Shown here: positions 1-64,000 of the stretch, one piece after another
How the letters are laid out: each line of letters starts with the position of its first letter
Numbering within the stretch: position 1 is the first letter of the stretch
Source of the DNA: Anaeromyxobacter sp. Fw109-5
GTDB lineage: Bacteria; Myxococcota; Myxococcia; Myxococcales; Anaeromyxobacteraceae
NCBI RefSeq assembly: GCF_000017505.1
Contig: NC_009675.1
Location: 4,654,501-4,718,500, forward strand
Reading direction: 5' to 3'
Length of the DNA: 64,000 nucleotides
Position numbers and translations under genes: made by a program
Notes under the pieces: model-generated
Seen by the model: the letters and a program-made list of their open reading frames with translations, nothing else
The model's database searches: none
Told to the model about the DNA's origin: nothing

Positions 1-296
1 CGCAGTTCCTCTGCTTCGAGCTGCGCGCTGTCTGGTCCCCGGTAGATACGGCTGAGTACCACACGCGCCTTGTCCCTGAACTCCTGCGGGCAAGCGGAGT
101 CCGCGGGGTCGAGCAAGGCGGCAGCAAGGGCCGCGGCACGACACGAGGGCAGAGGCTTGCGCGCCCACCAGATGTGGATCGCCGTGATGTGGCCGTGGTG
201 TGCCGAGCGGCCATCGCGCGCGGACTCCGAGATCTGGCCGATCGGAAGATCGACCTCGATGAGGCGCCGCGGAAATGTCCCCGCGGATGCGCTCAT
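1..296 (-). CDS. DUF1156 DNA methylase, N-terminal part (runs off left edge)
   Basis: The reading frame is open from an ATG at 296 to the window edge and gives 98 residues. It starts with RRLIEVDLPIGQISESAR, then HHGHITAIHIWWARKPL, then a PQEFRDKAR segment. These align closely with the start of the complete DUF1156 methylase encoded just upstream, so this is a second, diverged paralogue in tandem. The ATG overlaps the stop of that gene (ATGA), which indicates translational coupling in one minus-strand operon with the helicase at 3234-6671. DUF1156 marks a family of putative adenine-specific DNA methylases found in defence islands. The catalytic DPPY motif would lie beyond the edge, so activity cannot be judged here. 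Confidence 0.85.
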   Translation of the reverse strand, partial: MSASAGTFPRRLIEVDLPIGQISESARDGRSAHHGHITAIHIWWARKPLPSCRAAALAAALLDPADSACPQEFRDKARVVLSRIYRGPDSAQLEAEEL

Positions 297-3241
297 CCGA
301 AGCCAAGTCCCTTCTTTCGAGCAAGGACGCCGTCGACCCACCGCTTTTCGTCGGAACCGCTCGGATAAAGAGCCGACAGCGACTGCGCTAGCTTCCAGAA
401 TTGCGCCTGCATGCCGATGCGATCTTCCACAAGGAAGCGCTTCAGCGCATCACTGCGCCCGCCCCCAAAAAGAAGCATCGCTTGATGCACGCGGTCGAGA
501 GTCGTCGTTCCAGCCTTTGGCGCGCCGCCCTCTCCCCACGCCTCCTCGCCGGCAGGTCGCTCGAGGTCCGTGAATAGCACCGCCTGTTTCTTGGCGGCCG
601 CCTTCTTGCCGGCAGGCACGCCTTCGTGCCTGCCGAACAAGTATTTCGCGCGTTCGGCTACTGCAATAAGGCGAGCCTTGTCCTTCTTGATTTCGACTAC
701 TTGCTGAAGTTCATCGAATCGGACACCGAGTCCCTGCGCGATCTTCCTCGCGGTGTCGAACGGAAGAACCGCACCCCCAGATCCGCCCCTGTCCCCCTGA
801 TCGTCATCCTCATCCTCGTCGGGCACCTGATCCTGCTCATCGCCCGAGTCACCGCTCGGCTCGGGTCCAGCAAGAGTCCACAGCCACATCGCAGTCAGGC
901 GCGCATCTGCCTCGAGGCCGGCAGTGTCCGCGTCTCGAAAGATCGACGCGAGCGCCTCGCGAGCTACTGCTGCCCAGACGTGCTCCAGGTACTCGCGAAG
1001 CGGCACCGCCTCGCCGTTCACCTTCTCGACACGCGAGTAGCGAGAGAAGATCTCCAATGCTGGCCCGAGACACGCGAAAATCGCATCTGCACCCACAACT
1101 CCCTCGTGAGCTAGGCGCGGAAGCCATTGGTGGATACGCTCAGGGAGCTCAGCTAGGACGACCTTCCATTCACCGACGTGTGCTTGATCAACTCCCCTGG
1201 GCCTGCACACGATGTGAACAGAAGACGCCAGCGATGCGGTCCCCATCGCATTGACCCGGCTTCCCATCTCCGTATCGATCGGCCAAGAGGCCGTCGCGAC
1301 CCAACCTGCGCGGATCAGCGAGCCGAGAATTGCCTCCCATCCCTCCGTGCTCTTGTGCGCGAACACCACGACCCCGATGCCATCGGGGGCCGTAACGCGC
1401 CTTGCCTCCGCGAGGCACCGATACATCTGCTCCTCATAAAAGGCCTGATCCTTCTGACGTCCGGTCGGCCCGTACTTGCGAGTCGGGTTCCAAATCGCTT
1501 CCTCGTCCTTCGGCGTTGTCCGGGAACTGAAGAGGTCAGGGGCGTCGTCGAAGAGGACACGCCGCAGCCAGACATAGAAGAAGTCAGAAAGATCGGCGTA
1601 CGGGACAGCGTCGTAGTAAGGAGGGTCCGTAACAAGCGCAGCCGCGGCGTCATCCGGCAGCGGGTGTTCAGCCGCCGAAGCCGATTGCACTGTCGCTTTT
1701 CCAGGCGCCTCGAACGAGCACTGCCGAAGTGCGTATGCGGTTCGCTCGAACATGCTTCGCCAGGACCCACTCGCATCGGACAGCGAAACCGTTTCCGCAA
1801 AATCCCACACGATCGGGATGGCTTGCCGCGCAAACAGGTTAACGGGGCATTCCGCATCCGGCTTCCATCGAGTGCACGAATTCCCTAGATCTGTCGCCTT
1901 CGAGAGAGACAACGCCAGACAAAGGCGGACCGCCTTCCTCATTTCAGGCGAGCCGATGTCCGCACCCGCTTCGCGGCACAAACGCACGAACGTCGTATGA
2001 GCGAGGAGTTGCCGTGGCGTGAACAGGTCGCCGAAGGTCCGAACTCCCATACGTGTAACCGCGGACAGCCCTCTCGCATTAGGGGACGGCCGCTCCGCCG
2101 GGACTAGCTCATCAGGTACTAGCGGAATGGCCCCCTCGAACGAGGACTGGCGCTTTCGTAGCTCGTTCTGCGCTTGGGCGAATGCCTCGACATCTTTGGT
2201 TGTCGGGAGCCTGTACTTCCTTCCTTGCTCTCCCCGTTTAGTCGAGACTACGGCCAGAAGCCGAGCGTCTGCTGCACCGCCGCGGCGTTCCGATAGCTGC
2301 GCTCGCAACCTCGCGTTCGCCGTAGTGAACCCACATAACGGGCAGGTGGCTGACCCGCGCTTAATGGTTCCCAGCGCCTCTGCCGCAGATGGTGTGCCCT
2401 CCTCGATTGCGAAATCTATTCGATTAGCGCTCTTAACGACGCGCAACTTGAGGAACATGGACCGACCCGACTTCCGCGCAATAACCGTGGAGCGGATCAG
2501 CGGCAGCTCAACACCACACCCCGGCCCCTCACACCTGATCGTGCGCGCCCATAGGTAGGCAATGGGAGCACTCCCATCAGAACCGGCCGGATAGAAGCGA
2601 CGCAACTCTTGCTCAGCTCGTGACGCCACCCATTCGCCACAGCGCTCGAGTTCGTCAGCCAACTGTGCCCCGAACTTTGGCAGAAGCTCCGCACTCAGCC
2701 GGTTAAGAAGTACGGCGATCGGATTGAGGTCCGACGCAAACACGTCGGCCCCAAGCCGTAGCGCCTCAACTGGGATCGCCCCGCCACCGGCGAACGGATC
2801 AACGATAAGCGGTCTGTCAGTACGACCGGGGTGCAGACTCAACTGTGCCGACAGAACCATGCGTCGCGCCGCATCAAGCACGGGACCCGACGATGCGTTT
2901 TCGTGCGCGGCGATATCTCCAACGAAGCGTAGCAATGCTTTTCGGAGCTCGGTTTCCGAATTCCAATCAACCCTCGGACCTCCGACGGCGTCGCGAAGGC
3001 ACGACAGCGCTGCGGCCGCCTCCTCCCTGAATTCCTTGGGGCAATACTCGTCCGCAGGATCGGGAAGGAGCGCTGCCAACGCGACTGCTCTGCAGGCGGC
3101 GAGAGGACGCCTTGCCCACCAGATGTGTAGCGTCGATAGGTGACCGTGGCGGATCGACTTTTCGTGACGGGCGTGCTGCGAGATGACACGAATAGGGAGA
3201 TCAACCTCGATCAGCCGCCTCGGCTGGTGCCCGTTAACCAC
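293..3241 (-). CDS. DUF1156 family putative DNA adenine methylase
   Basis: 982 residues. The N-terminal 90 residues are the DUF1156 region (RRLIEVDLPIRVIS, then IHIW-like HIWWARRPL). SAM-binding motif I is seen as DPFAGGGAIPVEAL near residue 150, and the catalytic motif IV as DPPYYDAVPY near residue 538. Between them is a cysteine-bearing zinc-ribbon-like insert (CEGPGCG, then CPLCGF). The tail has a very acidic linker (DEDEDDDQGD). By family it should modify N6-adenine in DNA. It overlaps the helicase gene upstream by 8 bases and the second methylase downstream by an ATGA, so all three are one operon. Helicase plus DUF1156 methylase resembles the Hma or DISARM-like type of host-marking defence; no DUF499 or DUF1998 partner is visible in this window. 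Confidence 0.85.
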   Translation of the reverse strand: MVNGHQPRRLIEVDLPIRVISQHARHEKSIRHGHLSTLHIWWARRPLAACRAVALAALLPDPADEYCPKEFREEAAAALSCLRDAVGGPRVDWNSETELRKALLRFVGDIAAHENASSGPVLDAARRMVLSAQLSLHPGRTDRPLIVDPFAGGGAIPVEALRLGADVFASDLNPIAVLLNRLSAELLPKFGAQLADELERCGEWVASRAEQELRRFYPAGSDGSAPIAYLWARTIRCEGPGCGVELPLIRSTVIARKSGRSMFLKLRVVKSANRIDFAIEEGTPSAAEALGTIKRGSATCPLCGFTTANARLRAQLSERRGGAADARLLAVVSTKRGEQGRKYRLPTTKDVEAFAQAQNELRKRQSSFEGAIPLVPDELVPAERPSPNARGLSAVTRMGVRTFGDLFTPRQLLAHTTFVRLCREAGADIGSPEMRKAVRLCLALSLSKATDLGNSCTRWKPDAECPVNLFARQAIPIVWDFAETVSLSDASGSWRSMFERTAYALRQCSFEAPGKATVQSASAAEHPLPDDAAAALVTDPPYYDAVPYADLSDFFYVWLRRVLFDDAPDLFSSRTTPKDEEAIWNPTRKYGPTGRQKDQAFYEEQMYRCLAEARRVTAPDGIGVVVFAHKSTEGWEAILGSLIRAGWVATASWPIDTEMGSRVNAMGTASLASSVHIVCRPRGVDQAHVGEWKVVLAELPERIHQWLPRLAHEGVVGADAIFACLGPALEIFSRYSRVEKVNGEAVPLREYLEHVWAAVAREALASIFRDADTAGLEADARLTAMWLWTLAGPEPSGDSGDEQDQVPDEDEDDDQGDRGGSGGAVLPFDTARKIAQGLGVRFDELQQVVEIKKDKARLIAVAERAKYLFGRHEGVPAGKKAAAKKQAVLFTDLERPAGEEAWGEGGAPKAGTTTLDRVHQAMLLFGGGRSDALKRFLVEDRIGMQAQFWKLAQSLSALYPSGSDEKRWVDGVLARKKGLGFG

Positions 3242-6200
3242 GCGCCGCCTCCAGAATGGCCTCAGCCGACACGTGGTAGTGCTCGACCCGCACGACTGGC
3301 TTCCATCCGAGCTTAGCCGGATTTTTGATCGCGTTCAGCACAGGCTTGCTCGCACAATCGAACACTACATACAGCGAGTAATCGTCACCGAGCCGCTGCG
3401 CGGTCCGGTATTCGTTCGCGGTCAGCGCAACTTCGCCCATTCCCGCTCTGCCCTTCACCTCGATGAACCGCGCCTGGACGAAGACGCCAGGCTCGGACGG
3501 ATGCGGACGCTTTGAGAGCAGATCATATCCGCGGTTTTCGTTCTCGACGCTCTCGACAACCCACCCCTGCGCACGTTCGTGCTCCATGGCGACGCGTACC
3601 GCGATCTTCTCGATCTCCGGATCGCTCACCATCGGCGCGATCCCAGGCGCATTTCGCTCTGGATGAGGCACGACCCAAGAGCTGCCCATGAGCTGGACGT
3701 CGCCGATCGAGCAGTGTCGCTCCATCTCGAGCTCGTTGCGGCGCCGTTCCAACCGGCCATTCAGATCGTCGAGGTGAGCTTCGGCCTGCGCGATGTTCCC
3801 CTCGAGCCCCGGGATGTTCTCTCCCGCCACGCGCCGGTTCAGGAGCTCGGCGAGCGTCAGCTGCTGCCTGTTGATGAGCTCCTGGAGCGAGATCTCGATG
3901 TGCTGGCGAACGACGGTGTTCTCCTTCGTCCGCTGGTCCCCGACCTCCTTGAGGAATGGATTCAGGGCCTGCTGGACGAGGTACGACTCGACCGCGGCGC
4001 GGTCCGGCAGCCCTGACAAAGGAGGTGCCTGCGTACCCTTCGCCGATGGAATCAGATCCAGGAACAGCGTGGGCTGCCGGAGCGTCAGCGAGCCGTCCGG
4101 ATCGGTCCGCACCACGAAGAGCTTCTTGTGAAGAGTGCTCCCGCGGCCGTCCTTGATCGACGCGCCATAGACGTGGACGCGGTACGGCGCCTTCGCGTGG
4201 AGGTCCCAGAGCACCGCGCCGCGGTGCAGGTCGTCGCGGACGCGCTCGAATACGTCGGAGCGAACGACCTCGAACAGCGGATGTCCAGGCGTGACCCACT
4301 CCAGGGTGGCATCGTCGCCGAGCAGACGCTTGTCGAACGCGACCCGCTGGTACTCCCGGCCCAGCTTGCCGAACCTCGGCTCGAGCTGCTCCGCGATGCC
4401 GCTCAACGTCTTCGGAACCTTCCCGACCCGGTAGATGTGGTCGTTGCCCCTGACCGGCGTCGGATGGATTCCCGCGACCGGCGCCGCGACCGTGAAGAAG
4501 TCCTCGACGACCTCGGGGACGAGGCGCCGCTCCTTCGCCTCGACCGACTTGCCGACCAGCGCCGAGAGGTTCAGCTCCTTCTTCGCGAGACCCTCGAGCG
4601 TCGATCCGGTGATGCGCTTGAAGCGTTCTGCGTCGATGTCCTTGACGATGCGATCGGCGATCGTGCTCTCGCTGAGCCGCTTCGCGTACATCTCCCGGAA
4701 GAGCTTCTCGAGGAGGTTCGACGGCAGCATCTCGCCGACGACGTCGAAAACCTTGTCCGTGCCGAGCTCGTCCTTGATCTCGGCGAGCCGCATCAGGAGC
4801 TTCTCGAGGACACGCCCCTCGCGTGTGTTCACGGCCGCGAAGTTGAAGATGAGGCAGTCCTTCTGCTGGCCGTACCGGTGAATCCGGCCCATGCGCTGCT
4901 CGAGGCGCACCGGGTTCCACGGGATGTCGTAGTTGATCATCAGCCAGCAGAACTGGAGGTTGATGCCCTCCCCGGCCGCCTCTGTCGCCACGAGCACCTG
5001 ACAGTCCTCGCGGAACTCGCGCTCGGCGTAGATGCGCGTCCCGGGGGTGTCGCGATCGCCGATCTGCATACCACCGTGGATCTGCGTGACGGAGAGGCCC
5101 CACTCGCGGAGCTTCCCGAGGGGACGCCCGTCGTAACCGTCGCCTGCGAGGTAGTCGAGCGTGTCCTTGTGCTCGGTGAAGACGAGCAGCTTCATGCGCT
5201 TGTCGCTGAAGATCTGCTGCTCGTTCAAGACTTGGCGGAGCTTGTTGAGCTTGGACTCGATCTCCCGCTTCTCGAGCGCTCGCGCGAGCTCGACGAGCTT
5301 CTCGAGCCGCTGGATCTCGTCCTTCAGGGCGATGGGGTCGACCGCGAGAACGGTCTCCTCGGCGTTTGAGATGATCTTCGCCTGCTCGTCTTCGGGCAGC
5401 TCGTCGAAGTCTTCCGGCAAGCGCCGGTCGATGAGCTCTTGCCGGTAGCGCTCCGGGTCCTGAAGGATCTTGCGGCGCTTGTCGCGCATCCGCTCCAGGC
5501 TGCGCCGGACCGCGTAGATGCTGGACGCGAAGCGCCGCTGGAGCATCGCCATCTGGAACGACAGGATGTTCGCCTGCACGTTCTCTGCGGCGGACGCCTT
5601 GATGGACTGGTCCTCCACGTACCGCGTGAGCGCGTCGTAGAAGTCGAACTCGTCGCCGTCGAGCTCGAACTTCGTCGTGCGGACGTCGCGGTTCGGGAAG
5701 AGCTTCTTCACCTCACCGGTTTCGGGATCAGGGAACGAGACCAGCGCCTCCTTGAGCCGTCGCAGGTAGAACGGCGCCGCATGGCGCCGCATCGCTTCCT
5801 CGAGGCTCTTCACATCGCCGTACACATCGCGGTCGAGAAGGCTCAGGAACAGGCGGAAGTTCTCCGGGTCGCCCTTGTGCGGCGTGGCGGTCATCAGGAG
5901 GAAGTGATCGGTCCGCTGCGACAGGGCCTCGCCGATCTGAAACGCGAGCGTCTTCTTGTCGGAGCTGTAGGCGCTCATCTTGTGCGCCTCGTCGACGATG
6001 ACGAGGTCCCACGACGAGCGAAGGAGGCTCTCCTTCGCGTCCTCGACGCGGGAGATCCACGAGACAGACGTGACGACCTGGTTGCGCTCCTGCCACGGGT
6101 TCTGGCCGTACTGCGTGCGCAGCACCTCGCCGCGCATCACGTCGAACTGCTCGCGAAACTTGTCCTTGAGCTCGCGCTGCCACTGAAACGTGAGGTTCGC

Positions 6201-6671
6201 CGGCGCGACGATGAGCGTTCGCGTCACGAGGCCACGGATCTTCAGCTCCTTCAGGAGCAGGCCGGCCATGATCGTCTTGCCGGCCCCGGGGTCGTCGGCG
6301 AGGAGGAACCGGATCCGTGGGAGCTTCAGGAAGTAGTCGTAGACCGCCTCGAGCTGGTGCGGGAGCGGATCGACGCGAGCGATTGAGAGGGAGAAGTAAG
6401 GGTCGTACTCGTACGCGAGCCCAAGGCGCGCGGCCTCGACGCCGAGCTTGAAGTGCAGGGGGTTGCCGTCGAAGGGCTCCGCCTCCGGAGACGCTTCGAG
6501 CAGCGCGAGCTGGTCGGGGTGGAGCACGCGCTGGTGCACCTGGCCGGTCCGCTGCCCCGCTCCCGTCAGCTTCACCACCTCGCCGAGCGGGGTGACGACC
6601 AGCACCTCGACCGGCTCCGGGAGCATCGGGCCGCGGACCACAATTCCCGGCTTGAGCTCGCTCAAGTTCAT
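3234..6671 (-). CDS. SNF2/RapA-type helicase with C-terminal DUF3883
   Basis: 1145 residues from the ATG at 6671, which has GGGGA about 9 bases upstream. A GTG 36 bases further out has no room for a ribosome site. Superfamily-2 motifs are clear: PGAGKT near residue 124, DEAH near 224, TATPHKGDPENF (motif III), and in the second RecA-like half EGINLQFCW and LEQRMGRIHRYGQ (motifs V-VI). The last ~100 residues, with IEVKGRAG and TANEYRTAQRLGDDYSLYVV, match DUF3883, a nuclease-fold domain common on defence helicases. The first gene of a minus-strand operon with two DUF1156 methylases. Inferred role: the translocase or nuclease partner of a methylation-based anti-phage system. Confidence 0.88.
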   Translation of the reverse strand: MNLSELKPGIVVRGPMLPEPVEVLVVTPLGEVVKLTGAGQRTGQVHQRVLHPDQLALLEASPEAEPFDGNPLHFKLGVEAARLGLAYEYDPYFSLSIARVDPLPHQLEAVYDYFLKLPRIRFLLADDPGAGKTIMAGLLLKELKIRGLVTRTLIVAPANLTFQWQRELKDKFREQFDVMRGEVLRTQYGQNPWQERNQVVTSVSWISRVEDAKESLLRSSWDLVIVDEAHKMSAYSSDKKTLAFQIGEALSQRTDHFLLMTATPHKGDPENFRLFLSLLDRDVYGDVKSLEEAMRRHAAPFYLRRLKEALVSFPDPETGEVKKLFPNRDVRTTKFELDGDEFDFYDALTRYVEDQSIKASAAENVQANILSFQMAMLQRRFASSIYAVRRSLERMRDKRRKILQDPERYRQELIDRRLPEDFDELPEDEQAKIISNAEETVLAVDPIALKDEIQRLEKLVELARALEKREIESKLNKLRQVLNEQQIFSDKRMKLLVFTEHKDTLDYLAGDGYDGRPLGKLREWGLSVTQIHGGMQIGDRDTPGTRIYAEREFREDCQVLVATEAAGEGINLQFCWLMINYDIPWNPVRLEQRMGRIHRYGQQKDCLIFNFAAVNTREGRVLEKLLMRLAEIKDELGTDKVFDVVGEMLPSNLLEKLFREMYAKRLSESTIADRIVKDIDAERFKRITGSTLEGLAKKELNLSALVGKSVEAKERRLVPEVVEDFFTVAAPVAGIHPTPVRGNDHIYRVGKVPKTLSGIAEQLEPRFGKLGREYQRVAFDKRLLGDDATLEWVTPGHPLFEVVRSDVFERVRDDLHRGAVLWDLHAKAPYRVHVYGASIKDGRGSTLHKKLFVVRTDPDGSLTLRQPTLFLDLIPSAKGTQAPPLSGLPDRAAVESYLVQQALNPFLKEVGDQRTKENTVVRQHIEISLQELINRQQLTLAELLNRRVAGENIPGLEGNIAQAEAHLDDLNGRLERRRNELEMERHCSIGDVQLMGSSWVVPHPERNAPGIAPMVSDPEIEKIAVRVAMEHERAQGWVVESVENENRGYDLLSKRPHPSEPGVFVQARFIEVKGRAGMGEVALTANEYRTAQRLGDDYSLYVVFDCASKPVLNAIKNPAKLGWKPVVRVEHYHVSAEAILEAARG

Positions 6672-7106
6672 CGCGGCGGATCCCCGAACGACTGTTTCGA
6701 GCGGCACCTTACCCTGAGCCGCAAGCCTTCAAAATAATGGCCGTTTCGGCATCTATGACCTACGGAGGAGTCGCCGCGCCGGACAGACGTTGGCGCTGCG
6801 CTCCCGGTGTTCGCCTCGGCCGAAAGAGTACCTCAGCGGCGGACAGGCGGCGCGGCGTTCTCAGGAAAGATTCCGTCTGGCTCGCAACGGCGCAGGGCTG
6901 TCGGATCCGCCTGCTACCGTTTGTCGGACCGGTGTGCCATCACGTCACGAGGATCGAGTGGCAGCTGGCGCCGCCTCCACCCCTCACGCAGCGAATCGAG
7001 CCCAAGCCGACCTGTTCGTGATCAAGCCCAGACGGGCACTTGGGTCTGAGAATCGCGATACGCTCACCGTGTCCGTCCGCAAGGCAGGGTGGTGGTGGGG
7101 CGATAG
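6672..7106. other. Divergent intergenic region, no gene seen
   Basis: 435 bases separate the minus-strand helicase-methylase operon from the plus-strand DUF6361/PLD/helicase operon. I find no credible coding frame, RNA gene or repeat. It must hold the promoters of both operons. A weak TTGAAG...TAAGGT pair facing left lies at about 6705-6731, but the spacing is short. Confidence 0.5.
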
Positions 7107-8336
7107 ATGACCGATTCGAATCCCGTCGCATGGCTCGACTTCCGGCGTGGGGACCTGAGCCGAGCCCGGGATTTCATCCGGAGCCTTCAGGGAGAAGGCG
7201 TCCTCGACGAGCTGGGCTACCTCGCACTGCAGGGCCAGTTCGCGGACCTGTATTACCCCGCGACCTCAACGCTGATGAGGGCAGCACGGTACTTCTACTT
7301 CGTTGCCGGAGCTTACCGGCAGCTCGAGCGCGAGCGGGTCACGAGCAGCCAGGTTGCGCTCGCGCTGCGGCGACGGCTCGACGCGCTCCGCGAGATCCTT
7401 TCGCACAACGAGAGCATCGGCATCTTCGGGCGAGATGCGAAGATGCAGATCAAGCAACTCCCTTCCGCAGTGTACTGGAACGGACTCCGACTCCTGGGAA
7501 TGTTTACGTCGCCACTCTCCGAGGCAGGGTACCAGGCTCGCTTCGACGAGTTGCGTGCACAACGCGCCGGCTTCAAGGATGACGACAAGTCGGAACAGAG
7601 CGCGCACGTGGTGGGGTTCTGGGATCCGAAGCTCCCAAGTGCACGTTTCATCGGGGAGGACGGCAAGTTTCGGTCCAACACGAACTTTGCCCTGGCGCGG
7701 AGCGAAGCAAAGGATCTCGCCGAGCGCTTCCGGAATCGTTTCCCCGAGTCCCTGTTCGTGCACCTGCTGAACGAGGAGCGCCCGGACGTGCCGTTTCCCT
7801 GGGCCGCTCCGCGCGTAACCGAAAAGGTCCGTCTCCACGTGGAGCACGCGGAAGGCCTAAGTCTTCTCGCCCGAGGAACTACGCTCCAGTACTACGCGCT
7901 CGTTATGGAAGCGCAGTCTGCTGCGAAGCTCCCGGTCGGCGAGCTCGACGTGGAGACCGCGTTCCGCAACTGGTGGAGCGAGGCGCGCCCCAAGCTGCGC
8001 GCCTGGGACCCCCACGCGCTCGCGTCGTTACCGGCCATCACCGACGCACTGCGGCCCGGAAGCCGAGGCGACGTCGCGTTCTTCCGCGCCTGGCTCGATC
8101 GGCTCTCGGCCTGCCCATCTGCGACGGCGTTCTTCGGCGACGCGGACGCGCGACGGCTGGTGCGCCAGCGGGAGCTCGATGTCAAGCCGACCAAAGCCCG
8201 CCTCAAGCACAGGAAGCACCTCGCGCAGTGGCGTACGCCAACGTTGGGGGCCGGCGTTCACGCGCTCGACTATCGACACTCGATAGGAACGAACATCCTG
8301 CGAGAGGTCCTCGTGGGTCTGGGGAGCGCAGAGTGA
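7107..8336 (+). CDS. DUF6361-like protein of a PLD/helicase defence operon
   Basis: 409 residues with no catalytic motif that I can name. Features include a mixed alpha/beta N-terminus (WLDFRRGDLSRARDFIRSL), a central conserved-looking block FWDPKLPSARFIGEDGKF, and a basic C-terminus. Architecture and neighbours match the DUF6361 family, recurrently found next to phospholipase D-like and helicase genes; this match is from memory of the family, not a search. The ATG at 7107 is preceded by a G-rich tract (GGTGGTGGGGCG). The end overlaps the PLD gene by GTGA, so the three plus-strand genes form one coupled operon. Role unknown; likely a structural or sensing subunit. Confidence 0.65.
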   Translation: MTDSNPVAWLDFRRGDLSRARDFIRSLQGEGVLDELGYLALQGQFADLYYPATSTLMRAARYFYFVAGAYRQLERERVTSSQVALALRRRLDALREILSHNESIGIFGRDAKMQIKQLPSAVYWNGLRLLGMFTSPLSEAGYQARFDELRAQRAGFKDDDKSEQSAHVVGFWDPKLPSARFIGEDGKFRSNTNFALARSEAKDLAERFRNRFPESLFVHLLNEERPDVPFPWAAPRVTEKVRLHVEHAEGLSLLARGTTLQYYALVMEAQSAAKLPVGELDVETAFRNWWSEARPKLRAWDPHALASLPAITDALRPGSRGDVAFFRAWLDRLSACPSATAFFGDADARRLVRQRELDVKPTKARLKHRKHLAQWRTPTLGAGVHALDYRHSIGTNILREVLVGLGSAE

Positions 8337-10126
8337 GCGTTCTCGATCCTACTCAGCGCGTGGCGCTCACGGACGCACTGCGGCCGCCTGCCGGCTATGT
8401 GCTCGACGCAGGCGTCGGAACGACCTTTAGCCTGGACTTCGAGGCCTTCACGGCCGTCGTGCTCGCGTTCGTGGGCGCGGACGTGGAGGACGTGCGTCCA
8501 GATCCTGCGACGGTATTGACAGCGGTGGCGCGCCTTCGACGTCGGCTCCGCGTCTTCCTGAACGCTGGCGGCTTCCTCGAGCCGAAGGCTCCGAACCGCC
8601 TCTTTGCGCTGTACGACCGAATCGTCCAGGCCATCCCGCTGGAGGGGGCCGCGTTTCATCCGAAGGTCTGGATGCTCAAGTTCGTACCGCAGGAGCGGCC
8701 CGAACTGCGAAGGGCCACGCCCCTGTACCGCGTCCTCTGCGCGAGCCGGAACGTGACGGCCTCGAGCTGCTGGGAGCTTGGCGCGCGGTTCGATGGGCAA
8801 CGCGGCAAGGGGTCCGAGCTCGGTAGTGACCTAGGCGCGTTCTGCCGCGTATTGGTCCGGACCGGCGGTGCACCCCCCGCCGTCTGGAAGCTCGCGTCGG
8901 AGCTACCGGAGGTCGAGTTTCAGGTCGGCCGAGAGACCGCCGAATCGCTTCGGTTTTGGTGGCAATGGCCGGGCGACAAGCAGCTCGCCCGCCGGGTTCC
9001 CTCCCGCGCCGATAGGGCCCTCGTGATCTCCCCATTCATCCGTGGCGCGTTCCTGAGCACACTCGCACGGCGGGTGGATGCGCTCACGGTTGTCAGCACG
9101 CAGGATGAGCTCGATGCGCTTCCGGACGAGGCGCACAGGATCCTAGAGCGGTCTGCCGTGTACGTCGTGACGGGATCGGGCACCGACGACGTCCCAGACC
9201 TTGATCTCCATGCCAAGCTCCTCGCCTGGGAAGACGATCAGAGCGGCACTCGCGAGACGTTGGTCGGCTCGGCGAATGCCACGAGTCCCGCGTGGGGCCT
9301 CGGCGCGCACATGAACTGCGAGGCCATGATCGCATTGCGCCCGGGCTTGCGGATCCACGACATCATGAAGGCCTTCGTCTCGCCGGAGAAAGGTGTCTTG
9401 CACGGGTGGATCGAACGCTACGAACGCCAGACGACGGATCTCGACGAGACGGAGCAAGTGCGGAAGCGGCTCGAAAGCCTACAGCGAAGGCTCGCGACCG
9501 TCGCCCTTGAGGGAGACCACGACGCGGCAGGCCAGCGGCTCACGCTGCGCGGCGTGGGCGACCGACCCGCGGCACTCGAGAACGACACTGACGGCGTCGA
9601 GGTGCACGTCGTGCCGCTGCTCCGTTCCGGCGACGCGGGCGCGTGGGCACCTCTCGAGGAGACGTTCGCCGAACGCGGTCTCCTCTTCGAATCGGTTGCG
9701 CGAGAGGACTTGTGCGCATTCGCGCTCATCCGCCTGCGAGACACGGCACATGACCTCTCCCGATGCTTCGGAATCCAGTTCGACCTACCGCTCGCGGGTG
9801 CCGAAGCGCAGGCGCGCGACGAGGCGCTCAGCGCCCGGCTTCTGGAGAACGCCGATCCGCACACACTCCTTCTGAACGTGCTCCAGGGGCTTCCCGCGGG
9901 CTCGGCGACGCACGAGCGCGAGGGAGCGCTCGCGGGCGCCCGGGCGCATTCGCTCCTCCAGCTCGCGACCGTAGAACGGGTGCTCGAGGCCTGCACCGCG
10001 GATCCGAGCCGGATCGAGGAGGTCGACGCAGTGCTCGCGGGCTACCGCGAGTCCGAACGCATGAAGTCGTTCACGGCCTTCTGGAAAGCGTTTAAGGCAG
10101 CGCTGAAGGAGGAAGACCTTGGCTGA
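8333..10126 (+). CDS. Phospholipase D-like (HKD) protein
   Basis: 597 residues from the GTG at 8333, which overlaps the previous stop (GTGA). The same frame is open further upstream, but that part lies inside the preceding gene and is not protein-like. Two half-sites of the PLD superfamily are visible: HPKVWMLKF near residue 109 followed by CASRNVTASS, and LDLHAKLLAW near residue 292 followed by GSANATSPAWG. In defence systems such HxK pairs usually form a nuclease active site. The C-terminal third is helical and charged. The gene ends 8 bases inside the helicase gene. Inferred role: the nuclease or nucleic-acid-binding subunit working with that helicase. Confidence 0.85.
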   Translation: MSVLDPTQRVALTDALRPPAGYVLDAGVGTTFSLDFEAFTAVVLAFVGADVEDVRPDPATVLTAVARLRRRLRVFLNAGGFLEPKAPNRLFALYDRIVQAIPLEGAAFHPKVWMLKFVPQERPELRRATPLYRVLCASRNVTASSCWELGARFDGQRGKGSELGSDLGAFCRVLVRTGGAPPAVWKLASELPEVEFQVGRETAESLRFWWQWPGDKQLARRVPSRADRALVISPFIRGAFLSTLARRVDALTVVSTQDELDALPDEAHRILERSAVYVVTGSGTDDVPDLDLHAKLLAWEDDQSGTRETLVGSANATSPAWGLGAHMNCEAMIALRPGLRIHDIMKAFVSPEKGVLHGWIERYERQTTDLDETEQVRKRLESLQRRLATVALEGDHDAAGQRLTLRGVGDRPAALENDTDGVEVHVVPLLRSGDAGAWAPLEETFAERGLLFESVAREDLCAFALIRLRDTAHDLSRCFGIQFDLPLAGAEAQARDEALSARLLENADPHTLLLNVLQGLPAGSATHEREGALAGARAHSLLQLATVERVLEACTADPSRIEEVDAVLAGYRESERMKSFTAFWKAFKAALKEEDLG

Positions 10127-13100
10127 GCTCGAGCACGCCGAGTTCCAGCGGGCAGCTGTTCAGCTCATCGCCGAGCGCCTCCTCGATCCGAAAGGACCGA
10201 GGCGCTTTCTACTCGCCGACGAGGTAGGGCTCGGCAAGACCATCGTGGCAAGCGGTGTCGTTCACGAGTTGCTGCGGCGTCGTCCTCGGAGCGAACTCGA
10301 TGTCGTGTACTTGTGCTCGAACGCGGAGATCGCTGAGCAGAATCGCGTGCGGCTCGACCCGAACGCAGGGCGCGCGATCCGGCGGGTTACAGAGCTCGCG
10401 TACCGGGCAGCGACCGCTCCCGGCGAGCGGGACGAGACGGCCGCGCGCAAACGGCTGCGACTGTACTCCTTCACTCCCGGGACTTCCCTCAGTGGCGGAA
10501 CAGGCCTCGCATGGGAGCGCCGGCTTCTCCTCTACCTCGTTTTCCGGGTGCTCCGTCAGGACGTTCGCTCGCCGGTATGGCGGGAATTCTTCCGCTGCGG
10601 CGCCGGCGTGGAGAACTGGATGCGCGACACGCGCTTCCGAGCTCTGTCGGTGGAGTTCAAGCGCAAGGTGTCACGAGATGTCCAGCGACTCGTTGGGGAG
10701 GAATGGCGGAAGCCCATCACCGTAGACGGAGGGGAGCTCGTCCCGGCTCGCGCTCTCGCGGAAGAGGTGGCTCGCTACCGTGACGAACCGAAGGCGCGTC
10801 GGCGGCGCAACCAGCTCGTGGCAGCGCTACGGATCGGAGTGCAACGCGTTGCGCTCGATGACCTCCGGCCCGAGCTCGTCATCCTTGATGAGGTCCAGCG
10901 CTTTCGCTCAGTGATCGACGACGCGGCCAACCTCAATTCGATCGCGGCTCGGCTGTTCCAGAACGGGGCCGCCGTCCTCATCCTGTCCGCAACTCCATAC
11001 AAGATGCTTTCGCTCGAGCACGAGGGCGCCGACCATTACCGGGAATTCCTCGACACGGTTTCCTTTCTGTACGGGACCCGCGGCCCCGCGGAGGTTCGCG
11101 AGCTCGAGGCTGACCTGGAACAGTTCCGGAAAAGACTCGAGAGCGGAGCCTTCGTTCAGGGGCACGACCCCGAGCTGCTCCGGCTCAGGATCGCAATCGA
11201 GCGGCGCCTCCGGAAAGTAATCTCGCGAACCGAGCGCAACTGGTACATTGAGGAGTTGCACAAGGGAGTCGAGGAGGTCAGGCCCGATGGGGCCGCGTTC
11301 GCGGTCCCCACAGCCGAGGAGCTCACGGATTTCGTTCGACTCCGGCGCTACCTACTCGACAAGGTCCAGACGACTCAGCACATCACCGAGTACTGGAAGT
11401 CCTGCCCGGCCCCGTTCACGTTCATGGACGCGCAGTACGTGGCCATGAAGGGGGCGCGAGGTTGCGCGAAGCCGGTCCCCGAGCGGCTGGTGGCCCCGGA
11501 ACGCGAGCTCCCGCGCCTTTCCGAGCGGAGCCTCCGGTTTCGCCTCTTGTTCGAAACGATCTTCGGAGAGCCGAAGTCGCGTTGGAAGTACCTGTGGACG
11601 CGCCCGACATACACGTACTATCGGGATGCCTTTTTCGGCGATGCCGACCCGCGCAAGGTGCTCGCCTTTTCGGGTTGGCGGTTTGTTCCCAAGGCGATCG
11701 CGCTACTTGCTAGCAATGAGGCCGAGCAACGCATTCGTCAGCACTCGCGGTGTTGGACCGACGTGGATCCGGGTGCGCTGCGGTTCACGGAGAAGGGGTC
11801 CTTCTTCGTCTTCGACGTGTGCTTCCCTTCCCCGGTGCTGGCGCAGCTCGTCGATCCGGCCGCCCTTGCGAAGGAGGGACTGACGGCAGCGCAGGTGGTT
11901 CGGCGCGCCGAAGCGGCGCTCGAGCAGACACTCCGCCAGGCTGGGGGGCAGGTCGCAGAGACGAGCGGCTCAGCGCCGTGGCAGGTGGTGGCCCGGCTCG
12001 AGCGCGCGCACGGAAGAGCCACCTTTGATGCGCTTCGGGCGTCCGTTGGCAGGCGCTCGGGCGACATCACCGAGCGGTTCGGTGAGCACGTCGATGGGTT
12101 CACATCGTGGGCCGAAGGGGACGAGCCGTTGCGGGTCTCCCGCGACCGCCTCCGCCACCTCGCGGAGATCGCCGCCTTCTCGCCGGCGGTTTCGCTGCTG
12201 CGCGCGATCTGGTCCGTGCGCCCAGAAGAGCGGGGAACGGTGGCAGCGGCGGTCGTGGACCTGTGCTTCGGCGCGCTCCGCAGCTACTTCAACAAGCGGC
12301 CCGTCCGCGCAATTATCGAGGACGCCAGCCGCGGAAGGACGTACGCGCGCGCCGTCGTCCACTACTGCGGGTTGGCACACTTTCAGGCTGTCGTCGACGA
12401 GTACCTGTACCTCGCCAAGAATGTCCTCCAGCGAGCCACCACGGAGGACCTCGCGAGCCACGTCGGGCGCGTGCTCGGAATCGGAACCGGGTCTCCGACC
12501 ATCAACGTCACGCGGCGCGTCCACGGCGCGCTCCGGTTCCACGACAAGCCGCACGTGCTCAGGTCGCATTTCGCCCTAGCATTCGGCGATGACGTGCACG
12601 GCGAGGCGGGATCAACCGACGACCAGACCACCGAGAGCCGCAAGACGGCCATCCGCGAAGCCTTCAACTCGCCATTTTGGCCGTTCGTCCTGGCCACCAC
12701 CTCGGCAGGTCAGGAAGGGCTCGACTTCCACCTCTTCTGCCGGGACATCGTCCACTGGAATCTCCCGTCCAACCCGGTCGACCTCGAGCAGCGGGAGGGG
12801 CGCATTAACCGGCGCGACGGGCTCGCTCTGCGCCGGTCGATTGCGCAGGACTGGCCGCTGGACCGTGTTGCGGCGCTCGCGCCGGATGCGGGGGAGAACC
12901 TGTGGGGCCGTGTTTTCCGCTCTATTGCCCAGCAGCCGGGCCCCCAGCGCTTCAAGCACGGGCTGTTTCCGCATTGGGTGTACGACGCGGCGGACGGGCG
13001 TTCCAAGCGGATCCGGCGGCATCTGTTCTTCTACGACAACAGCAACGACGCCGCCCGATACGCGGAGCTTAAGGAGCGGCTTGCGCTGTACCGCCTCGTA

Positions 13101-13583
13101 TTCGGGCAGCCGCGCCAGCAGGATCTTCTCGATCGAATCCAGCAGCAGATCGCGGCCGATGCAGACCTCGATCGGATTCACCGTGAGCTGACGCGGTACA
13201 TGATCAATCTCTCGCCGATGCGGGAAAAGGCGGCGCACGAACGGGCGCGACAGGAGGCGCTCGCGCTCCTTGGGCGGCCCGCGTCACTCGAGGAGCTCGT
13301 TGCGCATGTCGAGCGTCTCGAGACAGAGCGCGGAGCCGAGCTGGAGGACGTCCGTATCCACATCGCGAGCCTAAAGAACGTGGTCCGGAGCTATCTCGCT
13401 GGAATCCAGCAGTCACGGCACTCAGTCGAATCCGCCGTGTACGCGCTGAGCTACCTGCGCGATCCGTACGATGTCATCTTCGACGCGCACATGGGGCTTG
13501 GCCTCGAGGACGACTGCAAGTTGCTGCTCGCGGTAGCGCAGCGAATCTTCGGGAGAACGCATCCGGGCGAGAGACAGGCATGA
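10119..13583 (+). CDS. SNF2-like superfamily-2 helicase
   Basis: 1154 residues from a TTG at 10119, with a strong ribosome site (GGAGG six to eight bases upstream) inside the end of the PLD gene. Motif I is ADEVGLGKTIVASG at residues ~33-46, the Walker B variant is LDEVQRF near 256 (DEVQ rather than DEAH), and motif III is LSATPYKM near 289. The C-terminal RecA-like lobe has GQEGLDFHLFCRDIVHWNLP and VDLEQREGRINR around 865-900. A ~500-residue insert separates the lobes. The protein closes the three-gene plus-strand operon and runs convergently into the next gene 14 bases away. Likely the motor of an uncharacterised DUF6361/PLD/helicase defence unit. Confidence 0.85.
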   Translation: MAELEHAEFQRAAVQLIAERLLDPKGPRRFLLADEVGLGKTIVASGVVHELLRRRPRSELDVVYLCSNAEIAEQNRVRLDPNAGRAIRRVTELAYRAATAPGERDETAARKRLRLYSFTPGTSLSGGTGLAWERRLLLYLVFRVLRQDVRSPVWREFFRCGAGVENWMRDTRFRALSVEFKRKVSRDVQRLVGEEWRKPITVDGGELVPARALAEEVARYRDEPKARRRRNQLVAALRIGVQRVALDDLRPELVILDEVQRFRSVIDDAANLNSIAARLFQNGAAVLILSATPYKMLSLEHEGADHYREFLDTVSFLYGTRGPAEVRELEADLEQFRKRLESGAFVQGHDPELLRLRIAIERRLRKVISRTERNWYIEELHKGVEEVRPDGAAFAVPTAEELTDFVRLRRYLLDKVQTTQHITEYWKSCPAPFTFMDAQYVAMKGARGCAKPVPERLVAPERELPRLSERSLRFRLLFETIFGEPKSRWKYLWTRPTYTYYRDAFFGDADPRKVLAFSGWRFVPKAIALLASNEAEQRIRQHSRCWTDVDPGALRFTEKGSFFVFDVCFPSPVLAQLVDPAALAKEGLTAAQVVRRAEAALEQTLRQAGGQVAETSGSAPWQVVARLERAHGRATFDALRASVGRRSGDITERFGEHVDGFTSWAEGDEPLRVSRDRLRHLAEIAAFSPAVSLLRAIWSVRPEERGTVAAAVVDLCFGALRSYFNKRPVRAIIEDASRGRTYARAVVHYCGLAHFQAVVDEYLYLAKNVLQRATTEDLASHVGRVLGIGTGSPTINVTRRVHGALRFHDKPHVLRSHFALAFGDDVHGEAGSTDDQTTESRKTAIREAFNSPFWPFVLATTSAGQEGLDFHLFCRDIVHWNLPSNPVDLEQREGRINRRDGLALRRSIAQDWPLDRVAALAPDAGENLWGRVFRSIAQQPGPQRFKHGLFPHWVYDAADGRSKRIRRHLFFYDNSNDAARYAELKERLALYRLVFGQPRQQDLLDRIQQQIAADADLDRIHRELTRYMINLSPMREKAAHERARQEALALLGRPASLEELVAHVERLETERGAELEDVRIHIASLKNVVRSYLAGIQQSRHSVESAVYALSYLRDPYDVIFDAHMGLGLEDDCKLLLAVAQRIFGRTHPGERQA

Positions 13584-13597
13584 ACTGGATAGGCGGC

Positions 13598-16500
13598 TCA
13601 CACCAACATCAACGCCCACCCCGTATCGATCCACCTCGTCGATCCCTTCGGCGTTCCCTCGAGGTAGCGCACCCGGTTCACGCGAGCCTCGTCGAGCACG
13701 CCGCCGTTCGCCGCGACATCGTCCTTCGCGACGAGGCACCACGCGACGTCGGTGAGCGACACCGTTCGCTCGGCGAACCCGCCCTCTCCGCCGTCGATGC
13801 GCAGACCGCCCTTTGGCGCGAGGCCGAGGACGCGCATGCGCCTGCCGTTGCGCTCGAGCCAGCCGTCCCGTTTGCGCGACTCCGCGAGCGCCGCCTCGAC
13901 GCACGAGGCGGCGCGCTCCAGCGCACCCGCGGGCAGCCGCCGCGACGCACTGCGGCCGGCGCCCAGCGCACGCCAGGCCTCGAAGTGCACGTCCGGAATG
14001 GCCCACGCGGTCTCGGCGTCGTTCCACCGCCCGACACCGAGGTAGCGCCAGGAGTCCGCGTCGACTCGCCCCAGCACGAACGCCGTCTCGCCGGGCCTGC
14101 GGTCCGGGACCCGGACGGCGACGCGGTCGGGTGCAGCCAGCGAGCCGGTGCCCTCCGCAACGACGAACAGGTGCCCCTCGACGCGCCCGGTGCGTGGCTC
14201 GCCGTCGATGCCGAACCACTTCCGCAGCTCGGCGGGTCCGAGCTTCTCGCCGACGGGCGGCGCAAGCGACTCCGGCCGCACGGTCTCGACGAGGCGTGCG
14301 ACCGGCGTTGTCTCCGCCGTCGCGTCGAATGACTCCGCCGCGGAATTGTCGGACCGCAGCCGCCAGCGGCCATCCTCCTGGACGACGCGCTTCACCTGGT
14401 AAGCATGGTCCCCGCCGATGCCGGTCTGGAGCAGCGCGATTCGGCCCTCCATCGCACCCAGGCCCACGCCACGCGCGAGCCGGAACACGAGCCAGTCGCC
14501 GTCGTGGATTGGGTTCGAGCCGCCGTCCATCGAGTCGCCCGCCGCGCGCACCGCGAACAGGTCGGCACCCGTCGCGTTCACGGGTAGGCGCACCTCCTCG
14601 GCCTCGGGCGCGCTCGCTATCGCGCCGTCCGCCGCCCCCGCAGCGGCGCGCAGCGTCGGGAACGCGACCACGTTGCCTCGGCGCGGCAACTCGATAACTT
14701 GCCCCGCCGGCTCCACCCACCAGCCGTCCGGCGACCTGTAGAACCGGACGCGGAATGCCGTCCCGGGTCTGCCCGCCGAAGGTCCGAACCAGCGGCGCAT
14801 CAGGTCGGGCAGCTCGTTGCGATCGGAGCCGACCGGGCGCGCCACGTTGCAGAACTCGCGCATGAGCCGGAATCGCCACGGCCGGCCATCCTGCACGCGA
14901 ACTTCGAGCTCTCCTGAGGGCACGTCGGGGCGCGCGGTCCGCGACGGGAGCTTCAGAATCGGATCGCGCTTGTTCCACAGGACCTTGCACTCGAACGCAT
15001 CGCCGGCGGCCTCGGCCTCCCCGCGGCGGCGGTACTGCGCAAGGCGATAGTCGACGATCTCGCGCGTCATCTCCGCAAACGTGTCGTCGAGGCCTGCGGG
15101 AATCGGCAGGCGCGATACGAACCGCTCGCTCTCCACTCGGAACCAGCGCCCGGCCCGGTCGGCGGTCCCGGCCCACGCGGCGATCGGGTTCTTGCGCCAG
15201 TATGCGCGCCACTCCGGCGAACCGCCGTCCTCGGCCTCTTTGACGCCTTCCACATCTCGGACCAGCTCGGGAGAGCGCGCGAGCACCTCGTGGCTGCGCC
15301 GCGCGAGGTCGGCGAGCGGCATGCCGTCGCGCAGCGCCTCCGCCTCGACGAGCACCTCGAGTGTCACCATTTTGAAGCACTTCGTCATCGCGGTGGTCTC
15401 GAGCTCGCGGAACCAGTCGCGCGCGGCCTCGAGCGTGCGCGCCTCGTCAGCGGTGAGGTGACCCTCCCCCGCGACGAACTCGAACCAGCTGCTGTGCGCC
15501 GTCCTCAGCGTGCCCGGCGCATAACCCATGCGGAAGAGCTCGCCGATGGTCGGCCGTTCACCCCGCGCCGCAAAGAGTTCGCGATAGACGCGCTGCACCT
15601 CGCTGCCGCCGGTCGGGAGGAGTTTCCTGAGAAGCTCCACCGCCTCGAGCTCCACGTCCACCGAACATCCCGTCGGCAGTTCGGCAGCGCCCGTCTCGAG
15701 GAATGCCGCCAGCCCCACCTTGGCATCCGTGAAGGACAGGAGCGTCCGGACGTGGTCCAGGAACACGCGGTGGTTCCCGACGAAGTCGATGACGATGAGC
15801 TCGTTCTTGCCTTCGGCGACGCGGAGCCCGCGGCCGAGCTGCTGTAGGAAGACCACCGGCGACTCGGTCGGCCGCAGCATGACGACGCGGTCCACCAACG
15901 GGACGTCGACGCCCTCGTTGAAGAGGTCCACGGCGCAAACCGCGTCGAGCTCGCCGGCGGCGAGCTTGCGCAGCGCCTCCTCGCGATCCGCGGACCCGGG
16001 CTGCGAGTGGACGGCGACAACCCGCACGCCGCGCGCGGCGAGCCACTGCTGGACGTACTCGACGTGCGCAATCGACGCGCAGAACACGAGCGAGCGCGTC
16101 CCGCTGTGCTCGCCCCATGCATCCCAGAGCCGCTCCATACGGCGGTCGGTCTGGACCGCCGTCGCGAGCGCCTCCGAATCGAACCGCCGGTTTCTCCAGG
16201 GGATGTTCGCGTAATCGACGACGTCCTTCAGGCCGAAGTACGAGAAGGGCACGAGCCGCCCGGTCACGATTCCGACATCGAGACCGGCACGGAACGCGAG
16301 GTGGTCGTCGAAGAGCCCGAGGACATCGCCCTCGTCGGCGCGGTCCGGCGTCGCCGTGAGCCCGAGCAGGAATCCAGGGTTCAGGCGGGCGAGAATTCGC
16401 CGGTAGCTCGCCGCGTCGGCGTGGTGGACCTCGTCGACGACGACGTAGTCGAAGCGGTGCGATGCGAGTCCGTCGAGGTGTTCGGCGCGCGACAGTTTCT

Positions 16501-17783
16501 GAACGGACGCAAGGACGAGGTCGGCGTCGAGCTCCGAACGGTCCTCGGCGAACCAGCCGATGCGGAGTTCCGGGATGCGCCGCCGCAGAACCCGCCGGAA
16601 CGTCTCGGCCGCTTGCGCGAGCAGCTCGCGGCGGTGCGCGAGAAAGAGGACGCGGATCGGCGCCCCACGTTCGAGGAGAAACGCCTCGGCATCGAGCGCA
16701 GCGAACAACGTCTTGCCGAGGCCCGTCGCCATCACGACCAGCGCGCGCCGGTGCTGCTCCGCGCGGCTCGCCGCGAGCGCTGCCAGGGCGTCCTGCTGCA
16801 CCTCGTGCGGCTCGGGTGGTGCGGGCAACGCCTCGTCGTCGGACTCGCCGGGCGGCGGAGGCAGAGCCGTCTTGCGCGCGCGAGCGGCGTAGCTGGCGAC
16901 CCAGTCCAGGGTGAGGGCTCGCGCTCTGGCCCACAGCGCCTCGAACTCGTTCTTCGTCCGGTCGTACGCGGCGGGGTCGGTCGCGCGGTCGACGCGCAGG
17001 TTCCATTCGACGCCGCTCACGAGTGCGGACTCGGAGACGTTCGAAGACCCGACGAACGCGACCGCAACCCGCGGTCCCTCGAACTGCCACGATTTCGGAT
17101 GGAACGAGCGCGTACGCCCCGGCAGCCGCTCGCACTCGATGATGCGCGCCTGGAACCCCGGTGCGTGCGCGCCTTCCCAGTCGAGCATTCGGCTCAACGC
17201 CTCCGCCTGGGTGATCGCGAGGTAGTCGCCGGTGACGAACCGAACGCGCGAGCCGCGGGCGATCGCCGACGAGATGAGGTCGTGGAGCCGATCAAGACCG
17301 CTGTCCTGCACGAAGGCGGCGACGACCGCGACGTCGGTTGCTCGCGCGAACAGCGGTGTGAGGTGCGCAAGAAACGGGTCCGCCTCGCTCCCGACGGCGA
17401 GCGGCGCGATGGCTTCCTTCCGGTAGTTCCCCTTCCACGGGATGACGTGCCGCACGCCGCCGCGGGGACCGTCCATGTCACCGCGGTATCGCGGGATGAC
17501 GTGGACGTGCAGGTGCATCACCGTCTGGCCCGCCGCCTCGCCGGCGTTGAAGCCGACGTTATAGCCGTCGGGACGAGGGTCCTGCGCGTCGAGGTCGCGC
17601 TTCACGACCTCGACGAGGGTCGAGAATCGCCTCCTGCTCCTCACGCGTTGCCTCGAACCAGGTCGCAACAGGGCGCTTCGTGATGACGAGTGTGTGCCCC
17701 GGGGAGACCGGGAACGCGTCGCGGATCGCGAAGGCGAGCGAGTTGGCAGCGACGCGCAGAGCTGAGTCGAACGGGGAGGTCAT
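13598..17783 (-). CDS. HIT-PLD-helicase-S24 peptidase fusion, frameshifted in the HIT domain
   Basis: The main open frame encodes 1356 residues (17668 to 13598). It contains the HIT triad MHLHVHVIP (51-59), a PLD half-site HPKSWQF (190) with GSSNVSES, helicase motifs TGLGKT (315-320) and DEVHH (412-416), then QQLGRGLRV (motif VI), a DUF3427-like region, and an S24/LexA-type module with GDSMDGG near 1046 and a downstream YQVKRV (Ser-Lys dyad). The HIT N-terminus (MTSPFDSAL to EEQEAILD) lies in another frame starting at an ATG at 17783. An extra G in the GGG at 17618-17620 breaks the join: removing it restores ILDLVEVVKRDLDAQ. The gene is either damaged or the base is a sequencing error. Convergent with the helicase at 10119. 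Confidence 0.8.
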
Positions 17784-17966
17784 CGAGTGGCGGGCATTGT
17801 CGCACGGCAGCGGACAGCGGGTGTCCGTCGCCGTGCTACGTTTACCGCTCACCGCAGGAACCCCTGGCCGCCCATTTCAAATCGGCAGATCCGAGCCACT
17901 GCCGGCGTGACCACTCCCGCACCTTCAGCGCCCCGGACAGCCGTGACACTCGAGGGAGACTTCTCG

Positions 17967-18361
17967 ATGCGTTCGCCTCCGCTCAGCTTTGGCGTCGACG
18001 GCTGCAAGGGCGGGTGGATCGCGGCCAACGCCTCGGACCTCTCGAGCACGCCTCGATTCGTCCTCTTCGAGCGGTTCTCGGACCTTGCCGCCGCCGTGAG
18101 CGACACGGGCACCCTCGCGCTCGTCGACATTCCGATCGAACTCACAGACGGAGCCCGCGCCTGCGACGGCGCGGCCCGGAAGCTCCTCGGCCTACGCCGA
18201 GCGTGCAGCGTCTTCACACCGCCGTGATGACCCCAACGCTGCAGCGGCACGTGCGTGAGGCGCATCCCGAGTGCGCCTTCGCCGCCCTGAACCCTAATGG
18301 AACGGGTCTTGCGGAGAAGACGTCCTCCAACGGAAGGCGGCGCCAGGCCGCCGCTACTTGA
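17967..18361 (+). pseudogene. DUF429 predicted nuclease, internally deleted and frameshifted
   Basis: An ATG at 17967 with GGGAG upstream opens a frame typical of DUF429: FGVDGCKGGWIAA, then LVDIPIELTD, CDGAARKLLGLRR and SVFTPP, stopping at 18227. The expected later block, QRHVREAHPECAFAALN, follows at once in another frame (18228-18361). Intact family members have a longer middle, so roughly 50 residues appear deleted between the two pieces and the ends are out of frame. The gene therefore looks dead. It sits between the giant helicase fusion and the TIR/QueC operon, with its 3' end overlapping the last gene of that operon by a few bases. Confidence 0.7.
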
Positions 18362-18830
18362 GAGCATCAGCAAGCTTCGACCACGGCACCACGGCAATAC
18401 GATTCTCCGTCACCGCGGCCGGCAACTGCCTAGGGGCCCGCTTTCCAACATGCACGGCCACAACCTTCTTGCCACGCTCGAGACTTTCCCGAATTTCCCA
18501 GTCGACCCACCTACTGCGATGCGTTGCTGAGGAGACGAAGACAACAGTCACAGAGGACTGCGCGATCCGCTCACCGATCTTTTGGCGAATATAATCTGCA
18601 CGCGAACTATCAAACGGCTCCTGGACAGACCAATCGTTAAACTCTATATCCGATCGCTCGCTCTGCGCTTGCCCCCGCAGCAAGTTCACCTCATTGATGT
18701 CTTCGTACGCAAAGCTCAAAAACACGTTGCGCCGCGCGGTCTCTGCTCGTCGCAATTCCTCTCGAGCCTTGTCCACGAGGGGCCTGATGTCGCCCAGTGT
18801 CGAACGACCTGAACCACCACCACCGCCCAT
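18354..18830 (-). CDS. Small ThsB-like TIR protein with poly-glycine N-terminus
   Basis: 158 residues from the ATG at 18830, preceded by GAGAGGGG eight bases upstream and placed two bases after the QueC stop. The protein begins MGGGGGSGRSTLGD, then a short charged helix (15-32). A TIR fold of the ThsB/DUF1863 type follows: VFLSFAYED (36-44), then SSVTVVFVSSATHRSRWVDW and EIRESLERG with a candidate catalytic Glu at 112. By family it could cleave NAD or make a cyclic-ADPR-like signal. The last gene of the TIR-TGT/OGG/QueC operon. The glycine run at the very N-terminus is unusual for TIR proteins and could serve as a conjugation acceptor (inference). Confidence 0.82.
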   Translation of the reverse strand: MGGGGGSGRSTLGDIRPLVDKAREELRRAETARRNVFLSFAYEDINEVNLLRGQAQSERSDIEFNDWSVQEPFDSSRADYIRQKIGERIAQSSVTVVFVSSATHRSRWVDWEIRESLERGKKVVAVHVGKRAPRQLPAAVTENRIAVVPWSKLADALK

Positions 18831-18832
18831 AT

Positions 18833-19420
18833 CTACCCCTCTCTCGGATACTGGCGGCACGCCACGCATGCGCCGCATGGCGTAGCCGTACCGGCATGAC
18901 AGGAGTGAGCGCCCACGACATTGTACTCTTGCGCGAGGCGAAGTACGTCCACCTTAGAGAAGTGCATCATGGGCGCGAGAACAACGAACGGCACCCCCAT
19001 GCAGTTACTGATCAGGTGCTCGGCCTCTTGCACGAAGGATCGTGTCTGGTCAGGGAACAAGGCGTAGCGCTCATCGAGAAGTCCGATCGCGACGGCACGG
19101 GCACTTCGCTTGTAAGCATATGCTGCCGCAGTAAGAAGAAACAGCAGGTTGCGCCCGGGCAAAAACGCATCGTCGAACAGGCGCATACTCTTGTCCGTGA
19201 GCCCCGATGGAATCAGTCGGCCGTACCCAGGGAGTTTGGCAACCGCGGGCCGAGGAAGCTGATGAGCCCTAAACACACGACGGCACGCTGTTAACTCAGC
19301 GGATCGACTGCGTTGCCCGTAATCGATGAACAGGGGGTGCTGCTCAAGCCCCTCTTCCCGAATAAGAATCGACATCACTGCGGAGTCCAGCCCACCGGAC
19401 ACCAACGGAACCACGCTCAC
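18833..19420 (-). CDS. QueC-like (Cap9-type) 7-cyano-7-deazaguanine synthase family
   Basis: 195 residues from a GTG at 19420 that overlaps the glycosylase stop (GTGA). QueC hallmarks are visible: PP-loop SGGLDSA (8-14) for ATP, FIDYGQRS (31-38), FLPGRN (86-91), and a C-terminal Cys cluster at 174, 182, 185 and 188 (CGACVAC) that would bind zinc. Housekeeping QueC converts carboxy-deazaguanine to preQ0 and is around 230 residues; this copy is shorter and sits among TIR, TGT-like and glycosylase genes. That matches Cap9 of type IV CBASS and the QueC of other defence systems rather than a queuosine pathway gene. No queD, queE or queF is nearby. Confidence 0.85.
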   Translation of the reverse strand: MSVVPLVSGGLDSAVMSILIREEGLEQHPLFIDYGQRSRSAELTACRRVFRAHQLPRPAVAKLPGYGRLIPSGLTDKSMRLFDDAFLPGRNLLFLLTAAAYAYKRSARAVAIGLLDERYALFPDQTRSFVQEAEHLISNCMGVPFVVLAPMMHFSKVDVLRLAQEYNVVGAHSCHAGTATPCGACVACRQYPREG

Positions 19421-20109
19421 GACATGCTCTCGGAACGGGCCGCGGTCATCACAATCCACACGGCCCAATCTAGGTACCCGATGGGCCACCCAATCGTTGC
19501 GGCGTAACTGCGCAGAGACCGCTCAAGCTCGAGGTACTTGCGGTAGGTCAGGACAGCATCGAGCGGGTGCGCTGTAACCCTCAGCGCATTACTGTACCGC
19601 AGCAGATGGCGATCCAATATGGCGAGCTCGAACGAAGCCCCAATGTTCCGCAGGAACATGCTCGCCTGCTTAGGGCCAAACCCGCTAACCTGGTGCATTA
19701 CGCAGCTACGGCGCACTTCGGGTTCTTCCTTCGACTCGAGGAGACCACGCAAGCCGTCGGCTCGTGCTGCGATGCGACGGAACGTAGTAGCGAGCTGTTC
19801 CGCTCGCGTTCGCGGAAAGCGATACCGGCGCGCTCGTCCGTTCAGACAAATCGGCTCAGTGAGCGCTCGCTCCAGAAGCCGTTCGTAGTCGCGCTGGCGC
19901 GGCTCCAAAAGGGACCGCTCGAGCAGCCGGGTCGCAGCGGCATCCGCCAGCGCGTAAGGCACTTGACTGCTAAGGACGCACCGGGCGAGTTCAAGACGAA
20001 GGTCGGACTCACCCCACATATCGCGAGGCCGCCTGCGGACCCGAGTCTCGATGTCCGGGCAGATCGCAAGAACAGCGCGTTCAAGTGACATGGCTAGCAC
20101 GGACCTCAC
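19417..20109 (-). CDS. Ogg2-like HhH-GPD N-glycosylase/DNA lyase (Cap11-type)
   Basis: 230 residues from a GTG at 20109 that overlaps the TIR-TGT stop (GTGA), with GGAGG seven bases upstream. The helix-hairpin-helix is VSGFGPKQASMFLRNIG at 141-157, with the expected catalytic Lys at 147, and the catalytic Asp lies in AILDRHLLR (D166). This is the Ogg2/AGOG-like arrangement used to excise 8-oxoguanine. In type IV CBASS the OGG-like protein is Cap11. Position between a TGT-like and a QueC-like gene suggests it recognises a modified guanine, perhaps a deazaguanine, in nucleic acid or in a conjugate. That is inference; the fold and residues are seen. Confidence 0.83.
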   Translation of the reverse strand: MRSVLAMSLERAVLAICPDIETRVRRRPRDMWGESDLRLELARCVLSSQVPYALADAAATRLLERSLLEPRQRDYERLLERALTEPICLNGRARRYRFPRTRAEQLATTFRRIAARADGLRGLLESKEEPEVRRSCVMHQVSGFGPKQASMFLRNIGASFELAILDRHLLRYSNALRVTAHPLDAVLTYRKYLELERSLRSYAATIGWPIGYLDWAVWIVMTAARSESMS

Positions 20110-21542
20110 TTGAACACCTCCGGTAGCGCCGCAGCAATTTTATCGACGCTCTTCGGCAGGCGCGCGGCGAGGAACCTAGTAAGACTGCCATCCCTCCTGC
20201 GCTGTTGCAATTCTTGCTCCCACACGGAGCAAAATTCGAGATTGTGGAATACCACCTTGGCCGGATACGTAACGTCCGGCGTCGCGACAGCTGCCCGTAT
20301 TATGCTTGCCAACTTCGGGTCCGGCGTCAGCAGCCCAGTTTGGAAATCAACAAAGTCATAGTGCTGTGGGTGGTGAAGCGAGGCCGATTGATGGTCTGCG
20401 ACCGTACGGCACCACTCCAAGCCATCGAACACGTCTGCGCCTGCGGCCGAGAGCACCGCCATCGAGATGGGATTCCCGGTCCCAAGAAGATGAATTGGTT
20501 GGTAGCGAGACAACTCCGACAGACGCCGGCGGATGCTCGCAACAGCGCGCGCACGCTCGATGATTCCGTTCCCCAACTCGCGCTCGGGAATGGCAATCAG
20601 AGGCGGGGACAGTTTCTGGGCGATCTTTGCGAACACCTCTGGAAGCAGGTCCGAAGCGAACCCGCCTTCGCCATCACGTGGCGCATGAACGATTGGGCAG
20701 ACGAGCGGGATCTGCGTAGACCTGCGATCGCGCTCAACCCTGCGCACCACGTCGTCGATCAACGCCTGCTGTGTCTCAGGAGGCTTCAAGTTGTCAAATG
20801 ACAGCGCCAAGTCGCATGGAGCAGTAGAGGCAATCGCTGAATAGGAGGCCGCTCCCCACTTCTGATCGCGTCGCCGAGACGCCTCGTAATTGCCGGAGTC
20901 AAGCACGACAAGACTGCCCCCCCGAAGCAAGTTGCGCGTCTCACGGACCATCGCGCTGGCCGTCCTGTCATGCGCAAGATCATAAGCGGATATGAGAACC
21001 GACGGCGTCCGCAGTAGAGCAAGGGCCTTCAGCGAGGCATCCGGGCGAAGAAGCGTCTCGAAAGACGATACCGATCTGAGAAAACACGGCAATCGAATTA
21101 ACTTCTTACCAACGGTTAGCTGCGTAACTTCAGCCGGGTGGGGCTTGTTTTGCGGGCGCACCTTTGCCTCCAATGCGCGCACGAGCCGTCGCAGGCCTAT
21201 GTGTCCGTCCTCTCCGTGCCACCCGCGGAGATCTTGGGTATGCAACCGGCCGAACCCAATGGGCAGCGTGCACCCATCCACGCGCACCGGGAATAGCGGC
21301 ACATTGGCTTCGCTCGCGTAACGGGCCTCGTCCAGCACCCAGACCTTGTCCCTTGAGTGCTTCGACCACACGGGGACCACGGCTTTCGCCGAGGACAACG
21401 TGCGCTCGATCTCAGCCGGGAAGTCTCCCTGATCGATACGGTCGTCCCACCATACCGACCAGCCGCGGGCACTAAGAGCTCTGTCCAGGAGCTCAACTGT
21501 GTCGCGGTCTTCTCGGGAATAGAGTATGGCGACGTCGACCAT
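20106..21542 (-). CDS. TIR domain fused to a TGT-like (Cap10/DpdA-like) domain
   Basis: 478 residues from the ATG at 21542; there is no strong ribosome site, but the TIR domain begins immediately. Residues 1-~125 are a TIR domain: VDVAILYSREDRD, GWSVWWDDR, and VLDEARYA with the catalytic-position Glu at 72. Residues ~145-440 resemble tRNA-guanine transglycosylase: LVVLDSGNYE (211-220, like DSGGFQ) and LLGTGNPISMAVLSAAGADVF followed by DGLEWCR, keeping the nucleophile-position Asp (373). The C-terminal CxCxxC zinc site of true TGTs is absent, as expected for a remodelled paralogue. The first gene of the four-gene operon. Inferred role: binds a deazaguanine donor and partner protein, with an attached NADase. 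Confidence 0.82.
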   Translation of the reverse strand: MVDVAILYSREDRDTVELLDRALSARGWSVWWDDRIDQGDFPAEIERTLSSAKAVVPVWSKHSRDKVWVLDEARYASEANVPLFPVRVDGCTLPIGFGRLHTQDLRGWHGEDGHIGLRRLVRALEAKVRPQNKPHPAEVTQLTVGKKLIRLPCFLRSVSSFETLLRPDASLKALALLRTPSVLISAYDLAHDRTASAMVRETRNLLRGGSLVVLDSGNYEASRRRDQKWGAASYSAIASTAPCDLALSFDNLKPPETQQALIDDVVRRVERDRRSTQIPLVCPIVHAPRDGEGGFASDLLPEVFAKIAQKLSPPLIAIPERELGNGIIERARAVASIRRRLSELSRYQPIHLLGTGNPISMAVLSAAGADVFDGLEWCRTVADHQSASLHHPQHYDFVDFQTGLLTPDPKLASIIRAAVATPDVTYPAKVVFHNLEFCSVWEQELQQRRRDGSLTRFLAARLPKSVDKIAAALPEVFK

Positions 21543-22019
21543 TGCGGCCAGAGTAGCACACGGAGTACGGCGTCGCGGCACTTTTGGCGCGCGAAGCCAA
21601 GGCTTCCTTCTCACAGCGTCGGGGTGGGGAGATGATGTCTACCTCCTGTCTCCATTCGCGGATAGCGTCGCCGGTACCCGACAGTGATCACGCGGCTGAC
21701 TTCACGACGCGTGCTGCCCTCTCAACCTCGGCCACGCTGAGGTACCCGATCGCAAACTGTCGACGCTGCTCATTGTAGAAGACCTTGCCGGGCGGACGCG
21801 GCCGCCCAGCTCTCGGCTGTCCTCGGCGGTCTTCAGGGCAGGTACTCGGCGCTCTCCACGGCGTACGAGACGGAAGGATGGCGCTGCGCGGGTGAAGCGA
21901 ACCCCAGTTCGCGTTCACCACCAGCTTGACCAGAGAACCGTCGCTTTCCGACGCGTCGTAAGTGGCACGACGACGCGACGGGACAAAACCATGTCCGCTC
22001 CTGAGCATGCCCAAGCCGA
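21543..22019. other. Intergenic region with an unidentified C-terminal coding fragment
   Basis: 477 bases. A minus-strand frame at about 21712-21790 encodes KVFYNEQRRQFAIGYLSVAEV followed by ERAARVV and a stop. It looks protein-like but has no start or recognisable family, so it may be the tail of a lost gene. The remainder carries no convincing gene. It must contain the promoter of the TIR-TGT operon, whose ATG lies at 21542. Confidence 0.35.
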
Positions 22020-24413
22020 TCACAGCGTCGCCGTGTCGATGATCTCGACGTCGCCCGCTCCTCGATCGCACCAATCGCGGATCGCATCGGCGGCTCCGCC
22101 AGCGCCGCCGTCCGGGTTGCCGTCCCAGACGGCGATTAGGCTCGGTTTCGAGTCGAGTAGCTGCGCCTTCTCGACCGCGGCGTTCTGCACAGCGAGGTTG
22201 CACGCGGCATAGGCGCGGGGGTGCTCCGCCTCGGGCGGAGGCATGTTTGCGAGCACGGAGACGTTGACGCGCGGATCCGTGCTCGCCGCGCGGGTGAGGA
22301 GGTCGTCGAACCGAGCGATCCAACGAGGGTCCGCGGGGGTCTCGACCGAGGTTATCCGGAAGAGAGTGGGGGCGAACGGCAGGAACAGCCGGACCCGGCC
22401 ACCGCGCGCCAGGACCTCCTCCGCGAACAGGATGTCGGAGCCGCGCGCCGCGCTGCTGAAGCCGAAACCGATGCGATGCTGGTCGAGCAACGCGCGGATC
22501 CGCGCGCGCAGAGCGCCGACCTTGGCCTCCGGAAGACGCGGCGTCGGCCGGCCTGGGAGGTCAGTCATGTGTCCAGTGAACGCGGCGACGCACGGGACCT
22601 GGAGCGACGCGTCGACCCCGTCCTCCGGCAGCCCGAGGTATCGGAGGTTCCGGCGCGCCTGGTTTCGCATCCTCGCGATGTCTTGCGTGGCTAGCGGGTT
22701 GGCACTGGCGGCGAGCGCGTAGAAGCGCCGGGCGCCGTCGAGGTCACCGCCAAGGAGCAGAACCTCGGCCCTCGTGGCGAGCTGCCAGTGGTCATCCGTC
22801 TCCTCCGTGATCGGCTCAGTCTTCGCGCGCACCGCGGTAGCGACTGCCGCGAGCTGCGCGCCGTCCTTCGCTCCGAGGAGGTGAGGCGCGTGTTTGCGGA
22901 GGTACAGCCCCATCGCGAGGACGTTGATTCCGGGGTACGTGTCGCCGCTGCGCTCGTATGCGGTTCGGTAGATACGGTAGGCCTTATGCAAGTACTTGGC
23001 GTCGCCACGTTCGATCCACAGGTCTTTGTAGCGGCCGCCGAGAATGCCCCCGGTCTCGGCGTCGAGCTGGCCACTTGAGACCAGCGGTTCGAGCTCGGTG
23101 ATCGCCGCCTCGTTCCACCCGGACTTCGACAGGGCGAGCGCACGTAGCTGGCGCGCACGGGTTCCTTGTCCCGCCCCTTTCAGCATCTCAACCGCTGCTC
23201 GCGGCTCGCCGATCGAGATGAGCGCCTGCGCCGCGGTCAGCGTGCTCTCCTCCGGATCGCGCGCGCTCGCCTCGATTCGGCTCCAGGGCGTGGTGGGTCC
23301 GCTCGGGGCCACCGGCGGCCTCGGCACAGCCGCTCGGACGGGGTTTTCGCCGATCGCAGCGACGATCCTCTCGAGTTGTTCGGCCGGAGCGATCGAAGCT
23401 CCGGCGCAGTCGAGCCACACCTTCGAGGCGAGCATTGGCGGCAACTCGACATCGTCCAGGCGAACAGGGATGACGGGGGTGCGGCTATCGACTGCTCGGT
23501 GCAGGAGGACGGTCATCTCCTGCTGGCACCAGGGCGACTCGACCCATTTGCGACTGACGAGGATGATTGCCGCCGCGCTCGCGGCGATGGCGTTCTGCAG
23601 CGACACCGCGAGCTCGTCCCCGGGTAGCACCTCGCGCTGGTCGATGTAGATGCTGAATCCGCGCGCCTCAAGGCGCTCAACGAGGTCCAGCGCGAAGCCC
23701 CGGTCCGTCGACCGGTAGCTGACGAAGGCGTGATAGGCCCGATGCCCCAAGGCGGGTGGCGTAGCGTGCGGCGGGGGGACGGCGGCGGCCGCGAGCGGTA
23801 CGGGCCGGCCGATCGCATCGAGCAGGCGGATTACGCCCGCGGCCGGACAGGCGAACACCTCGCCAAAGGCGGCACGTTGCGGGAAGTCCGGGTCGGGTCG
23901 CACCGAGGCGATGTGTCCCGCTACGGCTTGGCCGATCACGACCGGGCTACCCGAGAGGCCGTGGATGGGGGTCGACATCCCGGCCGCGATCTTCTCGGAC
24001 GTGAGCACGATCACGTACCGTCCCGACTTGACGCCCTTTGCGTCATCGACGACGCCGGCGAAGTGCGTGCCGTCCGCCTTGGTCACCGCCGGGTATCCAA
24101 ACGTGAACCATGCGCTCCGAGGCGGGAGGGGGGCGGCCGACAGTTGCAGCGGGACGCGGTCCGTCATCGGCTCGTCCAGGCGTAGGACGGCACAGTCCTC
24201 TGCTGGATCCGTGCGCGCCACGCGCGCCGTGCGCGCAACCTCTGGCAGGGGGTACCCGAAGGTGAGCGTGACCGCGTCGCCCTCGCGCGCTCCCGGCACG
24301 ACGTGCTCGCACGTGGCGACGAGGTCGGACGCGACGAGGTATCCCGTCCCGACGGTTGCTCCCGACCTCACCAGCGCGCATGCGCGCTTCAACGCCTGCT
24401 GAACATCTTCCAT
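22020..24413 (-). CDS. Trypsin-like protease - TIR - TPR - SLOG-like protein
   Basis: 797 residues from the ATG at 24413 (GGGGACGG upstream). The N-terminal serine protease has His in TCEHVV (37), Asp in AEDCAVLRL (73) and Ser in GLSGSP (154). A TIR domain follows at 225-350: YHAFVSYRSTDRGFALDLVE, then GFSIYIDQREVLPGDE, and SPWCQQEM with Glu at 299. A helical TPR-like region of the DUF4071/TRAFs-binding sort spans ~390-590. The C-terminal ~190 residues (AFTGHMTDLPGRP, GFGFSSAARGSDILFAEEVL) look like a SLOG/Rossmann nucleotide-binding module. Protease-sensor plus TIR architecture suggests activation by proteolysis or ligand sensing. Coupled to the phosphoesterase 20 bases upstream. Confidence 0.82.
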   Translation of the reverse strand: MEDVQQALKRACALVRSGATVGTGYLVASDLVATCEHVVPGAREGDAVTLTFGYPLPEVARTARVARTDPAEDCAVLRLDEPMTDRVPLQLSAAPLPPRSAWFTFGYPAVTKADGTHFAGVVDDAKGVKSGRYVIVLTSEKIAAGMSTPIHGLSGSPVVIGQAVAGHIASVRPDPDFPQRAAFGEVFACPAAGVIRLLDAIGRPVPLAAAAVPPPHATPPALGHRAYHAFVSYRSTDRGFALDLVERLEARGFSIYIDQREVLPGDELAVSLQNAIAASAAAIILVSRKWVESPWCQQEMTVLLHRAVDSRTPVIPVRLDDVELPPMLASKVWLDCAGASIAPAEQLERIVAAIGENPVRAAVPRPPVAPSGPTTPWSRIEASARDPEESTLTAAQALISIGEPRAAVEMLKGAGQGTRARQLRALALSKSGWNEAAITELEPLVSSGQLDAETGGILGGRYKDLWIERGDAKYLHKAYRIYRTAYERSGDTYPGINVLAMGLYLRKHAPHLLGAKDGAQLAAVATAVRAKTEPITEETDDHWQLATRAEVLLLGGDLDGARRFYALAASANPLATQDIARMRNQARRNLRYLGLPEDGVDASLQVPCVAAFTGHMTDLPGRPTPRLPEAKVGALRARIRALLDQHRIGFGFSSAARGSDILFAEEVLARGGRVRLFLPFAPTLFRITSVETPADPRWIARFDDLLTRAASTDPRVNVSVLANMPPPEAEHPRAYAACNLAVQNAAVEKAQLLDSKPSLIAVWDGNPDGGAGGAADAIRDWCDRGAGDVEIIDTATL

Positions 24414-24433
24414 CGCGGTCCGTCCCCGCAGAA

Positions 24434-25825
24434 TCAAGAAAAGTTCTTCACGCCGAGCCGTTCGATGACGCCCGCGGTGGTGATCGGCTCGACATTCGCG
24501 GGGCCGTCGAAGAACAGGACGTCGTTCGCGGCGATCCTCCCGTCCGGCTCGAGATCCACGCGCACGAACGTCGGCACCATCCGGCGGTAGCGATCGATCC
24601 GGTTATGCTCCAGCTCGTCGAGCCAGGTGCGCAGCGCGCGCTGCCCTGCGGCGGCGTCCCCCTCGTACACGATGTCCGGGATGCGCATCACGTCGGCCCA
24701 CGTGCCGGAGTTCAGGTACGTGGCCCCATTCGGCAGCGCGATGCGCTTCGCAAGATGGGTGTGCCCGAACACGACGACCTCGAACCCGCGGCTCGCCAGG
24801 GCGTTCGCGGCATCGAGGTACTGGGTCGACTCGTCGTCGATCGCGAAACTGATTCGATCCTTCTCGCGCCAGTTCCGAAACGCGCGCAGGAGCAGCTCGA
24901 TTTTCACGTCGCGCATGAAGCCGATGTTCCCGTCGGATGCTGCCGCTGCCTCGGTTGACAGCTCGTCGGCAAGGCGCATGCCCTCGTCCTCGCTAGGAGG
25001 CAACGCCGGGCCGGGCGCCGCCGCGACTTGCGCGGCGACGTAGCCGCTGTCCGCGGCGGGGCCCGCCGCGCGGAGATGCACACTCCTGTTGGCGGCCGCA
25101 GCGGCGTCGCGCACGAACCGGGCTGTCATCTTCCAGAGGCCGGGGTTCAGCACCGCCAGGATCGGCGCGACTGCGGACGTCTCCGGCTTCAGCAGGTCGA
25201 CGAACGCGTAGGTCGCCTTAATTGGGTTCATTACGCGCGCGACCATTTCGCTTCCCGGCTGGGCGGGAAACGCCTGGGGCGGCTGCGCGCGTGACAAGGC
25301 GGAGCGCACACGGCGCAGCGCATCATGGTCGACCACGTTCCAGCCGTCGTAGCGGTTCCCATGCTCGACGAGCAGCTTGCCGAGCCGAAACGCCTCGTTA
25401 TCATGGAGAAACGCGATACGGCCGCCCTCGGGCGCGACCTCGCTCAGCAGTCGCGCGCGGACGCGAGGCAGCGACAGCTCGATGTCGTGATTGCCGAGCG
25501 CAAGCGTCAGTGCGCCCTTGGATGCGACGAACCGGGCGAGTGCTACCCAGAACTCTCGGGTCGCCCCGAGGATCTGCTCGAGCTTGCGGACGGCGTCGTC
25601 TTCGCTGGCGGTGAAAGCGGACCACTTCCCGTCCGCGTCCTTCTCCGCGAGGAAATCCACCGTATCCCCGTTCAGCACGAGGTGGACGTCGCGCCCGGGC
25701 GTGCGCTGCTGTGCGATCCAGTCCACGAGCGCGGAGAGGCGTTTCACTGCGTCGCTCGAGCACATGCGGAAGCCTTCCGCGCCTCCGAAGTGCAGGTCGG
25801 AGATCACGAACACACTGGTCGTCAT
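24434..25825 (-). CDS. Calcineurin-like metallophosphoesterase
   Basis: 463 residues from the ATG at 25825; frame upstream of this is open but not protein-like. Metal-binding motifs are complete: SDLHFGG (9-15), NGDTVDF (52-58), GNHDIE (111-116) and, near the C-terminal third, FGHTHLAKR. A long, alanine-rich insert lies between the GNHD and GHTH parts. The family hydrolyses phosphomono- or diesters, including cyclic nucleotides. It precedes the protease-TIR-SLOG gene by 20 bases in the same operon, so it may degrade or process that protein's nucleotide ligand. A diverged copy of its C-terminal tail occurs at 28946-29085 on the other strand. Confidence 0.85.
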   Translation of the reverse strand: MTTSVFVISDLHFGGAEGFRMCSSDAVKRLSALVDWIAQQRTPGRDVHLVLNGDTVDFLAEKDADGKWSAFTASEDDAVRKLEQILGATREFWVALARFVASKGALTLALGNHDIELSLPRVRARLLSEVAPEGGRIAFLHDNEAFRLGKLLVEHGNRYDGWNVVDHDALRRVRSALSRAQPPQAFPAQPGSEMVARVMNPIKATYAFVDLLKPETSAVAPILAVLNPGLWKMTARFVRDAAAAANRSVHLRAAGPAADSGYVAAQVAAAPGPALPPSEDEGMRLADELSTEAAAASDGNIGFMRDVKIELLLRAFRNWREKDRISFAIDDESTQYLDAANALASRGFEVVVFGHTHLAKRIALPNGATYLNSGTWADVMRIPDIVYEGDAAAGQRALRTWLDELEHNRIDRYRRMVPTFVRVDLEPDGRIAANDVLFFDGPANVEPITTAGVIERLGVKNFS

Positions 25826-26115
25826 CAGGCCATTGCAGTAGGAGCGCTCTGAACTGGCAACGCCGGACCCGCGACGGGGCCCTAGAGGGGGCCCCTTTTC
25901 GGGCGAGACCGGCGCCAGTGCTCCCGGGGGCGCCGGGGACGCGAGGTCCGAGGCCATCCTGGCCATGCAGGACCGTTCCCATGAGCGCCTGACCCGCGCG
26001 GCAGACACAGCGTACGTCGTTCAGTTGACGCGCGCGCCCGAACCGGAGGAAATCGCACACTTGCTGTCGCCCGACTTCGATGCAGTTCGGGTGCCGCATC
26101 AACTCGGGAGCGGGG

Positions 26116-26697
26116 ATGGCGCTACTTTCGGAGCGCGCGCTGCGCGCCAGGGCATCAGGGTTCACCAAAATTGCTGAGGGTAACCTCAAGAAGTCACTAA
26201 GGGATCACGCGGCGAGCGGTGCCGAGTTCGACGTGTTCCTGTCCCACAGCGCGCTCGATCAAGACGTGGTCCGAGGCCTTTGGCGTTCTCTCGAAGAGGA
26301 CTTCGGGTTCGCGGTGTACGTGGACTGGATCGTCGATCCCGACCTCGATCGCACGAAGGTTAATGCGACCACTGCGGAGCGGCTCCGGGCACGTCTGCTG
26401 CAGTCGAAGGCGCTCCTTTACGCCTCGTCCGTAAACTCCACGGAATCCAAGTGGATGCCCTGGGAACTCGGCTTCTTTGACGGGCTTCGGTCCCGTGCAG
26501 CCGTCCTCCCGGTCTCAAAGACTCCGCAGCCGGACTCTGCCCACAAGGGGATCGAGTATCTGGGCCTTTACCCGTACGTCAGCGAGGAGAGGATCAAAGG
26601 ATCCGACAACACCACGCTTTGGGTGAATGCAAACAAGACGACCTACACGACCCTGCGGCAGTGGGTCGCAGGGCAGGATCCGATTCCGGTGGAGTAG
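26116..26697 (+). CDS. Stand-alone TIR domain protein
   Basis: 193 residues from the ATG at 26116 with GGGAG nine bases upstream; an earlier start in the same frame is less well placed. After a helical N-terminus, the TIR domain spans ~36-150: AEFDVFLSHSALDQDVVRGL, DFGFAVYVDWIVDPDLDR, then SKWMPWELGFFDGLRS with Glu at 117 in the NADase position. The C-terminal ~45 residues (GIEYLGLYPYVSEER, WVNANKTTYTTLRQW) are typical of bacterial single-domain TIR proteins. The gene is divergent from the phosphoesterase, 290 bases away, and has no obvious partner downstream because the next locus is decayed. Confidence 0.82.
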   Translation: MALLSERALRARASGFTKIAEGNLKKSLRDHAASGAEFDVFLSHSALDQDVVRGLWRSLEEDFGFAVYVDWIVDPDLDRTKVNATTAERLRARLLQSKALLYASSVNSTESKWMPWELGFFDGLRSRAAVLPVSKTPQPDSAHKGIEYLGLYPYVSEERIKGSDNTTLWVNANKTTYTTLRQWVAGQDPIPVE

Positions 26698-26819
26698 CGG
26701 CTCTCAAACCGCGCGGGTGCGCTCTGCGCCCTCACGGCGCCCGGGCTGGCTCGCACCGTCACGTGAATCGAGTCCTCTTCGCGGCCGACCGCGGTTCTTC
26801 CGGTCGGAACGACCCGTTC

Positions 26820-27120
26820 ACTGCTCCAAGGCACGAAGCAGAAGCTCGCGGCCTTCATCGTCCACGGCCGCGACCTCCGCGCCCGGGTCGTGGTCGAGGT
26901 ATGGCTCGGGGTGCTCGGGCTCGACGCACCTCGCTCGAGGGCACGGCCGACAAGTCAGCGCGGCTCCCGATGAGCTCCGAATCGTGCGCAGAGGGACCAC
27001 GGCCGCGGACGTCGTCATCGTCCTGTTCACGCCCGACAAGCTCGCCGTCCTGAACGAGCAGCTCGGCCGCGAGGCGCCCGGGGACGGCTCGTTGCCGCGG
27101 TGCCAGGTGCCGAGCGGCTG
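26820..27120 (+). pseudogene. Relic of a TIR-like nucleotide-binding protein
   Basis: One frame reads FIVHGRDLRARVVVEVWLGVLG from about 26853, the signature start of the predicted nucleotide-binding/TIR-like family (PF10137 type). Another frame then reads LRIVRRGTTAADVVIVLFTP and DKLAVLNEQLG to about 27095, equivalent to the following strand of the same fold. The two are out of register, with no start codon and an early stop, so this is a frameshifted remnant. Matching to PF10137 rests on the FIVHGRD motif only. Confidence 0.5.
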
Positions 27121-27366
27121 ATAGCACTGCCGATTCGATCTGGAACGGCGCGACAGCGTCGAGCCCGCGGTGCCGTAACTCACTCGGCCGGCACCGCGGC
27201 AAATGTCGAGCCTCTTGTGCGCTCGGGTGGATGGACGCGCAATGGAGCCGCGCCGTCTCCCGGCGCACCCATCTCGCGTCTCTCCACGCCCAGTCTTCAA
27301 GAGGCTCCGCCCGCGAATGGCCGTTACGGAGCGTCTATCCATGTTGCTGCACATTTCTGATAATTG

Positions 27367-27585
27367 ATGCCGACTCCCGGCCGGGCGATTGCGTTTCCGC
27401 CACTATCCGCCGAGGCGCCGCTACTCTCGGTGAACCGCGACGTCCCGCCTCCTCTGGACACGTGTGACACTGCGCGGGCCGCAGTGCGGTTTCGGCTCGA
27501 GGACATCGCTGTGACCGCCCTTGCGCTCATCGCGGTGTTCGGGAATGCTTGTATGCACACGCTTCGCCGCGCCGTTCCGGAGTAA
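27367..27585 (+). CDS. Possible small protein with C-terminal membrane segment
   Basis: 72 codons from the ATG at 27367 to a TAA at 27585, ending 3 bases before the start of the nuclease-TIR-like gene. The sequence is proline-rich, then has a hydrophobic stretch DIAVTALALIAVFGNACM that could cross the membrane. There is no clear ribosome site and no recognised family. The close spacing to a real gene is the main reason to list it. The flanking region 27121-27366 holds nothing I can identify. Confidence 0.25.
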   Translation: MPTPGRAIAFPPLSAEAPLLSVNRDVPPPLDTCDTARAAVRFRLEDIAVTALALIAVFGNACMHTLRRAVPE

Positions 27586-27588
27586 TTG

Positions 27589-28422
27589 ATGGCTAGTCCG
27601 AAGACGCCCGAACACTACCTCACGAGGTTGACCACACAGCTCGAGAAGCTGGGGCTCAGTGTCCAGCGCGAACCGGCGCTCGGCGGAATGGTGCCCGATC
27701 TCGCATTCCGGACTGAGGACGGCAAGCTCGGAGTCATCGAGTTCAAGAACTGGGAACCGACCGTCGACACTTCTGCGCGAGCTCTACACCTCACCCAGGC
27801 CTACCGGGAACTGGCGGGTGCGGATAGCGCCGTCGTGATCGTTCCGCGCGACGTGAAGATCGGCACACCCGGGCTTGTCGGCCCCGGAGCCGTGAATGAT
27901 TGGCTCGTGAAGTTCGTGGAAGAGGCTACCGCGACTACGCGCGCTCCGACCGCCCGCGACTACCGGACGGGCGCGCGCGTTGCTCCGTCCGACAGGCCGA
28001 TCGGGCGTCCACGGGTCGCCGCGGCGGCGGCCAAGAAGGTGCTCGCGATCATGCCGTTCGAGAAGAAGTATGACGACACGTACCTCGTCGCGATGGCGCC
28101 GGCGGCGAAGGCGATCGGGACGGGGTGCCGGCGCGTCGACAAGGAGGATTACGTCGGCGACGTGATGAAGCGCGTCGAGGAACGCATCCGCTCTGCCGCG
28201 GCCGTCATCGCAGACCTTTCGGAATCGCGCCCCAACGTCCTTTATGAGCTGGGCTTCGCGCACGGCGCAGGCGTGAAGGCGGTCTTAATTTGCAGCACGC
28301 CCATCGGTAAACTTCCTTTCGATGTCCGCAACCAGAACGTGATCGAGTACCGCAGGGGGCAAACGTTCGAACTACAGGAGAAGCTCCGAGCTCGGCTAAT
28401 TGCCGTGCTCTCGGAACGATAA
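27589..28422 (+). CDS. PD-(D/E)xK nuclease fused to deoxyribosyltransferase/TIR-like domain
   Basis: 277 residues from the ATG at 27589 with GGAG upstream. Residues ~5-115 look like a restriction-endonuclease fold: MVPDLAF (Asp 37) and GVIEFKNWEP (Glu 51, Lys 53). Residues ~150-260 match the nucleoside 2-deoxyribosyltransferase/TIR-like class: VLAIMPFEKKYDDTYL, then AAAVIADLSESRPNVLYELG with the catalytic-position Glu at 220, and FAHGAGVKAVLIC. The C-terminal domain would bind or hydrolyse a nucleotide; the N-terminal domain would cut nucleic acid. The architecture suits a nucleotide-activated nuclease effector, but no signal-producing cyclase is seen next to it. Confidence 0.78.
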   Translation: MASPKTPEHYLTRLTTQLEKLGLSVQREPALGGMVPDLAFRTEDGKLGVIEFKNWEPTVDTSARALHLTQAYRELAGADSAVVIVPRDVKIGTPGLVGPGAVNDWLVKFVEEATATTRAPTARDYRTGARVAPSDRPIGRPRVAAAAAKKVLAIMPFEKKYDDTYLVAMAPAAKAIGTGCRRVDKEDYVGDVMKRVEERIRSAAAVIADLSESRPNVLYELGFAHGAGVKAVLICSTPIGKLPFDVRNQNVIEYRRGQTFELQEKLRARLIAVLSER

Positions 28423-28649
28423 GCCGTGCCCGGCGCTTTGGTTGCCGCGGGGAAACGTCGTTGAACCGACACCCCGCCGGTTCGATGAAGCGACCCAGCC
28501 GCGGCGTCCCTCCCAACAGCGCCGCACGCCATCCGCGGGTCACGGCCGTCAACGTGGTATACGTCGTGTCGTCTAATTGTGACTGACTACGCGGCGTGCT
28601 TCTTCCCGGGGAGCGCACGTTGTTACCCTGGCACCTCCTCTCGCTCGAT

Positions 28650-28930
28650 GGTCGTGTAGCGGCGCACGACGGCCCAGTCGTCGTTGATACGCCAGCCATC
28701 CGGCGACGTCCTCCGACGTCACGACGTCGAGCGCGAGGATCTCGCGGCGGCCCTCGGCGTCATGCCTACCGCGACGAGGCAGGCGACGTTCACGATGCGC
28801 CCGGCCTCGCGGCACTTCACCTCGAGCGCGTCGAGCCAGACGTATTTGTACGGCCCCATGAGCGGCCGTTCGCGGAAGCTCTTCACGACGCGGTCGAGCT
28901 CTTTCGCGAGTTCCGAGACCGGCTCGAGAG
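28650..28930 (-). mobile_element. IS256-family transposase relic
   Basis: On the minus strand one frame reads ERPLMGPYKYVWLDALEVKC then REAGRIVNVACLVAVGM, matching the IS256 transposase catalytic core (WLDA with its Asp). The adjoining frame continues EGRREILALDVVTSEDVAGW. The two lie in different frames with no start codon or terminal repeats visible, so this is a fragment of one transposase. It directly abuts the phosphoesterase tail at 28946, which suggests past insertion or rearrangement there. Confidence 0.72.
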
Positions 28931-28945
28931 CGGCGCCGGCAGGTC

Positions 28946-29085
28946 GCGACGTTCGTGCGCGTCGATCTCGATGGCGAGGGACGCATCACCGACGCGCAGA
29001 CGTTCTTCTTCGATGCGCCGGGCGTGGTCGCGCCGATCTCGACGGCCGGAGTCCTCGAGCGCCACGGCTTCTGGTCGGCTGGCGG
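28946..29085 (+). pseudogene. C-terminal tail of a second metallophosphoesterase
   Basis: The plus-strand translation ATFVRVDLDGEGRITDAQTF, then FFDAPGVVAPISTAGVLERHG, aligns with the last ~45 residues of the phosphoesterase at 24434-25825 (PTFVRVDLEPDGRI, FFDGPANVEPITTAGVIERLG). There is no upstream phosphoesterase core: the sequence before it is IS256 debris. It is therefore a truncated paralogue in the opposite orientation. Confidence 0.7.
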
Positions 29086-29144
29086 AGCACCACGTAGGGC
29101 GCCCCGTGCGGCCTTGGGTGCCGCTCGAGCGCACCGCGCTCGAA

Positions 29145-29432
29145 CTACACGAGCCTGCCCAGCAGCTTCAGGACGACGCCGCCCAGGTCCTCGATCTCGG
29201 CGGCGAGCCGGTTCACCCGTTGCTGGTCGGACGCGCTGCTCTGCACGATCGTCATGAGCCGCTTTAGCCTCTCGACGTCGCCCTGCTTGGGGAAGAGAGC
29301 CTTAACTTCATCGTCCTTCAGCCGTGTTAGGGACGACACCTTCGCGGCGAGCTCGTCGTCCGTCTTCCTTCTCGCGCGGTCCAGCGGGATGTCCACCTCG
29401 GTCCAGTCGATCGGCATCGGCTTCTCCGTCAT
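29145..29432 (-). CDS. Small charged protein of unknown function
   Basis: 95 residues. Begins MTEKPMPIDWTEVDIPLDRA and is mostly charged helix, with no signal peptide, membrane segment or known motif. Its ATG overlaps the stop of the lipoprotein gene upstream (ATGA), so the two are co-translated. Probably a cytoplasmic partner of that lipoprotein gene product or an unrelated co-expressed protein; I do not recognise the family. Confidence 0.6.
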   Translation of the reverse strand: MTEKPMPIDWTEVDIPLDRARRKTDDELAAKVSSLTRLKDDEVKALFPKQGDVERLKRLMTIVQSSASDQQRVNRLAAEIEDLGGVVLKLLGRLV

Positions 29433-30052
29433 TCGCGCAGCGACTCGATCACTTTCTTGATTGCAGCCTCGTTCTCCTCGAAGGCGTCCTTGCCGGCCGT
29501 CATAAGGCCGACCACCTTCTCCACCTTGTCGAGAGCGGCGGCGAGCGTGCGATCGACGTGGATCGCGCCCAGCGCTCCTTCCTGCGTCGACGTCGTCTCG
29601 GCGTGCGCATCGAGCAGCGCGGTGATTGCGGCGTTCGATGCAGTGACGCCGTCATACTCGGCCTCCACGCGGCGTGCGAGCTCGCGCTCGAGATCGTCGA
29701 GCGGTCGCATCATCTCCGCCCGACGCTGGTCGATCCGCCTCTGGATCCTCTGGCCGAGGCCGACGAGGACCTCGACGCGATCCGCCGGCGTCTGAGCAGA
29801 CGCCAAGATCTTCTGGATCGCCGGTTCGTCCAGGACGTTCTTCGCATACGCCGGAATCCACTCGTCCTGGACGAACCGATCCACGTGTTCCCGCTTTGCG
29901 TCGAAGTAGGCACGGATCGTCGCGAGATGCGCCGCTCGCAGCGCCGCGACCCGGCTCCCCAGCTCACGCGAGAGCGCCGGCGCCTGATTCGGCACGTGGA
30001 CGCACGCCGGCAGCGCCACCAGCAAAGCCCCCACGATCGCAACTCGCCTCAT
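29429..30052 (-). CDS. Predicted lipoprotein
   Basis: 207 residues from the ATG at 30052, with GGAGG six bases upstream; the frame upstream is open but not protein-like. A signal peptide with lipobox LPAC (VALLVALPAC-type, Cys near residue 17) is clear. The mature part is almost entirely alpha-helical and charged (IRAYFDAKREHVDRFVQDEW; RRIDQRRAEMMRPLDDLERE), suggesting coiled-coil in the periplasm. First gene of a two-gene operon with the 95-residue protein. Function unknown. Confidence 0.72.
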   Translation of the reverse strand: MRRVAIVGALLVALPACVHVPNQAPALSRELGSRVAALRAAHLATIRAYFDAKREHVDRFVQDEWIPAYAKNVLDEPAIQKILASAQTPADRVEVLVGLGQRIQRRIDQRRAEMMRPLDDLERELARRVEAEYDGVTASNAAITALLDAHAETTSTQEGALGAIHVDRTLAAALDKVEKVVGLMTAGKDAFEENEAAIKKVIESLRE

Positions 30053-30200
30053 GTCGCACCTCCAACACGGGATGTGGTCCTCACTCGACGATCTCGTCCT
30101 CAGCCGACCCGCAGGCGGGCGCCCTCTCGACGCGACAGGTACCATGGGACACCACAGTCGTGGCCCGATTGCGAGAGTGAGCGCCGAAGGGTGCGCCGCG

Positions 30201-30379
30201 TTACGGTGGGCCACGCAGTTTTCTCGTGTCCTTTAGCTTCTTCAAATTGTCGTAGTCCTTTGCCCTCGCGGCCTGCACCCGCACCACATCCGGATCTGTC
30301 GACGTCTGCACAAGAGCTGTAGGGCGTCAGCGTTCGTCATGCGCTGCAGGACGCGCCTCCTGAGCTCGGCGTCTTTCAT
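30201..30379 (-). pseudogene. Possible small gene with a frameshift
   Basis: An ATG at 30379 with GAAGGG upstream encodes MKDAELRRRVLQRMTNADAL then QLL. A one-base slip near 30317 would continue into VQTSTDPDVVRVQAARAKDY and DNLKKLKDTRKLRG, ending at a TAA at 30201. Both halves are charged and protein-like, while each single frame is not. No family recognised. The rest of the interval 30053-30710 shows no supported gene. Confidence 0.3.
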
Positions 30380-30710
30380 CGGTGCACCCTTCACTGGGCT
30401 TGATCCGATGAAGTGGACGCCAGCCGTAAGGGAGATACGGTGGTCTGCCCCGGCGAGGTCGAGCGCTCGTTCCCGGCCGCGTTGAACGCCGGCATACTCG
30501 GGCGCTCGCGCCCAGGCAGGGACGAACGGTAGCGAGACAGCCGACTGGCTCCTCCAGACGGAACCTCGCTCGTCGCAGACGCGGTGAGCGTCGCAGATGG
30601 CCACGGTATCGCCGCCTACAGGCAGGCAGGACGGGGGGTTCGACGCCGCGCGGTCACCTGCCGCGCGAGAGTCGCTTGTTGGGGACGCGTCGCGCTCGTC
30701 TGAATCACGG

Positions 30711-31659
30711 TCAGGTCAACGCGACGGGGGGCAGCGGCGGTGGCGTCGCCGCGGCGATCGCGCACAGCCGGTCGACCGGCAGCGCCGCCCTGAGAACCGT
30801 CAAATACTCCTCCCGCGTGAGCGGGCCATCGTCCGATGAATCGCGGCAGATCCGAAGCCGGACGAGCCGTTCCCTGTTTGCCGTCAGAGCGATCGGGACA
30901 TGGCGTCGGCGGGAGGGAGTGAGCGATCCTACGGCGCCGCCTTCGACGTCACAATCCTCGATCGGAACCCTCGACCGAACGGCGCACCTCGCCAGGACCG
31001 ACCAGCGTGAGTCGAATTCGCTCCACTGGTCCTCTATCCTGCCGCTGCCGTGGCCGATTACGGGAGGCATTAACACCGTACACTTCCGCCACAATGGCGG
31101 CTCGAGCACGGTCTCAAGCTCCCATCGGACACCATCCGTGCTCGACGCCAGGATGACGATCCATGCGCTCTTCTCGGCCCATTCGCGCACGGTCTCCTTC
31201 CAGTCGCCTAAGACCTCGATCTCCGAAGCCGGGATTCGCACGGGCTTAACACCAGGCCTGCGTAGCGCCACAAGGCGACACGCGCCCGTCAGAAGCAGAT
31301 CGATTTCGTCAATGATGGTGCGGCACTGAATCCGGAACGCCACCACTTTCTGCACCGTGAATGTTGCGGTCCTCCTCCTTGAACGAGCGGAGGACGAGGA
31401 CGGGAGGCAACCTAGAGACATCGTGCTCGAGGCGGCGGAGCATTCGAGCCGCAACGTTCCAGGTCCAATTTCCGAACGTGACGAACCCAGCAGGTACCAC
31501 GAAATTCTGGGCCCCCCTGAAGAACCCATCCTTGTCTATTTTGAACCAGCACCACAGGAATGAGACCGCCGTCGCCACATAGGCTACGACCGCGAGTGCG
31601 CGACCCAATAGCAGAACCGCCCAACCGATTGTCTTGCGCAACAGAAGGGCGCCGGTCAT
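30711..31659 (-). pseudogene. Membrane-anchored TIR-like protein, frameshifted
   Basis: An ATG at 31659 (GAGGG upstream) opens a protein with two N-terminal hydrophobic segments (IGWAVLLLGRALAVVAYVAT; FVVPAGFVTFGNW), then PPVLVLRSFKEEDR. That frame ends soon after. The next frame carries the rest: VVAFRIQCRTIIDEIDLLL, GACRLVALRRPG, EKSAWIVILASSTDGVRWEL, and a helical tail. One extra base in the TT at 31364-31365 explains the break and gives EEDRTFTVQKVVAF. The soluble part looks like a diverged TIR/TIR-like fold (LRSF at strand A, WEL at the catalytic position). The gene is disrupted as read. Confidence 0.6.
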
Positions 31660-31917
31660 TCACTTTCCCTCGCCGCACGTCGACGGGCTCCTCTGGTCGG
31701 TTGCTGGACGCATCTTTGCGCAATTCCATAGCGCCGTCGTGCCGCCTACGGGGCAGGTCAGTCTTGAGGTTCGACATCGTGGTCGTTCAGTGGCCCGTCG
31801 AACGACGGCTGGTGTGTGGTCAAGTCGGACAACTCCCCGATTCGCGGCGGCGCCATGCAGACGACCGCACTTGCCTGGGCTTGATCGAGTTCTGTGACAG
31901 GTGGCCACGCCGCAACT

Positions 31918-32328
31918 TCACGAGAACAGAGCTGGGCAGAGCAGTCGTCGGTGGCCCCGGCTACTCCCGAGTCGGTATCTGGCGCAGCGTCCGCAGAAAC
32001 TCGCCGTCTTCACCATCAGCCGCCGTCGACCGACACGGACGACCCCGGGCATTGCGCCTCGCCGGATTCGCATGTACAGCGCCCGTGGGGTCGTCCTGAG
32101 CAGCGCACCAGCCTTGCGAATCGTCATCAAAGGCGGGAGCGCATCCTGCGCACCGCTCGCGGTCTCGTCGCTAACGATCGGCTCGCTCCCTCTCGTCGTT
32201 GCGATGAGCTCCTGTACGTCGCACCGGAGCGCTCGCAGTTCGGCGAGTATCGCCTCCCCGACTCGCACCTGGGTTGCGGTGAGCTCGGCGTCCAGAAGTC
32301 GCAGCCGCGGCGGATTTCGGTGGTTCAT
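31918..32328 (-). CDS. Excisionase-like helix-turn-helix protein
   Basis: 136 residues from the ATG at 32328 with AGGAG five bases upstream. The N-terminal half is helical (QVRVGEAILAELRALRCDVQ). The C-terminal half has a MerR/excisionase-type DNA-binding domain: LMTIRKAGALLRTTPRALYM followed by RIRRGAMPGVVRVGRR, the usual winged pattern. Such proteins regulate or direct excision of mobile elements, but no integrase is visible nearby. May be an orphan of the island's mobile history. Confidence 0.6.
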   Translation of the reverse strand: MNHRNPPRLRLLDAELTATQVRVGEAILAELRALRCDVQELIATTRGSEPIVSDETASGAQDALPPLMTIRKAGALLRTTPRALYMRIRRGAMPGVVRVGRRRLMVKTASFCGRCARYRLGSSRGHRRLLCPALFS

Positions 32329-32559
32329 GACGCTCCTCACGTTGGGCTGCACCCTCGCACGGCCGTGAGTGTGAACGACCTCATTGCCGGCCCGCATGTC
32401 CGATCGCGGTCCGGCGACTGCCGTGGACGGGAGTTCCGTCGCATACACCTGCGCCACAACTCCCGTCCACGCCTAATCACGATTGTACAGATTGACCCGC
32501 CTGCCGATTGCGTTGCGTAATTCTACGAATCCGAAGGCCAGAGGTTCAAACTTCGACTT

Positions 32560-32790
32560 CGGCTACCTCGACCCGCCCTACGATCCGCACGCTCGCGTGC
32601 TGCGCAAGGGCGTGGGTCTTCGTGGTGGTGCTGGGGTACAGCAGGCACATGTTCGCGAAAGATGATCTCCCATCAGACCACGGAGACGTGGCTCGGTCTC
32701 CATGTCGAGGCGTTCTGGTGGGTGGAAAGCGGCGGAAGGCCGCCCTGCGCGCTCATGCGGTCATCGTGAACGGCGAGCGGACACGCGGCG
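32560..32790 (+). mobile_element. IS21-family IstA transposase relic
   Basis: Plus-strand frames read AWVFVVVLGYSRHMFA, then, after a shift, TTETWLGLHVEAFWW, matching the IstA DDE core (VLGYSRHMF...ETWL.LHVEAF). A preceding extra G (AAGGGCG near 32607-32610) and further slips break the frame, so it is dead. It lies just before the first core gene at 32875 and marks the right border of the defence island. The stretch 32329-32559 before it has no gene that I can support. Confidence 0.62.
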
Positions 32791-32874
32791 CGGAGCGGCT
32801 CGAGGGCCGGTGGGTCGCCCGCGCGTCCGTGCCTCCCGTATGATGTCTCTTCGGCCGCGAACCGGGACCTCAGC

Positions 32875-35673
32875 ATGCTCACCCTGCTCCTCTCCGCCCA
32901 CGACGGCGGCACCGCCTGGCGTCACCTGCTCGCCGAGGGCGAGGCGCGCGCCGGGTTCGAGCCGGTCGGCCCGCTCGGCCTCGTGCGCCGGCTCGGGCGT
33001 ATCGTCGGAATCCCGGCGGAGCTCGCGACCGCGCCAGAGCGGCTCGCCTCCTACGGCCTCCGGCTCGACGCGCACGACGACGGCCGCTCCCGGTCCTACT
33101 CGGCGTCCCGCAGGCAGGATCCGTTCGGGGTCGCCCGCTACCTGCTCGGCCTGCGCGACGCCCTCCGCCTCCTCGGCTGGGACGGCGGCGCGCTCGATGG
33201 GAGCGCGCGGCTCGCCGATCTCGCGGCGCTCGAGCAGCTCGGGCCGCCGCTTCCTGCGAGCCTGCCGGACGTCATCGCGGAGCTGACCGACGGCGTCGTC
33301 GCCCACGGCAAGCTCCCGTTCCCGGTCCGGATCGAGCTCTGCGCGTCGCGCCGCGCCTTCCCTCCGCTGTTCCGGCGGCTCCTCGACGCGCTCGCGGGCG
33401 CGGGAGCGACGGTCGTGGACGCGGGCGAGGCCGTGGCGACGGCACCGGCCGACACCGACCTCGGTACCGTGCAGCGTGCCCTGCTCGATGGGCGCTCGGA
33501 GCGGCCCGCGCTCGAGGGCGACGGCACCTTCCTCCTCCTGGAGGCCGATACGCCGCTCGAGGCCGCCGAGCTGACCGCGTCGCTCGCCCGAACGCGGCCG
33601 CTGCCGCAGGCCACCTTCGTCGTGCCCACCGAGCCCGCCACCCTCGACGCGGCGCTGGCGCGGCAGGGCCTCCCCACGCTCGGAGTCCCGAGCGCCTCTC
33701 ACCTGCGGCCGCACCTGCAGGTGCTCCCGCTCCGGCTCGCCCTCGCCTTCGCGCCCCAGGACCCCTTCCGCGCCGCCGAGCTGCTGCTGCTGCCGGGCGG
33801 CCCGCTCCCGGGCCACGCCCAGCGCGCGCTGCTCGAGGCGCTCGGCGAGATGCCCGGGGTCGGCTCGCCGGCGTGGCGCCGCGCGGTCGAGAATGCGGTC
33901 GCCGCGGAGACGGCGCGGGCCGCCGCGGAAGGGAAGGACGCATCCGTGGCGGCCGCCGCCGGCGCCGCGCTCGGCGAGCGGATCGACGCCTGGTTCGGCG
34001 GCGAGCTCCACTGCCCGGTCGCCGGCATTCCGGCGGCCGCCGCGGCGGCCCTCTGCTCGAGCGTCGCGGCCTGGGCGGGTGGCCGCGTGAGGGGCGCGCT
34101 CGACCGCGCCACCGCGGAGCCCGGCTCCGACGCCCTCGACGACTCGGCGCTCTGGAGTCACGCGGCCGCCGTCGCGCGGACTCTGGAACAGCTCCTCGTG
34201 GCACGCCCACCCGGCGAGCGGCTGCCGCAGCAATCGCTCATGCAGCTCCACGGGCTCGCGGTGGGTAGCGGTTCGGAGGTCGCCGCCTTCGATGGCGAGA
34301 GCGGTCGCCCAGCGGTGGTGCCCCACCCTGCGGGCGTGACCGCGCCCTGCGCCGAAACCGTCTGGTGGGGGTTCGTCTCCGACGCGGACCACGGGCCCGC
34401 GCCGGACCCGTGGACCGGGGTCGAGCGCGAGGCGCTCCGGCGCGCGGGGGTCGCCCTCCCGGATCCGGGCGAGCAGCGCGCGCTCGAGGCCGAGGGCTGG
34501 CGCCGCCCGATCCTCGGCGCGCGCGAGCGCGCGATCCTCGTCCGCTGGCGGCTCGCAGGCGCCGATCTGGCCGGCGCGCACCCGTTCCTCGACGAGCTGT
34601 CGTCCCGCCTCGCCGACGGCGCGCTGCGCCGGTGCACCCTCGCGTCCGAGCACGTCCTCGCCAGAGCCGGGGACGCGAGCTGGAACGCGGCTACCGTCGA
34701 GGTCGCGCCGGCCAGCATCATGACGCAGCGCCCGGCCTGGAAGGTCCCGCCGCAGACGCTCGTGCCGGCGGGGACGCTGTCGTCCACCTCCCTCGAGGCG
34801 TTCCTGGGATGCCCTTTCAAGTGGGCGCTCCGGTACCAGGCCCAGCTCAAGCCTGGCCAGGGCGTGAACCTCCCGGACGGAAACCGGCTCCTCGGCGACT
34901 TCGCGCACCGCGTGCTGCAGGACATGCTGTGCGGGGATGAGAAGCTCGACTTCGCCGCGGCGACCGCCGAGGACGCACGCGCCTGGGCCCGGAAGGCGTT
35001 CGACGCGCGGGTGGGGCTCGAGGCGGCCCGGCTCGTCCGGCGCGGCGGCGAAGTCGAGCTCGACCGCGCCCGCACCGTCGTCGCAACGGCCGCGGCCTCG
35101 CTCCTCGAGTTCCTGAAGCGCACCGGGTGGAGGCCGGTTGAGGCGGAGCGCGAGGTGAACGGCACGTTCGCGGGCGTGCCCGCCTCCGGCTTCGTCGATC
35201 TCGTCGTCGAGAAGGACGGGGTCGAGGCGATCCTGGACCTCAAGCTCTCGGGGCTCCGCTACCGGCAGGAGGAGCTCGAGGAAGGTCAGGCGCTCCAGAT
35301 CGCGCTCTACGCGTCGCTCCTCGGGACGCGCGGCAGGAAGCTCCCCCCCGCCGGCTTCTTCGTCCTCGACGACGGGCAGCTCCTCACGACGGACGCGAAG
35401 GCCTTCCCGGGCGCGACGGTCGTGGATGGCCCGGGGACGGAGGCGACGCTGAAGGGTTCGGAGGACGGCTTCCGCTACTGGCAGAAGGTCCTCGCGACGG
35501 GGCTCGTCCCGTCGATGCGGGAGGGACTGGACTGGGCGGCGGAGGTCGGCGCCGCCGCGGGGCCGCCGCCCGATGAGGACTCCCTGGCGCGGCGCCCGCC
35601 GCCGTGCCGCTACTGCGACTACAAGCCGGTGTGTGTGCCGCCCCCGCCGAAGGACGAGGAGGCCACGGCGTGA
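32875..35673 (+). CDS. addB: AddB-like nuclease/inactive helicase subunit
   Basis: 932 residues. The N-terminal two thirds are an inactive helicase-like part without a Walker A motif. The C-terminal part is a RecB-type PD-(D/E)xK nuclease: SSTSLEAFLGCPFKWALRYQ, FAHRVLQDML, and ILDLKLSGL with the catalytic Asp/Lys near 785. Four cysteines for an iron-sulfur cluster are seen: one in FLGCPF and CRYCDYKPVC at 911-920. This matches AddB, which with AddA resects double-strand breaks for RecA loading at Chi-like sites. Its stop overlaps the addA start (GTGA). Confidence 0.8.
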   Translation: MLTLLLSAHDGGTAWRHLLAEGEARAGFEPVGPLGLVRRLGRIVGIPAELATAPERLASYGLRLDAHDDGRSRSYSASRRQDPFGVARYLLGLRDALRLLGWDGGALDGSARLADLAALEQLGPPLPASLPDVIAELTDGVVAHGKLPFPVRIELCASRRAFPPLFRRLLDALAGAGATVVDAGEAVATAPADTDLGTVQRALLDGRSERPALEGDGTFLLLEADTPLEAAELTASLARTRPLPQATFVVPTEPATLDAALARQGLPTLGVPSASHLRPHLQVLPLRLALAFAPQDPFRAAELLLLPGGPLPGHAQRALLEALGEMPGVGSPAWRRAVENAVAAETARAAAEGKDASVAAAAGAALGERIDAWFGGELHCPVAGIPAAAAAALCSSVAAWAGGRVRGALDRATAEPGSDALDDSALWSHAAAVARTLEQLLVARPPGERLPQQSLMQLHGLAVGSGSEVAAFDGESGRPAVVPHPAGVTAPCAETVWWGFVSDADHGPAPDPWTGVEREALRRAGVALPDPGEQRALEAEGWRRPILGARERAILVRWRLAGADLAGAHPFLDELSSRLADGALRRCTLASEHVLARAGDASWNAATVEVAPASIMTQRPAWKVPPQTLVPAGTLSSTSLEAFLGCPFKWALRYQAQLKPGQGVNLPDGNRLLGDFAHRVLQDMLCGDEKLDFAAATAEDARAWARKAFDARVGLEAARLVRRGGEVELDRARTVVATAAASLLEFLKRTGWRPVEAEREVNGTFAGVPASGFVDLVVEKDGVEAILDLKLSGLRYRQEELEEGQALQIALYASLLGTRGRKLPPAGFFVLDDGQLLTTDAKAFPGATVVDGPGTEATLKGSEDGFRYWQKVLATGLVPSMREGLDWAAEVGAAAGPPPDEDSLARRPPPCRYCDYKPVCVPPPPKDEEATA

Positions 35674-38600
35674 AGATCGACGTCATCAGCGCGAGCGCCG
35701 GGACGGGGAAGACCCACCGCCTGACCGGCGACCTCACGAAGGCGCTCCTCGACGGATCTGCTCGCCCCGAGGGCGTCGTCGCCATCACCTACACCGTGAA
35801 GGCCGCCGGTGAGCTGGAGAGCCGGATCCGCGAGTCGCTGCTGAAGGCGGGGCGGCCCGAGCTCGCCGCTCGAATCCGCGACGGCTACATCGGGACGATC
35901 CACTCGGTCTGCCAGCGGCTCCTGCGCGAGTTCGCCCTCGAGGCGGGCCTCTCTCCCTGGCTCGAGCCGATCCCCGAGCCCGAGCGGAAGCGGCTGTTCG
36001 ACGTCGCACTGGCGTCGGTGCTCGCCGGACGGGAGGGCCCGCTCAACGAGCTCGCGCGGCGGCTCGAGATCGAGGACTGGAAGGAGATCCTCCTCGAGAT
36101 CGTGGACGCGGGCCGCGCGAACGGCATGGACCGCGCGGCCCTGGAGCGCTCGGCGGCGGCGAGTCGCGCCGGCCTCGAGAAGCTGCTCGGGAAGCCCACC
36201 CTCGACAACGTGACGTACCTCGAGAAGCTCGACCGCACGCTGCGCCCGCTCCTCGCGAAGCTCGAGGAGCAGGCCCGCGAGACGGGCCAGGCGGCGTCGA
36301 AGAAGCGTGCCGCCGCCGCTCGGCGGCTCGTCGCGGACCTCAACCGAGGCCTCGTGCCCTCCTGGAAGAGCCAGTTCCAGCTGGCCCAGGAAGTCGACAT
36401 GAAGAAGCTCCGGACCTGGTCCGCCGAGTACGTGGACCTCGCGAACGAGCACCACGCCAGCGCGGGGTTCCACGACGACGTCCTCGGGATGCAGGCGCAG
36501 CTCTTCGCCCTGGCGGGCGAGGCGCTCGGGACCTTCGTCGCCGAGAAGACCGCCGCGGGCGTCGTCGACTTCGGGGACATGCTCGCGCGCGCCCGTGAGG
36601 TGCTCGAGCGGCCCGCGGTTCGGGAGGCGCTTCGTGACCGCCTCGACCTCGTCCTCGTGGACGAGTTCCAGGACACGTCCCCCCTCCAGCTCGCCGTCGT
36701 GAGCGCCCTCGCCGGCCTGGCGCGCCGGTCGATCTGGGTCGGCGATCGGAAGCAGGCGATCTTCGCGTTCCAGGGTACCGACCCCGAGCTGATGACCGCG
36801 GCGACCGAGGCGGCCCTCGGCGGCCGCACGCCAGACATTCTCGCGTCGTCGTGGCGCTCGCGCCCCGACCTCGTCGCGATGACGTCGGAGCTCTTCGCCC
36901 GCGCCCTCGCACCTCACGGGTTCCCCGACGATCAGGTCCGGATCGTCGCCGCGAAGCCCGACCACCCGAGGCTCCGCGACCAGGGCGCCTTCGAGTGCTG
37001 GCGCTGGATGCCCGAGAAGGTCGAGCGGAACGGGAAGGACGTGAAGGCGTCCGAGCCGGACGCCCTCGGCGCCGGCGTAGCCGAGCTCCTCTCCAATCCG
37101 CCGCTCGTCCGCGAGCGCGGGAACGCCGAGGTGGAGGCGGTCCGCCCGGCGTCGTTCCGCGACGTCGCGATCCTCGCCCGCTCGAACGCCCGGTGCCAGC
37201 AGATCGCCGCCGCGCTCCGTGCGCGCGGCATTCCGGCCAAGGTCTCGCTCGGGGGCGTGACGCTCACGCCCGAGGGCGTCCTCGCCCGCGCGGCGCTCGC
37301 GCTCCTCGCGGATCCGCGCGACGGCGTCGCCGCCCTCCAGGTCGCCTGGCTGGGCGGCGCCGCTTCGTCCGACCCCGACGGCTGGCTCTCGCGCCGGCTC
37401 CTCGAGATCGCGAGCTGGCGCGCCACCGCCAAGGCCGCGGAGGGGAAGGGAGAGCACCGGCCGCCGGCGCCCCTCGCCTTCGAGGACGACGGCCGCGTCG
37501 CGGGGCTGCGCAAGGCCGTCGCCGCCGCCGAGCGGCTCTCGCCGGCGCAGGCCCTCGACCTCGCGCTCCGCACCGCGGGCGTCGCCGAGCTCGTCCGCTC
37601 CTGGCCCGAGCCGGCGCAGCGCGTCGCGAACCTCGAGGCGCTCCGCGCCGAGGCCGCCGCGTACGAGCAGCTCTGCGAGGCGCAGCGCAGCGCGGCGACC
37701 ATGCTCGGTCTCGTCGCCCACCTCGCATCGCTCGACGCAGGAGACGACGCCGGCAAGCAGGCCGCCCCGAGCTCCGAGGACGCCGTCACCGTCCTCACCT
37801 GGCACAAGGCGAAGGGGCTGGAGTGGCCCGTCGTGGTGCTCTCGCACCTCGACTTCAGCCGGGAGCGCGGCGTGTTCGAGGTCGCCGTCGAGCCCGCGCC
37901 GCGGTTCGACTTCGCGCGCCCGCTCGAAGGCCGGTGGGTCCGGTACTGGCCCTGGCCGTACGGAGGCATGAGCAAGGAGCTCGCGCTGCTCGACCGCGCC
38001 CTCGAGACCGCTGAGGCGAGGCGCGCGACCGAGGCGGACCGGCGCGAGCGGCTGCGGCTCCTCTACGTCGGCTTCACGCGGCCGCGCGACCTGCTCGTCC
38101 TCGTGGCGCGCTGCACCGAGAAGAGCGGTCCGGCCACGGCGTCGCTCGACCTGCTCGTCGGCGCGAAGGGCGAGCCGCTCCTCGCGGCGCCGTTCGAGGA
38201 CCAGGCGGGCGCCGCGATCGGCGTCGGGCAGCAGGAGTGGCGCTGCCGCGTGCGGACGCCGTCGGGCCTGCCGCCCGCCACGCCCGCGCCGGCCCGCAGC
38301 GCCGTCCAGTGGTACGCATCGGCGCCGCGCGCGGAGCGCCCCCGCGAGCGGCTCAATCCGTCCGCGGAGCCACTCGCGGGGACGCCGCGAGTGGTCCAGG
38401 TGGAGCGGCTCGGGGGCCGGCACGCCCTCGCCGCGTCCCCGGAGCAGGCGGGCCCGACGGGCGACGCGATCCACGCGTTCCTCGCCGCCGACCAGGGCGG
38501 AACGCAGGAGGCGCGGCTCACCATGGCGACGCGCATCCTGAAGGCGTTCCGGGTCGTCGGCGCCGTCGCGCCCGATACCCTCCTCGCCGCCTCGGACGCC

Positions 38601-38921
38601 CTCCGCACCTGGCTCGACGCGCGCTACCCGGGTGCGACCTGGTACCGCGAGTGGCCCGTCCGCGCCCGGCTCGGCGGTCCCACCCCGCGCCTCGTTGTCG
38701 GCGACGTGGACCTGTTCCTCGAGCTGCCCGATGGGTTCGTGCTGGTCGACCACAAGTCGTTCCCGGGGAGCGAGCGGGAGCGGGACCGGAGGCTCGTGGA
38801 GGAGTACGCACCGCAGCTCGGCTGGTACGCCCGCGTGCTCGCAGACGCGCTGAAGAAGCCGATGAAGGCCGCGTTCGTCCACCTCCCGATCCGCGGAGAG
38901 ATGGCGCAGGTTGCGCTGTAG
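35670..38921 (+). CDS. addA: AddA-like UvrD-family helicase-nuclease
   Basis: 1083 residues from the GTG at 35670 with GAGGAGG upstream. SF1 helicase motifs: SASAGTGKTHR (7-17), VDEFQDTSPLQ near 331, GDRKQAIFAFQG (motif III), VLTWHKAKGLEWPVV (motif V) and RLLYVGFTRPRDLLVL (motif VI, near 797). The C-terminal RecB-like nuclease has DVDLFLELPDGFVLVDHKSF with Asp and Lys of the active site near 1025. Forms the AddAB end-resection complex with the upstream gene. Followed by a convergent hairpin terminator. Confidence 0.85.
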   Translation: MKIDVISASAGTGKTHRLTGDLTKALLDGSARPEGVVAITYTVKAAGELESRIRESLLKAGRPELAARIRDGYIGTIHSVCQRLLREFALEAGLSPWLEPIPEPERKRLFDVALASVLAGREGPLNELARRLEIEDWKEILLEIVDAGRANGMDRAALERSAAASRAGLEKLLGKPTLDNVTYLEKLDRTLRPLLAKLEEQARETGQAASKKRAAAARRLVADLNRGLVPSWKSQFQLAQEVDMKKLRTWSAEYVDLANEHHASAGFHDDVLGMQAQLFALAGEALGTFVAEKTAAGVVDFGDMLARAREVLERPAVREALRDRLDLVLVDEFQDTSPLQLAVVSALAGLARRSIWVGDRKQAIFAFQGTDPELMTAATEAALGGRTPDILASSWRSRPDLVAMTSELFARALAPHGFPDDQVRIVAAKPDHPRLRDQGAFECWRWMPEKVERNGKDVKASEPDALGAGVAELLSNPPLVRERGNAEVEAVRPASFRDVAILARSNARCQQIAAALRARGIPAKVSLGGVTLTPEGVLARAALALLADPRDGVAALQVAWLGGAASSDPDGWLSRRLLEIASWRATAKAAEGKGEHRPPAPLAFEDDGRVAGLRKAVAAAERLSPAQALDLALRTAGVAELVRSWPEPAQRVANLEALRAEAAAYEQLCEAQRSAATMLGLVAHLASLDAGDDAGKQAAPSSEDAVTVLTWHKAKGLEWPVVVLSHLDFSRERGVFEVAVEPAPRFDFARPLEGRWVRYWPWPYGGMSKELALLDRALETAEARRATEADRRERLRLLYVGFTRPRDLLVLVARCTEKSGPATASLDLLVGAKGEPLLAAPFEDQAGAAIGVGQQEWRCRVRTPSGLPPATPAPARSAVQWYASAPRAERPRERLNPSAEPLAGTPRVVQVERLGGRHALAASPEQAGPTGDAIHAFLAADQGGTQEARLTMATRILKAFRVVGAVAPDTLLAASDALRTWLDARYPGATWYREWPVRARLGGPTPRLVVGDVDLFLELPDGFVLVDHKSFPGSERERDRRLVEEYAPQLGWYARVLADALKKPMKAAFVHLPIRGEMAQVAL

Positions 38922-39100
38922 CAAATCGCGCCGCGGCGCGACCCGGGATCGCAGGCAGCGCGTCAGATCACCGCGCGTCGCCTCGCACGGTCGGCCCAGC
39001 TCGCGTGGGCGTCGGTCCACGCCGCCGAGGACGATCCGAGCGTTACTGCCTCCTCGGATGGCACAGCTTCAGGACGGTAGCCGTGTTCGCGGGACACCGG

Positions 39101-39135
39101 AGCCCGGCGCGCCGCCCCCCGCGACGCGCCGGGCT
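39101..39135. terminator. Convergent hairpin between addA and the VWA gene
   Basis: A perfect 11-base inverted repeat, AGCCCGGCGCG at 39101-39111 and its complement at 39125-39135, with a 13-base loop. It lies between two converging genes and has no T-run, as is usual in very GC-rich genomes. The rest of 38922-39166 has no gene. Confidence 0.5.
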
Positions 39136-39166
39136 GCCAGTCCCCCCACCCGCCCCGCCCTGAAGC

Positions 39167-40582
39167 TCACCAGCGCTTCGACCGCTTTCGAGTGAGCCCT
39201 CTGCTCGACGTCCCCGGCGCACTGCGCCTCTGCGACTCGCGCTTGGCGCCGAACGAGTCCGCCATCCGCTCCTGCGCCGCGGTCGTCTTGCCCTGCCCCA
39301 TCGAGCGCAGGTCGGCGAACGCCTCTTCCTGGTAGAGCGTTGTGACGTTGCGCGTCCCGCCCTTCCGGATGCTGGCGCGGTAGGCGCGGCTGCCTCGGAA
39401 CGCGTCTGCGTCGGCGACGCGGTCCGCCACCTTCCTGGCCGCGCTCGCGACCGCGTCGTGGCCGCGCGAGGCCACCGCCTCCTGGAACAGCACCATCACC
39501 TGCCGGGCCTGCGCGAACTCGCCACGACTCGCCGCCTCCTCGGCCTCGATCTGCGCCCGGACGAGCTGCGCGATGGCGACCACCTCGTCCACGCTCGGGG
39601 TCGGAGCGGGCTGTGTGTCCGCCGGGGCGACGAACCGCACGCTCGCGTGAGTGGCGGAGCGCTCGCGCACCACCCGGCCTCCGTCGAACCGCTCGAACGC
39701 GACGTCCACGTCGGCCACGGCCACGGGAGCGTCGAGCGGGACGGGCCGGGGCCTGAGCCGCACGCCGAGCACCAGGTTCCGGACCTCGTCCGCGAGCAGG
39801 TCCGGAACGCGGAGCACGACGCTCCCGCCCTCCTCGCGCGCGTCGACGTCGCTCACCACGTCCGTGAGCTCCACGCCCTCCGCCGGCGTCACCCGCACCT
39901 CGATCGCCTGGGCGTACGTCGAGAGGAGGCCGCCCAGCTCGCGCGCGAAGGCGGTGAGCGCGTCCTCCGGTCCCTGCACGTAGGCGTAGTTCCCCTTCCC
40001 CTTCGTCGAGAGGTCGCGGAGCAGCTCCTGATCGGCGTCGTCGCCGTAGCCGAACGCCGACAGCGTCGCGCTGCCGAGGTTCTCGGCGAGGAGCCGCATG
40101 AGGCGCTCGTGCGACGTAGCCCGCCCCGCGTTCGCGAGCCCGTCGGTGAAGAGAATGACGCGGACGAGCATCCCATCGGGCAGCTTCGCCACCCTGGCGT
40201 GGTCGAGCCCGGCGAGCATGCCGCCGCCCAGGTTCGTGTTGGAGCGCGGCCCGAGCCGCCCGACGAGCGCCTTCAGCTCGTCCTTGCGCGCCTGGGTCAT
40301 CTCGGCGGGCGGCGCGAGCGTCTCCACCTCGGTCGAGAACACCACCACACCGCAGAAGTCGCCCGGCGCGAGGTGGTCCACGAGCTTCATGAGCGACTGC
40401 TTCGCGAAGTGGAGCTTCTCGCCGGCCATGGACCCGGAGACGTCGAGGACCGGGATCACGCAGACCGGCGGACGGGGCGCCGCAGCGTCGAGGTGCGGCG
40501 CGGCGAGGGAGACGACGAGGTGGACGTCCTTCGCCTCGTCGAAGCGGACCTTCTCGTACGTGAGCTGGGCGGTGGTCTTCAT
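39167..40582 (-). CDS. VWA domain protein
   Basis: 471 residues from the ATG at 40582; the upstream in-frame sequence overlaps a repeat. A von Willebrand A domain lies at about 40-210 with a complete MIDAS: DVSGSM (47-52), the Thr in RSNTNLGGG and Asp in ILFTDGLANAG. It lacks a signal peptide, so it should be cytoplasmic or non-classically localised. The region after the VWA domain is beta-rich (VIT-batch style), then a helical tail with QARQVMVLFQEAVAS. Batch proteins of this kind are common in myxobacteria, with no fixed function. Confidence 0.8.
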   Translation of the reverse strand: MKTTAQLTYEKVRFDEAKDVHLVVSLAAPHLDAAAPRPPVCVIPVLDVSGSMAGEKLHFAKQSLMKLVDHLAPGDFCGVVVFSTEVETLAPPAEMTQARKDELKALVGRLGPRSNTNLGGGMLAGLDHARVAKLPDGMLVRVILFTDGLANAGRATSHERLMRLLAENLGSATLSAFGYGDDADQELLRDLSTKGKGNYAYVQGPEDALTAFARELGGLLSTYAQAIEVRVTPAEGVELTDVVSDVDAREEGGSVVLRVPDLLADEVRNLVLGVRLRPRPVPLDAPVAVADVDVAFERFDGGRVVRERSATHASVRFVAPADTQPAPTPSVDEVVAIAQLVRAQIEAEEAASRGEFAQARQVMVLFQEAVASRGHDAVASAARKVADRVADADAFRGSRAYRASIRKGGTRNVTTLYQEEAFADLRSMGQGKTTAAQERMADSFGAKRESQRRSAPGTSSRGLTRKRSKRW

Positions 40583-40645
40583 GCCGGGCGACGTTAGGCG
40601 ACGGACGGACACGCACGGTCCGTCGCCTCGGTTTGAATCCAAATC

Positions 40646-40680
40646 CCCGCTCGTGCTTCGACAAGCTCAGCACGAGCGGG
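40646..40680. repeat. REP-like palindromic element
   Basis: Inverted arms CCCGCTCGTGCT (40646-40657) and AGCACGAGCGGG (40669-40680) flank TCGACAAGCTC. The motif TTCGACAAGCTCAGCACGAG is a dispersed extragenic repeat seen in many GC-rich genomes. It lies between divergent genes. Confidence 0.6.
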
Positions 40681-40732
40681 ACTCCAAGACGTGTCCGTCC
40701 CCCCACCAACATTTCGCCTGGGAGGACGACGA

Positions 40733-41359
40733 ATGAGGACTTTTCCTGACCTGAGGATCCGGGACGCGGTGTGGGACAGCCAGCGCGCGGGACGGCTGCT
40801 CGACGATCAGCAGTGGGCGGACGCGCGGGAGGCGTTCACGGCGCTGCGGGCGCGGACGGCGAAGCTCGGCGTCCGCTCCGCCTACCTGGCCTGGGGGCTC
40901 GCGGTGGCGCTCGACAACCTGGGCGAGGCCGAGCTGGCGTTCGAGGCGGCCTGCGAGGCGGTGAAGGGGGATCCGATGAACCCGGCGTGCCAGCACTCGT
41001 TCGACGTCATCGCGAACCGGCTGCGGGCCGCCCTCGCCGACCCGGCGCGCACGCCCGACGACCCGTCCACGCCACGCCTCTACGCGCTGCTCCAGGACGC
41101 CGGCGAGGCCGACGTGCCGTCGCACCTCGCGATGGCCAGCCACCTCGCGCACGCCGGCAAGGCGGCGGAGGCGATGGCGCTCCTCGACGCGGTCACCCTG
41201 CTCTCGCCCGTGTCACGGGACGCGTGGCTGCACAAGGCATTCCTCGCGCGTGCCCTGGGTGACGCGACGCTCTCCGCGACGTGCGAGGCGCAGGCCGCGG
41301 CGATCGCGTCGTCGGGCGTGCCGTTCGCCATCCCCGCGCCGCGCGGCGCGCTTTGCTGA
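40733..41359 (+). CDS. TPR-like protein
   Basis: 208 residues from the ATG at 40733 with GGGAGGA six bases upstream. It is made of paired helices of the tetratricopeptide kind (AREAFTALRARTAKLGVRSA, NLGEAELAFEAACEAVKGDP, AGKAAEAMALLDAVTLLSP). No signal peptide. A truncated paralogue begins at 50184. The N-terminal 70 residues of the two are clearly alike (helix LLxxxxxxxAxxxF/YRxIxAxxxKLG). Likely a scaffold; partner unknown. Confidence 0.68.
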   Translation: MRTFPDLRIRDAVWDSQRAGRLLDDQQWADAREAFTALRARTAKLGVRSAYLAWGLAVALDNLGEAELAFEAACEAVKGDPMNPACQHSFDVIANRLRAALADPARTPDDPSTPRLYALLQDAGEADVPSHLAMASHLAHAGKAAEAMALLDAVTLLSPVSRDAWLHKAFLARALGDATLSATCEAQAAAIASSGVPFAIPAPRGALC

Positions 41360-41421
41360 GCAGGGCTGCGGAGATGTCCGTCGCGCCCGGATGATCCCTC
41401 CGTCTCCAGCCGGGGGGAACG

Positions 41422-41856
41422 ATGGCCAGGAAAGCGACGACGACGCCCGTTGCGAAGCGCTACTTCGACCTGCTCGCGGAGGAGGGCTATCGCCCGAAGA
41501 TAGGCAGCAGCGAGAACAACCACTCGATCCTCCGGTTCAAGTCGGAGGGGACCGTGTTCCTCCTCTTCGTGGACGAGGACGACGAGTCCTTCTTCCACCT
41601 CGCGCTCACCTACGAGCTCGGGGACGGCGTCGCCGACATCGCAGGGGCGATGAGCCGCGCGAACGACCTCAACGCGGACTACAAGGCCGTGAAGACCACG
41701 GTCCATCCTGCCGAACGGAGCGTGCGCTTCCACGTGGAGGCGTTCCTCGACGCCTTCGCCACCCTGCCCGTCATCCAGCGCTCCATCGGCGCGCTCCGAG
41801 ACGCCGCTCGGGCCTTCTTCGAGCCGGCACGCCCCGCAGACCGGCTGGACGCCTGA
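41422..41856 (+). CDS. YbjN-like domain protein
   Basis: 144 residues. After a basic start (MARKATTTPVAKRYFDLLAE) it has the alternating strand-helix pattern of the YbjN/type III chaperone-like fold: RFKSEGTVFLLFVDEDDES, LALTYEL, ANDLNADYKAVKTTVH, then a helical C-terminus. Typical length for this family. The ATG at 41422 follows a purine-rich stretch (GGGGGGAACG). It ends 3 bases before the WYL regulator gene. Confidence 0.55.
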   Translation: MARKATTTPVAKRYFDLLAEEGYRPKIGSSENNHSILRFKSEGTVFLLFVDEDDESFFHLALTYELGDGVADIAGAMSRANDLNADYKAVKTTVHPAERSVRFHVEAFLDAFATLPVIQRSIGALRDAARAFFEPARPADRLDA

Positions 41857-41859
41857 CCC

Positions 41860-43398
41860 GTGGGGCGCCTCGACCCCCGCAGGCTGCGCGCGCTGCACGC
41901 CCTCGCGCGGGCGGCGACGACCTCCCGCGCCGTGCGGGTCCGGTACGTGGACACGGACCGCTCCGTGGTGGAGCGGACCCTCGACGTCCTCGCGCTCGCC
42001 TACGAGCCGCCGAGGTGGCTCGTAGCGACCTGGTCGCGGAGGCGGCAGTCGCTGCGGCTGCTCGATCTCGTGCGCATCCGGCGCGTGGAGCCGACGCGGC
42101 GGCGCGCGGGACCGCCGCCCGCCGGGTTCGACGCCCTGGACTTCTCCATCCGGCACCTGCTCGATCCGGACGGCGCTATCCCGCGGCGCGTCGAGCTCCG
42201 GATCGGCGAGCGGCTCGCCCGGCTCGCTCCGGCCCTCCTGCCGACCGCCGACCTGCGGCGTGGCTCGAACGGCTCCTGGCGCTGCCGCGTCCTCGCCTCG
42301 CGCCCGGAGGTCGTGTCGGCCATCGCGGCCTCACTGCGGGCTGAGATACACTCGGCGACGCCCATGCCGACCGCCCGTCGCAAAGCCAAGTCGAGCACCG
42401 AGGCGCGCCTCCTCGGCCTCGCCTCCTGGATCCTCTCGCAGCCAGGACCCGTCAGCGCCGCCCAGATCTACGAGAGGTTCGCGGACGACTATGGCGACCC
42501 GGAGTCCGCCGCCGCCGAGAAGAAGTTCACGCGCGACAAGGACGCGCTCCGGGAGCTCGGGTTCAACCTCGAGATGGAGGAGCTGAGCGCTGAGCAGGGC
42601 CAGGTGGGCTACTCCATCGACGCGCACTCGTCCGCGCTCCCGCAGCTCGACCTCACGCCCGAGGAGGCCGCGGTGGTGTGGACCGCCGGCGTCGGCGCCC
42701 TCCGCTTCTCGGACCACCCGCTCCGCGACGAGCTGGAGAGCGCGGTCCGCAAGCTCGTGGTCGGCGCTCGCGGCCTGCCGCCGCGCGCGTCCGCCACCGA
42801 GGACCTCGTCGTCCACGGCGAGCCCGTGAAGCAGCAGACGCTCGACAGGCTCGTGGACGCCTGGGAGCGGCGGAAGCGGATCGCCCTCTCCTACTGGCGG
42901 CCCTCCACGGGCGAGGTCGTCGAGCGCGAGGTGGACGTCTACGGCTGGGCGCGCCGCCGCGGCGAGTGGATCTTCGTGGGCTGGTGCCACATGCGGAAGG
43001 GCGTCCGCATCTTCTACCTGTCCCGGGTGCGCGCGCTCACGGTGAACACCCGCGGCGGGAAGGGCGGCGACTACGCCATCCCGCGGGACTTCGACGTCCG
43101 GCGCTGGTCGCGGCAGGAGATCTGGGACTACGACGTGCACGCGCCCACGGAGGCGACGGTCCGCTTCCGGGGCTCGCTGGCTCGCATCGCGCGCCAGCTC
43201 CTCCCCTCCGCGAAGGTCTCCACCGCGGAGGACGGCGCGCGGATCGCCCGGCTCGAGGTCCGGAACCTCCGCGGGCTCGTGCGGCAGGCCCTCGCGTGGG
43301 GACCCGAGGCCGAGCTCGTCTCGCCGGAGGAAGGACGCGCCATGGCCCGGGAGATCCTCGGCGGCCTCGGCGCTGCGACCGAGCGGAGGGCGTCGTGA
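41860..43398 (+). CDS. WYL-HTH-WYL transcription regulator (PafB-like)
   Basis: 512 residues from a GTG at 41860. Residues ~1-165 look like a WYL domain plus C-terminal extension without a preceding HTH. Residues ~168-250 hold a helix-turn-helix part (SSTEARLLGLASWILSQPGP; SAAQIYERFADDYG). A second, standard WYL domain follows: RIALSYWRPSTGEVVEREVD, VYGWARRRGEWIFVGWC, IFYLSRVRALTV, and a WCX extension. So there seem to be two ligand-binding modules in one chain. Its stop overlaps the next WYL gene (GTGA). A PafBC-like pair, which in actinobacteria responds to DNA damage, would fit near addAB; that is inference. Confidence 0.72.
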   Translation: MGRLDPRRLRALHALARAATTSRAVRVRYVDTDRSVVERTLDVLALAYEPPRWLVATWSRRRQSLRLLDLVRIRRVEPTRRRAGPPPAGFDALDFSIRHLLDPDGAIPRRVELRIGERLARLAPALLPTADLRRGSNGSWRCRVLASRPEVVSAIAASLRAEIHSATPMPTARRKAKSSTEARLLGLASWILSQPGPVSAAQIYERFADDYGDPESAAAEKKFTRDKDALRELGFNLEMEELSAEQGQVGYSIDAHSSALPQLDLTPEEAAVVWTAGVGALRFSDHPLRDELESAVRKLVVGARGLPPRASATEDLVVHGEPVKQQTLDRLVDAWERRKRIALSYWRPSTGEVVEREVDVYGWARRRGEWIFVGWCHMRKGVRIFYLSRVRALTVNTRGGKGGDYAIPRDFDVRRWSRQEIWDYDVHAPTEATVRFRGSLARIARQLLPSAKVSTAEDGARIARLEVRNLRGLVRQALAWGPEAELVSPEEGRAMAREILGGLGAATERRAS

Positions 43399-44366
43399 CC
43401 CGCCCGTACGACCTGCGCCGCATCCGGCGGCTGCTCCTCCTGCTCCCCGCCGCGGCCAGGGCGTCGCGCAGCGGCAAGGGCCTGCCCCTCGCGCGCGCGG
43501 TGGAGCTGACCGGCGCGCGCAGCGAGAAGGAGGTCGTCGCCGACGTCGAGGCGCTCTCCGAGCTCTGGGCCTCCCCCGAGGAGGCCGAGGACGTCATCGC
43601 CGTGCACGTCGAGGACGGCGAGGTCCACGTCACGTATGCGAACGGCTTCGGCAGGCCCACGGCCTTCTCCCTCGCCGAGGGCGCGGTCCTGCTCGCAGCG
43701 CTCACGCCCTTCGAGCAGGACGGCGGGCGTCCGGTGAAGGAGGCCGCGCGCAAGCTCCGCAAGGCGATCCCCGAGGTCCTGCGCACCGAGGCGGACCGGC
43801 TCGTCGCCGGCCTCGATCTGCAGCTCGAGACCCCCGGCCCCTGGGCCGGGGCGCTCCGCGAGGCGATCGACAAGCGGGTCGAGACCACGATCGAGTACCG
43901 CTCCGTCGGCGACGGCACGGCCGCGAAGCGCGTCGTGGAGCCGCGGCTCGTCTTCCACCGCGAGGGCCACTGGTACCTCGCCGCCTGGAACGTGGCGAAG
44001 CGCGAGGAGCACCTCTTCCGCCTCGACCGCATCGTCTCCGTCGAGCTCGGCACGCGCATCTTCGGCGAGCACCAGGGTCCGCCGCTGGCGCGGTACGGGA
44101 AGAGCCTCTACTTCCAGTCGGGAGCCGAACGCGACGTCAGCGTCCGGTATCGCGATACCGCCGCGCGGCTCGCCCGCGAGCGGCACGGCGCCCGCGCGCG
44201 GGCGAACGACGACGGCAGCGTCACCGTCACGACGAAGCTGACCCCGGGGAACTTCCTGCTCGGGATCGTGCTCGGGTATGGCGGCGAGGCCACGATCGAG
44301 GCCCCCGAGGACGTCGTGGCCCAGCTGCGCGAGCGCGTCGAGGCGCTGCAGCGGTTGTACGGGTGA
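43395..44366 (+). CDS. WYL domain regulator (PafC-like)
   Basis: 323 residues from a GTG at 43395 overlapping the preceding stop. The N-terminal ~60 residues have an HTH-like start (YDLRRIRRLLLLLPAAARAS; LPLARAVELTGARSEKEVV). A WYL domain follows: TIEYRSVGDGTAAKRVVEPR, HWYLAAWNVAKREEHLFRLD, then a WCX C-terminal extension (VTVTTKLTPGNFLLGIVLG). It forms an operon with the WYL-HTH-WYL gene. A hairpin at 44386-44410 follows. Confidence 0.78.
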   Translation: MTRPYDLRRIRRLLLLLPAAARASRSGKGLPLARAVELTGARSEKEVVADVEALSELWASPEEAEDVIAVHVEDGEVHVTYANGFGRPTAFSLAEGAVLLAALTPFEQDGGRPVKEAARKLRKAIPEVLRTEADRLVAGLDLQLETPGPWAGALREAIDKRVETTIEYRSVGDGTAAKRVVEPRLVFHREGHWYLAAWNVAKREEHLFRLDRIVSVELGTRIFGEHQGPPLARYGKSLYFQSGAERDVSVRYRDTAARLARERHGARARANDDGSVTVTTKLTPGNFLLGIVLGYGGEATIEAPEDVVAQLRERVEALQRLYG

Positions 44367-44385
44367 CCCGGCTCAAATGGGCGAT

Positions 44386-44410
44386 CCGGGCCGCTCGTGG
44401 AGCGACCCGG
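44386..44410. terminator. Convergent hairpin after the WYL pair
   Basis: CCGGG-c-CGCTC, loop GTG, GAGCG-a-CCCGG: ten paired bases with one mismatch. It lies in the 69-base space between two converging genes, so it may stop both transcripts. No T-run. Confidence 0.45.
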
Positions 44411-44435
44411 ACCGCCTCGCGGAGCAGCGCGCCGA

Positions 44436-45626
44436 TTACGGACCGATCACGCTGACGATCGCCTGCAGCTGCTCATCCGTCAGGCCGAACGTCATGTTGC
44501 CGTCCTTGATCATCTGGACGGTCATGCCCCTGCCCTTCAGGTTGCTCGTCTCGAGCGGCCCGTGGCAGCTCGCGCAGGACTGGCCGTACAGCGCGGCCCC
44601 GTCGATCGGGGGCGTGTACGTGCAGGCCTGCTGGACGATGGGTGTGCCGCCGGTGCAGCCGTCCGGCGACGAGGTGAGCACGGAGCGCGTCTGCGTTCCG
44701 TCCGGCTGGCAGGCGCTCCAGTCCGAGTAGGTGAAGGAGGTGCACTCGACGGCGGGCGGCGTGTACGTGCAGGCCTGCGAGAGCACCGGGCTACCGCCGG
44801 TGCAGCCCTCGGGCGAGGACGTCAGCACCGTGCGCGTCTGCGTCCCGTCGGACTGGCAGGCGCTCCAGTCCGAGTAGGTGAAGCTCGTGCAGGTCACCGG
44901 GGGAGTGTAGGTGCACGGCTGCGAGAGCTCGGGGCTACCGCCCGTGCAGCCCTCGGGCGAGGACGTCAGCACGGTGCGCGTCTGCGTCCCGTCGGGCTGG
45001 CACGCGTCCCAGTCCGAGTAGGTGAAGCTCGAGCACGTCACCGGGGGCTCGCCGTACGTGCACGACTGCGTGAGGACGGGCGTACCCGTGCAGCCCTCCG
45101 GGCTGGAGGAGATCACCGTCCGCGTCTGCGTCCCGTCCGGCTGGCAGGCGCTCCAGTCCGAGTAGGTGTACGTGCACGCCGTCGGAGGGGTCACGCCCGC
45201 CGGAAGGTTCTCCGGGTGGAACACGCCGGCGGCGAGGTCCGTGAGCGGTGCCGAGAAGATCAGCCCGCCCGTCTCGCGGTTGGTGACCGTCACGTTCCCT
45301 TCGCGGTCGCGGGTGATCTTGACGACGCCGAGCAGCGGCACGACGCCGGTGCTCCCCTCGCTCGCCACGGGCTTCGGGACCCGGTAGTTCTCGAACAGCG
45401 GGGCGAGCGCCGGGACCGTGCGCAGCTCGTTGAGGACGTCCATGAACGTCTTCACCGCCTGCTCGGGCGCGACCCCGGGTGACAGCTCCCTCGCGGCCGC
45501 GCGGACGGCCGCGGTGGCCTGCGCGTCGGCGGCGGGCGGGGAGCTGCCGTCGCCGCATCCACTGGTCGTCAACCCGGCGACGAGCGCGCCGACGGCGAGC
45601 GAGTTGAGAATCCGGTTCATCTGCAT
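44436..45626 (-). CDS. Lipoprotein with TSP1-like repeats and cytochrome c domain
   Basis: 396 residues from the ATG at 45626 (GGAG five bases upstream; a second ATG is two codons later). A signal peptide ends in a lipobox-like TSGC. After a ~125-residue globular part there are four ~48-residue repeats with the pattern YSDWSACQPDGTQTRTV then SSPEGCTG and a CTYTPP close, each with three or more cysteines like thrombospondin type 1 repeats. The C-terminus has a haem-binding CASCH and a downstream Met (GRGMTVQM), a monohaem cytochrome c. Probably a periplasmic or surface electron-transfer protein; the repeats may serve adhesion. Confidence 0.78.
   Translation of the reverse strand: MQMNRILNSLAVGALVAGLTTSGCGDGSSPPAADAQATAAVRAAARELSPGVAPEQAVKTFMDVLNELRTVPALAPLFENYRVPKPVASEGSTGVVPLLGVVKITRDREGNVTVTNRETGGLIFSAPLTDLAAGVFHPENLPAGVTPPTACTYTYSDWSACQPDGTQTRTVISSSPEGCTGTPVLTQSCTYGEPPVTCSSFTYSDWDACQPDGTQTRTVLTSSPEGCTGGSPELSQPCTYTPPVTCTSFTYSDWSACQSDGTQTRTVLTSSPEGCTGGSPVLSQACTYTPPAVECTSFTYSDWSACQPDGTQTRSVLTSSPDGCTGGTPIVQQACTYTPPIDGAALYGQSCASCHGPLETSNLKGRGMTVQMIKDGNMTFGLTDEQLQAIVSVIGP
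44625..45170 (-). repeat. Four tandem coding repeats of about 145 bases
   Basis: Within the cytochrome lipoprotein, four consecutive units encode the cysteine-rich module starting YSDW(S/D)ACQ. DNA is nearly identical between units (for example the block for CQPDGTQTRTV recurs), so the array probably arose by recent duplication and can vary in copy number. Confidence 0.7.
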
Positions 45627-45689
45627 TGCGTCTCCGATCTTGGCGGCGCGGCCTCCACTGCGGAGCCCGCGCCGCGCCGTGAAAGGGGG

Positions 45690-45733
45690 CGCCGCGCGCG
45701 CCGCGTCCGGATGAGAACGCGGCGCGCGCGGCG
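45690..45733. repeat. 17-base perfect inverted repeat in the leader of the lipoprotein gene
   Basis: Arms CGCCGCGCGCGCCGCGT (45690-45706) and its exact complement (45717-45733) with a 10-base loop. It lies 64 bases upstream of the start codon at 45626. Could be an mRNA attenuator, a terminator for antisense reads or a binding site. Between it and 46129 I see no gene. Confidence 0.55.
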
Positions 45734-46129
45734 TGGGGACGTGTACTGAGCCTCGCCTCCTGACCACTTCGCGCCGGGGCGGATCCCCGGGGGCGTGCGA
45801 TCGGACGGGTCACGTCAGCACCAGGCGTGCCCGCGGCGAGCGGACCGATCATCGGGCGCTTACGCGCGCAGTGAGCCCACGCGGGCTGCCTGATTTTCGA
45901 TGTGCGATATCGCGAATCCGAGGCCCGCGGGACCCACCCGTGGTGCAGGGCCTCGCGGTGCTGACGGGGCGATCATGATTCGCGAGAGGACGCCGAGTAC
46001 GAGCCTTCCACCTCGGTCAGCCCAGACACAGACCTCGTGGGCAGTCGAGGTGCACGCGGAGCGTGCGCGTGCCTTCACCCTCATCGGCCAGCCCCGCAGG
46101 ATTCGCGCCGGCCGCCGTCTCGTTCGTGT
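45734..46129. other. Intergenic region, no gene seen
   Basis: About 400 bases between the leader hairpin of the cytochrome lipoprotein and the end of the NERD-helicase gene. Only short, unsupported frames occur. It should hold the promoter of the lipoprotein gene. I see no RNA gene. Confidence 0.4.
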
Positions 46130-47794
46130 TCACCTCAGCCCCGGCCAGCGCCCTTCTCCCGGGTGAGGCGCCACGATCCGCGCCGCAACGAGCGCTCGGG
46201 TGAGCGCGATGTGCATCCGCGTCCCGAACTGCTTCACGGTCGGGTCCACGTCCGCGACCACGATGGCGGGCCGCTCGAGCCCCTTCCAGCGCAGGAAGGT
46301 GTCCGCGACGAGGTGGCTCTCCATCTCCGGATCGTCCGCGTGCACGAACGCGTGTCGCCCGATTCGCTCGCGCTGGTGGATGGCGTCCGAGGCGGTCTGG
46401 CCGCGCAACGACACCACCCCGATGTCGGCGAGCGTCAGCCCCTGCGAGAGCAGGCGATCGATCTCCTCCCCCACGCGGTCGGCCGTCTTCGCGGCGTCGG
46501 CGCACTCGACGAGCGCGAGCGTGCGGTCCCGTACGGCCGCCGCGATCGCCTTCTCGTCCCCCTTCTCGCCGGCGTAGAGCCCAGCGAGCGCGCCGACACC
46601 CGCCGGGCAGCGCTGGCCGCGGGTCAGCCGGAACGTCGTCGTGAACAGGTCCGGGAGCGGCTCGCGATCGGGCCAGAAGCCCTGGCCGGGATCGTAGAAG
46701 GCCCACAGGCGCGCGCCCTCGGCGAGCCCGCGGATTAGGTACCAGGCCTCGAAGGTGAGGTCCTGGCCCTCGTCGACCACGACCGCGTCCCAGCGCGGCT
46801 CGCAGAGGTCCGCCGCGCGCTCGTAGGTGGCCTGCCAGTAAGCGTTCGCGGTGAGGTCCCCCTGCCGGTTCGGCCCGTCCGCGGCATCGGCGATGGACTT
46901 CGCGAACCCGCTCACCGTCTGGACTTCGACGCCGCTGCCGGCGAGGCGGGCCTCGAGCCACTTGCGCAGCGGCTGCGTGAAGCACAGTAGGAGCACGCGC
47001 TTCCCCTCCGCAGCGTGACGGCGCGCCGCCTCCACGGCGAGCAGCGTCTTTCCGGAGCCGGCTCCGCCGCGGACGAGGACGCGGTCGTTCTCGAAGAGCC
47101 CCTCGAGCGCGACGAGCTGGGCGTCGTCGAGCGCGAACTGCCGGTCGCCCAGGGAACGAAGTCGAGTGCCGAGCGAGAGCGCCGGAACCCACGTCTCGCC
47201 CCACATCTGATGAAGCCGGTCCATCCAGCCGCCTCTGGCCGGCTGCGGCTCGGGCAACGCGCGATCGACGACACCCGGGAACGCCTCCGCAAGCCAGCGC
47301 AGCTGCATTCGTCCGAGAACGACGCCGCGCAGCGCGTCCTCCTGCGGCTGCTCGTCGAAGTCCGTGTCCGGCAGAACCAGCGCGGCGCCGAACGCAGGCG
47401 GCTCGCATTTCCAGTCTTCGAGGCGCCGCTCGAGCTTGTGAACGAACCCGTGCGCTTGATCGAGGGGAGTCGTGTCGAACGGGATCCCGTTCGTGAACCA
47501 GCGCCCGTCGCGCTGCTCGACGCGCCCGCCCTTCACCTCCAGGACGAGCAAACCCCGTTGCGGGTGAGCGAGGACGAAGTCCCCCTCCCCCAGGTAGTTC
47601 TTGCCGTCGCGGATACGGAGCGAGTGCCAGGCGGTCCAGCCGGCGGGCATCCCATTCTTCAACGCCTTCCAGACGGTTCGCTCTGCTTTGGACTTCGCGG
47701 GGCGGGGCGCTTCGGCGGGATTGATGCGCGGCGGGGGCACGGAGACAGGTTGCCAGAAGAGCGGATCGAGTGAAACGGGCCAGCCGACCGACAC
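46130..47794 (-). CDS. NERD domain plus UvrD-type helicase
   Basis: 554 residues from a GTG at 47794. An N-terminal NERD nuclease-like domain: GEGDFVLAHPQRGLLVLEVK (69-88) with Asp 72, Glu 86 and Lys 88 of the restriction-endonuclease fold. Then an SF1 helicase: RGGAGSGKTLLA (242-253), LLLCFTQPL, VVVDEGQDLTFEAW (339-352), and near the end IVVADVDPTVKQFGTRMHIA. Begins 12 bases after the PARG-like gene, so likely cotranscribed. Probably acts in DNA repair or processing of damaged or foreign nucleic acid. Confidence 0.83.
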   Translation of the reverse strand: MSVGWPVSLDPLFWQPVSVPPPRINPAEAPRPAKSKAERTVWKALKNGMPAGWTAWHSLRIRDGKNYLGEGDFVLAHPQRGLLVLEVKGGRVEQRDGRWFTNGIPFDTTPLDQAHGFVHKLERRLEDWKCEPPAFGAALVLPDTDFDEQPQEDALRGVVLGRMQLRWLAEAFPGVVDRALPEPQPARGGWMDRLHQMWGETWVPALSLGTRLRSLGDRQFALDDAQLVALEGLFENDRVLVRGGAGSGKTLLAVEAARRHAAEGKRVLLLCFTQPLRKWLEARLAGSGVEVQTVSGFAKSIADAADGPNRQGDLTANAYWQATYERAADLCEPRWDAVVVDEGQDLTFEAWYLIRGLAEGARLWAFYDPGQGFWPDREPLPDLFTTTFRLTRGQRCPAGVGALAGLYAGEKGDEKAIAAAVRDRTLALVECADAAKTADRVGEEIDRLLSQGLTLADIGVVSLRGQTASDAIHQRERIGRHAFVHADDPEMESHLVADTFLRWKGLERPAIVVADVDPTVKQFGTRMHIALTRALVAARIVAPHPGEGRWPGLR

Positions 47795-47806
47795 GCTCGC
47801 TTGACG

Positions 47807-48793
47807 TCAGGTCCCGTTGCTCTCGCCCCACTCGTACCCGAGCGACGTCACGTGGTCGATGACCTGCTCGACGGTCGCCTCGGCCGGCAGCGCGCCGTAG
47901 TGCTTGCGCGCGGCGGCGAACGTCTCGGCGCCGGGTTCGTCGACCGAATAGAAGACGAGCTCGTCGAGCTGCCCCAGCTCCGCAGCCACGAGCTGCAGCA
48001 GCGCCATCAGCTCGCGGTTCCCGCCGTAGGCTCCACCGCCCCAGAACCCGGTATGGACGACGGTGCGCGGCCGGGAACGGTGTGAATGCGCGGCTCGGTC
48101 GGTCTCCAGCACCGCGGCGCGGAATCCCGAGAACGCGGTCGAGAGGATGAGCGCGACCTCGTCGCGATCGTAGGTGCCCGATCCGTACGCCGGCGCCTCG
48201 ATCGCGATGATGTTGCTGATCGTGGGCGGCTCGATGCGCGACAGCGCAGCGAGGACTTCCTCTTCGAGCGCCCGAGCGAACTGGTTGCCGTACAGCCCGT
48301 TGGGGCGTCCCGGCCCGGGCCGCGTGTCCAGCTCTCCGCGCCGTTCGACTCCGCTCACGAGGACCGGCGTTGGCCGCCCGTCCTCGACGCAAAGGATCGA
48401 GAAGCCCTCCGCGCTGGCCGCTTCGGGCAGCGATCCGAGCGCGGGGTGCTCCAGGACCTGCAGCTCGTCCTGCGCGAGCAATGGTCCCGCGTACGCGCCG
48501 AAGCAGTCGCTCATCGCGAAGTTCACGTGCCAGTGCGTCGCACCCACCGGCGCCGGTTCGCCGTAGACGAAGAACCCGCTGCGCTCCGTCAGCGCCGGAC
48601 GGGTCGGCGGTCGGACGCGCGGAAGCGCCGCCTCGGCCCATCGGGTGGCGGACAACGTTCCACGAGGGGCCTCTCCGTCCAGGAGCAACCGCGCGAACAC
48701 GGCGCGCTTGTTCGCGTCCGAGAACCGCGGCGGGTGCTCTCGCATCAAGCGGCCAGCCTCATACTCGTGGCGCTCGAGAAGCTTGGGATCCAT
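47807..48793 (-). CDS. PARG-like macrodomain protein (putative ADP-ribose glycohydrolase)
   Basis: 328 residues. Segments follow the order of bacterial PARG catalytic domains: HVNFAM (89-94, like VDFAN), AYAGPLLAQDELQVLEHPAL (Q108-D-E110 where PARG has QEE), and HTGFWGGGAYGGNRELMALL then QLVAA (248-271, like NWGCGAFGGDPxLKxLxQ). The first Glu of the QEE signature is Asp, but the second, catalytic Glu is kept. Such enzymes remove poly-ADP-ribose. Directly upstream of the NERD-helicase. The assignment rests on motif order only; no signal peptide. Confidence 0.55.
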   Translation of the reverse strand: MDPKLLERHEYEAGRLMREHPPRFSDANKRAVFARLLLDGEAPRGTLSATRWAEAALPRVRPPTRPALTERSGFFVYGEPAPVGATHWHVNFAMSDCFGAYAGPLLAQDELQVLEHPALGSLPEAASAEGFSILCVEDGRPTPVLVSGVERRGELDTRPGPGRPNGLYGNQFARALEEEVLAALSRIEPPTISNIIAIEAPAYGSGTYDRDEVALILSTAFSGFRAAVLETDRAAHSHRSRPRTVVHTGFWGGGAYGGNRELMALLQLVAAELGQLDELVFYSVDEPGAETFAAARKHYGALPAEATVEQVIDHVTSLGYEWGESNGT

Positions 48794-48842
48794 TCCGTCA
48801 GCTTAGGGCGGGGTCGGACAGCAGCCGACCTTCGACGATCGT

Positions 48843-48899
48843 CCGTTCGCCCTTCGACTACGCGGGCCGCTCCGCGGCCGCTACGCTCGGGGCGAACGG
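48843..48899. repeat. REP-like palindrome
   Basis: CCGTTCGCCC (48843-48852) pairs with GGGCGAACGG (48890-48899), enclosing a second GC-rich palindrome (CGGGCCGC/GCGGCC). Intergenic, in the 171 bases between divergent genes. The TTCGACTACG core resembles dispersed repeats. Confidence 0.5.
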
Positions 48900-48964
48900 T
48901 CGAGAGAAGCTCGCCGAGACCGATGGGGGTCGGCCCTGTCCGTCCCGCGGGTATTCTTGTGGCC

Positions 48965-49396
48965 ATGGCAGCGGGCAAGGCATTCCTCCTCCTCGCCGTG
49001 ATCACCGCCGCAGCGCTCCCGGTCATCGCTCATGCCGAGCTCGACGTGCGGGTCGGCGGCCGACAGTGGGCCACCGTGGAGGACGATGGCACGGTTCGCG
49101 TGAACGGCCTCGGCGTCGGGCGCATCGAGCCGGACGGAACGGTGCGACGCGACGGGAGGAGCGTAGGAGAGGTCGAGCCCGACGGGACGATCCGCGCGTC
49201 CGGGAGAGTCGTCGGTCGGGTGGAGCGAGACGGCACCGTGCGTCGGGGAGGCCGTGCAATCGGCGCCATCGAGGACGGTGGAACGCTGCGACGCGACGGC
49301 CGTGCGTGGGGAAGCATCCGCAACTGCTGCGGCGACCCGGCGTCGAAGCGGACGATCGCGGCCCTCCTGGCGTTCTTTGCGGACGACTGGTTCTGA
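48965..49396 (+). CDS. Secreted protein with short DGTVR-type repeats
   Basis: 143 residues. An N-terminal signal peptide (AFLLLAVITAAALPVIAHA) is followed by about five ~16-residue beta-type repeats, RVNGLGVGRIEPDGTVRR and variants with DGT and GR(S/V/A)(V/I)G. The C-terminus has CC and FFADDWF. Predicted periplasmic or surface beta-solenoid. No ribosome site is obvious before the ATG at 48965. Followed by two hairpins that look like terminators. Confidence 0.6.
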   Translation: MAAGKAFLLLAVITAAALPVIAHAELDVRVGGRQWATVEDDGTVRVNGLGVGRIEPDGTVRRDGRSVGEVEPDGTIRASGRVVGRVERDGTVRRGGRAIGAIEDGGTLRRDGRAWGSIRNCCGDPASKRTIAALLAFFADDWF

Positions 49397-49428
49397 GGCA
49401 CCCCAGGGTGCCGAGACGTGTCGGGCGT

Positions 49429-49486
49429 CGAAGACTCGGCATTCCGAGTCTTCGCTCGAATCGTCCGTCCCTCTCGGGAGGGACGG
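49429..49486 (+). terminator. Two tandem hairpins, likely terminator
   Basis: Hairpin one: CGAAGACTCGG/CCGAGTCTTCG (49429-49439, 49444-49454), loop CATT. Hairpin two: CCGTCCCTC/GAGGGACGG (49465-49473, 49478-49486), loop TCGG, followed by GCGCTTT. They start 33 bases after the stop of the DGTVR-repeat gene. Confidence 0.65.
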
Positions 49487-49540
49487 GCGCTTTCGTCGCT
49501 ACGTGAAGACGTCCCCGATTGGACGCGATTGACCCGATTG

Positions 49541-49569
49541 TTGACTTATGGTGGCCAATGATGTATCTA
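49541..49569 (+). promoter_or_regulatory. Possible sigma-70-like promoter
   Basis: TTGACT at 49541-49546, a 17-base spacer, and TATCTA at 49564-49569. It faces the small ORF at 49922 and would give a leader of roughly 340 bases. The -35 is good (5 of 6); the -10 is weak. Confidence 0.3.
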
Positions 49570-49864
49570 CGGGTCTCCGATGTTCGGCCCGATTCCATCA
49601 AGACGAGGCGAGGGCGGCGGCCCGATGACCCTCGGCCAGCTCCCGGCATCCCGGGGATGTGGCAATGCCGCCTGCGATGGAGGACCCATGACCCACGAGA
49701 AGACGACGTAATCGGCCCTCGGGCGTGATCGTCGCTGCGCCCCGCGGGCGCAGGCGATGACGCACCGTCCGTCCTGGTCACCCGGGCCTCTTCGCCCGGC
49801 CGGCCATGTCCGTGCGCTGCGTAGGATGATCCTGCCGGCGCCCACGTCCTCGTCAAGCCATCCG

Positions 49865-49901
49865 ACCGCTGCAAAGCAGCGGGACGGGATCCGTTCGTCC
49901 C
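49865..49901 (+). promoter_or_regulatory. Structured leader before a small ORF
   Basis: Two adjoining stems: CCGCTGC-AAA-GCAGCGG (49866-49882) and GGGACG...CGTCCC (49881-49886, 49896-49901), ending a few bases before the AAGGAG ribosome site of the ORF at 49922. The overlap of the two stems means they could be alternative. The other parts of 49570-49864 have no supported gene. Confidence 0.35.
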
Positions 49902-49921
49902 GATGAAGGAGATATTGCGCA

Positions 49922-50116
49922 ATGACCTGCTATCCGCTCGGCGTCGCCTCGCACCTCGCCATCGCCTGCGATTGCATTCGCCGGGGCGACCTCGACGGCG
50001 CCCAGGCTGCGCTCGCGCGCGCCACCTCGCTCGTTCGCGACGAGCGCCCCGCGCATGCGCGGCCGGCTCCGCACACGCGGCCGGCCCCTCACGCGGCGCC
50101 GGCGCCGCGGCCCTGA
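49922..50116 (+). CDS. Small helical protein
   Basis: 64 residues with AAGGAG about 10 bases before the ATG. The first ~42 residues form a helix pair resembling a single TPR (SHLAIACDCIRRGDLDGAQA); the tail is a PAPHTRPAPHA repeat. It precedes a truncated TPR gene. Real coding is likely because of the ribosome site, but the family is unknown. Confidence 0.45.
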   Translation: MTCYPLGVASHLAIACDCIRRGDLDGAQAALARATSLVRDERPAHARPAPHTRPAPHAAPAPRP

Positions 50117-50183
50117 ACGGACCCGGCCCGGGATCGCCCGAGTCCGGAACCACGACGCACCGAAACCACAAGGAGGAACCGAC

Positions 50184-50375
50184 ATGACGCCGAGGAAGAC
50201 GACGGACCGACTGCTGGGAGAGATGCGGCGCGCCTACGACCTCGTGGAGCAGCGGCGCGCCGACGAGGCGGTGAACGTGTACCGCGAGATCGTCGCGGAG
50301 GCCCGCAAGGTGGGGCTCGACTCCGCCCACCTCCACTGGGCGTTCGCCGTGGCCTGCGACTACTCGGGAGAGTCC
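50184..50375 (+). pseudogene. Truncated TPR-like gene
   Basis: An ATG at 50184 preceded by AAGGAGG starts MTPRKTTDRLLGEMRRAYDL, then VYREIVAEARKVGLDSAHLH and AVACDYSGE. This matches the first ~65 residues of the TPR protein at 40733. Beyond 50375 the frame becomes compositionally odd and stops at 50522, while the phosphatase frame starts. The 3' part was probably lost at a deletion junction. Confidence 0.55.
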
Positions 50376-50479
50376 CCTCCTCCGCGCTCGGGTTCCCGGG
50401 CCGACTCGGCCTCACGCGCGCGCCCGGCCGCTGGTCGGCGGGACGCACCCCGGACTCCGACCTGCGGCTGCGCGAGGAC

Positions 50480-50878
50480 GTGGAGGCGATCGCGCGCGTG
50501 CACGGTGCGAAGATGCTCGTGACCTTGCTCGAGCGGTTCGAGATCGCGGAGCTCGGCGATCTCGACGGCGAGGCGCGGCAGGCGCGGCTCAGGTGGATCC
50601 ACTATCCGATCGCGGACAGGTGGGCCCCAACGGATCTGGCCTCGGCGCGCCGGCTCGTGGTGAGCATCCTGAACGCGCTCGAGCGAGGGCAGGACTTGGT
50701 CGTGCACTGCTGGGGTGGCGTCGGGCGTGCCGGGACCATCGCGGCGGCGTGCTTCGTCGCGCGCGGCACGCCTCCCGCAGACGCCATCGCCATCGTGCGC
50801 GCGGCCCGCGGTCGCGCGATCGAGACCGCCGCGCAGGAGCGCTTCGTCCGGGAGTTCGGAAGCCACGTCCACGCCTGA
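50480..50878 (+). CDS. Dual-specificity/tyrosine phosphatase-like protein
   Basis: 132 residues from a GTG at 50480, but the homologous sequence clearly begins earlier, at about 50390-50480 in the same frame (LGLTRAPGRWSAGRTPDSDL), where no start codon exists. The catalytic P-loop is VVHCWGGVGRAGTI with the Cys nucleophile and Arg; the general-acid region is HYPIADRWAP. Predicted cysteine phosphatase. Its N-terminus seems to have been joined to the truncated TPR gene by a deletion, so it may need a shift or be damaged. Confidence 0.6.
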   Translation: MEAIARVHGAKMLVTLLERFEIAELGDLDGEARQARLRWIHYPIADRWAPTDLASARRLVVSILNALERGQDLVVHCWGGVGRAGTIAAACFVARGTPPADAIAIVRAARGRAIETAAQERFVREFGSHVHA

Positions 50879-50925
50879 CCTCGTTTCCTCGAATTCAGCT
50901 TCACCCACACACAGGAGAGACTCCC

Positions 50926-51357
50926 ATGCACACCCCCACCGTCGCCGATGCCGTCGCGCTCGCGGCCGAGAAGCACCGGGACGCCATCGACAAGGGCGGC
51001 GCTCCCTACATCCTCCACCCGCTACGCGTGATGCTCGCGATGAGCACCGACGAGGCGCGCCGCGTCGCCGTGCTCCATGACGTGCTCGAGGACACGGACA
51101 TCACGCCGGACGAGCTGCGACGGCGCGGGTACCCGGAGCGCGAGGTGACCGCGATCTCCGCGCTCACGAAGCGGCCCGGAGAGGACTACGCGGCGTTCAT
51201 CGAGCGCGTTCGCCTCGATCCCCTCGCCACCACAGTGAAGCGCGCCGATCTCCTCGACAACATGGACGTTCGCAGGCTCGCGGCGTTTGGACAAGCCGAA
51301 GCGGAGCGGATGGCGCGGTACCTGGCTGCGTGGAAGCGGCTTTCGGGCGGGGTGTAG
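50926..51357 (+). CDS. HD domain phosphohydrolase (RelA/SpoT-HD-like)
   Basis: 143 residues from the ATG at 50926 with AGGAGA seven bases upstream. HD-type motifs: ALAAEKHRDAIDKGGAPYIL followed by HPLRVM, then VAVLHDVLEDTDI, and late KRADLLDNMD. The arrangement fits small MESH1/SpoT-like HD hydrolases that may act on (p)ppGpp or related nucleotides; the exact substrate is not shown by the sequence. Confidence 0.75.
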   Translation: MHTPTVADAVALAAEKHRDAIDKGGAPYILHPLRVMLAMSTDEARRVAVLHDVLEDTDITPDELRRRGYPEREVTAISALTKRPGEDYAAFIERVRLDPLATTVKRADLLDNMDVRRLAAFGQAEAERMARYLAAWKRLSGGV

Positions 51358-51437
51358 GCCGCTCCGGGCGACCGCGAGCCGGGCTCGAGCCGATGCCGAG
51401 CACTCGAGCGTGTCCGTGCTGCCACTAGCCTCGGCGC

Positions 51438-51929
51438 ATGAACGACGAGAGTGCTGCCGCAGGGTTCGTGGGCTTCTTTGACGAACAAGACTTCGACCCC
51501 GACCAGCCGGAGGAAGCGCGGCCGTTCGAGCTCACCGACCTCGCGGTGCTCCCGGCAGGGCTGGCGCCAGCCGCCCTCGATGCGATCGCCCGGTGGGGCG
51601 CACGCAACGGAGTCGCGCTCGACGCCCCGTCCTTCGTCCCGACGCGCGCCGCCGTCCGGACGTGGAACGGGTACTCGATGGGCGAGCCGGTCATCGGGTT
51701 ACTCACCTGGCGCGGTGTGGGCGAGGTGCGGATGAACGGCGTCCCCGGCCTGCTCGTGGCCGAGGTGACCGTCACGGACGATGCGCCCATCGACGCGACG
51801 CTCGCCGATGCCCGCGTCGACCTCTACTTCGTCGCGTTCGCGACGGCGTTCGATGCCGAGCGCGTCGCGATCGTGCGCACGCCGGGGTTTCCGTTCCCGC
51901 TCATTGGGGCGGTGGAGGGCACCCGGTGA
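51438..51929 (+). CDS. Conserved hypothetical protein
   Basis: 163 residues, acidic at the N-terminus (DEQDFDPDQPEEARPFE), with beta-rich middle (VRTWNGYSMGEPVIGLLTW; GEVRMNGVPGLLVAEVTV). No known motif. Its stop overlaps the start of the HAD hydrolase gene (GTGA), so the two are probably coupled. Nothing else is predictable. Confidence 0.6.
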   Translation: MNDESAAAGFVGFFDEQDFDPDQPEEARPFELTDLAVLPAGLAPAALDAIARWGARNGVALDAPSFVPTRAAVRTWNGYSMGEPVIGLLTWRGVGEVRMNGVPGLLVAEVTVTDDAPIDATLADARVDLYFVAFATAFDAERVAIVRTPGFPFPLIGAVEGTR

Positions 51930-52468
51930 AGGTCGTGTTCCTCGACATCGATGGCGTCCTGAACAGCGACGCGTGGTTCGCGCGCTCGCCGCCGCGCGAC
52001 TGGGGGCTCGATCACCTGGACCCGGAGGCGGTCGCCCGCGTGGACTGGCTGGCCTCGGACCCGGCGGCGCGGATCGTCATCTCGTCGACGTGGCGGCTCG
52101 TCTACCCGCTCGACGAGATCCGGGCGATGCTCGCCGCGAGGGGACTCCGTGCGCCCATCGTCGACCGCACGCCGGAGATCCCGGCAGAGTTCGCCGAGGG
52201 CCGCATCCGGGCCCAGGAGATCGGGAACTGGCTCCACGCGCAGGGGCTCCGTGAGCGAAGGGGCGAGGGCGGCGTCGAGTCGTTCGTGATCCTGGACGAC
52301 CTCGAGGGCTTCGGCGATCTGGAGCGGTACTGCGTCCGGACGCAGTTCGCAACCGGGCTCCTCGACGAGCATGTGGTTCGCGCGACCGCGCTGCTCGTGC
52401 AGGGCGCCCGCACTGCCGCGGGCGCGTGCTCGTCGGGACGTCTTCGTCCCGCATATGCTTCAGAGTAG
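51926..52468 (+). CDS. HAD-like hydrolase
   Basis: 180 residues from a GTG at 51926. HAD motifs: FLDIDGVLN (nucleophile Asp) at the start, ISSTWR (motif II Ser/Thr) and FVILDDLEGF (motif IV). Size and sequence fit the small HAD proteins of the Swiss Army Knife RNA repair type. Coupled to the preceding hypothetical protein by GTGA. Likely phosphatase; substrate unknown. Confidence 0.78.
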   Translation: MKVVFLDIDGVLNSDAWFARSPPRDWGLDHLDPEAVARVDWLASDPAARIVISSTWRLVYPLDEIRAMLAARGLRAPIVDRTPEIPAEFAEGRIRAQEIGNWLHAQGLRERRGEGGVESFVILDDLEGFGDLERYCVRTQFATGLLDEHVVRATALLVQGARTAAGACSSGRLRPAYASE

Positions 52469-52667
52469 ACCTGCTCCCTTCGGACCTGGCTCACGTCGCT
52501 CCCTCGTCTCCTTCTCTTTTCGGCGGCACGCACCTTGCTCATGCACTCCTCGTCCGCGTCGTTCCGCGTCCAAGGCCGGAACGGCGGCGGGCACGCCGTC
52601 GGATCGGCGGACCCCGCGTCCGCAGGTTGGACGGCGGCGGAAGGCTCTCCTCTTCGCCGGAGATCGC

Positions 52668-53213
52668 ATGTCGACACCTTCGAAGCCGTCACTGGACGCC
52701 CTCCTCGCCTCCTTCCACGCAGCGCGAAAACTCCCGGAGCGCATCAAGATCGCCATGGCGCTCGTTCGAACGGGGGCTCGCGACGATCGGATCCTCGCGG
52801 CCCTCGTTCGCGTGTTCGGCGAGCTTCCCGTCGGTGGCTCCGCGCTGCTCGCGACGTACGGCGACGTCCGGGCCATCCCGGACCTCGTTCGCGCGCTCGA
52901 GTCGGACGACCTGCTCGCGAAGGCCGACTGTGCCATCTGCGCGGCAGAGCAGCTGAGCGCGATTGCGCACGCCATCGAACGCCTCGGGGGAACGCTCACC
53001 GATGGACAGCGCGCGCGCCTCGACCGGATCGACCGCGAGGCAGCTCGACTATGGCAGCCCGGCCCCGACGCGTTCCCCCCCGAGACGTCCGCGAGGCGGC
53101 CCGCGAGGCGCGAGCCGCGTCCGGGCCGAAACGTTCCGTGCCCCTGCGGCAGCGGCAAGAAGTACAAGCGGTGCTGCGCCCTCGATGCGGATGCCGCTGG
53201 TCAGCTTCACTGA
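52668..53213 (+). CDS. SEC-C motif protein
   Basis: 181 residues from the ATG at 52668 with GGAG upstream. Helical HEAT-like part (DALLASFHAARKLPERIKIA; AIPDLVRALESDDLLAKADC), a basic linker, and a C-terminal SEC-C zinc motif NVPCPCGSGKKYKRCC. SEC-C tails bind zinc and often ribosome or SecB-like partners. The 199 bases before it have no gene. Confidence 0.75.
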   Translation: MSTPSKPSLDALLASFHAARKLPERIKIAMALVRTGARDDRILAALVRVFGELPVGGSALLATYGDVRAIPDLVRALESDDLLAKADCAICAAEQLSAIAHAIERLGGTLTDGQRARLDRIDREAARLWQPGPDAFPPETSARRPARREPRPGRNVPCPCGSGKKYKRCCALDADAAGQLH

Positions 53214-53301
53214 GGTCGGCCGCGCGATCCTTCACACGCCCCTCCGTTCCCGTGCCCTTCGGGTGCCCGCGCGCTACACGTCCACTCAGGAGCGTGACCC
53301 C

Positions 53302-53493
53302 ATGGGATTCGCAGACGCCTTCAAGAAGCAACCGCAGCCTCACGTGGACACGCCCGCTCAGGCGAAGGCGAGAGCCGACGCAGCCGCCGAGGTGAAGTCC
53401 AAGGCGGACGCCAAGTCCGCCAGGGCCGAGGCCGCCCGGGCCGCGAAGAAGGCCGAGCACGCCGCGCCCGCGGCGTCGCCGGCGAAGAAGTGA
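53302..53493 (+). CDS. Small Ala/Lys-rich protein
   Basis: 63 residues with AGGAG about 10 bases upstream. After MGFADAFKKQPQP it is a low-complexity, coiled-coil Ala/Lys/Glu helix (AKARADAAAEVKSKADAKSA) ending KK. It resembles histone-H1-like or scaffold tails, but no family can be named. Confidence 0.5.
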   Translation: MGFADAFKKQPQPHVDTPAQAKARADAAAEVKSKADAKSARAEAARAAKKAEHAAPAASPAKK

Positions 53494-53530
53494 CCGACGC
53501 TCTCTAGCGAGCAGCCACACGGCGAGCGAG

Positions 53531-53594
53531 GGCGGCGCTGAGCGCCGCCTGCCGCGCTGCCGTGAAGACTGCCGGGCATGCAGCCCTGCCCGGC
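53531..53594 (+). terminator. Possible terminator hairpins
   Basis: Two short stems, GGCGGC/GCCGCC near 53531-53549 and GCCGGGCA/TGCCCGGC (53571-53578, 53587-53594), between the small Lys-rich gene and the glucan synthase gene. No T-run; weak. Confidence 0.3.
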
Positions 53595-53664
53595 GTTAGA
53601 TCGAGAGAGCGACCCAGCCAACGCATCTGCCCGATGACGCGCTGACCGCCGATCGGGAGCATGC

Positions 53665-56600
53665 GTGTTTCTGGCAAAGATCTTCGATTCCCCGCGGTTC
53701 GGCGGCCGCGACGGCGCCGCCGAGAAGCCGCTCCGCGACGAGCTCTTGAGCATCGAGCGGCTCGAGGAGCGCGCCCGCGCGCTCGCCGCGCGGTTCACCG
53801 TGGACCCGAGCTCGCGGCGCGTCGCGCGCAGCGTGTTCCCGCGGTTCGACGACAACGCGCGCGTCCTGCGCGGCGCCTACCGCTGCCTCGCCGACGACGT
53901 CCACCGCGGCGAGTTCGTCACGCCCGCCGGCGAGTGGCTGCTCGACAACTACCACCTGGTCGCCTCGGAGATCCTCCAGGTGCGCCGGAACCTCCCGCGC
54001 GGCTACTACCGCGAGCTTCCGAAGCTCGCGTCGAGAGAGCGAGCCGGAGACGCCCGCGTCTACGCCCTCGCCGTGGAGCTCATCCGCCACAGCGACAGCC
54101 GCCTCGACCGCCCGCAGCTCGCCCGGTTCCTCGAGAGCTTCCAGTCGGTCGCGCCCCTGGCGATCGGCGAGCTGTGGGCCTGGCCGAGCATGCTGAAGCT
54201 GGCGCTCGTCGAGAACCTCCGGCGCCTCGCCGACGAGCTGCTGGCCGCGCGCGCGGCTCGACGTGCCGCCGACTCCGACGTGGCGCGGTTCGACGCCGGC
54301 GGACGCGGAGAGGTCCCGCCGCTGCCACGCGAGCCCCACGCCGCCCACGTCGTCCAGCTGCTGCTGCGCGTCCGCGAGTACGGGCCCCGGCTGACGGCCG
54401 TCCGCAGGGCGCTCGAGGATCACCTCGCCCGCGACGGGATGACGCCCGAAGAGGCCATCCGCAGCGAGCACCAGCGCGAGGCCGTCGCACAGGTCTCGGT
54501 CGCGAACGTCATCACCAGCCTGCGGCTCTGCGCGCAGCTCGACTGGAGCGAGTACGTCGAGTCGGTGAGCCTCGTCGAGCGGGTGCTCCTGCGCGATCCG
54601 GCCGGCGTCCACGCGCGGATGGACTTCGCGAGCCGCGATCGGTACCGGCAGGCCGTCGAGGAGCTGGCGGATCCCGACGGCGCGGCCCAGGTGCGCGTGG
54701 CGCTGCGGGCCGTCGAGAGCGCGCGCGAGGTGTCCGAGAGCGAAGGGGCCTCGGCGCGCGCCGCCCACGTGGGGCACCACCTCATCGGCGGGGGCCGGCT
54801 CGGCCTCGAGGTCGACGTGGCCTTCCGGCCTGGGCTCGCGAAGCGACTCCGGCGCGGCGCCTTCGCGCACGCGACGGGCGTGTACCTCGGGACCATCGCG
54901 ATCCTCACCGCCGCGCTCGCCGTCGCCGGCGTCCTGTACGCGCGTCACGCGCTCGCCTCGCCGGCGGCGCAGCTCGCGCTGGCCGCGCTCCTCTTGCTGC
55001 CCGCGAGCCAGGTCGCCATCGCGGTCGCGCAGCGCCTCGCCGCTCGCGCCGTACCGCCGCGGCGATTGCCGCGCATCGACCTCGCGTCGGGCCTCCCCGA
55101 GGACGCGCGGACCCTCGTGGTGGTGCCGACGCTGCTCACGAGCGTACCGGGCGTGGAGCGGCTCCTCGAGCACGTCGAGGTCCTCGCGCTCGCCAACCTC
55201 GACCCTCGCATCCACTTCGCGATCCTCGGCGACTTCGCCGACGCCGCCGCCCGGGAGATGCCGGACGATGCCGCCATCCTCGAGGCCGCGAAGGCGGGGG
55301 TCGAGGCGCTCAACGGGCGCCACGGCGACGGCCGGGGTGACCGGTTCCTCCTGCTCCACCGCGGACGCCAGTGGAACGAGGGCCAGGGCACGTGGATGGG
55401 GTGGGAGCGCAAGCGAGGAAAGCTCGAGGAGCTGAACCGGCTGCTGCGCGGCGCCGCCGACACGAGCTACGACGTCCAGGTAGGCGACCTCTCGATCCTC
55501 ACGGGCGTCCGCTACTGCATCACCCTCGACGCCGACACCCGGTTGCCGCGCGACGCCGCGAGGAAGCTCGTCGGCATCATCTCCCACCCGCTCAATCGCC
55601 CGCACTTCGACCCGCGGCAAGGCCGGATCACCGACGGCTACGCGATCCTGCAGCCACGCGTCAGCGTCACCACGTCGAGCGCCGCCGGCTCGCGCTTCGC
55701 GCGCCTCTTCGCCGGGCTCACCGGGATCGACCCCTACACGACGGCCGTCTCGGACACCTACCAGGACCTCTTCGCGGAGGGGATCTTCACCGGCAAGGGG
55801 CTGTACGACGTGGACGCGTTCACGGCCGCCCTCGACGGGCGAGTGCCCGACAACGCGCTCCTGTCCCACGATCTCTTCGAAGGCGTGCACGCGCGCACCG
55901 CCCTCGTCACCGACGTGGAGCTCGTGGACGACTACCCCTCGAGCGTCCTCGCGCACGCGCGGCGTCAGCACCGCTGGACGCGCGGCGACTGGCAGATCCT
56001 CGCCTGGCTGTTCCCGTTCGTCCCGACGCGCGCCGGGCTGCGCAGGAACCGGCTGCCGGTCATCGCGCGCTGGAAGATCTTCGACAACCTGCGCCGCAGC
56101 GTGCTCGCGCCGGCCACGATCGTCCTGCTGGTCTGCGCCTGGACGGTATTGCCGGGCAGCGCGCTGGTCTGGACCGCCGCCGTCCTCGCCGGCATGGCGC
56201 TCCCGCTCTACCCGCTCCTCCTCGCGGCGCTCTCGGGCCCTCCGCCGCGGCAGCCGTGGCGCGCCCACCTGCGCGAGCTCGCCGACGACGCGCAGACCGC
56301 GCTCGCGCAGCTCGCGCTCCAGCTCACGTTCCTCGCGAACGACGCGGCCCAGATGGCCCACGCGATCGCCGTCACGCTCTCCCGCCTCGTCTCCCGGCGC
56401 GGCCTGCTCGAGTGGGAGACCGCGGCGGCGAGCGCCGCGCGCCACGACGACCTCGCGCGCGGGGCCGGCGCGCGCCCCTTCCTGAGCGCGATGGCGGCGA
56501 GCCCGGCGATCGCGGTCGGAGCGCTCGTCCTCGTCGTGGTCGCGGGTCGCCCGTGGGCGCTCCTCGCCGCGGCGCCGCTGCTCGCGCTGTGGCTGCTCGC

Positions 56601-59600
56601 GCCGCTCGTCGCCCACCGGCTGAGCCAGCCGGCCACGCGGGAGCGCCCCGCGCTCGGCGAGGCGGATCGCCGCCTCCTCCTCGAGGTGGCTCGCCGGACC
56701 TGGCGCTACTTCGAGACGTTCATGGGCCCGGAGGATCACGGGCTGCCGCCCGACAACTTCCAGGAGCTGCCCGACGCGAGGGTGGCGCACCGGACCTCGC
56801 CGACCAACATCGGCATGGGCCTCCTCTCCACCCTCGCCGCGCACGACCTCGGCTTCATCCAGACGCCGGAGCTCGCGGCACGCGTCGAGCGGACGCTCAC
56901 GACCATCGAGGGGCTCGAGCGCGTCGAGGGGCACCTCCTCAACTGGTACGACACGCGGAGCCTCGCTCCGCTCGCGCCGCGCTACGTCTCCACGGTCGAC
57001 AGCGGCAACCTCGCCGGCGCGCTCATGGTGCTCGCCGAGGGGCTGCGCGAGTGCGGCCTCGAGCCCCTGGCGCGCCGGGCCGCCGCGTTCGCCGACGGGA
57101 TGAGCTTCCGCTTCCTGTACGACCCGAAGCGACGGCTGCTCGCGATCGGCCACCGCAGCGCGGACGCCGAGGGGCCCGGGCGGCTCGACCCCGCCCACTA
57201 CGACCTCCTCGCCTCGGAGGCCCGGCTCGCCAGCTTCGTCGCGATCGCCAAGGGCGACCTCCCGGAGGAGCACTGGTTCCACCTGGGCCGCAGCGCCACC
57301 AGCGTGCACGGCGTCCCGACGCTCCTCTCGTGGAGCGCCAGCATGTTCGAGTACCTGATGCCGCTCCTCGTCATGAGGAGCTATCCGGGCACGCTCCTCG
57401 ACGACGCGTGCCGGATGGCGGTGCGGCGGCAGCGCGACTACGGCGCGCAGCGCGGCGTGCCGTGGGGGATCTCGGAGTCCGCCTACCTCGCGGTCGATCG
57501 CCACGACAACTACCAGTACAAGGCGTTCGGGGTGCCGGGCCTGGGCCTGAAGCGCGGGCTCGCGAGCGAGCTCGTGGTGGCGCCCTACGCGACCGCGCTC
57601 GCCGCGCTCGTCGATCCGGTGGCGGCCGCGGGGAACCTCCGGCTGCTCTCCTCCGAGGGGCTCGACGGCGCGTACGGACCGTACGACGCCATCGACTACA
57701 CGCGCCGCCGCGCCGAGGAGCCCGGCGATCCGGTCGAGGCGCCCCCCGCGCCGGCGGGCACGGTCGTGCGGACGTACCTCGCCCATCACCAGGGGATGAC
57801 GCTCGCCGCCATCGCCAACGTGCTCGGCGGCAATCGCATGGTGGAGCGCTTCCACGCCGATCCCCGCGTCCAGGCGACGGAGCTCCTGCTCCAGGAGCGC
57901 GCCCCTCGTCACGCGCCGCTCATGCGGCCGCGACCGGAGGACGAGGCGCGGGTCACCGCGCAGGTGCCCGCGATCGCGGTTCGCCGCTTCCGCTCGCCCC
58001 ACACCGAGTTCCCGCACGCGCAGTTCCTGTCGAACGGCGGCTACACCGCGGTCGTGACGAACGCCGGCGGAGGCTGGAGCCTCTGCCGGGGGCGCGCGGT
58101 CACGCGGACGCGCCAGGACCCGACGCGCGACCCGGGCAGCCAGTTCCTCTACCTGCGGGACGTGCGGAGCGGCTCGGTCTGGTCGGCCACCCACCACCCG
58201 ACCGGAAGGGACGCGGAGGACGAGGTCGTCACGTTCACCGCCGAGAAGGCCACGTTCCAGCGGCGCCTCGACGGCGTCGCCAGCCAGCTCGACGTCGCGG
58301 TGTCGCCCGAGGACGACATCGAGGTGCGGCGGCTGACCCTGACGAACCAGGGTGATCGCGAGCGCGAGCTCGAGGTCACGAGCTACGCGGAGATCGTCCT
58401 CGCCCCTCCGCAGGACGACCTCGCCCACCCCGCGTTCGGCAAGCTCTTCGTCGAGACCGAGTACGTCGCCGAGAGCACCGCGCTGCTGTGCCGGCGCCGC
58501 CCGCGCGGCCCCGACGACGCGGCGATCTGGGCCGTCCACGTCCTCAGCCAGGAGGGCCGGACCCAGGGGCCGGTCGAGTTCGAGACCGACCGCAGCCGCT
58601 TCCTCGGGCGCGGCCGCGGCCCGGAAGCTCCCCAGGCGCTCGACGGCCGCCCGCTCACCGGGACGACCGGCGTCCTGCTCGACCCCGTCGTGAGCCTGCG
58701 GCAGCGGCTGCGGCTCGCGCCCGGCGCGGTGGCGCGCCTCTCCTTCGCGACCGGCGTCGCGACGAGCCGCGAGATGGCGCTCGCGCTCGCCCAGCGCTAC
58801 CGCGACCCCAGCGCGACGTCGCGCACCTTCGCGATGGCGTTCGCGCACGCCCACAGCGCGCAGCGCCACCTCGGCGTCTCCGGCGAGGACGCGCTGCTCT
58901 TCGAGCGCCTCGCCTCGCGCGTGCTGTACGCCGACGCGTCGCTCCGCGCGGGGGCCGACGACCTCGCCCGCAACGTGCTCGGGCAGGAGGGGCTGTGGGG
59001 CCACGGCATCTCCGGCGACCTCCCGATCCTGCTGGTGCGGGTGGTGCGCGCGGATGGCCTCGGCCTCGTGCGCCAGGTCCTCCAGGCCCAGGAGTACTGG
59101 CGCCTGAAGGGGCTCAGCGCCGACGTCGTGATCCTGAACGAGCACCCGGTCAGCTACCTCGACGAGATGAACGCGCAGCTCACCGGGCTCCTCGACGACG
59201 GGCCCTGGGCCGCCTGGAAGCACCGGCCGGGCGGCGCCTACCTGCTGCGGGGCGATCGCATGCCCGGGCCGGAGCGCGCCCTCCTCGCGGCGGTCGCGCG
59301 CGCCGTCGTCTCGGACGACGGCGGATCGCTGGCGCAGCAGCTCGACCGCGCCTCGCATCGCCCCACTCCGCCCGAGGGGGTCGCCCTCACTCCTCGGCCC
59401 GGCGCGGTGAGGCCGCAGTCCGCCGAGCCCACGGTCCCCCCCCTCACGCTCGCGAACGGCGTGGGCGGCTTCAGCGGGCGGGAGTACGTGATCGTCCTGG
59501 AGGGAGCCGAGGAGACGCCAAGGCCCTGGGCCAACGTCATCGCGAGCCCGCGCCTCGGCACGATCGTCACCGCCTCCGGCTCCGCCTTCACCTGGTCGGA

Positions 59601-61911
59601 GAACAGCCGCGAGAACCGGCTCACGCCGTTCGCGAACGACCCGGTCTCGGATCCGACCGGCGAGGCGATCTTCGTCCGCGACGACGAGACCGGGTGGTCG
59701 TGGTCGCCGACGCCGGGGCCGCTCCCCCGGACCAAGGCGAGCGGCCGGTTCGTGATCCGCCACGCGGCCGGGGTCACGCGCTTCGAGCGCGCGACGAGCG
59801 GGATCCGCCACGCGCTCGAGGTCTTCGTCGACGCGACCGATCCGGTGAAGCTGTCGCTCCTGACGCTCACGAACGAGAGCGGCGCGGCGCGGCGCCTCTC
59901 CGTCTTCGCGTACGGCGAGTGGGTGCTCGGACCGCCGCAGGCGGGTCAGCACCTCCACGTCGTCACCGCCCAGGACCCCGAGACCGGGGCGATCCTCGCC
60001 ACGAACGCGTTCAACCACGAGTTCGCGGGCCGCGTGGCCTTCGCGTGCTCGAGCGAGCGGCCGCGCTCGACCACCGGCTCCCGCGCCTCCTTCCTGGGGC
60101 GCAACGGCTCGCTGGCGCACCCGGCGGCGCTCGACCGCGAGGCCCTCTCCGGCGAGTTCGGCGCGGGGCTCGATCCGTGCGCTGCGATGCACGTCGCGGT
60201 CGCGCTCGCGCCGGGCGAGACGCGGCGGCTCGCGTTCCTCGTCGGCGAGGGGCGGGACGTCGCGCACGCCCGCGAGCTGGTTCGCCGGCACGGCCGCGTC
60301 GAGGCCGCCGAGGCCGCGCTCGAGGGGGTGCGACGCTCGTGGGACGAGACCCTCGGCGCGGTGCAGGTCCGCACCCCCGACGACTCGTTCGACCAGCTCA
60401 TGAACGGCTGGCTCCTCTATCAGGACCTGAGCTGCCGCGTGTGGGCGCGCTCCGGCTTCTACCAGCCGGGCGGCGCGTTCGGCTTCCGCGACCAGCTGCA
60501 GGACGTCCTCGCGCTCCTGCCGGCGCGCCCCGAGCTCGTCCGCGAGCACCTGCTGCGGGCCGCGGCCCGCCAGTTCCTGGAGGGGGACGTCCAGCACTGG
60601 TGGCACGAGCCGAGCGGCCGCGGGACGCGGACGCACTGCTCGGACGATCTGCTCTGGCTGCCGTACGCGGTGACGCACTACCTCCGCGCGACCGGCGACG
60701 CGGCGGTCCTCGACGAGCTGGTGCCGTTCCTCGACGCGCCGGTGCTCGGACCGGACGCGCTCGACTCCTACACGCAGCCGCGGATCTCGGACGAGCGGGC
60801 GTCGCTCTACGAGCACTGCGTCCGCGCCATCGAGCGGGCCTCGACCGCCGGCGCCCACGGCCTGCCGCTCATGGGCAGCGGGGACTGGAACGACGGCATG
60901 AACCTCGTCGGGCGGGCCGGACGCGGCGAGAGCACCTGGCTCGGCTTCTTCCTGCACGCCGTGCTCGCCGGCTTCGCGCCGCTCTGCGCCGCGCGCGGAG
61001 ACGCGGCGCGCGCCGAGCGTTACCGGGGCCAGGCCGGTCGGCTCGCGTCCGCGCTCGAGCTGACGTGGGACGGCGAGTGGTACCGGCGCGGCTATTACGA
61101 CGACGGCACGCCCCTCGGATCGGCGCAGAACGACGAGTGCAAGATCGACTCGATCGCGCAGTCATGGGCGGTCCTCTCCGGCGCCGTCCCGTCGCGGTTC
61201 GCCGAGCGATCGATGGACGCGGTCCGCACGCACCTCATCCGGCGCGCGGCCCGGGTCATCCTCCTGCTCGACCCGCCCTTCGATCGGTCCGCGCAGTCTC
61301 CCGGGTACATCAAGGGCTATCCGCCCGGCGTGCGGGAGAACGGCGGCCAGTACACCCACGCGGCGGCGTGGCTCGTCATGGCGCTGGCGCAGCTCGGGAG
61401 CGGCGACGAGGCGGCCGAGCTCTTCCACATGCTGAACCCGATCAACCACACGCGGACGGGCTCGGACGTCCTCCGCTACGAGGGCGAGCCCTACGTCGTC
61501 GCCGGCGACGTCACCTCGCACCCCGAGCACGCGGGCCGCGCCGGGTGGACCTGGTACACCGGGTCGGCGGGCTGGATGTACCGCGCCGGGCTCGAGAGCA
61601 TCCTCGGGCTGCGGCGCCACGGCGCCACCTTCGAGCTGGATCCCTGCATCGCGGCGTCGTGGCCCGGGTACGAGATCAGCTGGCGCGTCGGCCGGACCCG
61701 CTACGAGATCTCGCTCACGAACCCCGAGCGCCGCTGCCGCGGGATCGCGTCGGCGGAGCTCGACGGCGTCCCGGTCGATCCGCGCGCCATTCCGCTCGTC
61801 GACGACGGCGCGGTGCACGCGCTGCGGCTCGTCCTCGGGCGGGTCCGTCACGATGCGGCCTCGCGTCCCGGCGATGCCTCGCGCGCTGGGGAACGACTGG
61901 AGACGCGATGA
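53665..61911 (+). CDS. Cyclic beta-1,2-glucan synthase (NdvB/ChvB type)
   Basis: 2748 residues from a GTG at 53665 with GGGAG nine bases upstream. Membrane segments near 406-456, 814-855 and 945-985 frame a GT84 glycosyltransferase with DADTRLP (~623) and the QxxRW site QHRW (~767). A glucoamylase-like domain follows (~1000-1420, [16 protein letters not shown]), then a long GH94/GT36 phosphorylase region with [13 protein letters not shown] (~2403). This is the order of ChvB/NdvB/Cgs (~2830 residues), which prime, elongate, trim and cyclise beta-1,2-glucan at the inner membrane. Its stop overlaps a small gene by ATGA. Confidence 0.92.
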
Positions 61912-62102
61912 ACGTGAGGAGAGGCCGGGGCGCGGTTCACCACCTCGTCGACACGACCCGGCGGCTGCTCTGCGGCCACCGCGAGCCGTTCGACTGGCCC
62001 GCGGGCCAGACGAGCGCCGCGGTCACCTGCCCCGCCTGCGTCCGGATGCTGGAGGACGACCTGCGGCGTGACGGCCCGACCGCTTACGACTCCGAGGACT
62101 GA
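61908..62102 (+). CDS. Small zinc-ribbon-like protein
   Basis: 64 residues; the ATG overlaps the glucan synthase stop (ATGA) with GGAG six bases upstream. [20 protein letters not shown] and [14 protein letters not shown] give a C-x-H plus CPAC pattern that could bind zinc. Coupled to the glucan synthase; function unknown. Confidence 0.6.
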
Positions 62103-62116
62103 CGCGTGTCCTCGAA

Positions 62117-62156
62117 ACGCAAGCGGGGAGCCCGGCACCCGGGCTCCCCGCTGCGT
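62117..62156. terminator. Bidirectional hairpin terminator
   Basis: A perfect 14-base stem, AGCGGGGAGCCCGG (62122-62135) with its complement (62139-62152) and a CAC loop, flanked by ACGCA and TGCGT that nearly extend it. It lies between two converging genes. Confidence 0.75.
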
Positions 62157-62177
62157 GAAGCTCTCGGTAGCGGCGCG

Positions 62178-63128
62178 TCAGTGCCCGCGACCGTGACCCC
62201 GCCCGTCGTTCTCGTGCCGGCGGCCGTCGTCGTGCCCTCGGCCATCGTCGTGTCGCCGGCCGTCGTCCCGCCGCCCGCCGTTGTCGTGGCGCCGGCCGTC
62301 GTCGCGCCCCCGGCCGTCATCGCGCCCCCGGCCGTCATCGCGCCCCCGGCCGTCATCGCGCCCCCGGCCGTCATCGTGGCGCCGGCCGTCGTCGTGGCGC
62401 CGCACGTCGTCGTGCTGTCCAGGGCGGTTCCCGCGACGGTTCTCCTGCGGCGGCGGCGCGGACCACCGCTGGTGGTCACGCCCTCGCGGCGACGGCTGGG
62501 CCCGCGAGTGGCCCCGGTCCGGGCTGCCGTGCGGCTCGAAGCGCGCCCGCGTCACGTCCTCGCGCGGCCGGTAGCGGTACTGCTCGGACCGGATCGCGTG
62601 CTGGCGCTCGGGGGCGCGAGGATAGCGGTCCCCCGCATAGCCGCGCTGGTAGGCAGGCAACGGTGCGCGTCGCGGGCCGGCGTGGCGGTCCCACCGATCC
62701 CACCCGCGGTGACGGTGTTCCCAGTCGCGGCCCCAGCGATGTCCCCAGCGTGGCGGCGCGTCGGCGCGCCAGCCGCGGAAGTACGGGGGAGGCTGCCGGT
62801 AGTACCGCACCGGAACGCGCAGCACGTAGAGCGGGACGTAATCGGGCTCCACCACGTGCCACGGCCCGTCGTACCAGCTGCTCACGTACCAGGCGTCGCC
62901 CTGGTACACCCAGTAGGCGCCGTCGTAGAAGAAGTAATTCCAGCTCGCCCGAGGGTCGTAATAAACGGGATAGCCCGGCACCGGGACGAGCTCCGGATAG
63001 GCCGGCACGTTGATGCCGATCTGGATGCTGGGGACCGCGACCGCGATCCCGACGCCGACGCTGACTTGAGCCTGAGCCGAGGTCAGCGACCCGAGCAGCA
63101 GCGACGACGCAACGAGCAGGTAGCGCAT
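62178..63128 (-). CDS. Secreted protein with HDDGR repeats
   Basis: 316 residues from the ATG at 63128 with GGAGGA five bases upstream. Signal peptide MRYLLVASSLLLGSLTSAQA. The middle is Tyr/Trp/Pro-rich (YPELVPVPGYPVYYDPRASW; YFFYDGAYWVYQGDAWYVSS), a pattern seen in YXWGxW-type envelope proteins. The last ~90 residues are low-complexity HDDGR/GRDDGR repeats. Likely periplasmic or cell-surface, perhaps metal- or anion-binding through His/Asp; function not known. Confidence 0.72.
   Translation of the reverse strand: MRYLLVASSLLLGSLTSAQAQVSVGVGIAVAVPSIQIGINVPAYPELVPVPGYPVYYDPRASWNYFFYDGAYWVYQGDAWYVSSWYDGPWHVVEPDYVPLYVLRVPVRYYRQPPPYFRGWRADAPPRWGHRWGRDWEHRHRGWDRWDRHAGPRRAPLPAYQRGYAGDRYPRAPERQHAIRSEQYRYRPREDVTRARFEPHGSPDRGHSRAQPSPRGRDHQRWSAPPPQENRRGNRPGQHDDVRRHDDGRRHDDGRGRDDGRGRDDGRGRDDGRGRDDGRRHDNGGRRDDGRRHDDGRGHDDGRRHENDGRGHGRGH
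62303..62374 (-). repeat. Four perfect 18-base tandem repeats
   Basis: Units CGCGCCCCCGGCCGTCAT at 62303, 62321, 62339 and 62357 are identical. They encode the (GRGRDD) part of the secreted protein's tail, with diverged copies on both sides. A site prone to copy-number change. Confidence 0.85.
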
Positions 63129-63385
63129 TCTGTCCTCCGGGGTTTCGACGAGCTGCCAGCGCGCCGTATTCTCTCCGCGCAGCCTCAGCAGCTTTCGAGC
63201 CAGCGAGCCCGCCCAGAAAGATCGCGCACTTGGAAGCCCGCGCCTGCCGGGCGTGTGCCCCGGGGCAACAGGAGTCGAGGTGGGTGCAGACCTTCCGGGT
63301 CGGCACGGCGGCGTTGTCCCACCTCTGACGGCGTCCCACCTCTGACGGCGCAGGTCGTGACCGCCCGCGCTCTCCAGCGCGCCGC

Positions 63386-63970
63386 CTAATACACCCCCGC
63401 CTCCCGGTACAGCGCGCGGAACTGCACGGCACCGGACGCCTCGAAGTCCCCGAGCAGCTTCAGGAACACCATGCCGGTGGTGAGCGCGTCGTAGAACGCG
63501 TGGTGCGCCGGATAGCGCGGCAGGCCCATCTCGATGACGATGTCCTCGAGGTTCGCGTCGGCGGCGGCCTGGCCCGCCGGCGAGGTCCGCCGGCGCCACC
63601 AGGCGTACAGCAGCCGCGTGTCGAGCGCGGGGTTCTTGAGCGACCGCTCCTTGCGCGACGCGAGCGCCGCGTTCAGGAAGCTCAGATCGACGGACGTGAA
63701 GTGGCCGATCACGACGCTGTCGCCGATGAAGGCGAGGAGCCGCTCGAGGGCGTCGCCGAGCGGCAAGCCGCGGCTGACCTCGTCCGGCCCGAGGCCGTGG
63801 ATGAGGATCACCTCCTTCGGCGAGACCGCCTCGGTCGGCTTGAACACCTGGTAGAAGCGCTCGGCCATCACGATCCGGCCGTTGCGGATCCGGACCGCGC
63901 CGATCGAGAGGATCTCGTCCCGCGCCGGGTCGAGCCCGGTCATCTCGCAGTCGAGCACGGTGAAGGTCAT
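63386..63970 (-). CDS. DEDDh 3'-5' exonuclease (start uncertain at right edge)
   Basis: 194 residues from the ATG at 63970. ExoI, ExoII and ExoIII motifs: LDCEMTGLDP, GHFTSVDLSFLN and HHAFYDALTTGMVF, the DEDDh order of DnaQ-like exonucleases. The frame remains open to 64000 (SEEWTQPIRT before the ATG), which resembles the N-terminal extension of related exonucleases, so the true start may lie beyond the edge. Role: proofreading-type or RNA/DNA trimming exonuclease. Confidence 0.82.
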   Translation of the reverse strand: MTFTVLDCEMTGLDPARDEILSIGAVRIRNGRIVMAERFYQVFKPTEAVSPKEVILIHGLGPDEVSRGLPLGDALERLLAFIGDSVVIGHFTSVDLSFLNAALASRKERSLKNPALDTRLLYAWWRRRTSPAGQAAADANLEDIVIEMGLPRYPAHHAFYDALTTGMVFLKLLGDFEASGAVQFRALYREAGVY

Positions 63971-64000
63971 CGTCCGGATCGGCTGCGTCCACTCCTCGGA

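What the first reader, a model, noticed from the sequence alone, without database searches (positions are those of the whole stretch)
18354..21542. Four-gene TIR-TGT / OGG / QueC / poly-Gly TIR operon: a CBASS-IV-like cassette without a cyclase
Seen: four minus-strand genes overlap by GTGA, GTGA and a 2-base gap. They encode a TIR-TGT fusion, an Ogg2-like glycosylase, a QueC-like PP-loop enzyme and a small ThsB-like TIR protein. Known: QueC-like, TGT-like and OGG-like proteins are Cap9, Cap10 and Cap11 of type IV CBASS, where they accompany a CD-NTase. Here no CD-NTase is present in or next to the operon; TIR domains take its place at both ends. Inference: a distinct immune system in which 7-deazaguanine chemistry controls a TIR enzyme rather than a nucleotide cyclase.
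Basis: partly seen in the sequence, partly recalled or inferred. Interest (0 to 1): 0.95.

Follow-up and report, generated by a model that had tools for sequence, protein, structure and literature searches.

The report
Deazaguanine-tagged TIR immune operon, no cyclase
Bacteria of at least fifteen phyla share a four-gene cassette that looks built to attach a modified guanine to the glycine tail of a TIR-domain enzyme, using the same machinery that a known phage-defence system (type IV CBASS) uses on an unrelated enzyme; if confirmed, it is a new kind of target for this protein modification and probably a new immune system.

Summary
The four genes are real: TIR-TGT (20106-21542), OGG (19417-20109), QueC (18833-19420) and a small ThsB-type TIR protein (18354-18830), all on the minus strand and overlapping or 2 bases apart. 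They are not a chance neighbourhood. Contiguous TGT>OGG>QueC>small TIR order was found in 75 of 85 loci with this TGT, from about 15 phyla. A CD-NTase profile matched none of 84 loci. True type IV CBASS loci found in the same survey carry a CD-NTase where these carry the small TIR. The decisive clue is the small TIR's tail: 81 of 82 QueC-linked copies begin Met-Gly-Gly in a Gly-rich stretch; 0 of 27 other TIR genes in the same loci do. Type IV CBASS CD-NTases bear the same MGG(S/G) start, and there it is the published site where Cap9 (QueC) conjugates 7-deazaguanine and where Cap10 (TGT) binds. The TGT domain is Cap10-like in motifs, profile and predicted fold, and QueC keeps its catalytic residues. 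Best reading: QueC deazaguanylates the TIR protein and the TGT domain holds the tagged tail, controlling a TIR enzyme instead of a cyclase. Modification, signal, trigger and phage protection are untested.

The parts
20106..21542 (-). TIR-TGT fusion, 478 aa: TIR domain residues about 4-120 (putative catalytic Glu E72), Cap10-like TGT domain about 135-474
   Evidence: AlphaFold pLDDT 94; best PDB match Cap10-CdnD complex 9ntn, Z 27.7; E72 in 26 of 27 fusions
19417..20109 (-). Ogg2-like HhH-GPD glycosylase/lyase, 230 aa, GTG start (alternative ATG at 20091); catalytic-type Lys147 and Asp166
   Evidence: K147 and D166 invariant in 80 relatives, GxGPKQ(A/S)S in 76 of 80
18833..19420 (-). QueC-like PP-loop enzyme, 195 aa, GTG start; predicted deazaguanylating ligase (Cap9-like role)
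   Evidence: SGGxDS, YGQ(x)5E, PxRN, FPDQ and C-CxxCxxC motifs conserved
18354..18830 (-). Small ThsB-type TIR protein, 158 aa; catalytic-type Glu E112 (WVxWE); predicted deazaguanylation substrate
18807..18827 (-). Codons for the Gly-rich tail GGGGGSG (residues 2-8), predicted modification site Gly2
   Evidence: disordered in the model (residues 1-11 pLDDT under 50)
18836..18843 (-). Shine-Dalgarno GAGAGGGG for the small TIR, supporting the MGG start
   Evidence: sequence
22020..24410 (-). Upstream Trypsin-TIR-TPR-S protein, candidate sensor/effector partner (possible, not certain member)
   Evidence: TPR-S genes lie near 37 of 43 TIR-TGT loci

Best explanation
A cyclase-free relative of type IV CBASS in which the signal-making CD-NTase is replaced by a ThsB-type TIR enzyme. 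Proposed steps: (1) the host makes 7-carboxy-7-deazaguanine (CDG) by its own queuosine pathway; (2) Met is removed from the small TIR, baring Gly2; (3) the QueC enzyme activates CDG with ATP and joins it to Gly2 (deazaguanylation, as Cap9 does to the CD-NTase); (4) the Cap10-like TGT domain binds the tagged tail and tethers the small TIR, here next to the fused TIR domain, as a poised complex; (5) a phage cue releases or activates it; (6) the TIR enzyme acts on NAD+, either making a cADPR-like signal for an effector (2TM SLATT protein in many relatives, the Trypsin-TIR-TPR-S protein beside this operon) or depleting NAD+. Gene content, the tag, conserved active sites and the Cap10-like fold are shown here. 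Steps 2-4 are inferred from published type IV CBASS work. Steps 5-6 and the OGG's role are conjecture.
For: Conserved operon, 75 of 85 loci in about 15 phyla. MGG start in 81 of 82 QueC-linked small TIRs against 0 of 27 other TIRs in the same loci and 16 of 506 background genes. Same tag on type IV CBASS CD-NTases found here (MGGSGGGFFSNSDI, MGGGGGGGGYI, MGGSGGGFFGGSS). Published: Cap9 conjugates CDG to the N-terminal Gly of the CD-NTase, Cap10 binds it, and both are essential for defence (PMC11996544, PMC13279940). TGT best matches Cap10 by profile (6.9e-20), Foldseek (7.7e-14) and Z 27.7 against 23.7 for the next family, and shares derived motifs with Cap10 against canonical Tgt. QueC keeps SGGxDS, the aromatic-x-Asp base-reading pair and the zinc cysteines. 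CDG pathway genes (QueD, a QueE-like match below its cut-off) are in the host genome. TIR catalytic Glu invariant. SLATT-type 2TM proteins lie near 57 of 84 loci.
Against: No biochemical or phage data. The QueC clade is separate from Cap9 (98/97 against 99/99) and has FPDQ in place of YxDC. The OGG is not in the Cap11 family. The window's locus lacks the PfkB-like and SLATT genes seen in most or many relatives, and no SLATT_1 match was found in its genome (though that search rang in no control genome). 6 of 51 host genomes show no QueD, so CDG supply is unclear there. One small TIR starts MAGSGGG (L062). The Gly-rich tails are low-complexity, so likeness between TIR and CD-NTase tails beyond MGG is weak evidence by itself.
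Confidence: 0.68

Rival explanations
1. The cassette is immune, but the QueC tag is an off-switch or a gauge of the CDG/7-deazaguanine pool: unmodified TIR is the toxic form, and phages that drain or alter deazaguanine metabolism (many make 7-deazaguanine DNA) free it.
For: Same anatomy as the best explanation. The TGT domain could sequester the tagged TIR. Phages that make 7-deazaguanine DNA are known (PMC6884629).
Against: In type IV CBASS the modification is required for defence, not inhibitory (PMC11996544); likewise Gly2 of QatB in qatABCD (PMC13279940). Some hosts seem to lack QueD, where an unmodified toxic TIR would be dangerous.
Confidence: 0.15
2. The cassette modifies nucleic acid, not protein: QueC makes a deazaguanine base, TGT inserts it in RNA or DNA, OGG removes it, and TIRs are effectors that sense its loss (a restriction-like system).
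For: QueC, TGT and a glycosylase with conserved Lys/Asp active site. TGT keeps both Asp residues of the canonical active site.
Against: The TGT has lost the canonical PTR motif after FDC and the GGLSVGE motif and groups with Cap10. Nothing in this model explains the MGG tag that follows QueC-linked TIRs.
Confidence: 0.12
3. A self-contained Thoeris-like or TIR-SLATT system with merely co-localised, unrelated base-metabolism genes.
For: The small TIR is a ThsB-type TIR. TIR-SLATT gene pairs without QueC exist on viral contigs (L183, L184).
Against: Overlapping or nearly abutting genes in fixed order in 75 of 85 loci. The TIRs of QueC-free TIR-SLATT pairs lack the MGG tag, while QueC-linked ones have it.
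Confidence: 0.05

Closest known systems
Type IV CBASS (Cap9 QueC, Cap10 TGT, Cap11 OGG, CdnD CD-NTase, 2TM effector)
   Same: QueC, TGT and an OGG-type glycosylase in one operon; Cap10-like TGT fold and motifs; MGG Gly-rich start on the partner enzyme; 2TM SLATT-type effector in many relatives
   Different: No CD-NTase: a ThsB-type TIR carries the tag. Gene order differs: (SLATT)-TGT-OGG-QueC-TIR against QueC-TGT-CdnD-2TM-OGG. The OGG keeps the catalytic Lys and is another subfamily. QueC forms its own clade.
qatABCD (QatB-QatC)
   Same: QueC-family enzyme paired with a partner whose N-terminal Gly motif (MGTS) is essential (PMC13279940)
   Different: QatC has large extensions and Thr-Thr in place of the base-reading Tyr/Asp; P0003 scores 12 bits against the QatC cut-off of 280; partners are unrelated.
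Thoeris (ThsB TIR with ThsA)
   Same: Small TIR of the ThsB_TIR family with conserved Glu
   Different: Gly-rich tagged tail and the QueC/TGT/OGG module; no ThsA model matched the two scanned genes upstream.
PfkB-NDT / QueC / HhH cassette (Cluster 4 QueC, PMC13329287)
   Same: QueC with an HhH glycosylase-like gene and PfkB-type partner
   Different: No TIR and no TGT; QueC is only distantly related.

Membership tests
Type IV CBASS | CD-NTase encoded in the operon | tested here: not met
   PF18144 not found in the whole host genome; CD-NTase profile hits 0 of 84 relatives
Type IV CBASS | Cap10: remodelled TGT that binds the tagged N-terminus | tested here: met
   PADLOC TGT 3.1e-23; profile to 9ntn 6.9e-20; Z 27.7; shared derived motifs. 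Binding itself not testable here.
Type IV CBASS | Cap9: QueC with CDG-reading aromatic/Asp and zinc site, inside the Cap9 clade | tested here: inconclusive
   Motifs kept, PADLOC QueC 1.5e-23, but a separate clade from Cap9
Type IV CBASS | Cap11: PADLOC OGG family | tested here: not met
   P0002 gives no PADLOC hit while CBASS loci score 6e-71 and 6e-85
Type IV CBASS | MGG(S) Gly start on the signal enzyme | tested here: met
   MGGGGGSG on the small TIR; 81 of 82 relatives
Type IV CBASS | Cyclic oligonucleotide signal | not testable with these tools
   needs biochemistry
Deazaguanylation-dependent immunity (type IV CBASS, perhaps qatABCD) | NDG conjugated to the partner's N-terminal Gly | not testable with these tools
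   needs mass spectrometry; sequence prerequisites met
Thoeris | ThsB-type TIR | tested here: met
   PF08937 9.4e-27; ThsB structures among best folds
Thoeris | ThsA effector | tested here: inconclusive
   No ThsA match in the two scanned genes upstream; other genes of the genome not scanned
qatABCD | QatC equivalog score | tested here: not met
   12.4 bits against cut-off 280

The most novel reading that the evidence does not exclude
A distinct class of immune system in which nucleobase-protein conjugation licenses a TIR enzyme: the Gly-rich N-terminal tag is a portable element that has been placed on two unrelated signal-making enzymes (CD-NTase and TIR), so QueC and the Cap10-like TGT form a general control module for bacterial immune enzymes.
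Probability: 0.62. Interest if true: 0.92.

Novelty: new variant of a known kind. Interest (0 to 1): 0.86.

Why it matters
Protein deazaguanylation is known from one enzyme type (the CD-NTase of type IV CBASS) and suspected for QatB. A further, unrelated target with a catalytic TIR domain would show that the modification is a general switch, would link CBASS-like and Thoeris-like immunity, and gives a clean natural experiment: the tag follows QueC linkage, not TIR ancestry. It makes one question directly testable: what does the tag do, independent of cyclase chemistry? The held papers on QueC immunity do not mention TIR in their main text; the library lacks most subscription journals, so an earlier description elsewhere cannot be excluded.

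Tried and rejected
Chance neighbourhood: rejected by 75 of 85 conserved loci. Hidden or nearby CD-NTase: rejected. Phage records: none held the small TIR; of two viral-contig scans with alignments, one contig carries the complete system and another a tagged TIR; a single-sequence scan found nothing. RNA element in the operon region: no Rfam match. Whole-genome download of G000 was not available. A first TGT tree held one mis-read ORF (L176) and was rebuilt. QueD presence as a test of CDG dependence was weak (45 of 51 against 9 of 14 controls). Direction of evolution (TIR or CD-NTase version first) not resolved by the trees.

Full report
Observation. Four minus-strand genes were confirmed at the given coordinates: TIR-TGT 20106-21542, OGG 19417-20109, QueC 18833-19420 (GTG start) and a small TIR 18354-18830. 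Two junctions overlap by GTGA and the last has a 2-base gap. Pfam and PADLOC assign TIR_2 (4.6e-21) with a type IV CBASS TGT match (3.1e-23), Ogg-HhH (2.9e-23), QueC (2.1e-36) and ThsB_TIR (9.4e-27). The small TIR reads MGGGGGSGR... from an ATG preceded by GAGAGGGG. The operon has 60% GC against 69% for the window, and third-position GC of about 0.65 against 0.8-0.96 in most confident host genes; no other of 194 genomes of the phylum holds such a TGT. It looks horizontally acquired.

Conservation. Relatives at 52-57% QueC identity with the same four-gene order lie on Rhizobium, Agrobacterium and Neorhizobium plasmids. A scan of 85,000 genomes with the TIR-TGT alignment gave 80 loci. Contiguous TGT>OGG>QueC>small TIR order holds in 75 of 85 loci (window and plasmids included) in about 15 phyla, among them one archaeal MAG. 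About half are TIR-TGT fusions and half carry TGT alone. Neighbours recur: a PfkB-like gene directly upstream of most fusions (37 of 43 loci), TPR-S proteins (37 of 43 fusion loci), and 2TM SLATT/DUF4231 proteins (24 of 43 fusion loci, 33 of 41 TGT-only loci, often directly upstream of TGT). The window has a Trypsin-TIR-TPR-S gene 477 bases upstream.

No cyclase. PF18144 is not found in the host genome nor in 41 of 51 host genomes in all; the other ten have a match elsewhere that does not lie in the fetched operon neighbourhoods. A profile from type IV CBASS CD-NTases hits 0 of 84 loci. A separate survey with a mixed Cap10/TGT profile on evenly drawn genomes gave, among strong hits, 5 of 5 TIR-TGT type in Pseudomonadota, 2 TIR and 2 CD-NTase in Bacteroidota, 1 TIR (the centre genome) and 4 CD-NTase in Bacillota. 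Some of these loci are the same as those, so the two surveys are not fully independent. The CD-NTase loci have the order QueC-TGT-CdnD-2TM, with OGG next where it was found. So TIR and CD-NTase are alternative partners of the same kind of TGT and QueC.

The tag. In type IV CBASS, Cap9 (QueC) conjugates 7-carboxy-7-deazaguanine to the N-terminal Gly of the CD-NTase, whose motif is MGGS; Cap10 binds the modified tail and both are needed for defence (PMC11996544 abstract; PMC13279940). Of 82 small TIRs directly after QueC, 81 start Met-Gly-Gly; the exception is MAGSGGG (L062). Two more operon TIRs whose QueC ORF is broken also have it. Of 27 other TIR genes in the same loci none has it (30 listed, less those two and one fragment of an operon TIR), and 16 of 506 background genes have any start codon followed by GG. 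TIRs of QueC-free TIR-SLATT pairs on viral contigs begin directly at the fold. CD-NTases from the type IV CBASS loci start MGGSGGGFFSNSDI, MGGGGGGGGYI, MGGSGGGFFGGSS (twice), MGGSGGWYNW, MSGGGWYYW and, once, MASS. The tail is disordered in the model.

Enzymes. QueC keeps SGGxDS, YGQ(x)5E, PxRN, an aromatic-Pro-Asp motif (FPDQ) where Cap9 and QueC use Tyr and Asp to read the base, and the zinc cysteines; QatC differs there (PMC13279940). It forms a clade of its own (98/97), separate from Cap9 (99/99) and canonical QueC. The TGT model (pLDDT 94) matches the Cap10-CdnD NDG complex best (Foldseek 7.7e-14; Z 27.7, rmsd 3.0, 298 aligned, next family 23.7). Cap10 and this TGT share SAYD, DSG(N/G)YE, PE(R/K)ELG and FDGL-W where canonical Tgt has NTYHL, DSGGFQ, GGLSVGE and FDCV-PTR. 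The OGG keeps Lys and Asp in the sites of Ogg2 enzymes; CBASS OGGs lack that Lys in the corresponding motif (by eye) and are another family. The small TIR resembles a Bacillus cereus TIR and ThsB, with an invariant Glu; the fused TIR also keeps its Glu in 26 of 27. The host has QueD, a QueE-like match, canonical QueC and canonical TGT, so CDG should be available.

Mechanism. The simplest model is deazaguanylation of the small TIR by QueC and capture of the tagged tail by the TGT domain, giving a controlled TIR enzyme whose product or NAD+ loss acts through SLATT or TPR-S partners. Shown: genes, order, tag, active sites, fold, lack of cyclase. Inferred from CBASS: conjugation and binding. Conjecture: trigger, signal, effector and the OGG's task (removing or sensing a modified base is possible).

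Comparison and verdict. It works like type IV CBASS but is not a member: the CD-NTase is absent and the OGG is of another family. It shares a ThsB-type TIR with Thoeris. The held literature on QueC-based immunity does not mention a TIR version in the texts searched, though only the abstract of the key CBASS paper was readable and subscription journals are missing. I rate it a new variant of a known kind, of high interest.

Noticed in passing
window 22020-24410 (-): Trypsin-TIR-TPR-S three-domain protein next to the operon; a likely sensor/effector of its own or partner of the operon.
   Followed up: partly
window 24434-25822 (-), 26080-26697 (+), 27586-28422 (+): Calcineurin-like phosphoesterase, a further small TIR_2 protein, and a protein with a TPR-S-like C-terminus and a possible nuclease-like N-terminus (VIEFKNWEP): dense defence-type island.
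   Followed up: partly
window 10119-17392: Two large helicases, one with PLD, ResIII and S24 peptidase domains, beside the operon.
   Followed up: partly
L008, L009: Three-gene cassette PfkB-NDT / QueC / HhH glycosylase-like on plasmids of Neotabrizicola and Cupriavidus; another QueC plus glycosylase pairing of unknown function.
   Followed up: no
L139, L140, L161, L162: Type IV CBASS OGG proteins seem to lack the glycosylase Lys (e.g. GPATSYHL) while TIR-system OGGs keep GxGPKQAS; suggests different tasks.
   Followed up: partly
L183 6004-6396, L184 6022-6423: Two-gene TIR-SLATT pairs on viral contigs without QueC or Gly tag: possible minimal TIR signal-effector modules.
   Followed up: no
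L181/L187: Complete PfkB, TIR-TGT, OGG, QueC, tagged TIR, SLATT, TIR and TPR-S set on an 82.7 kb viral (probably proviral) contig.
   Followed up: no
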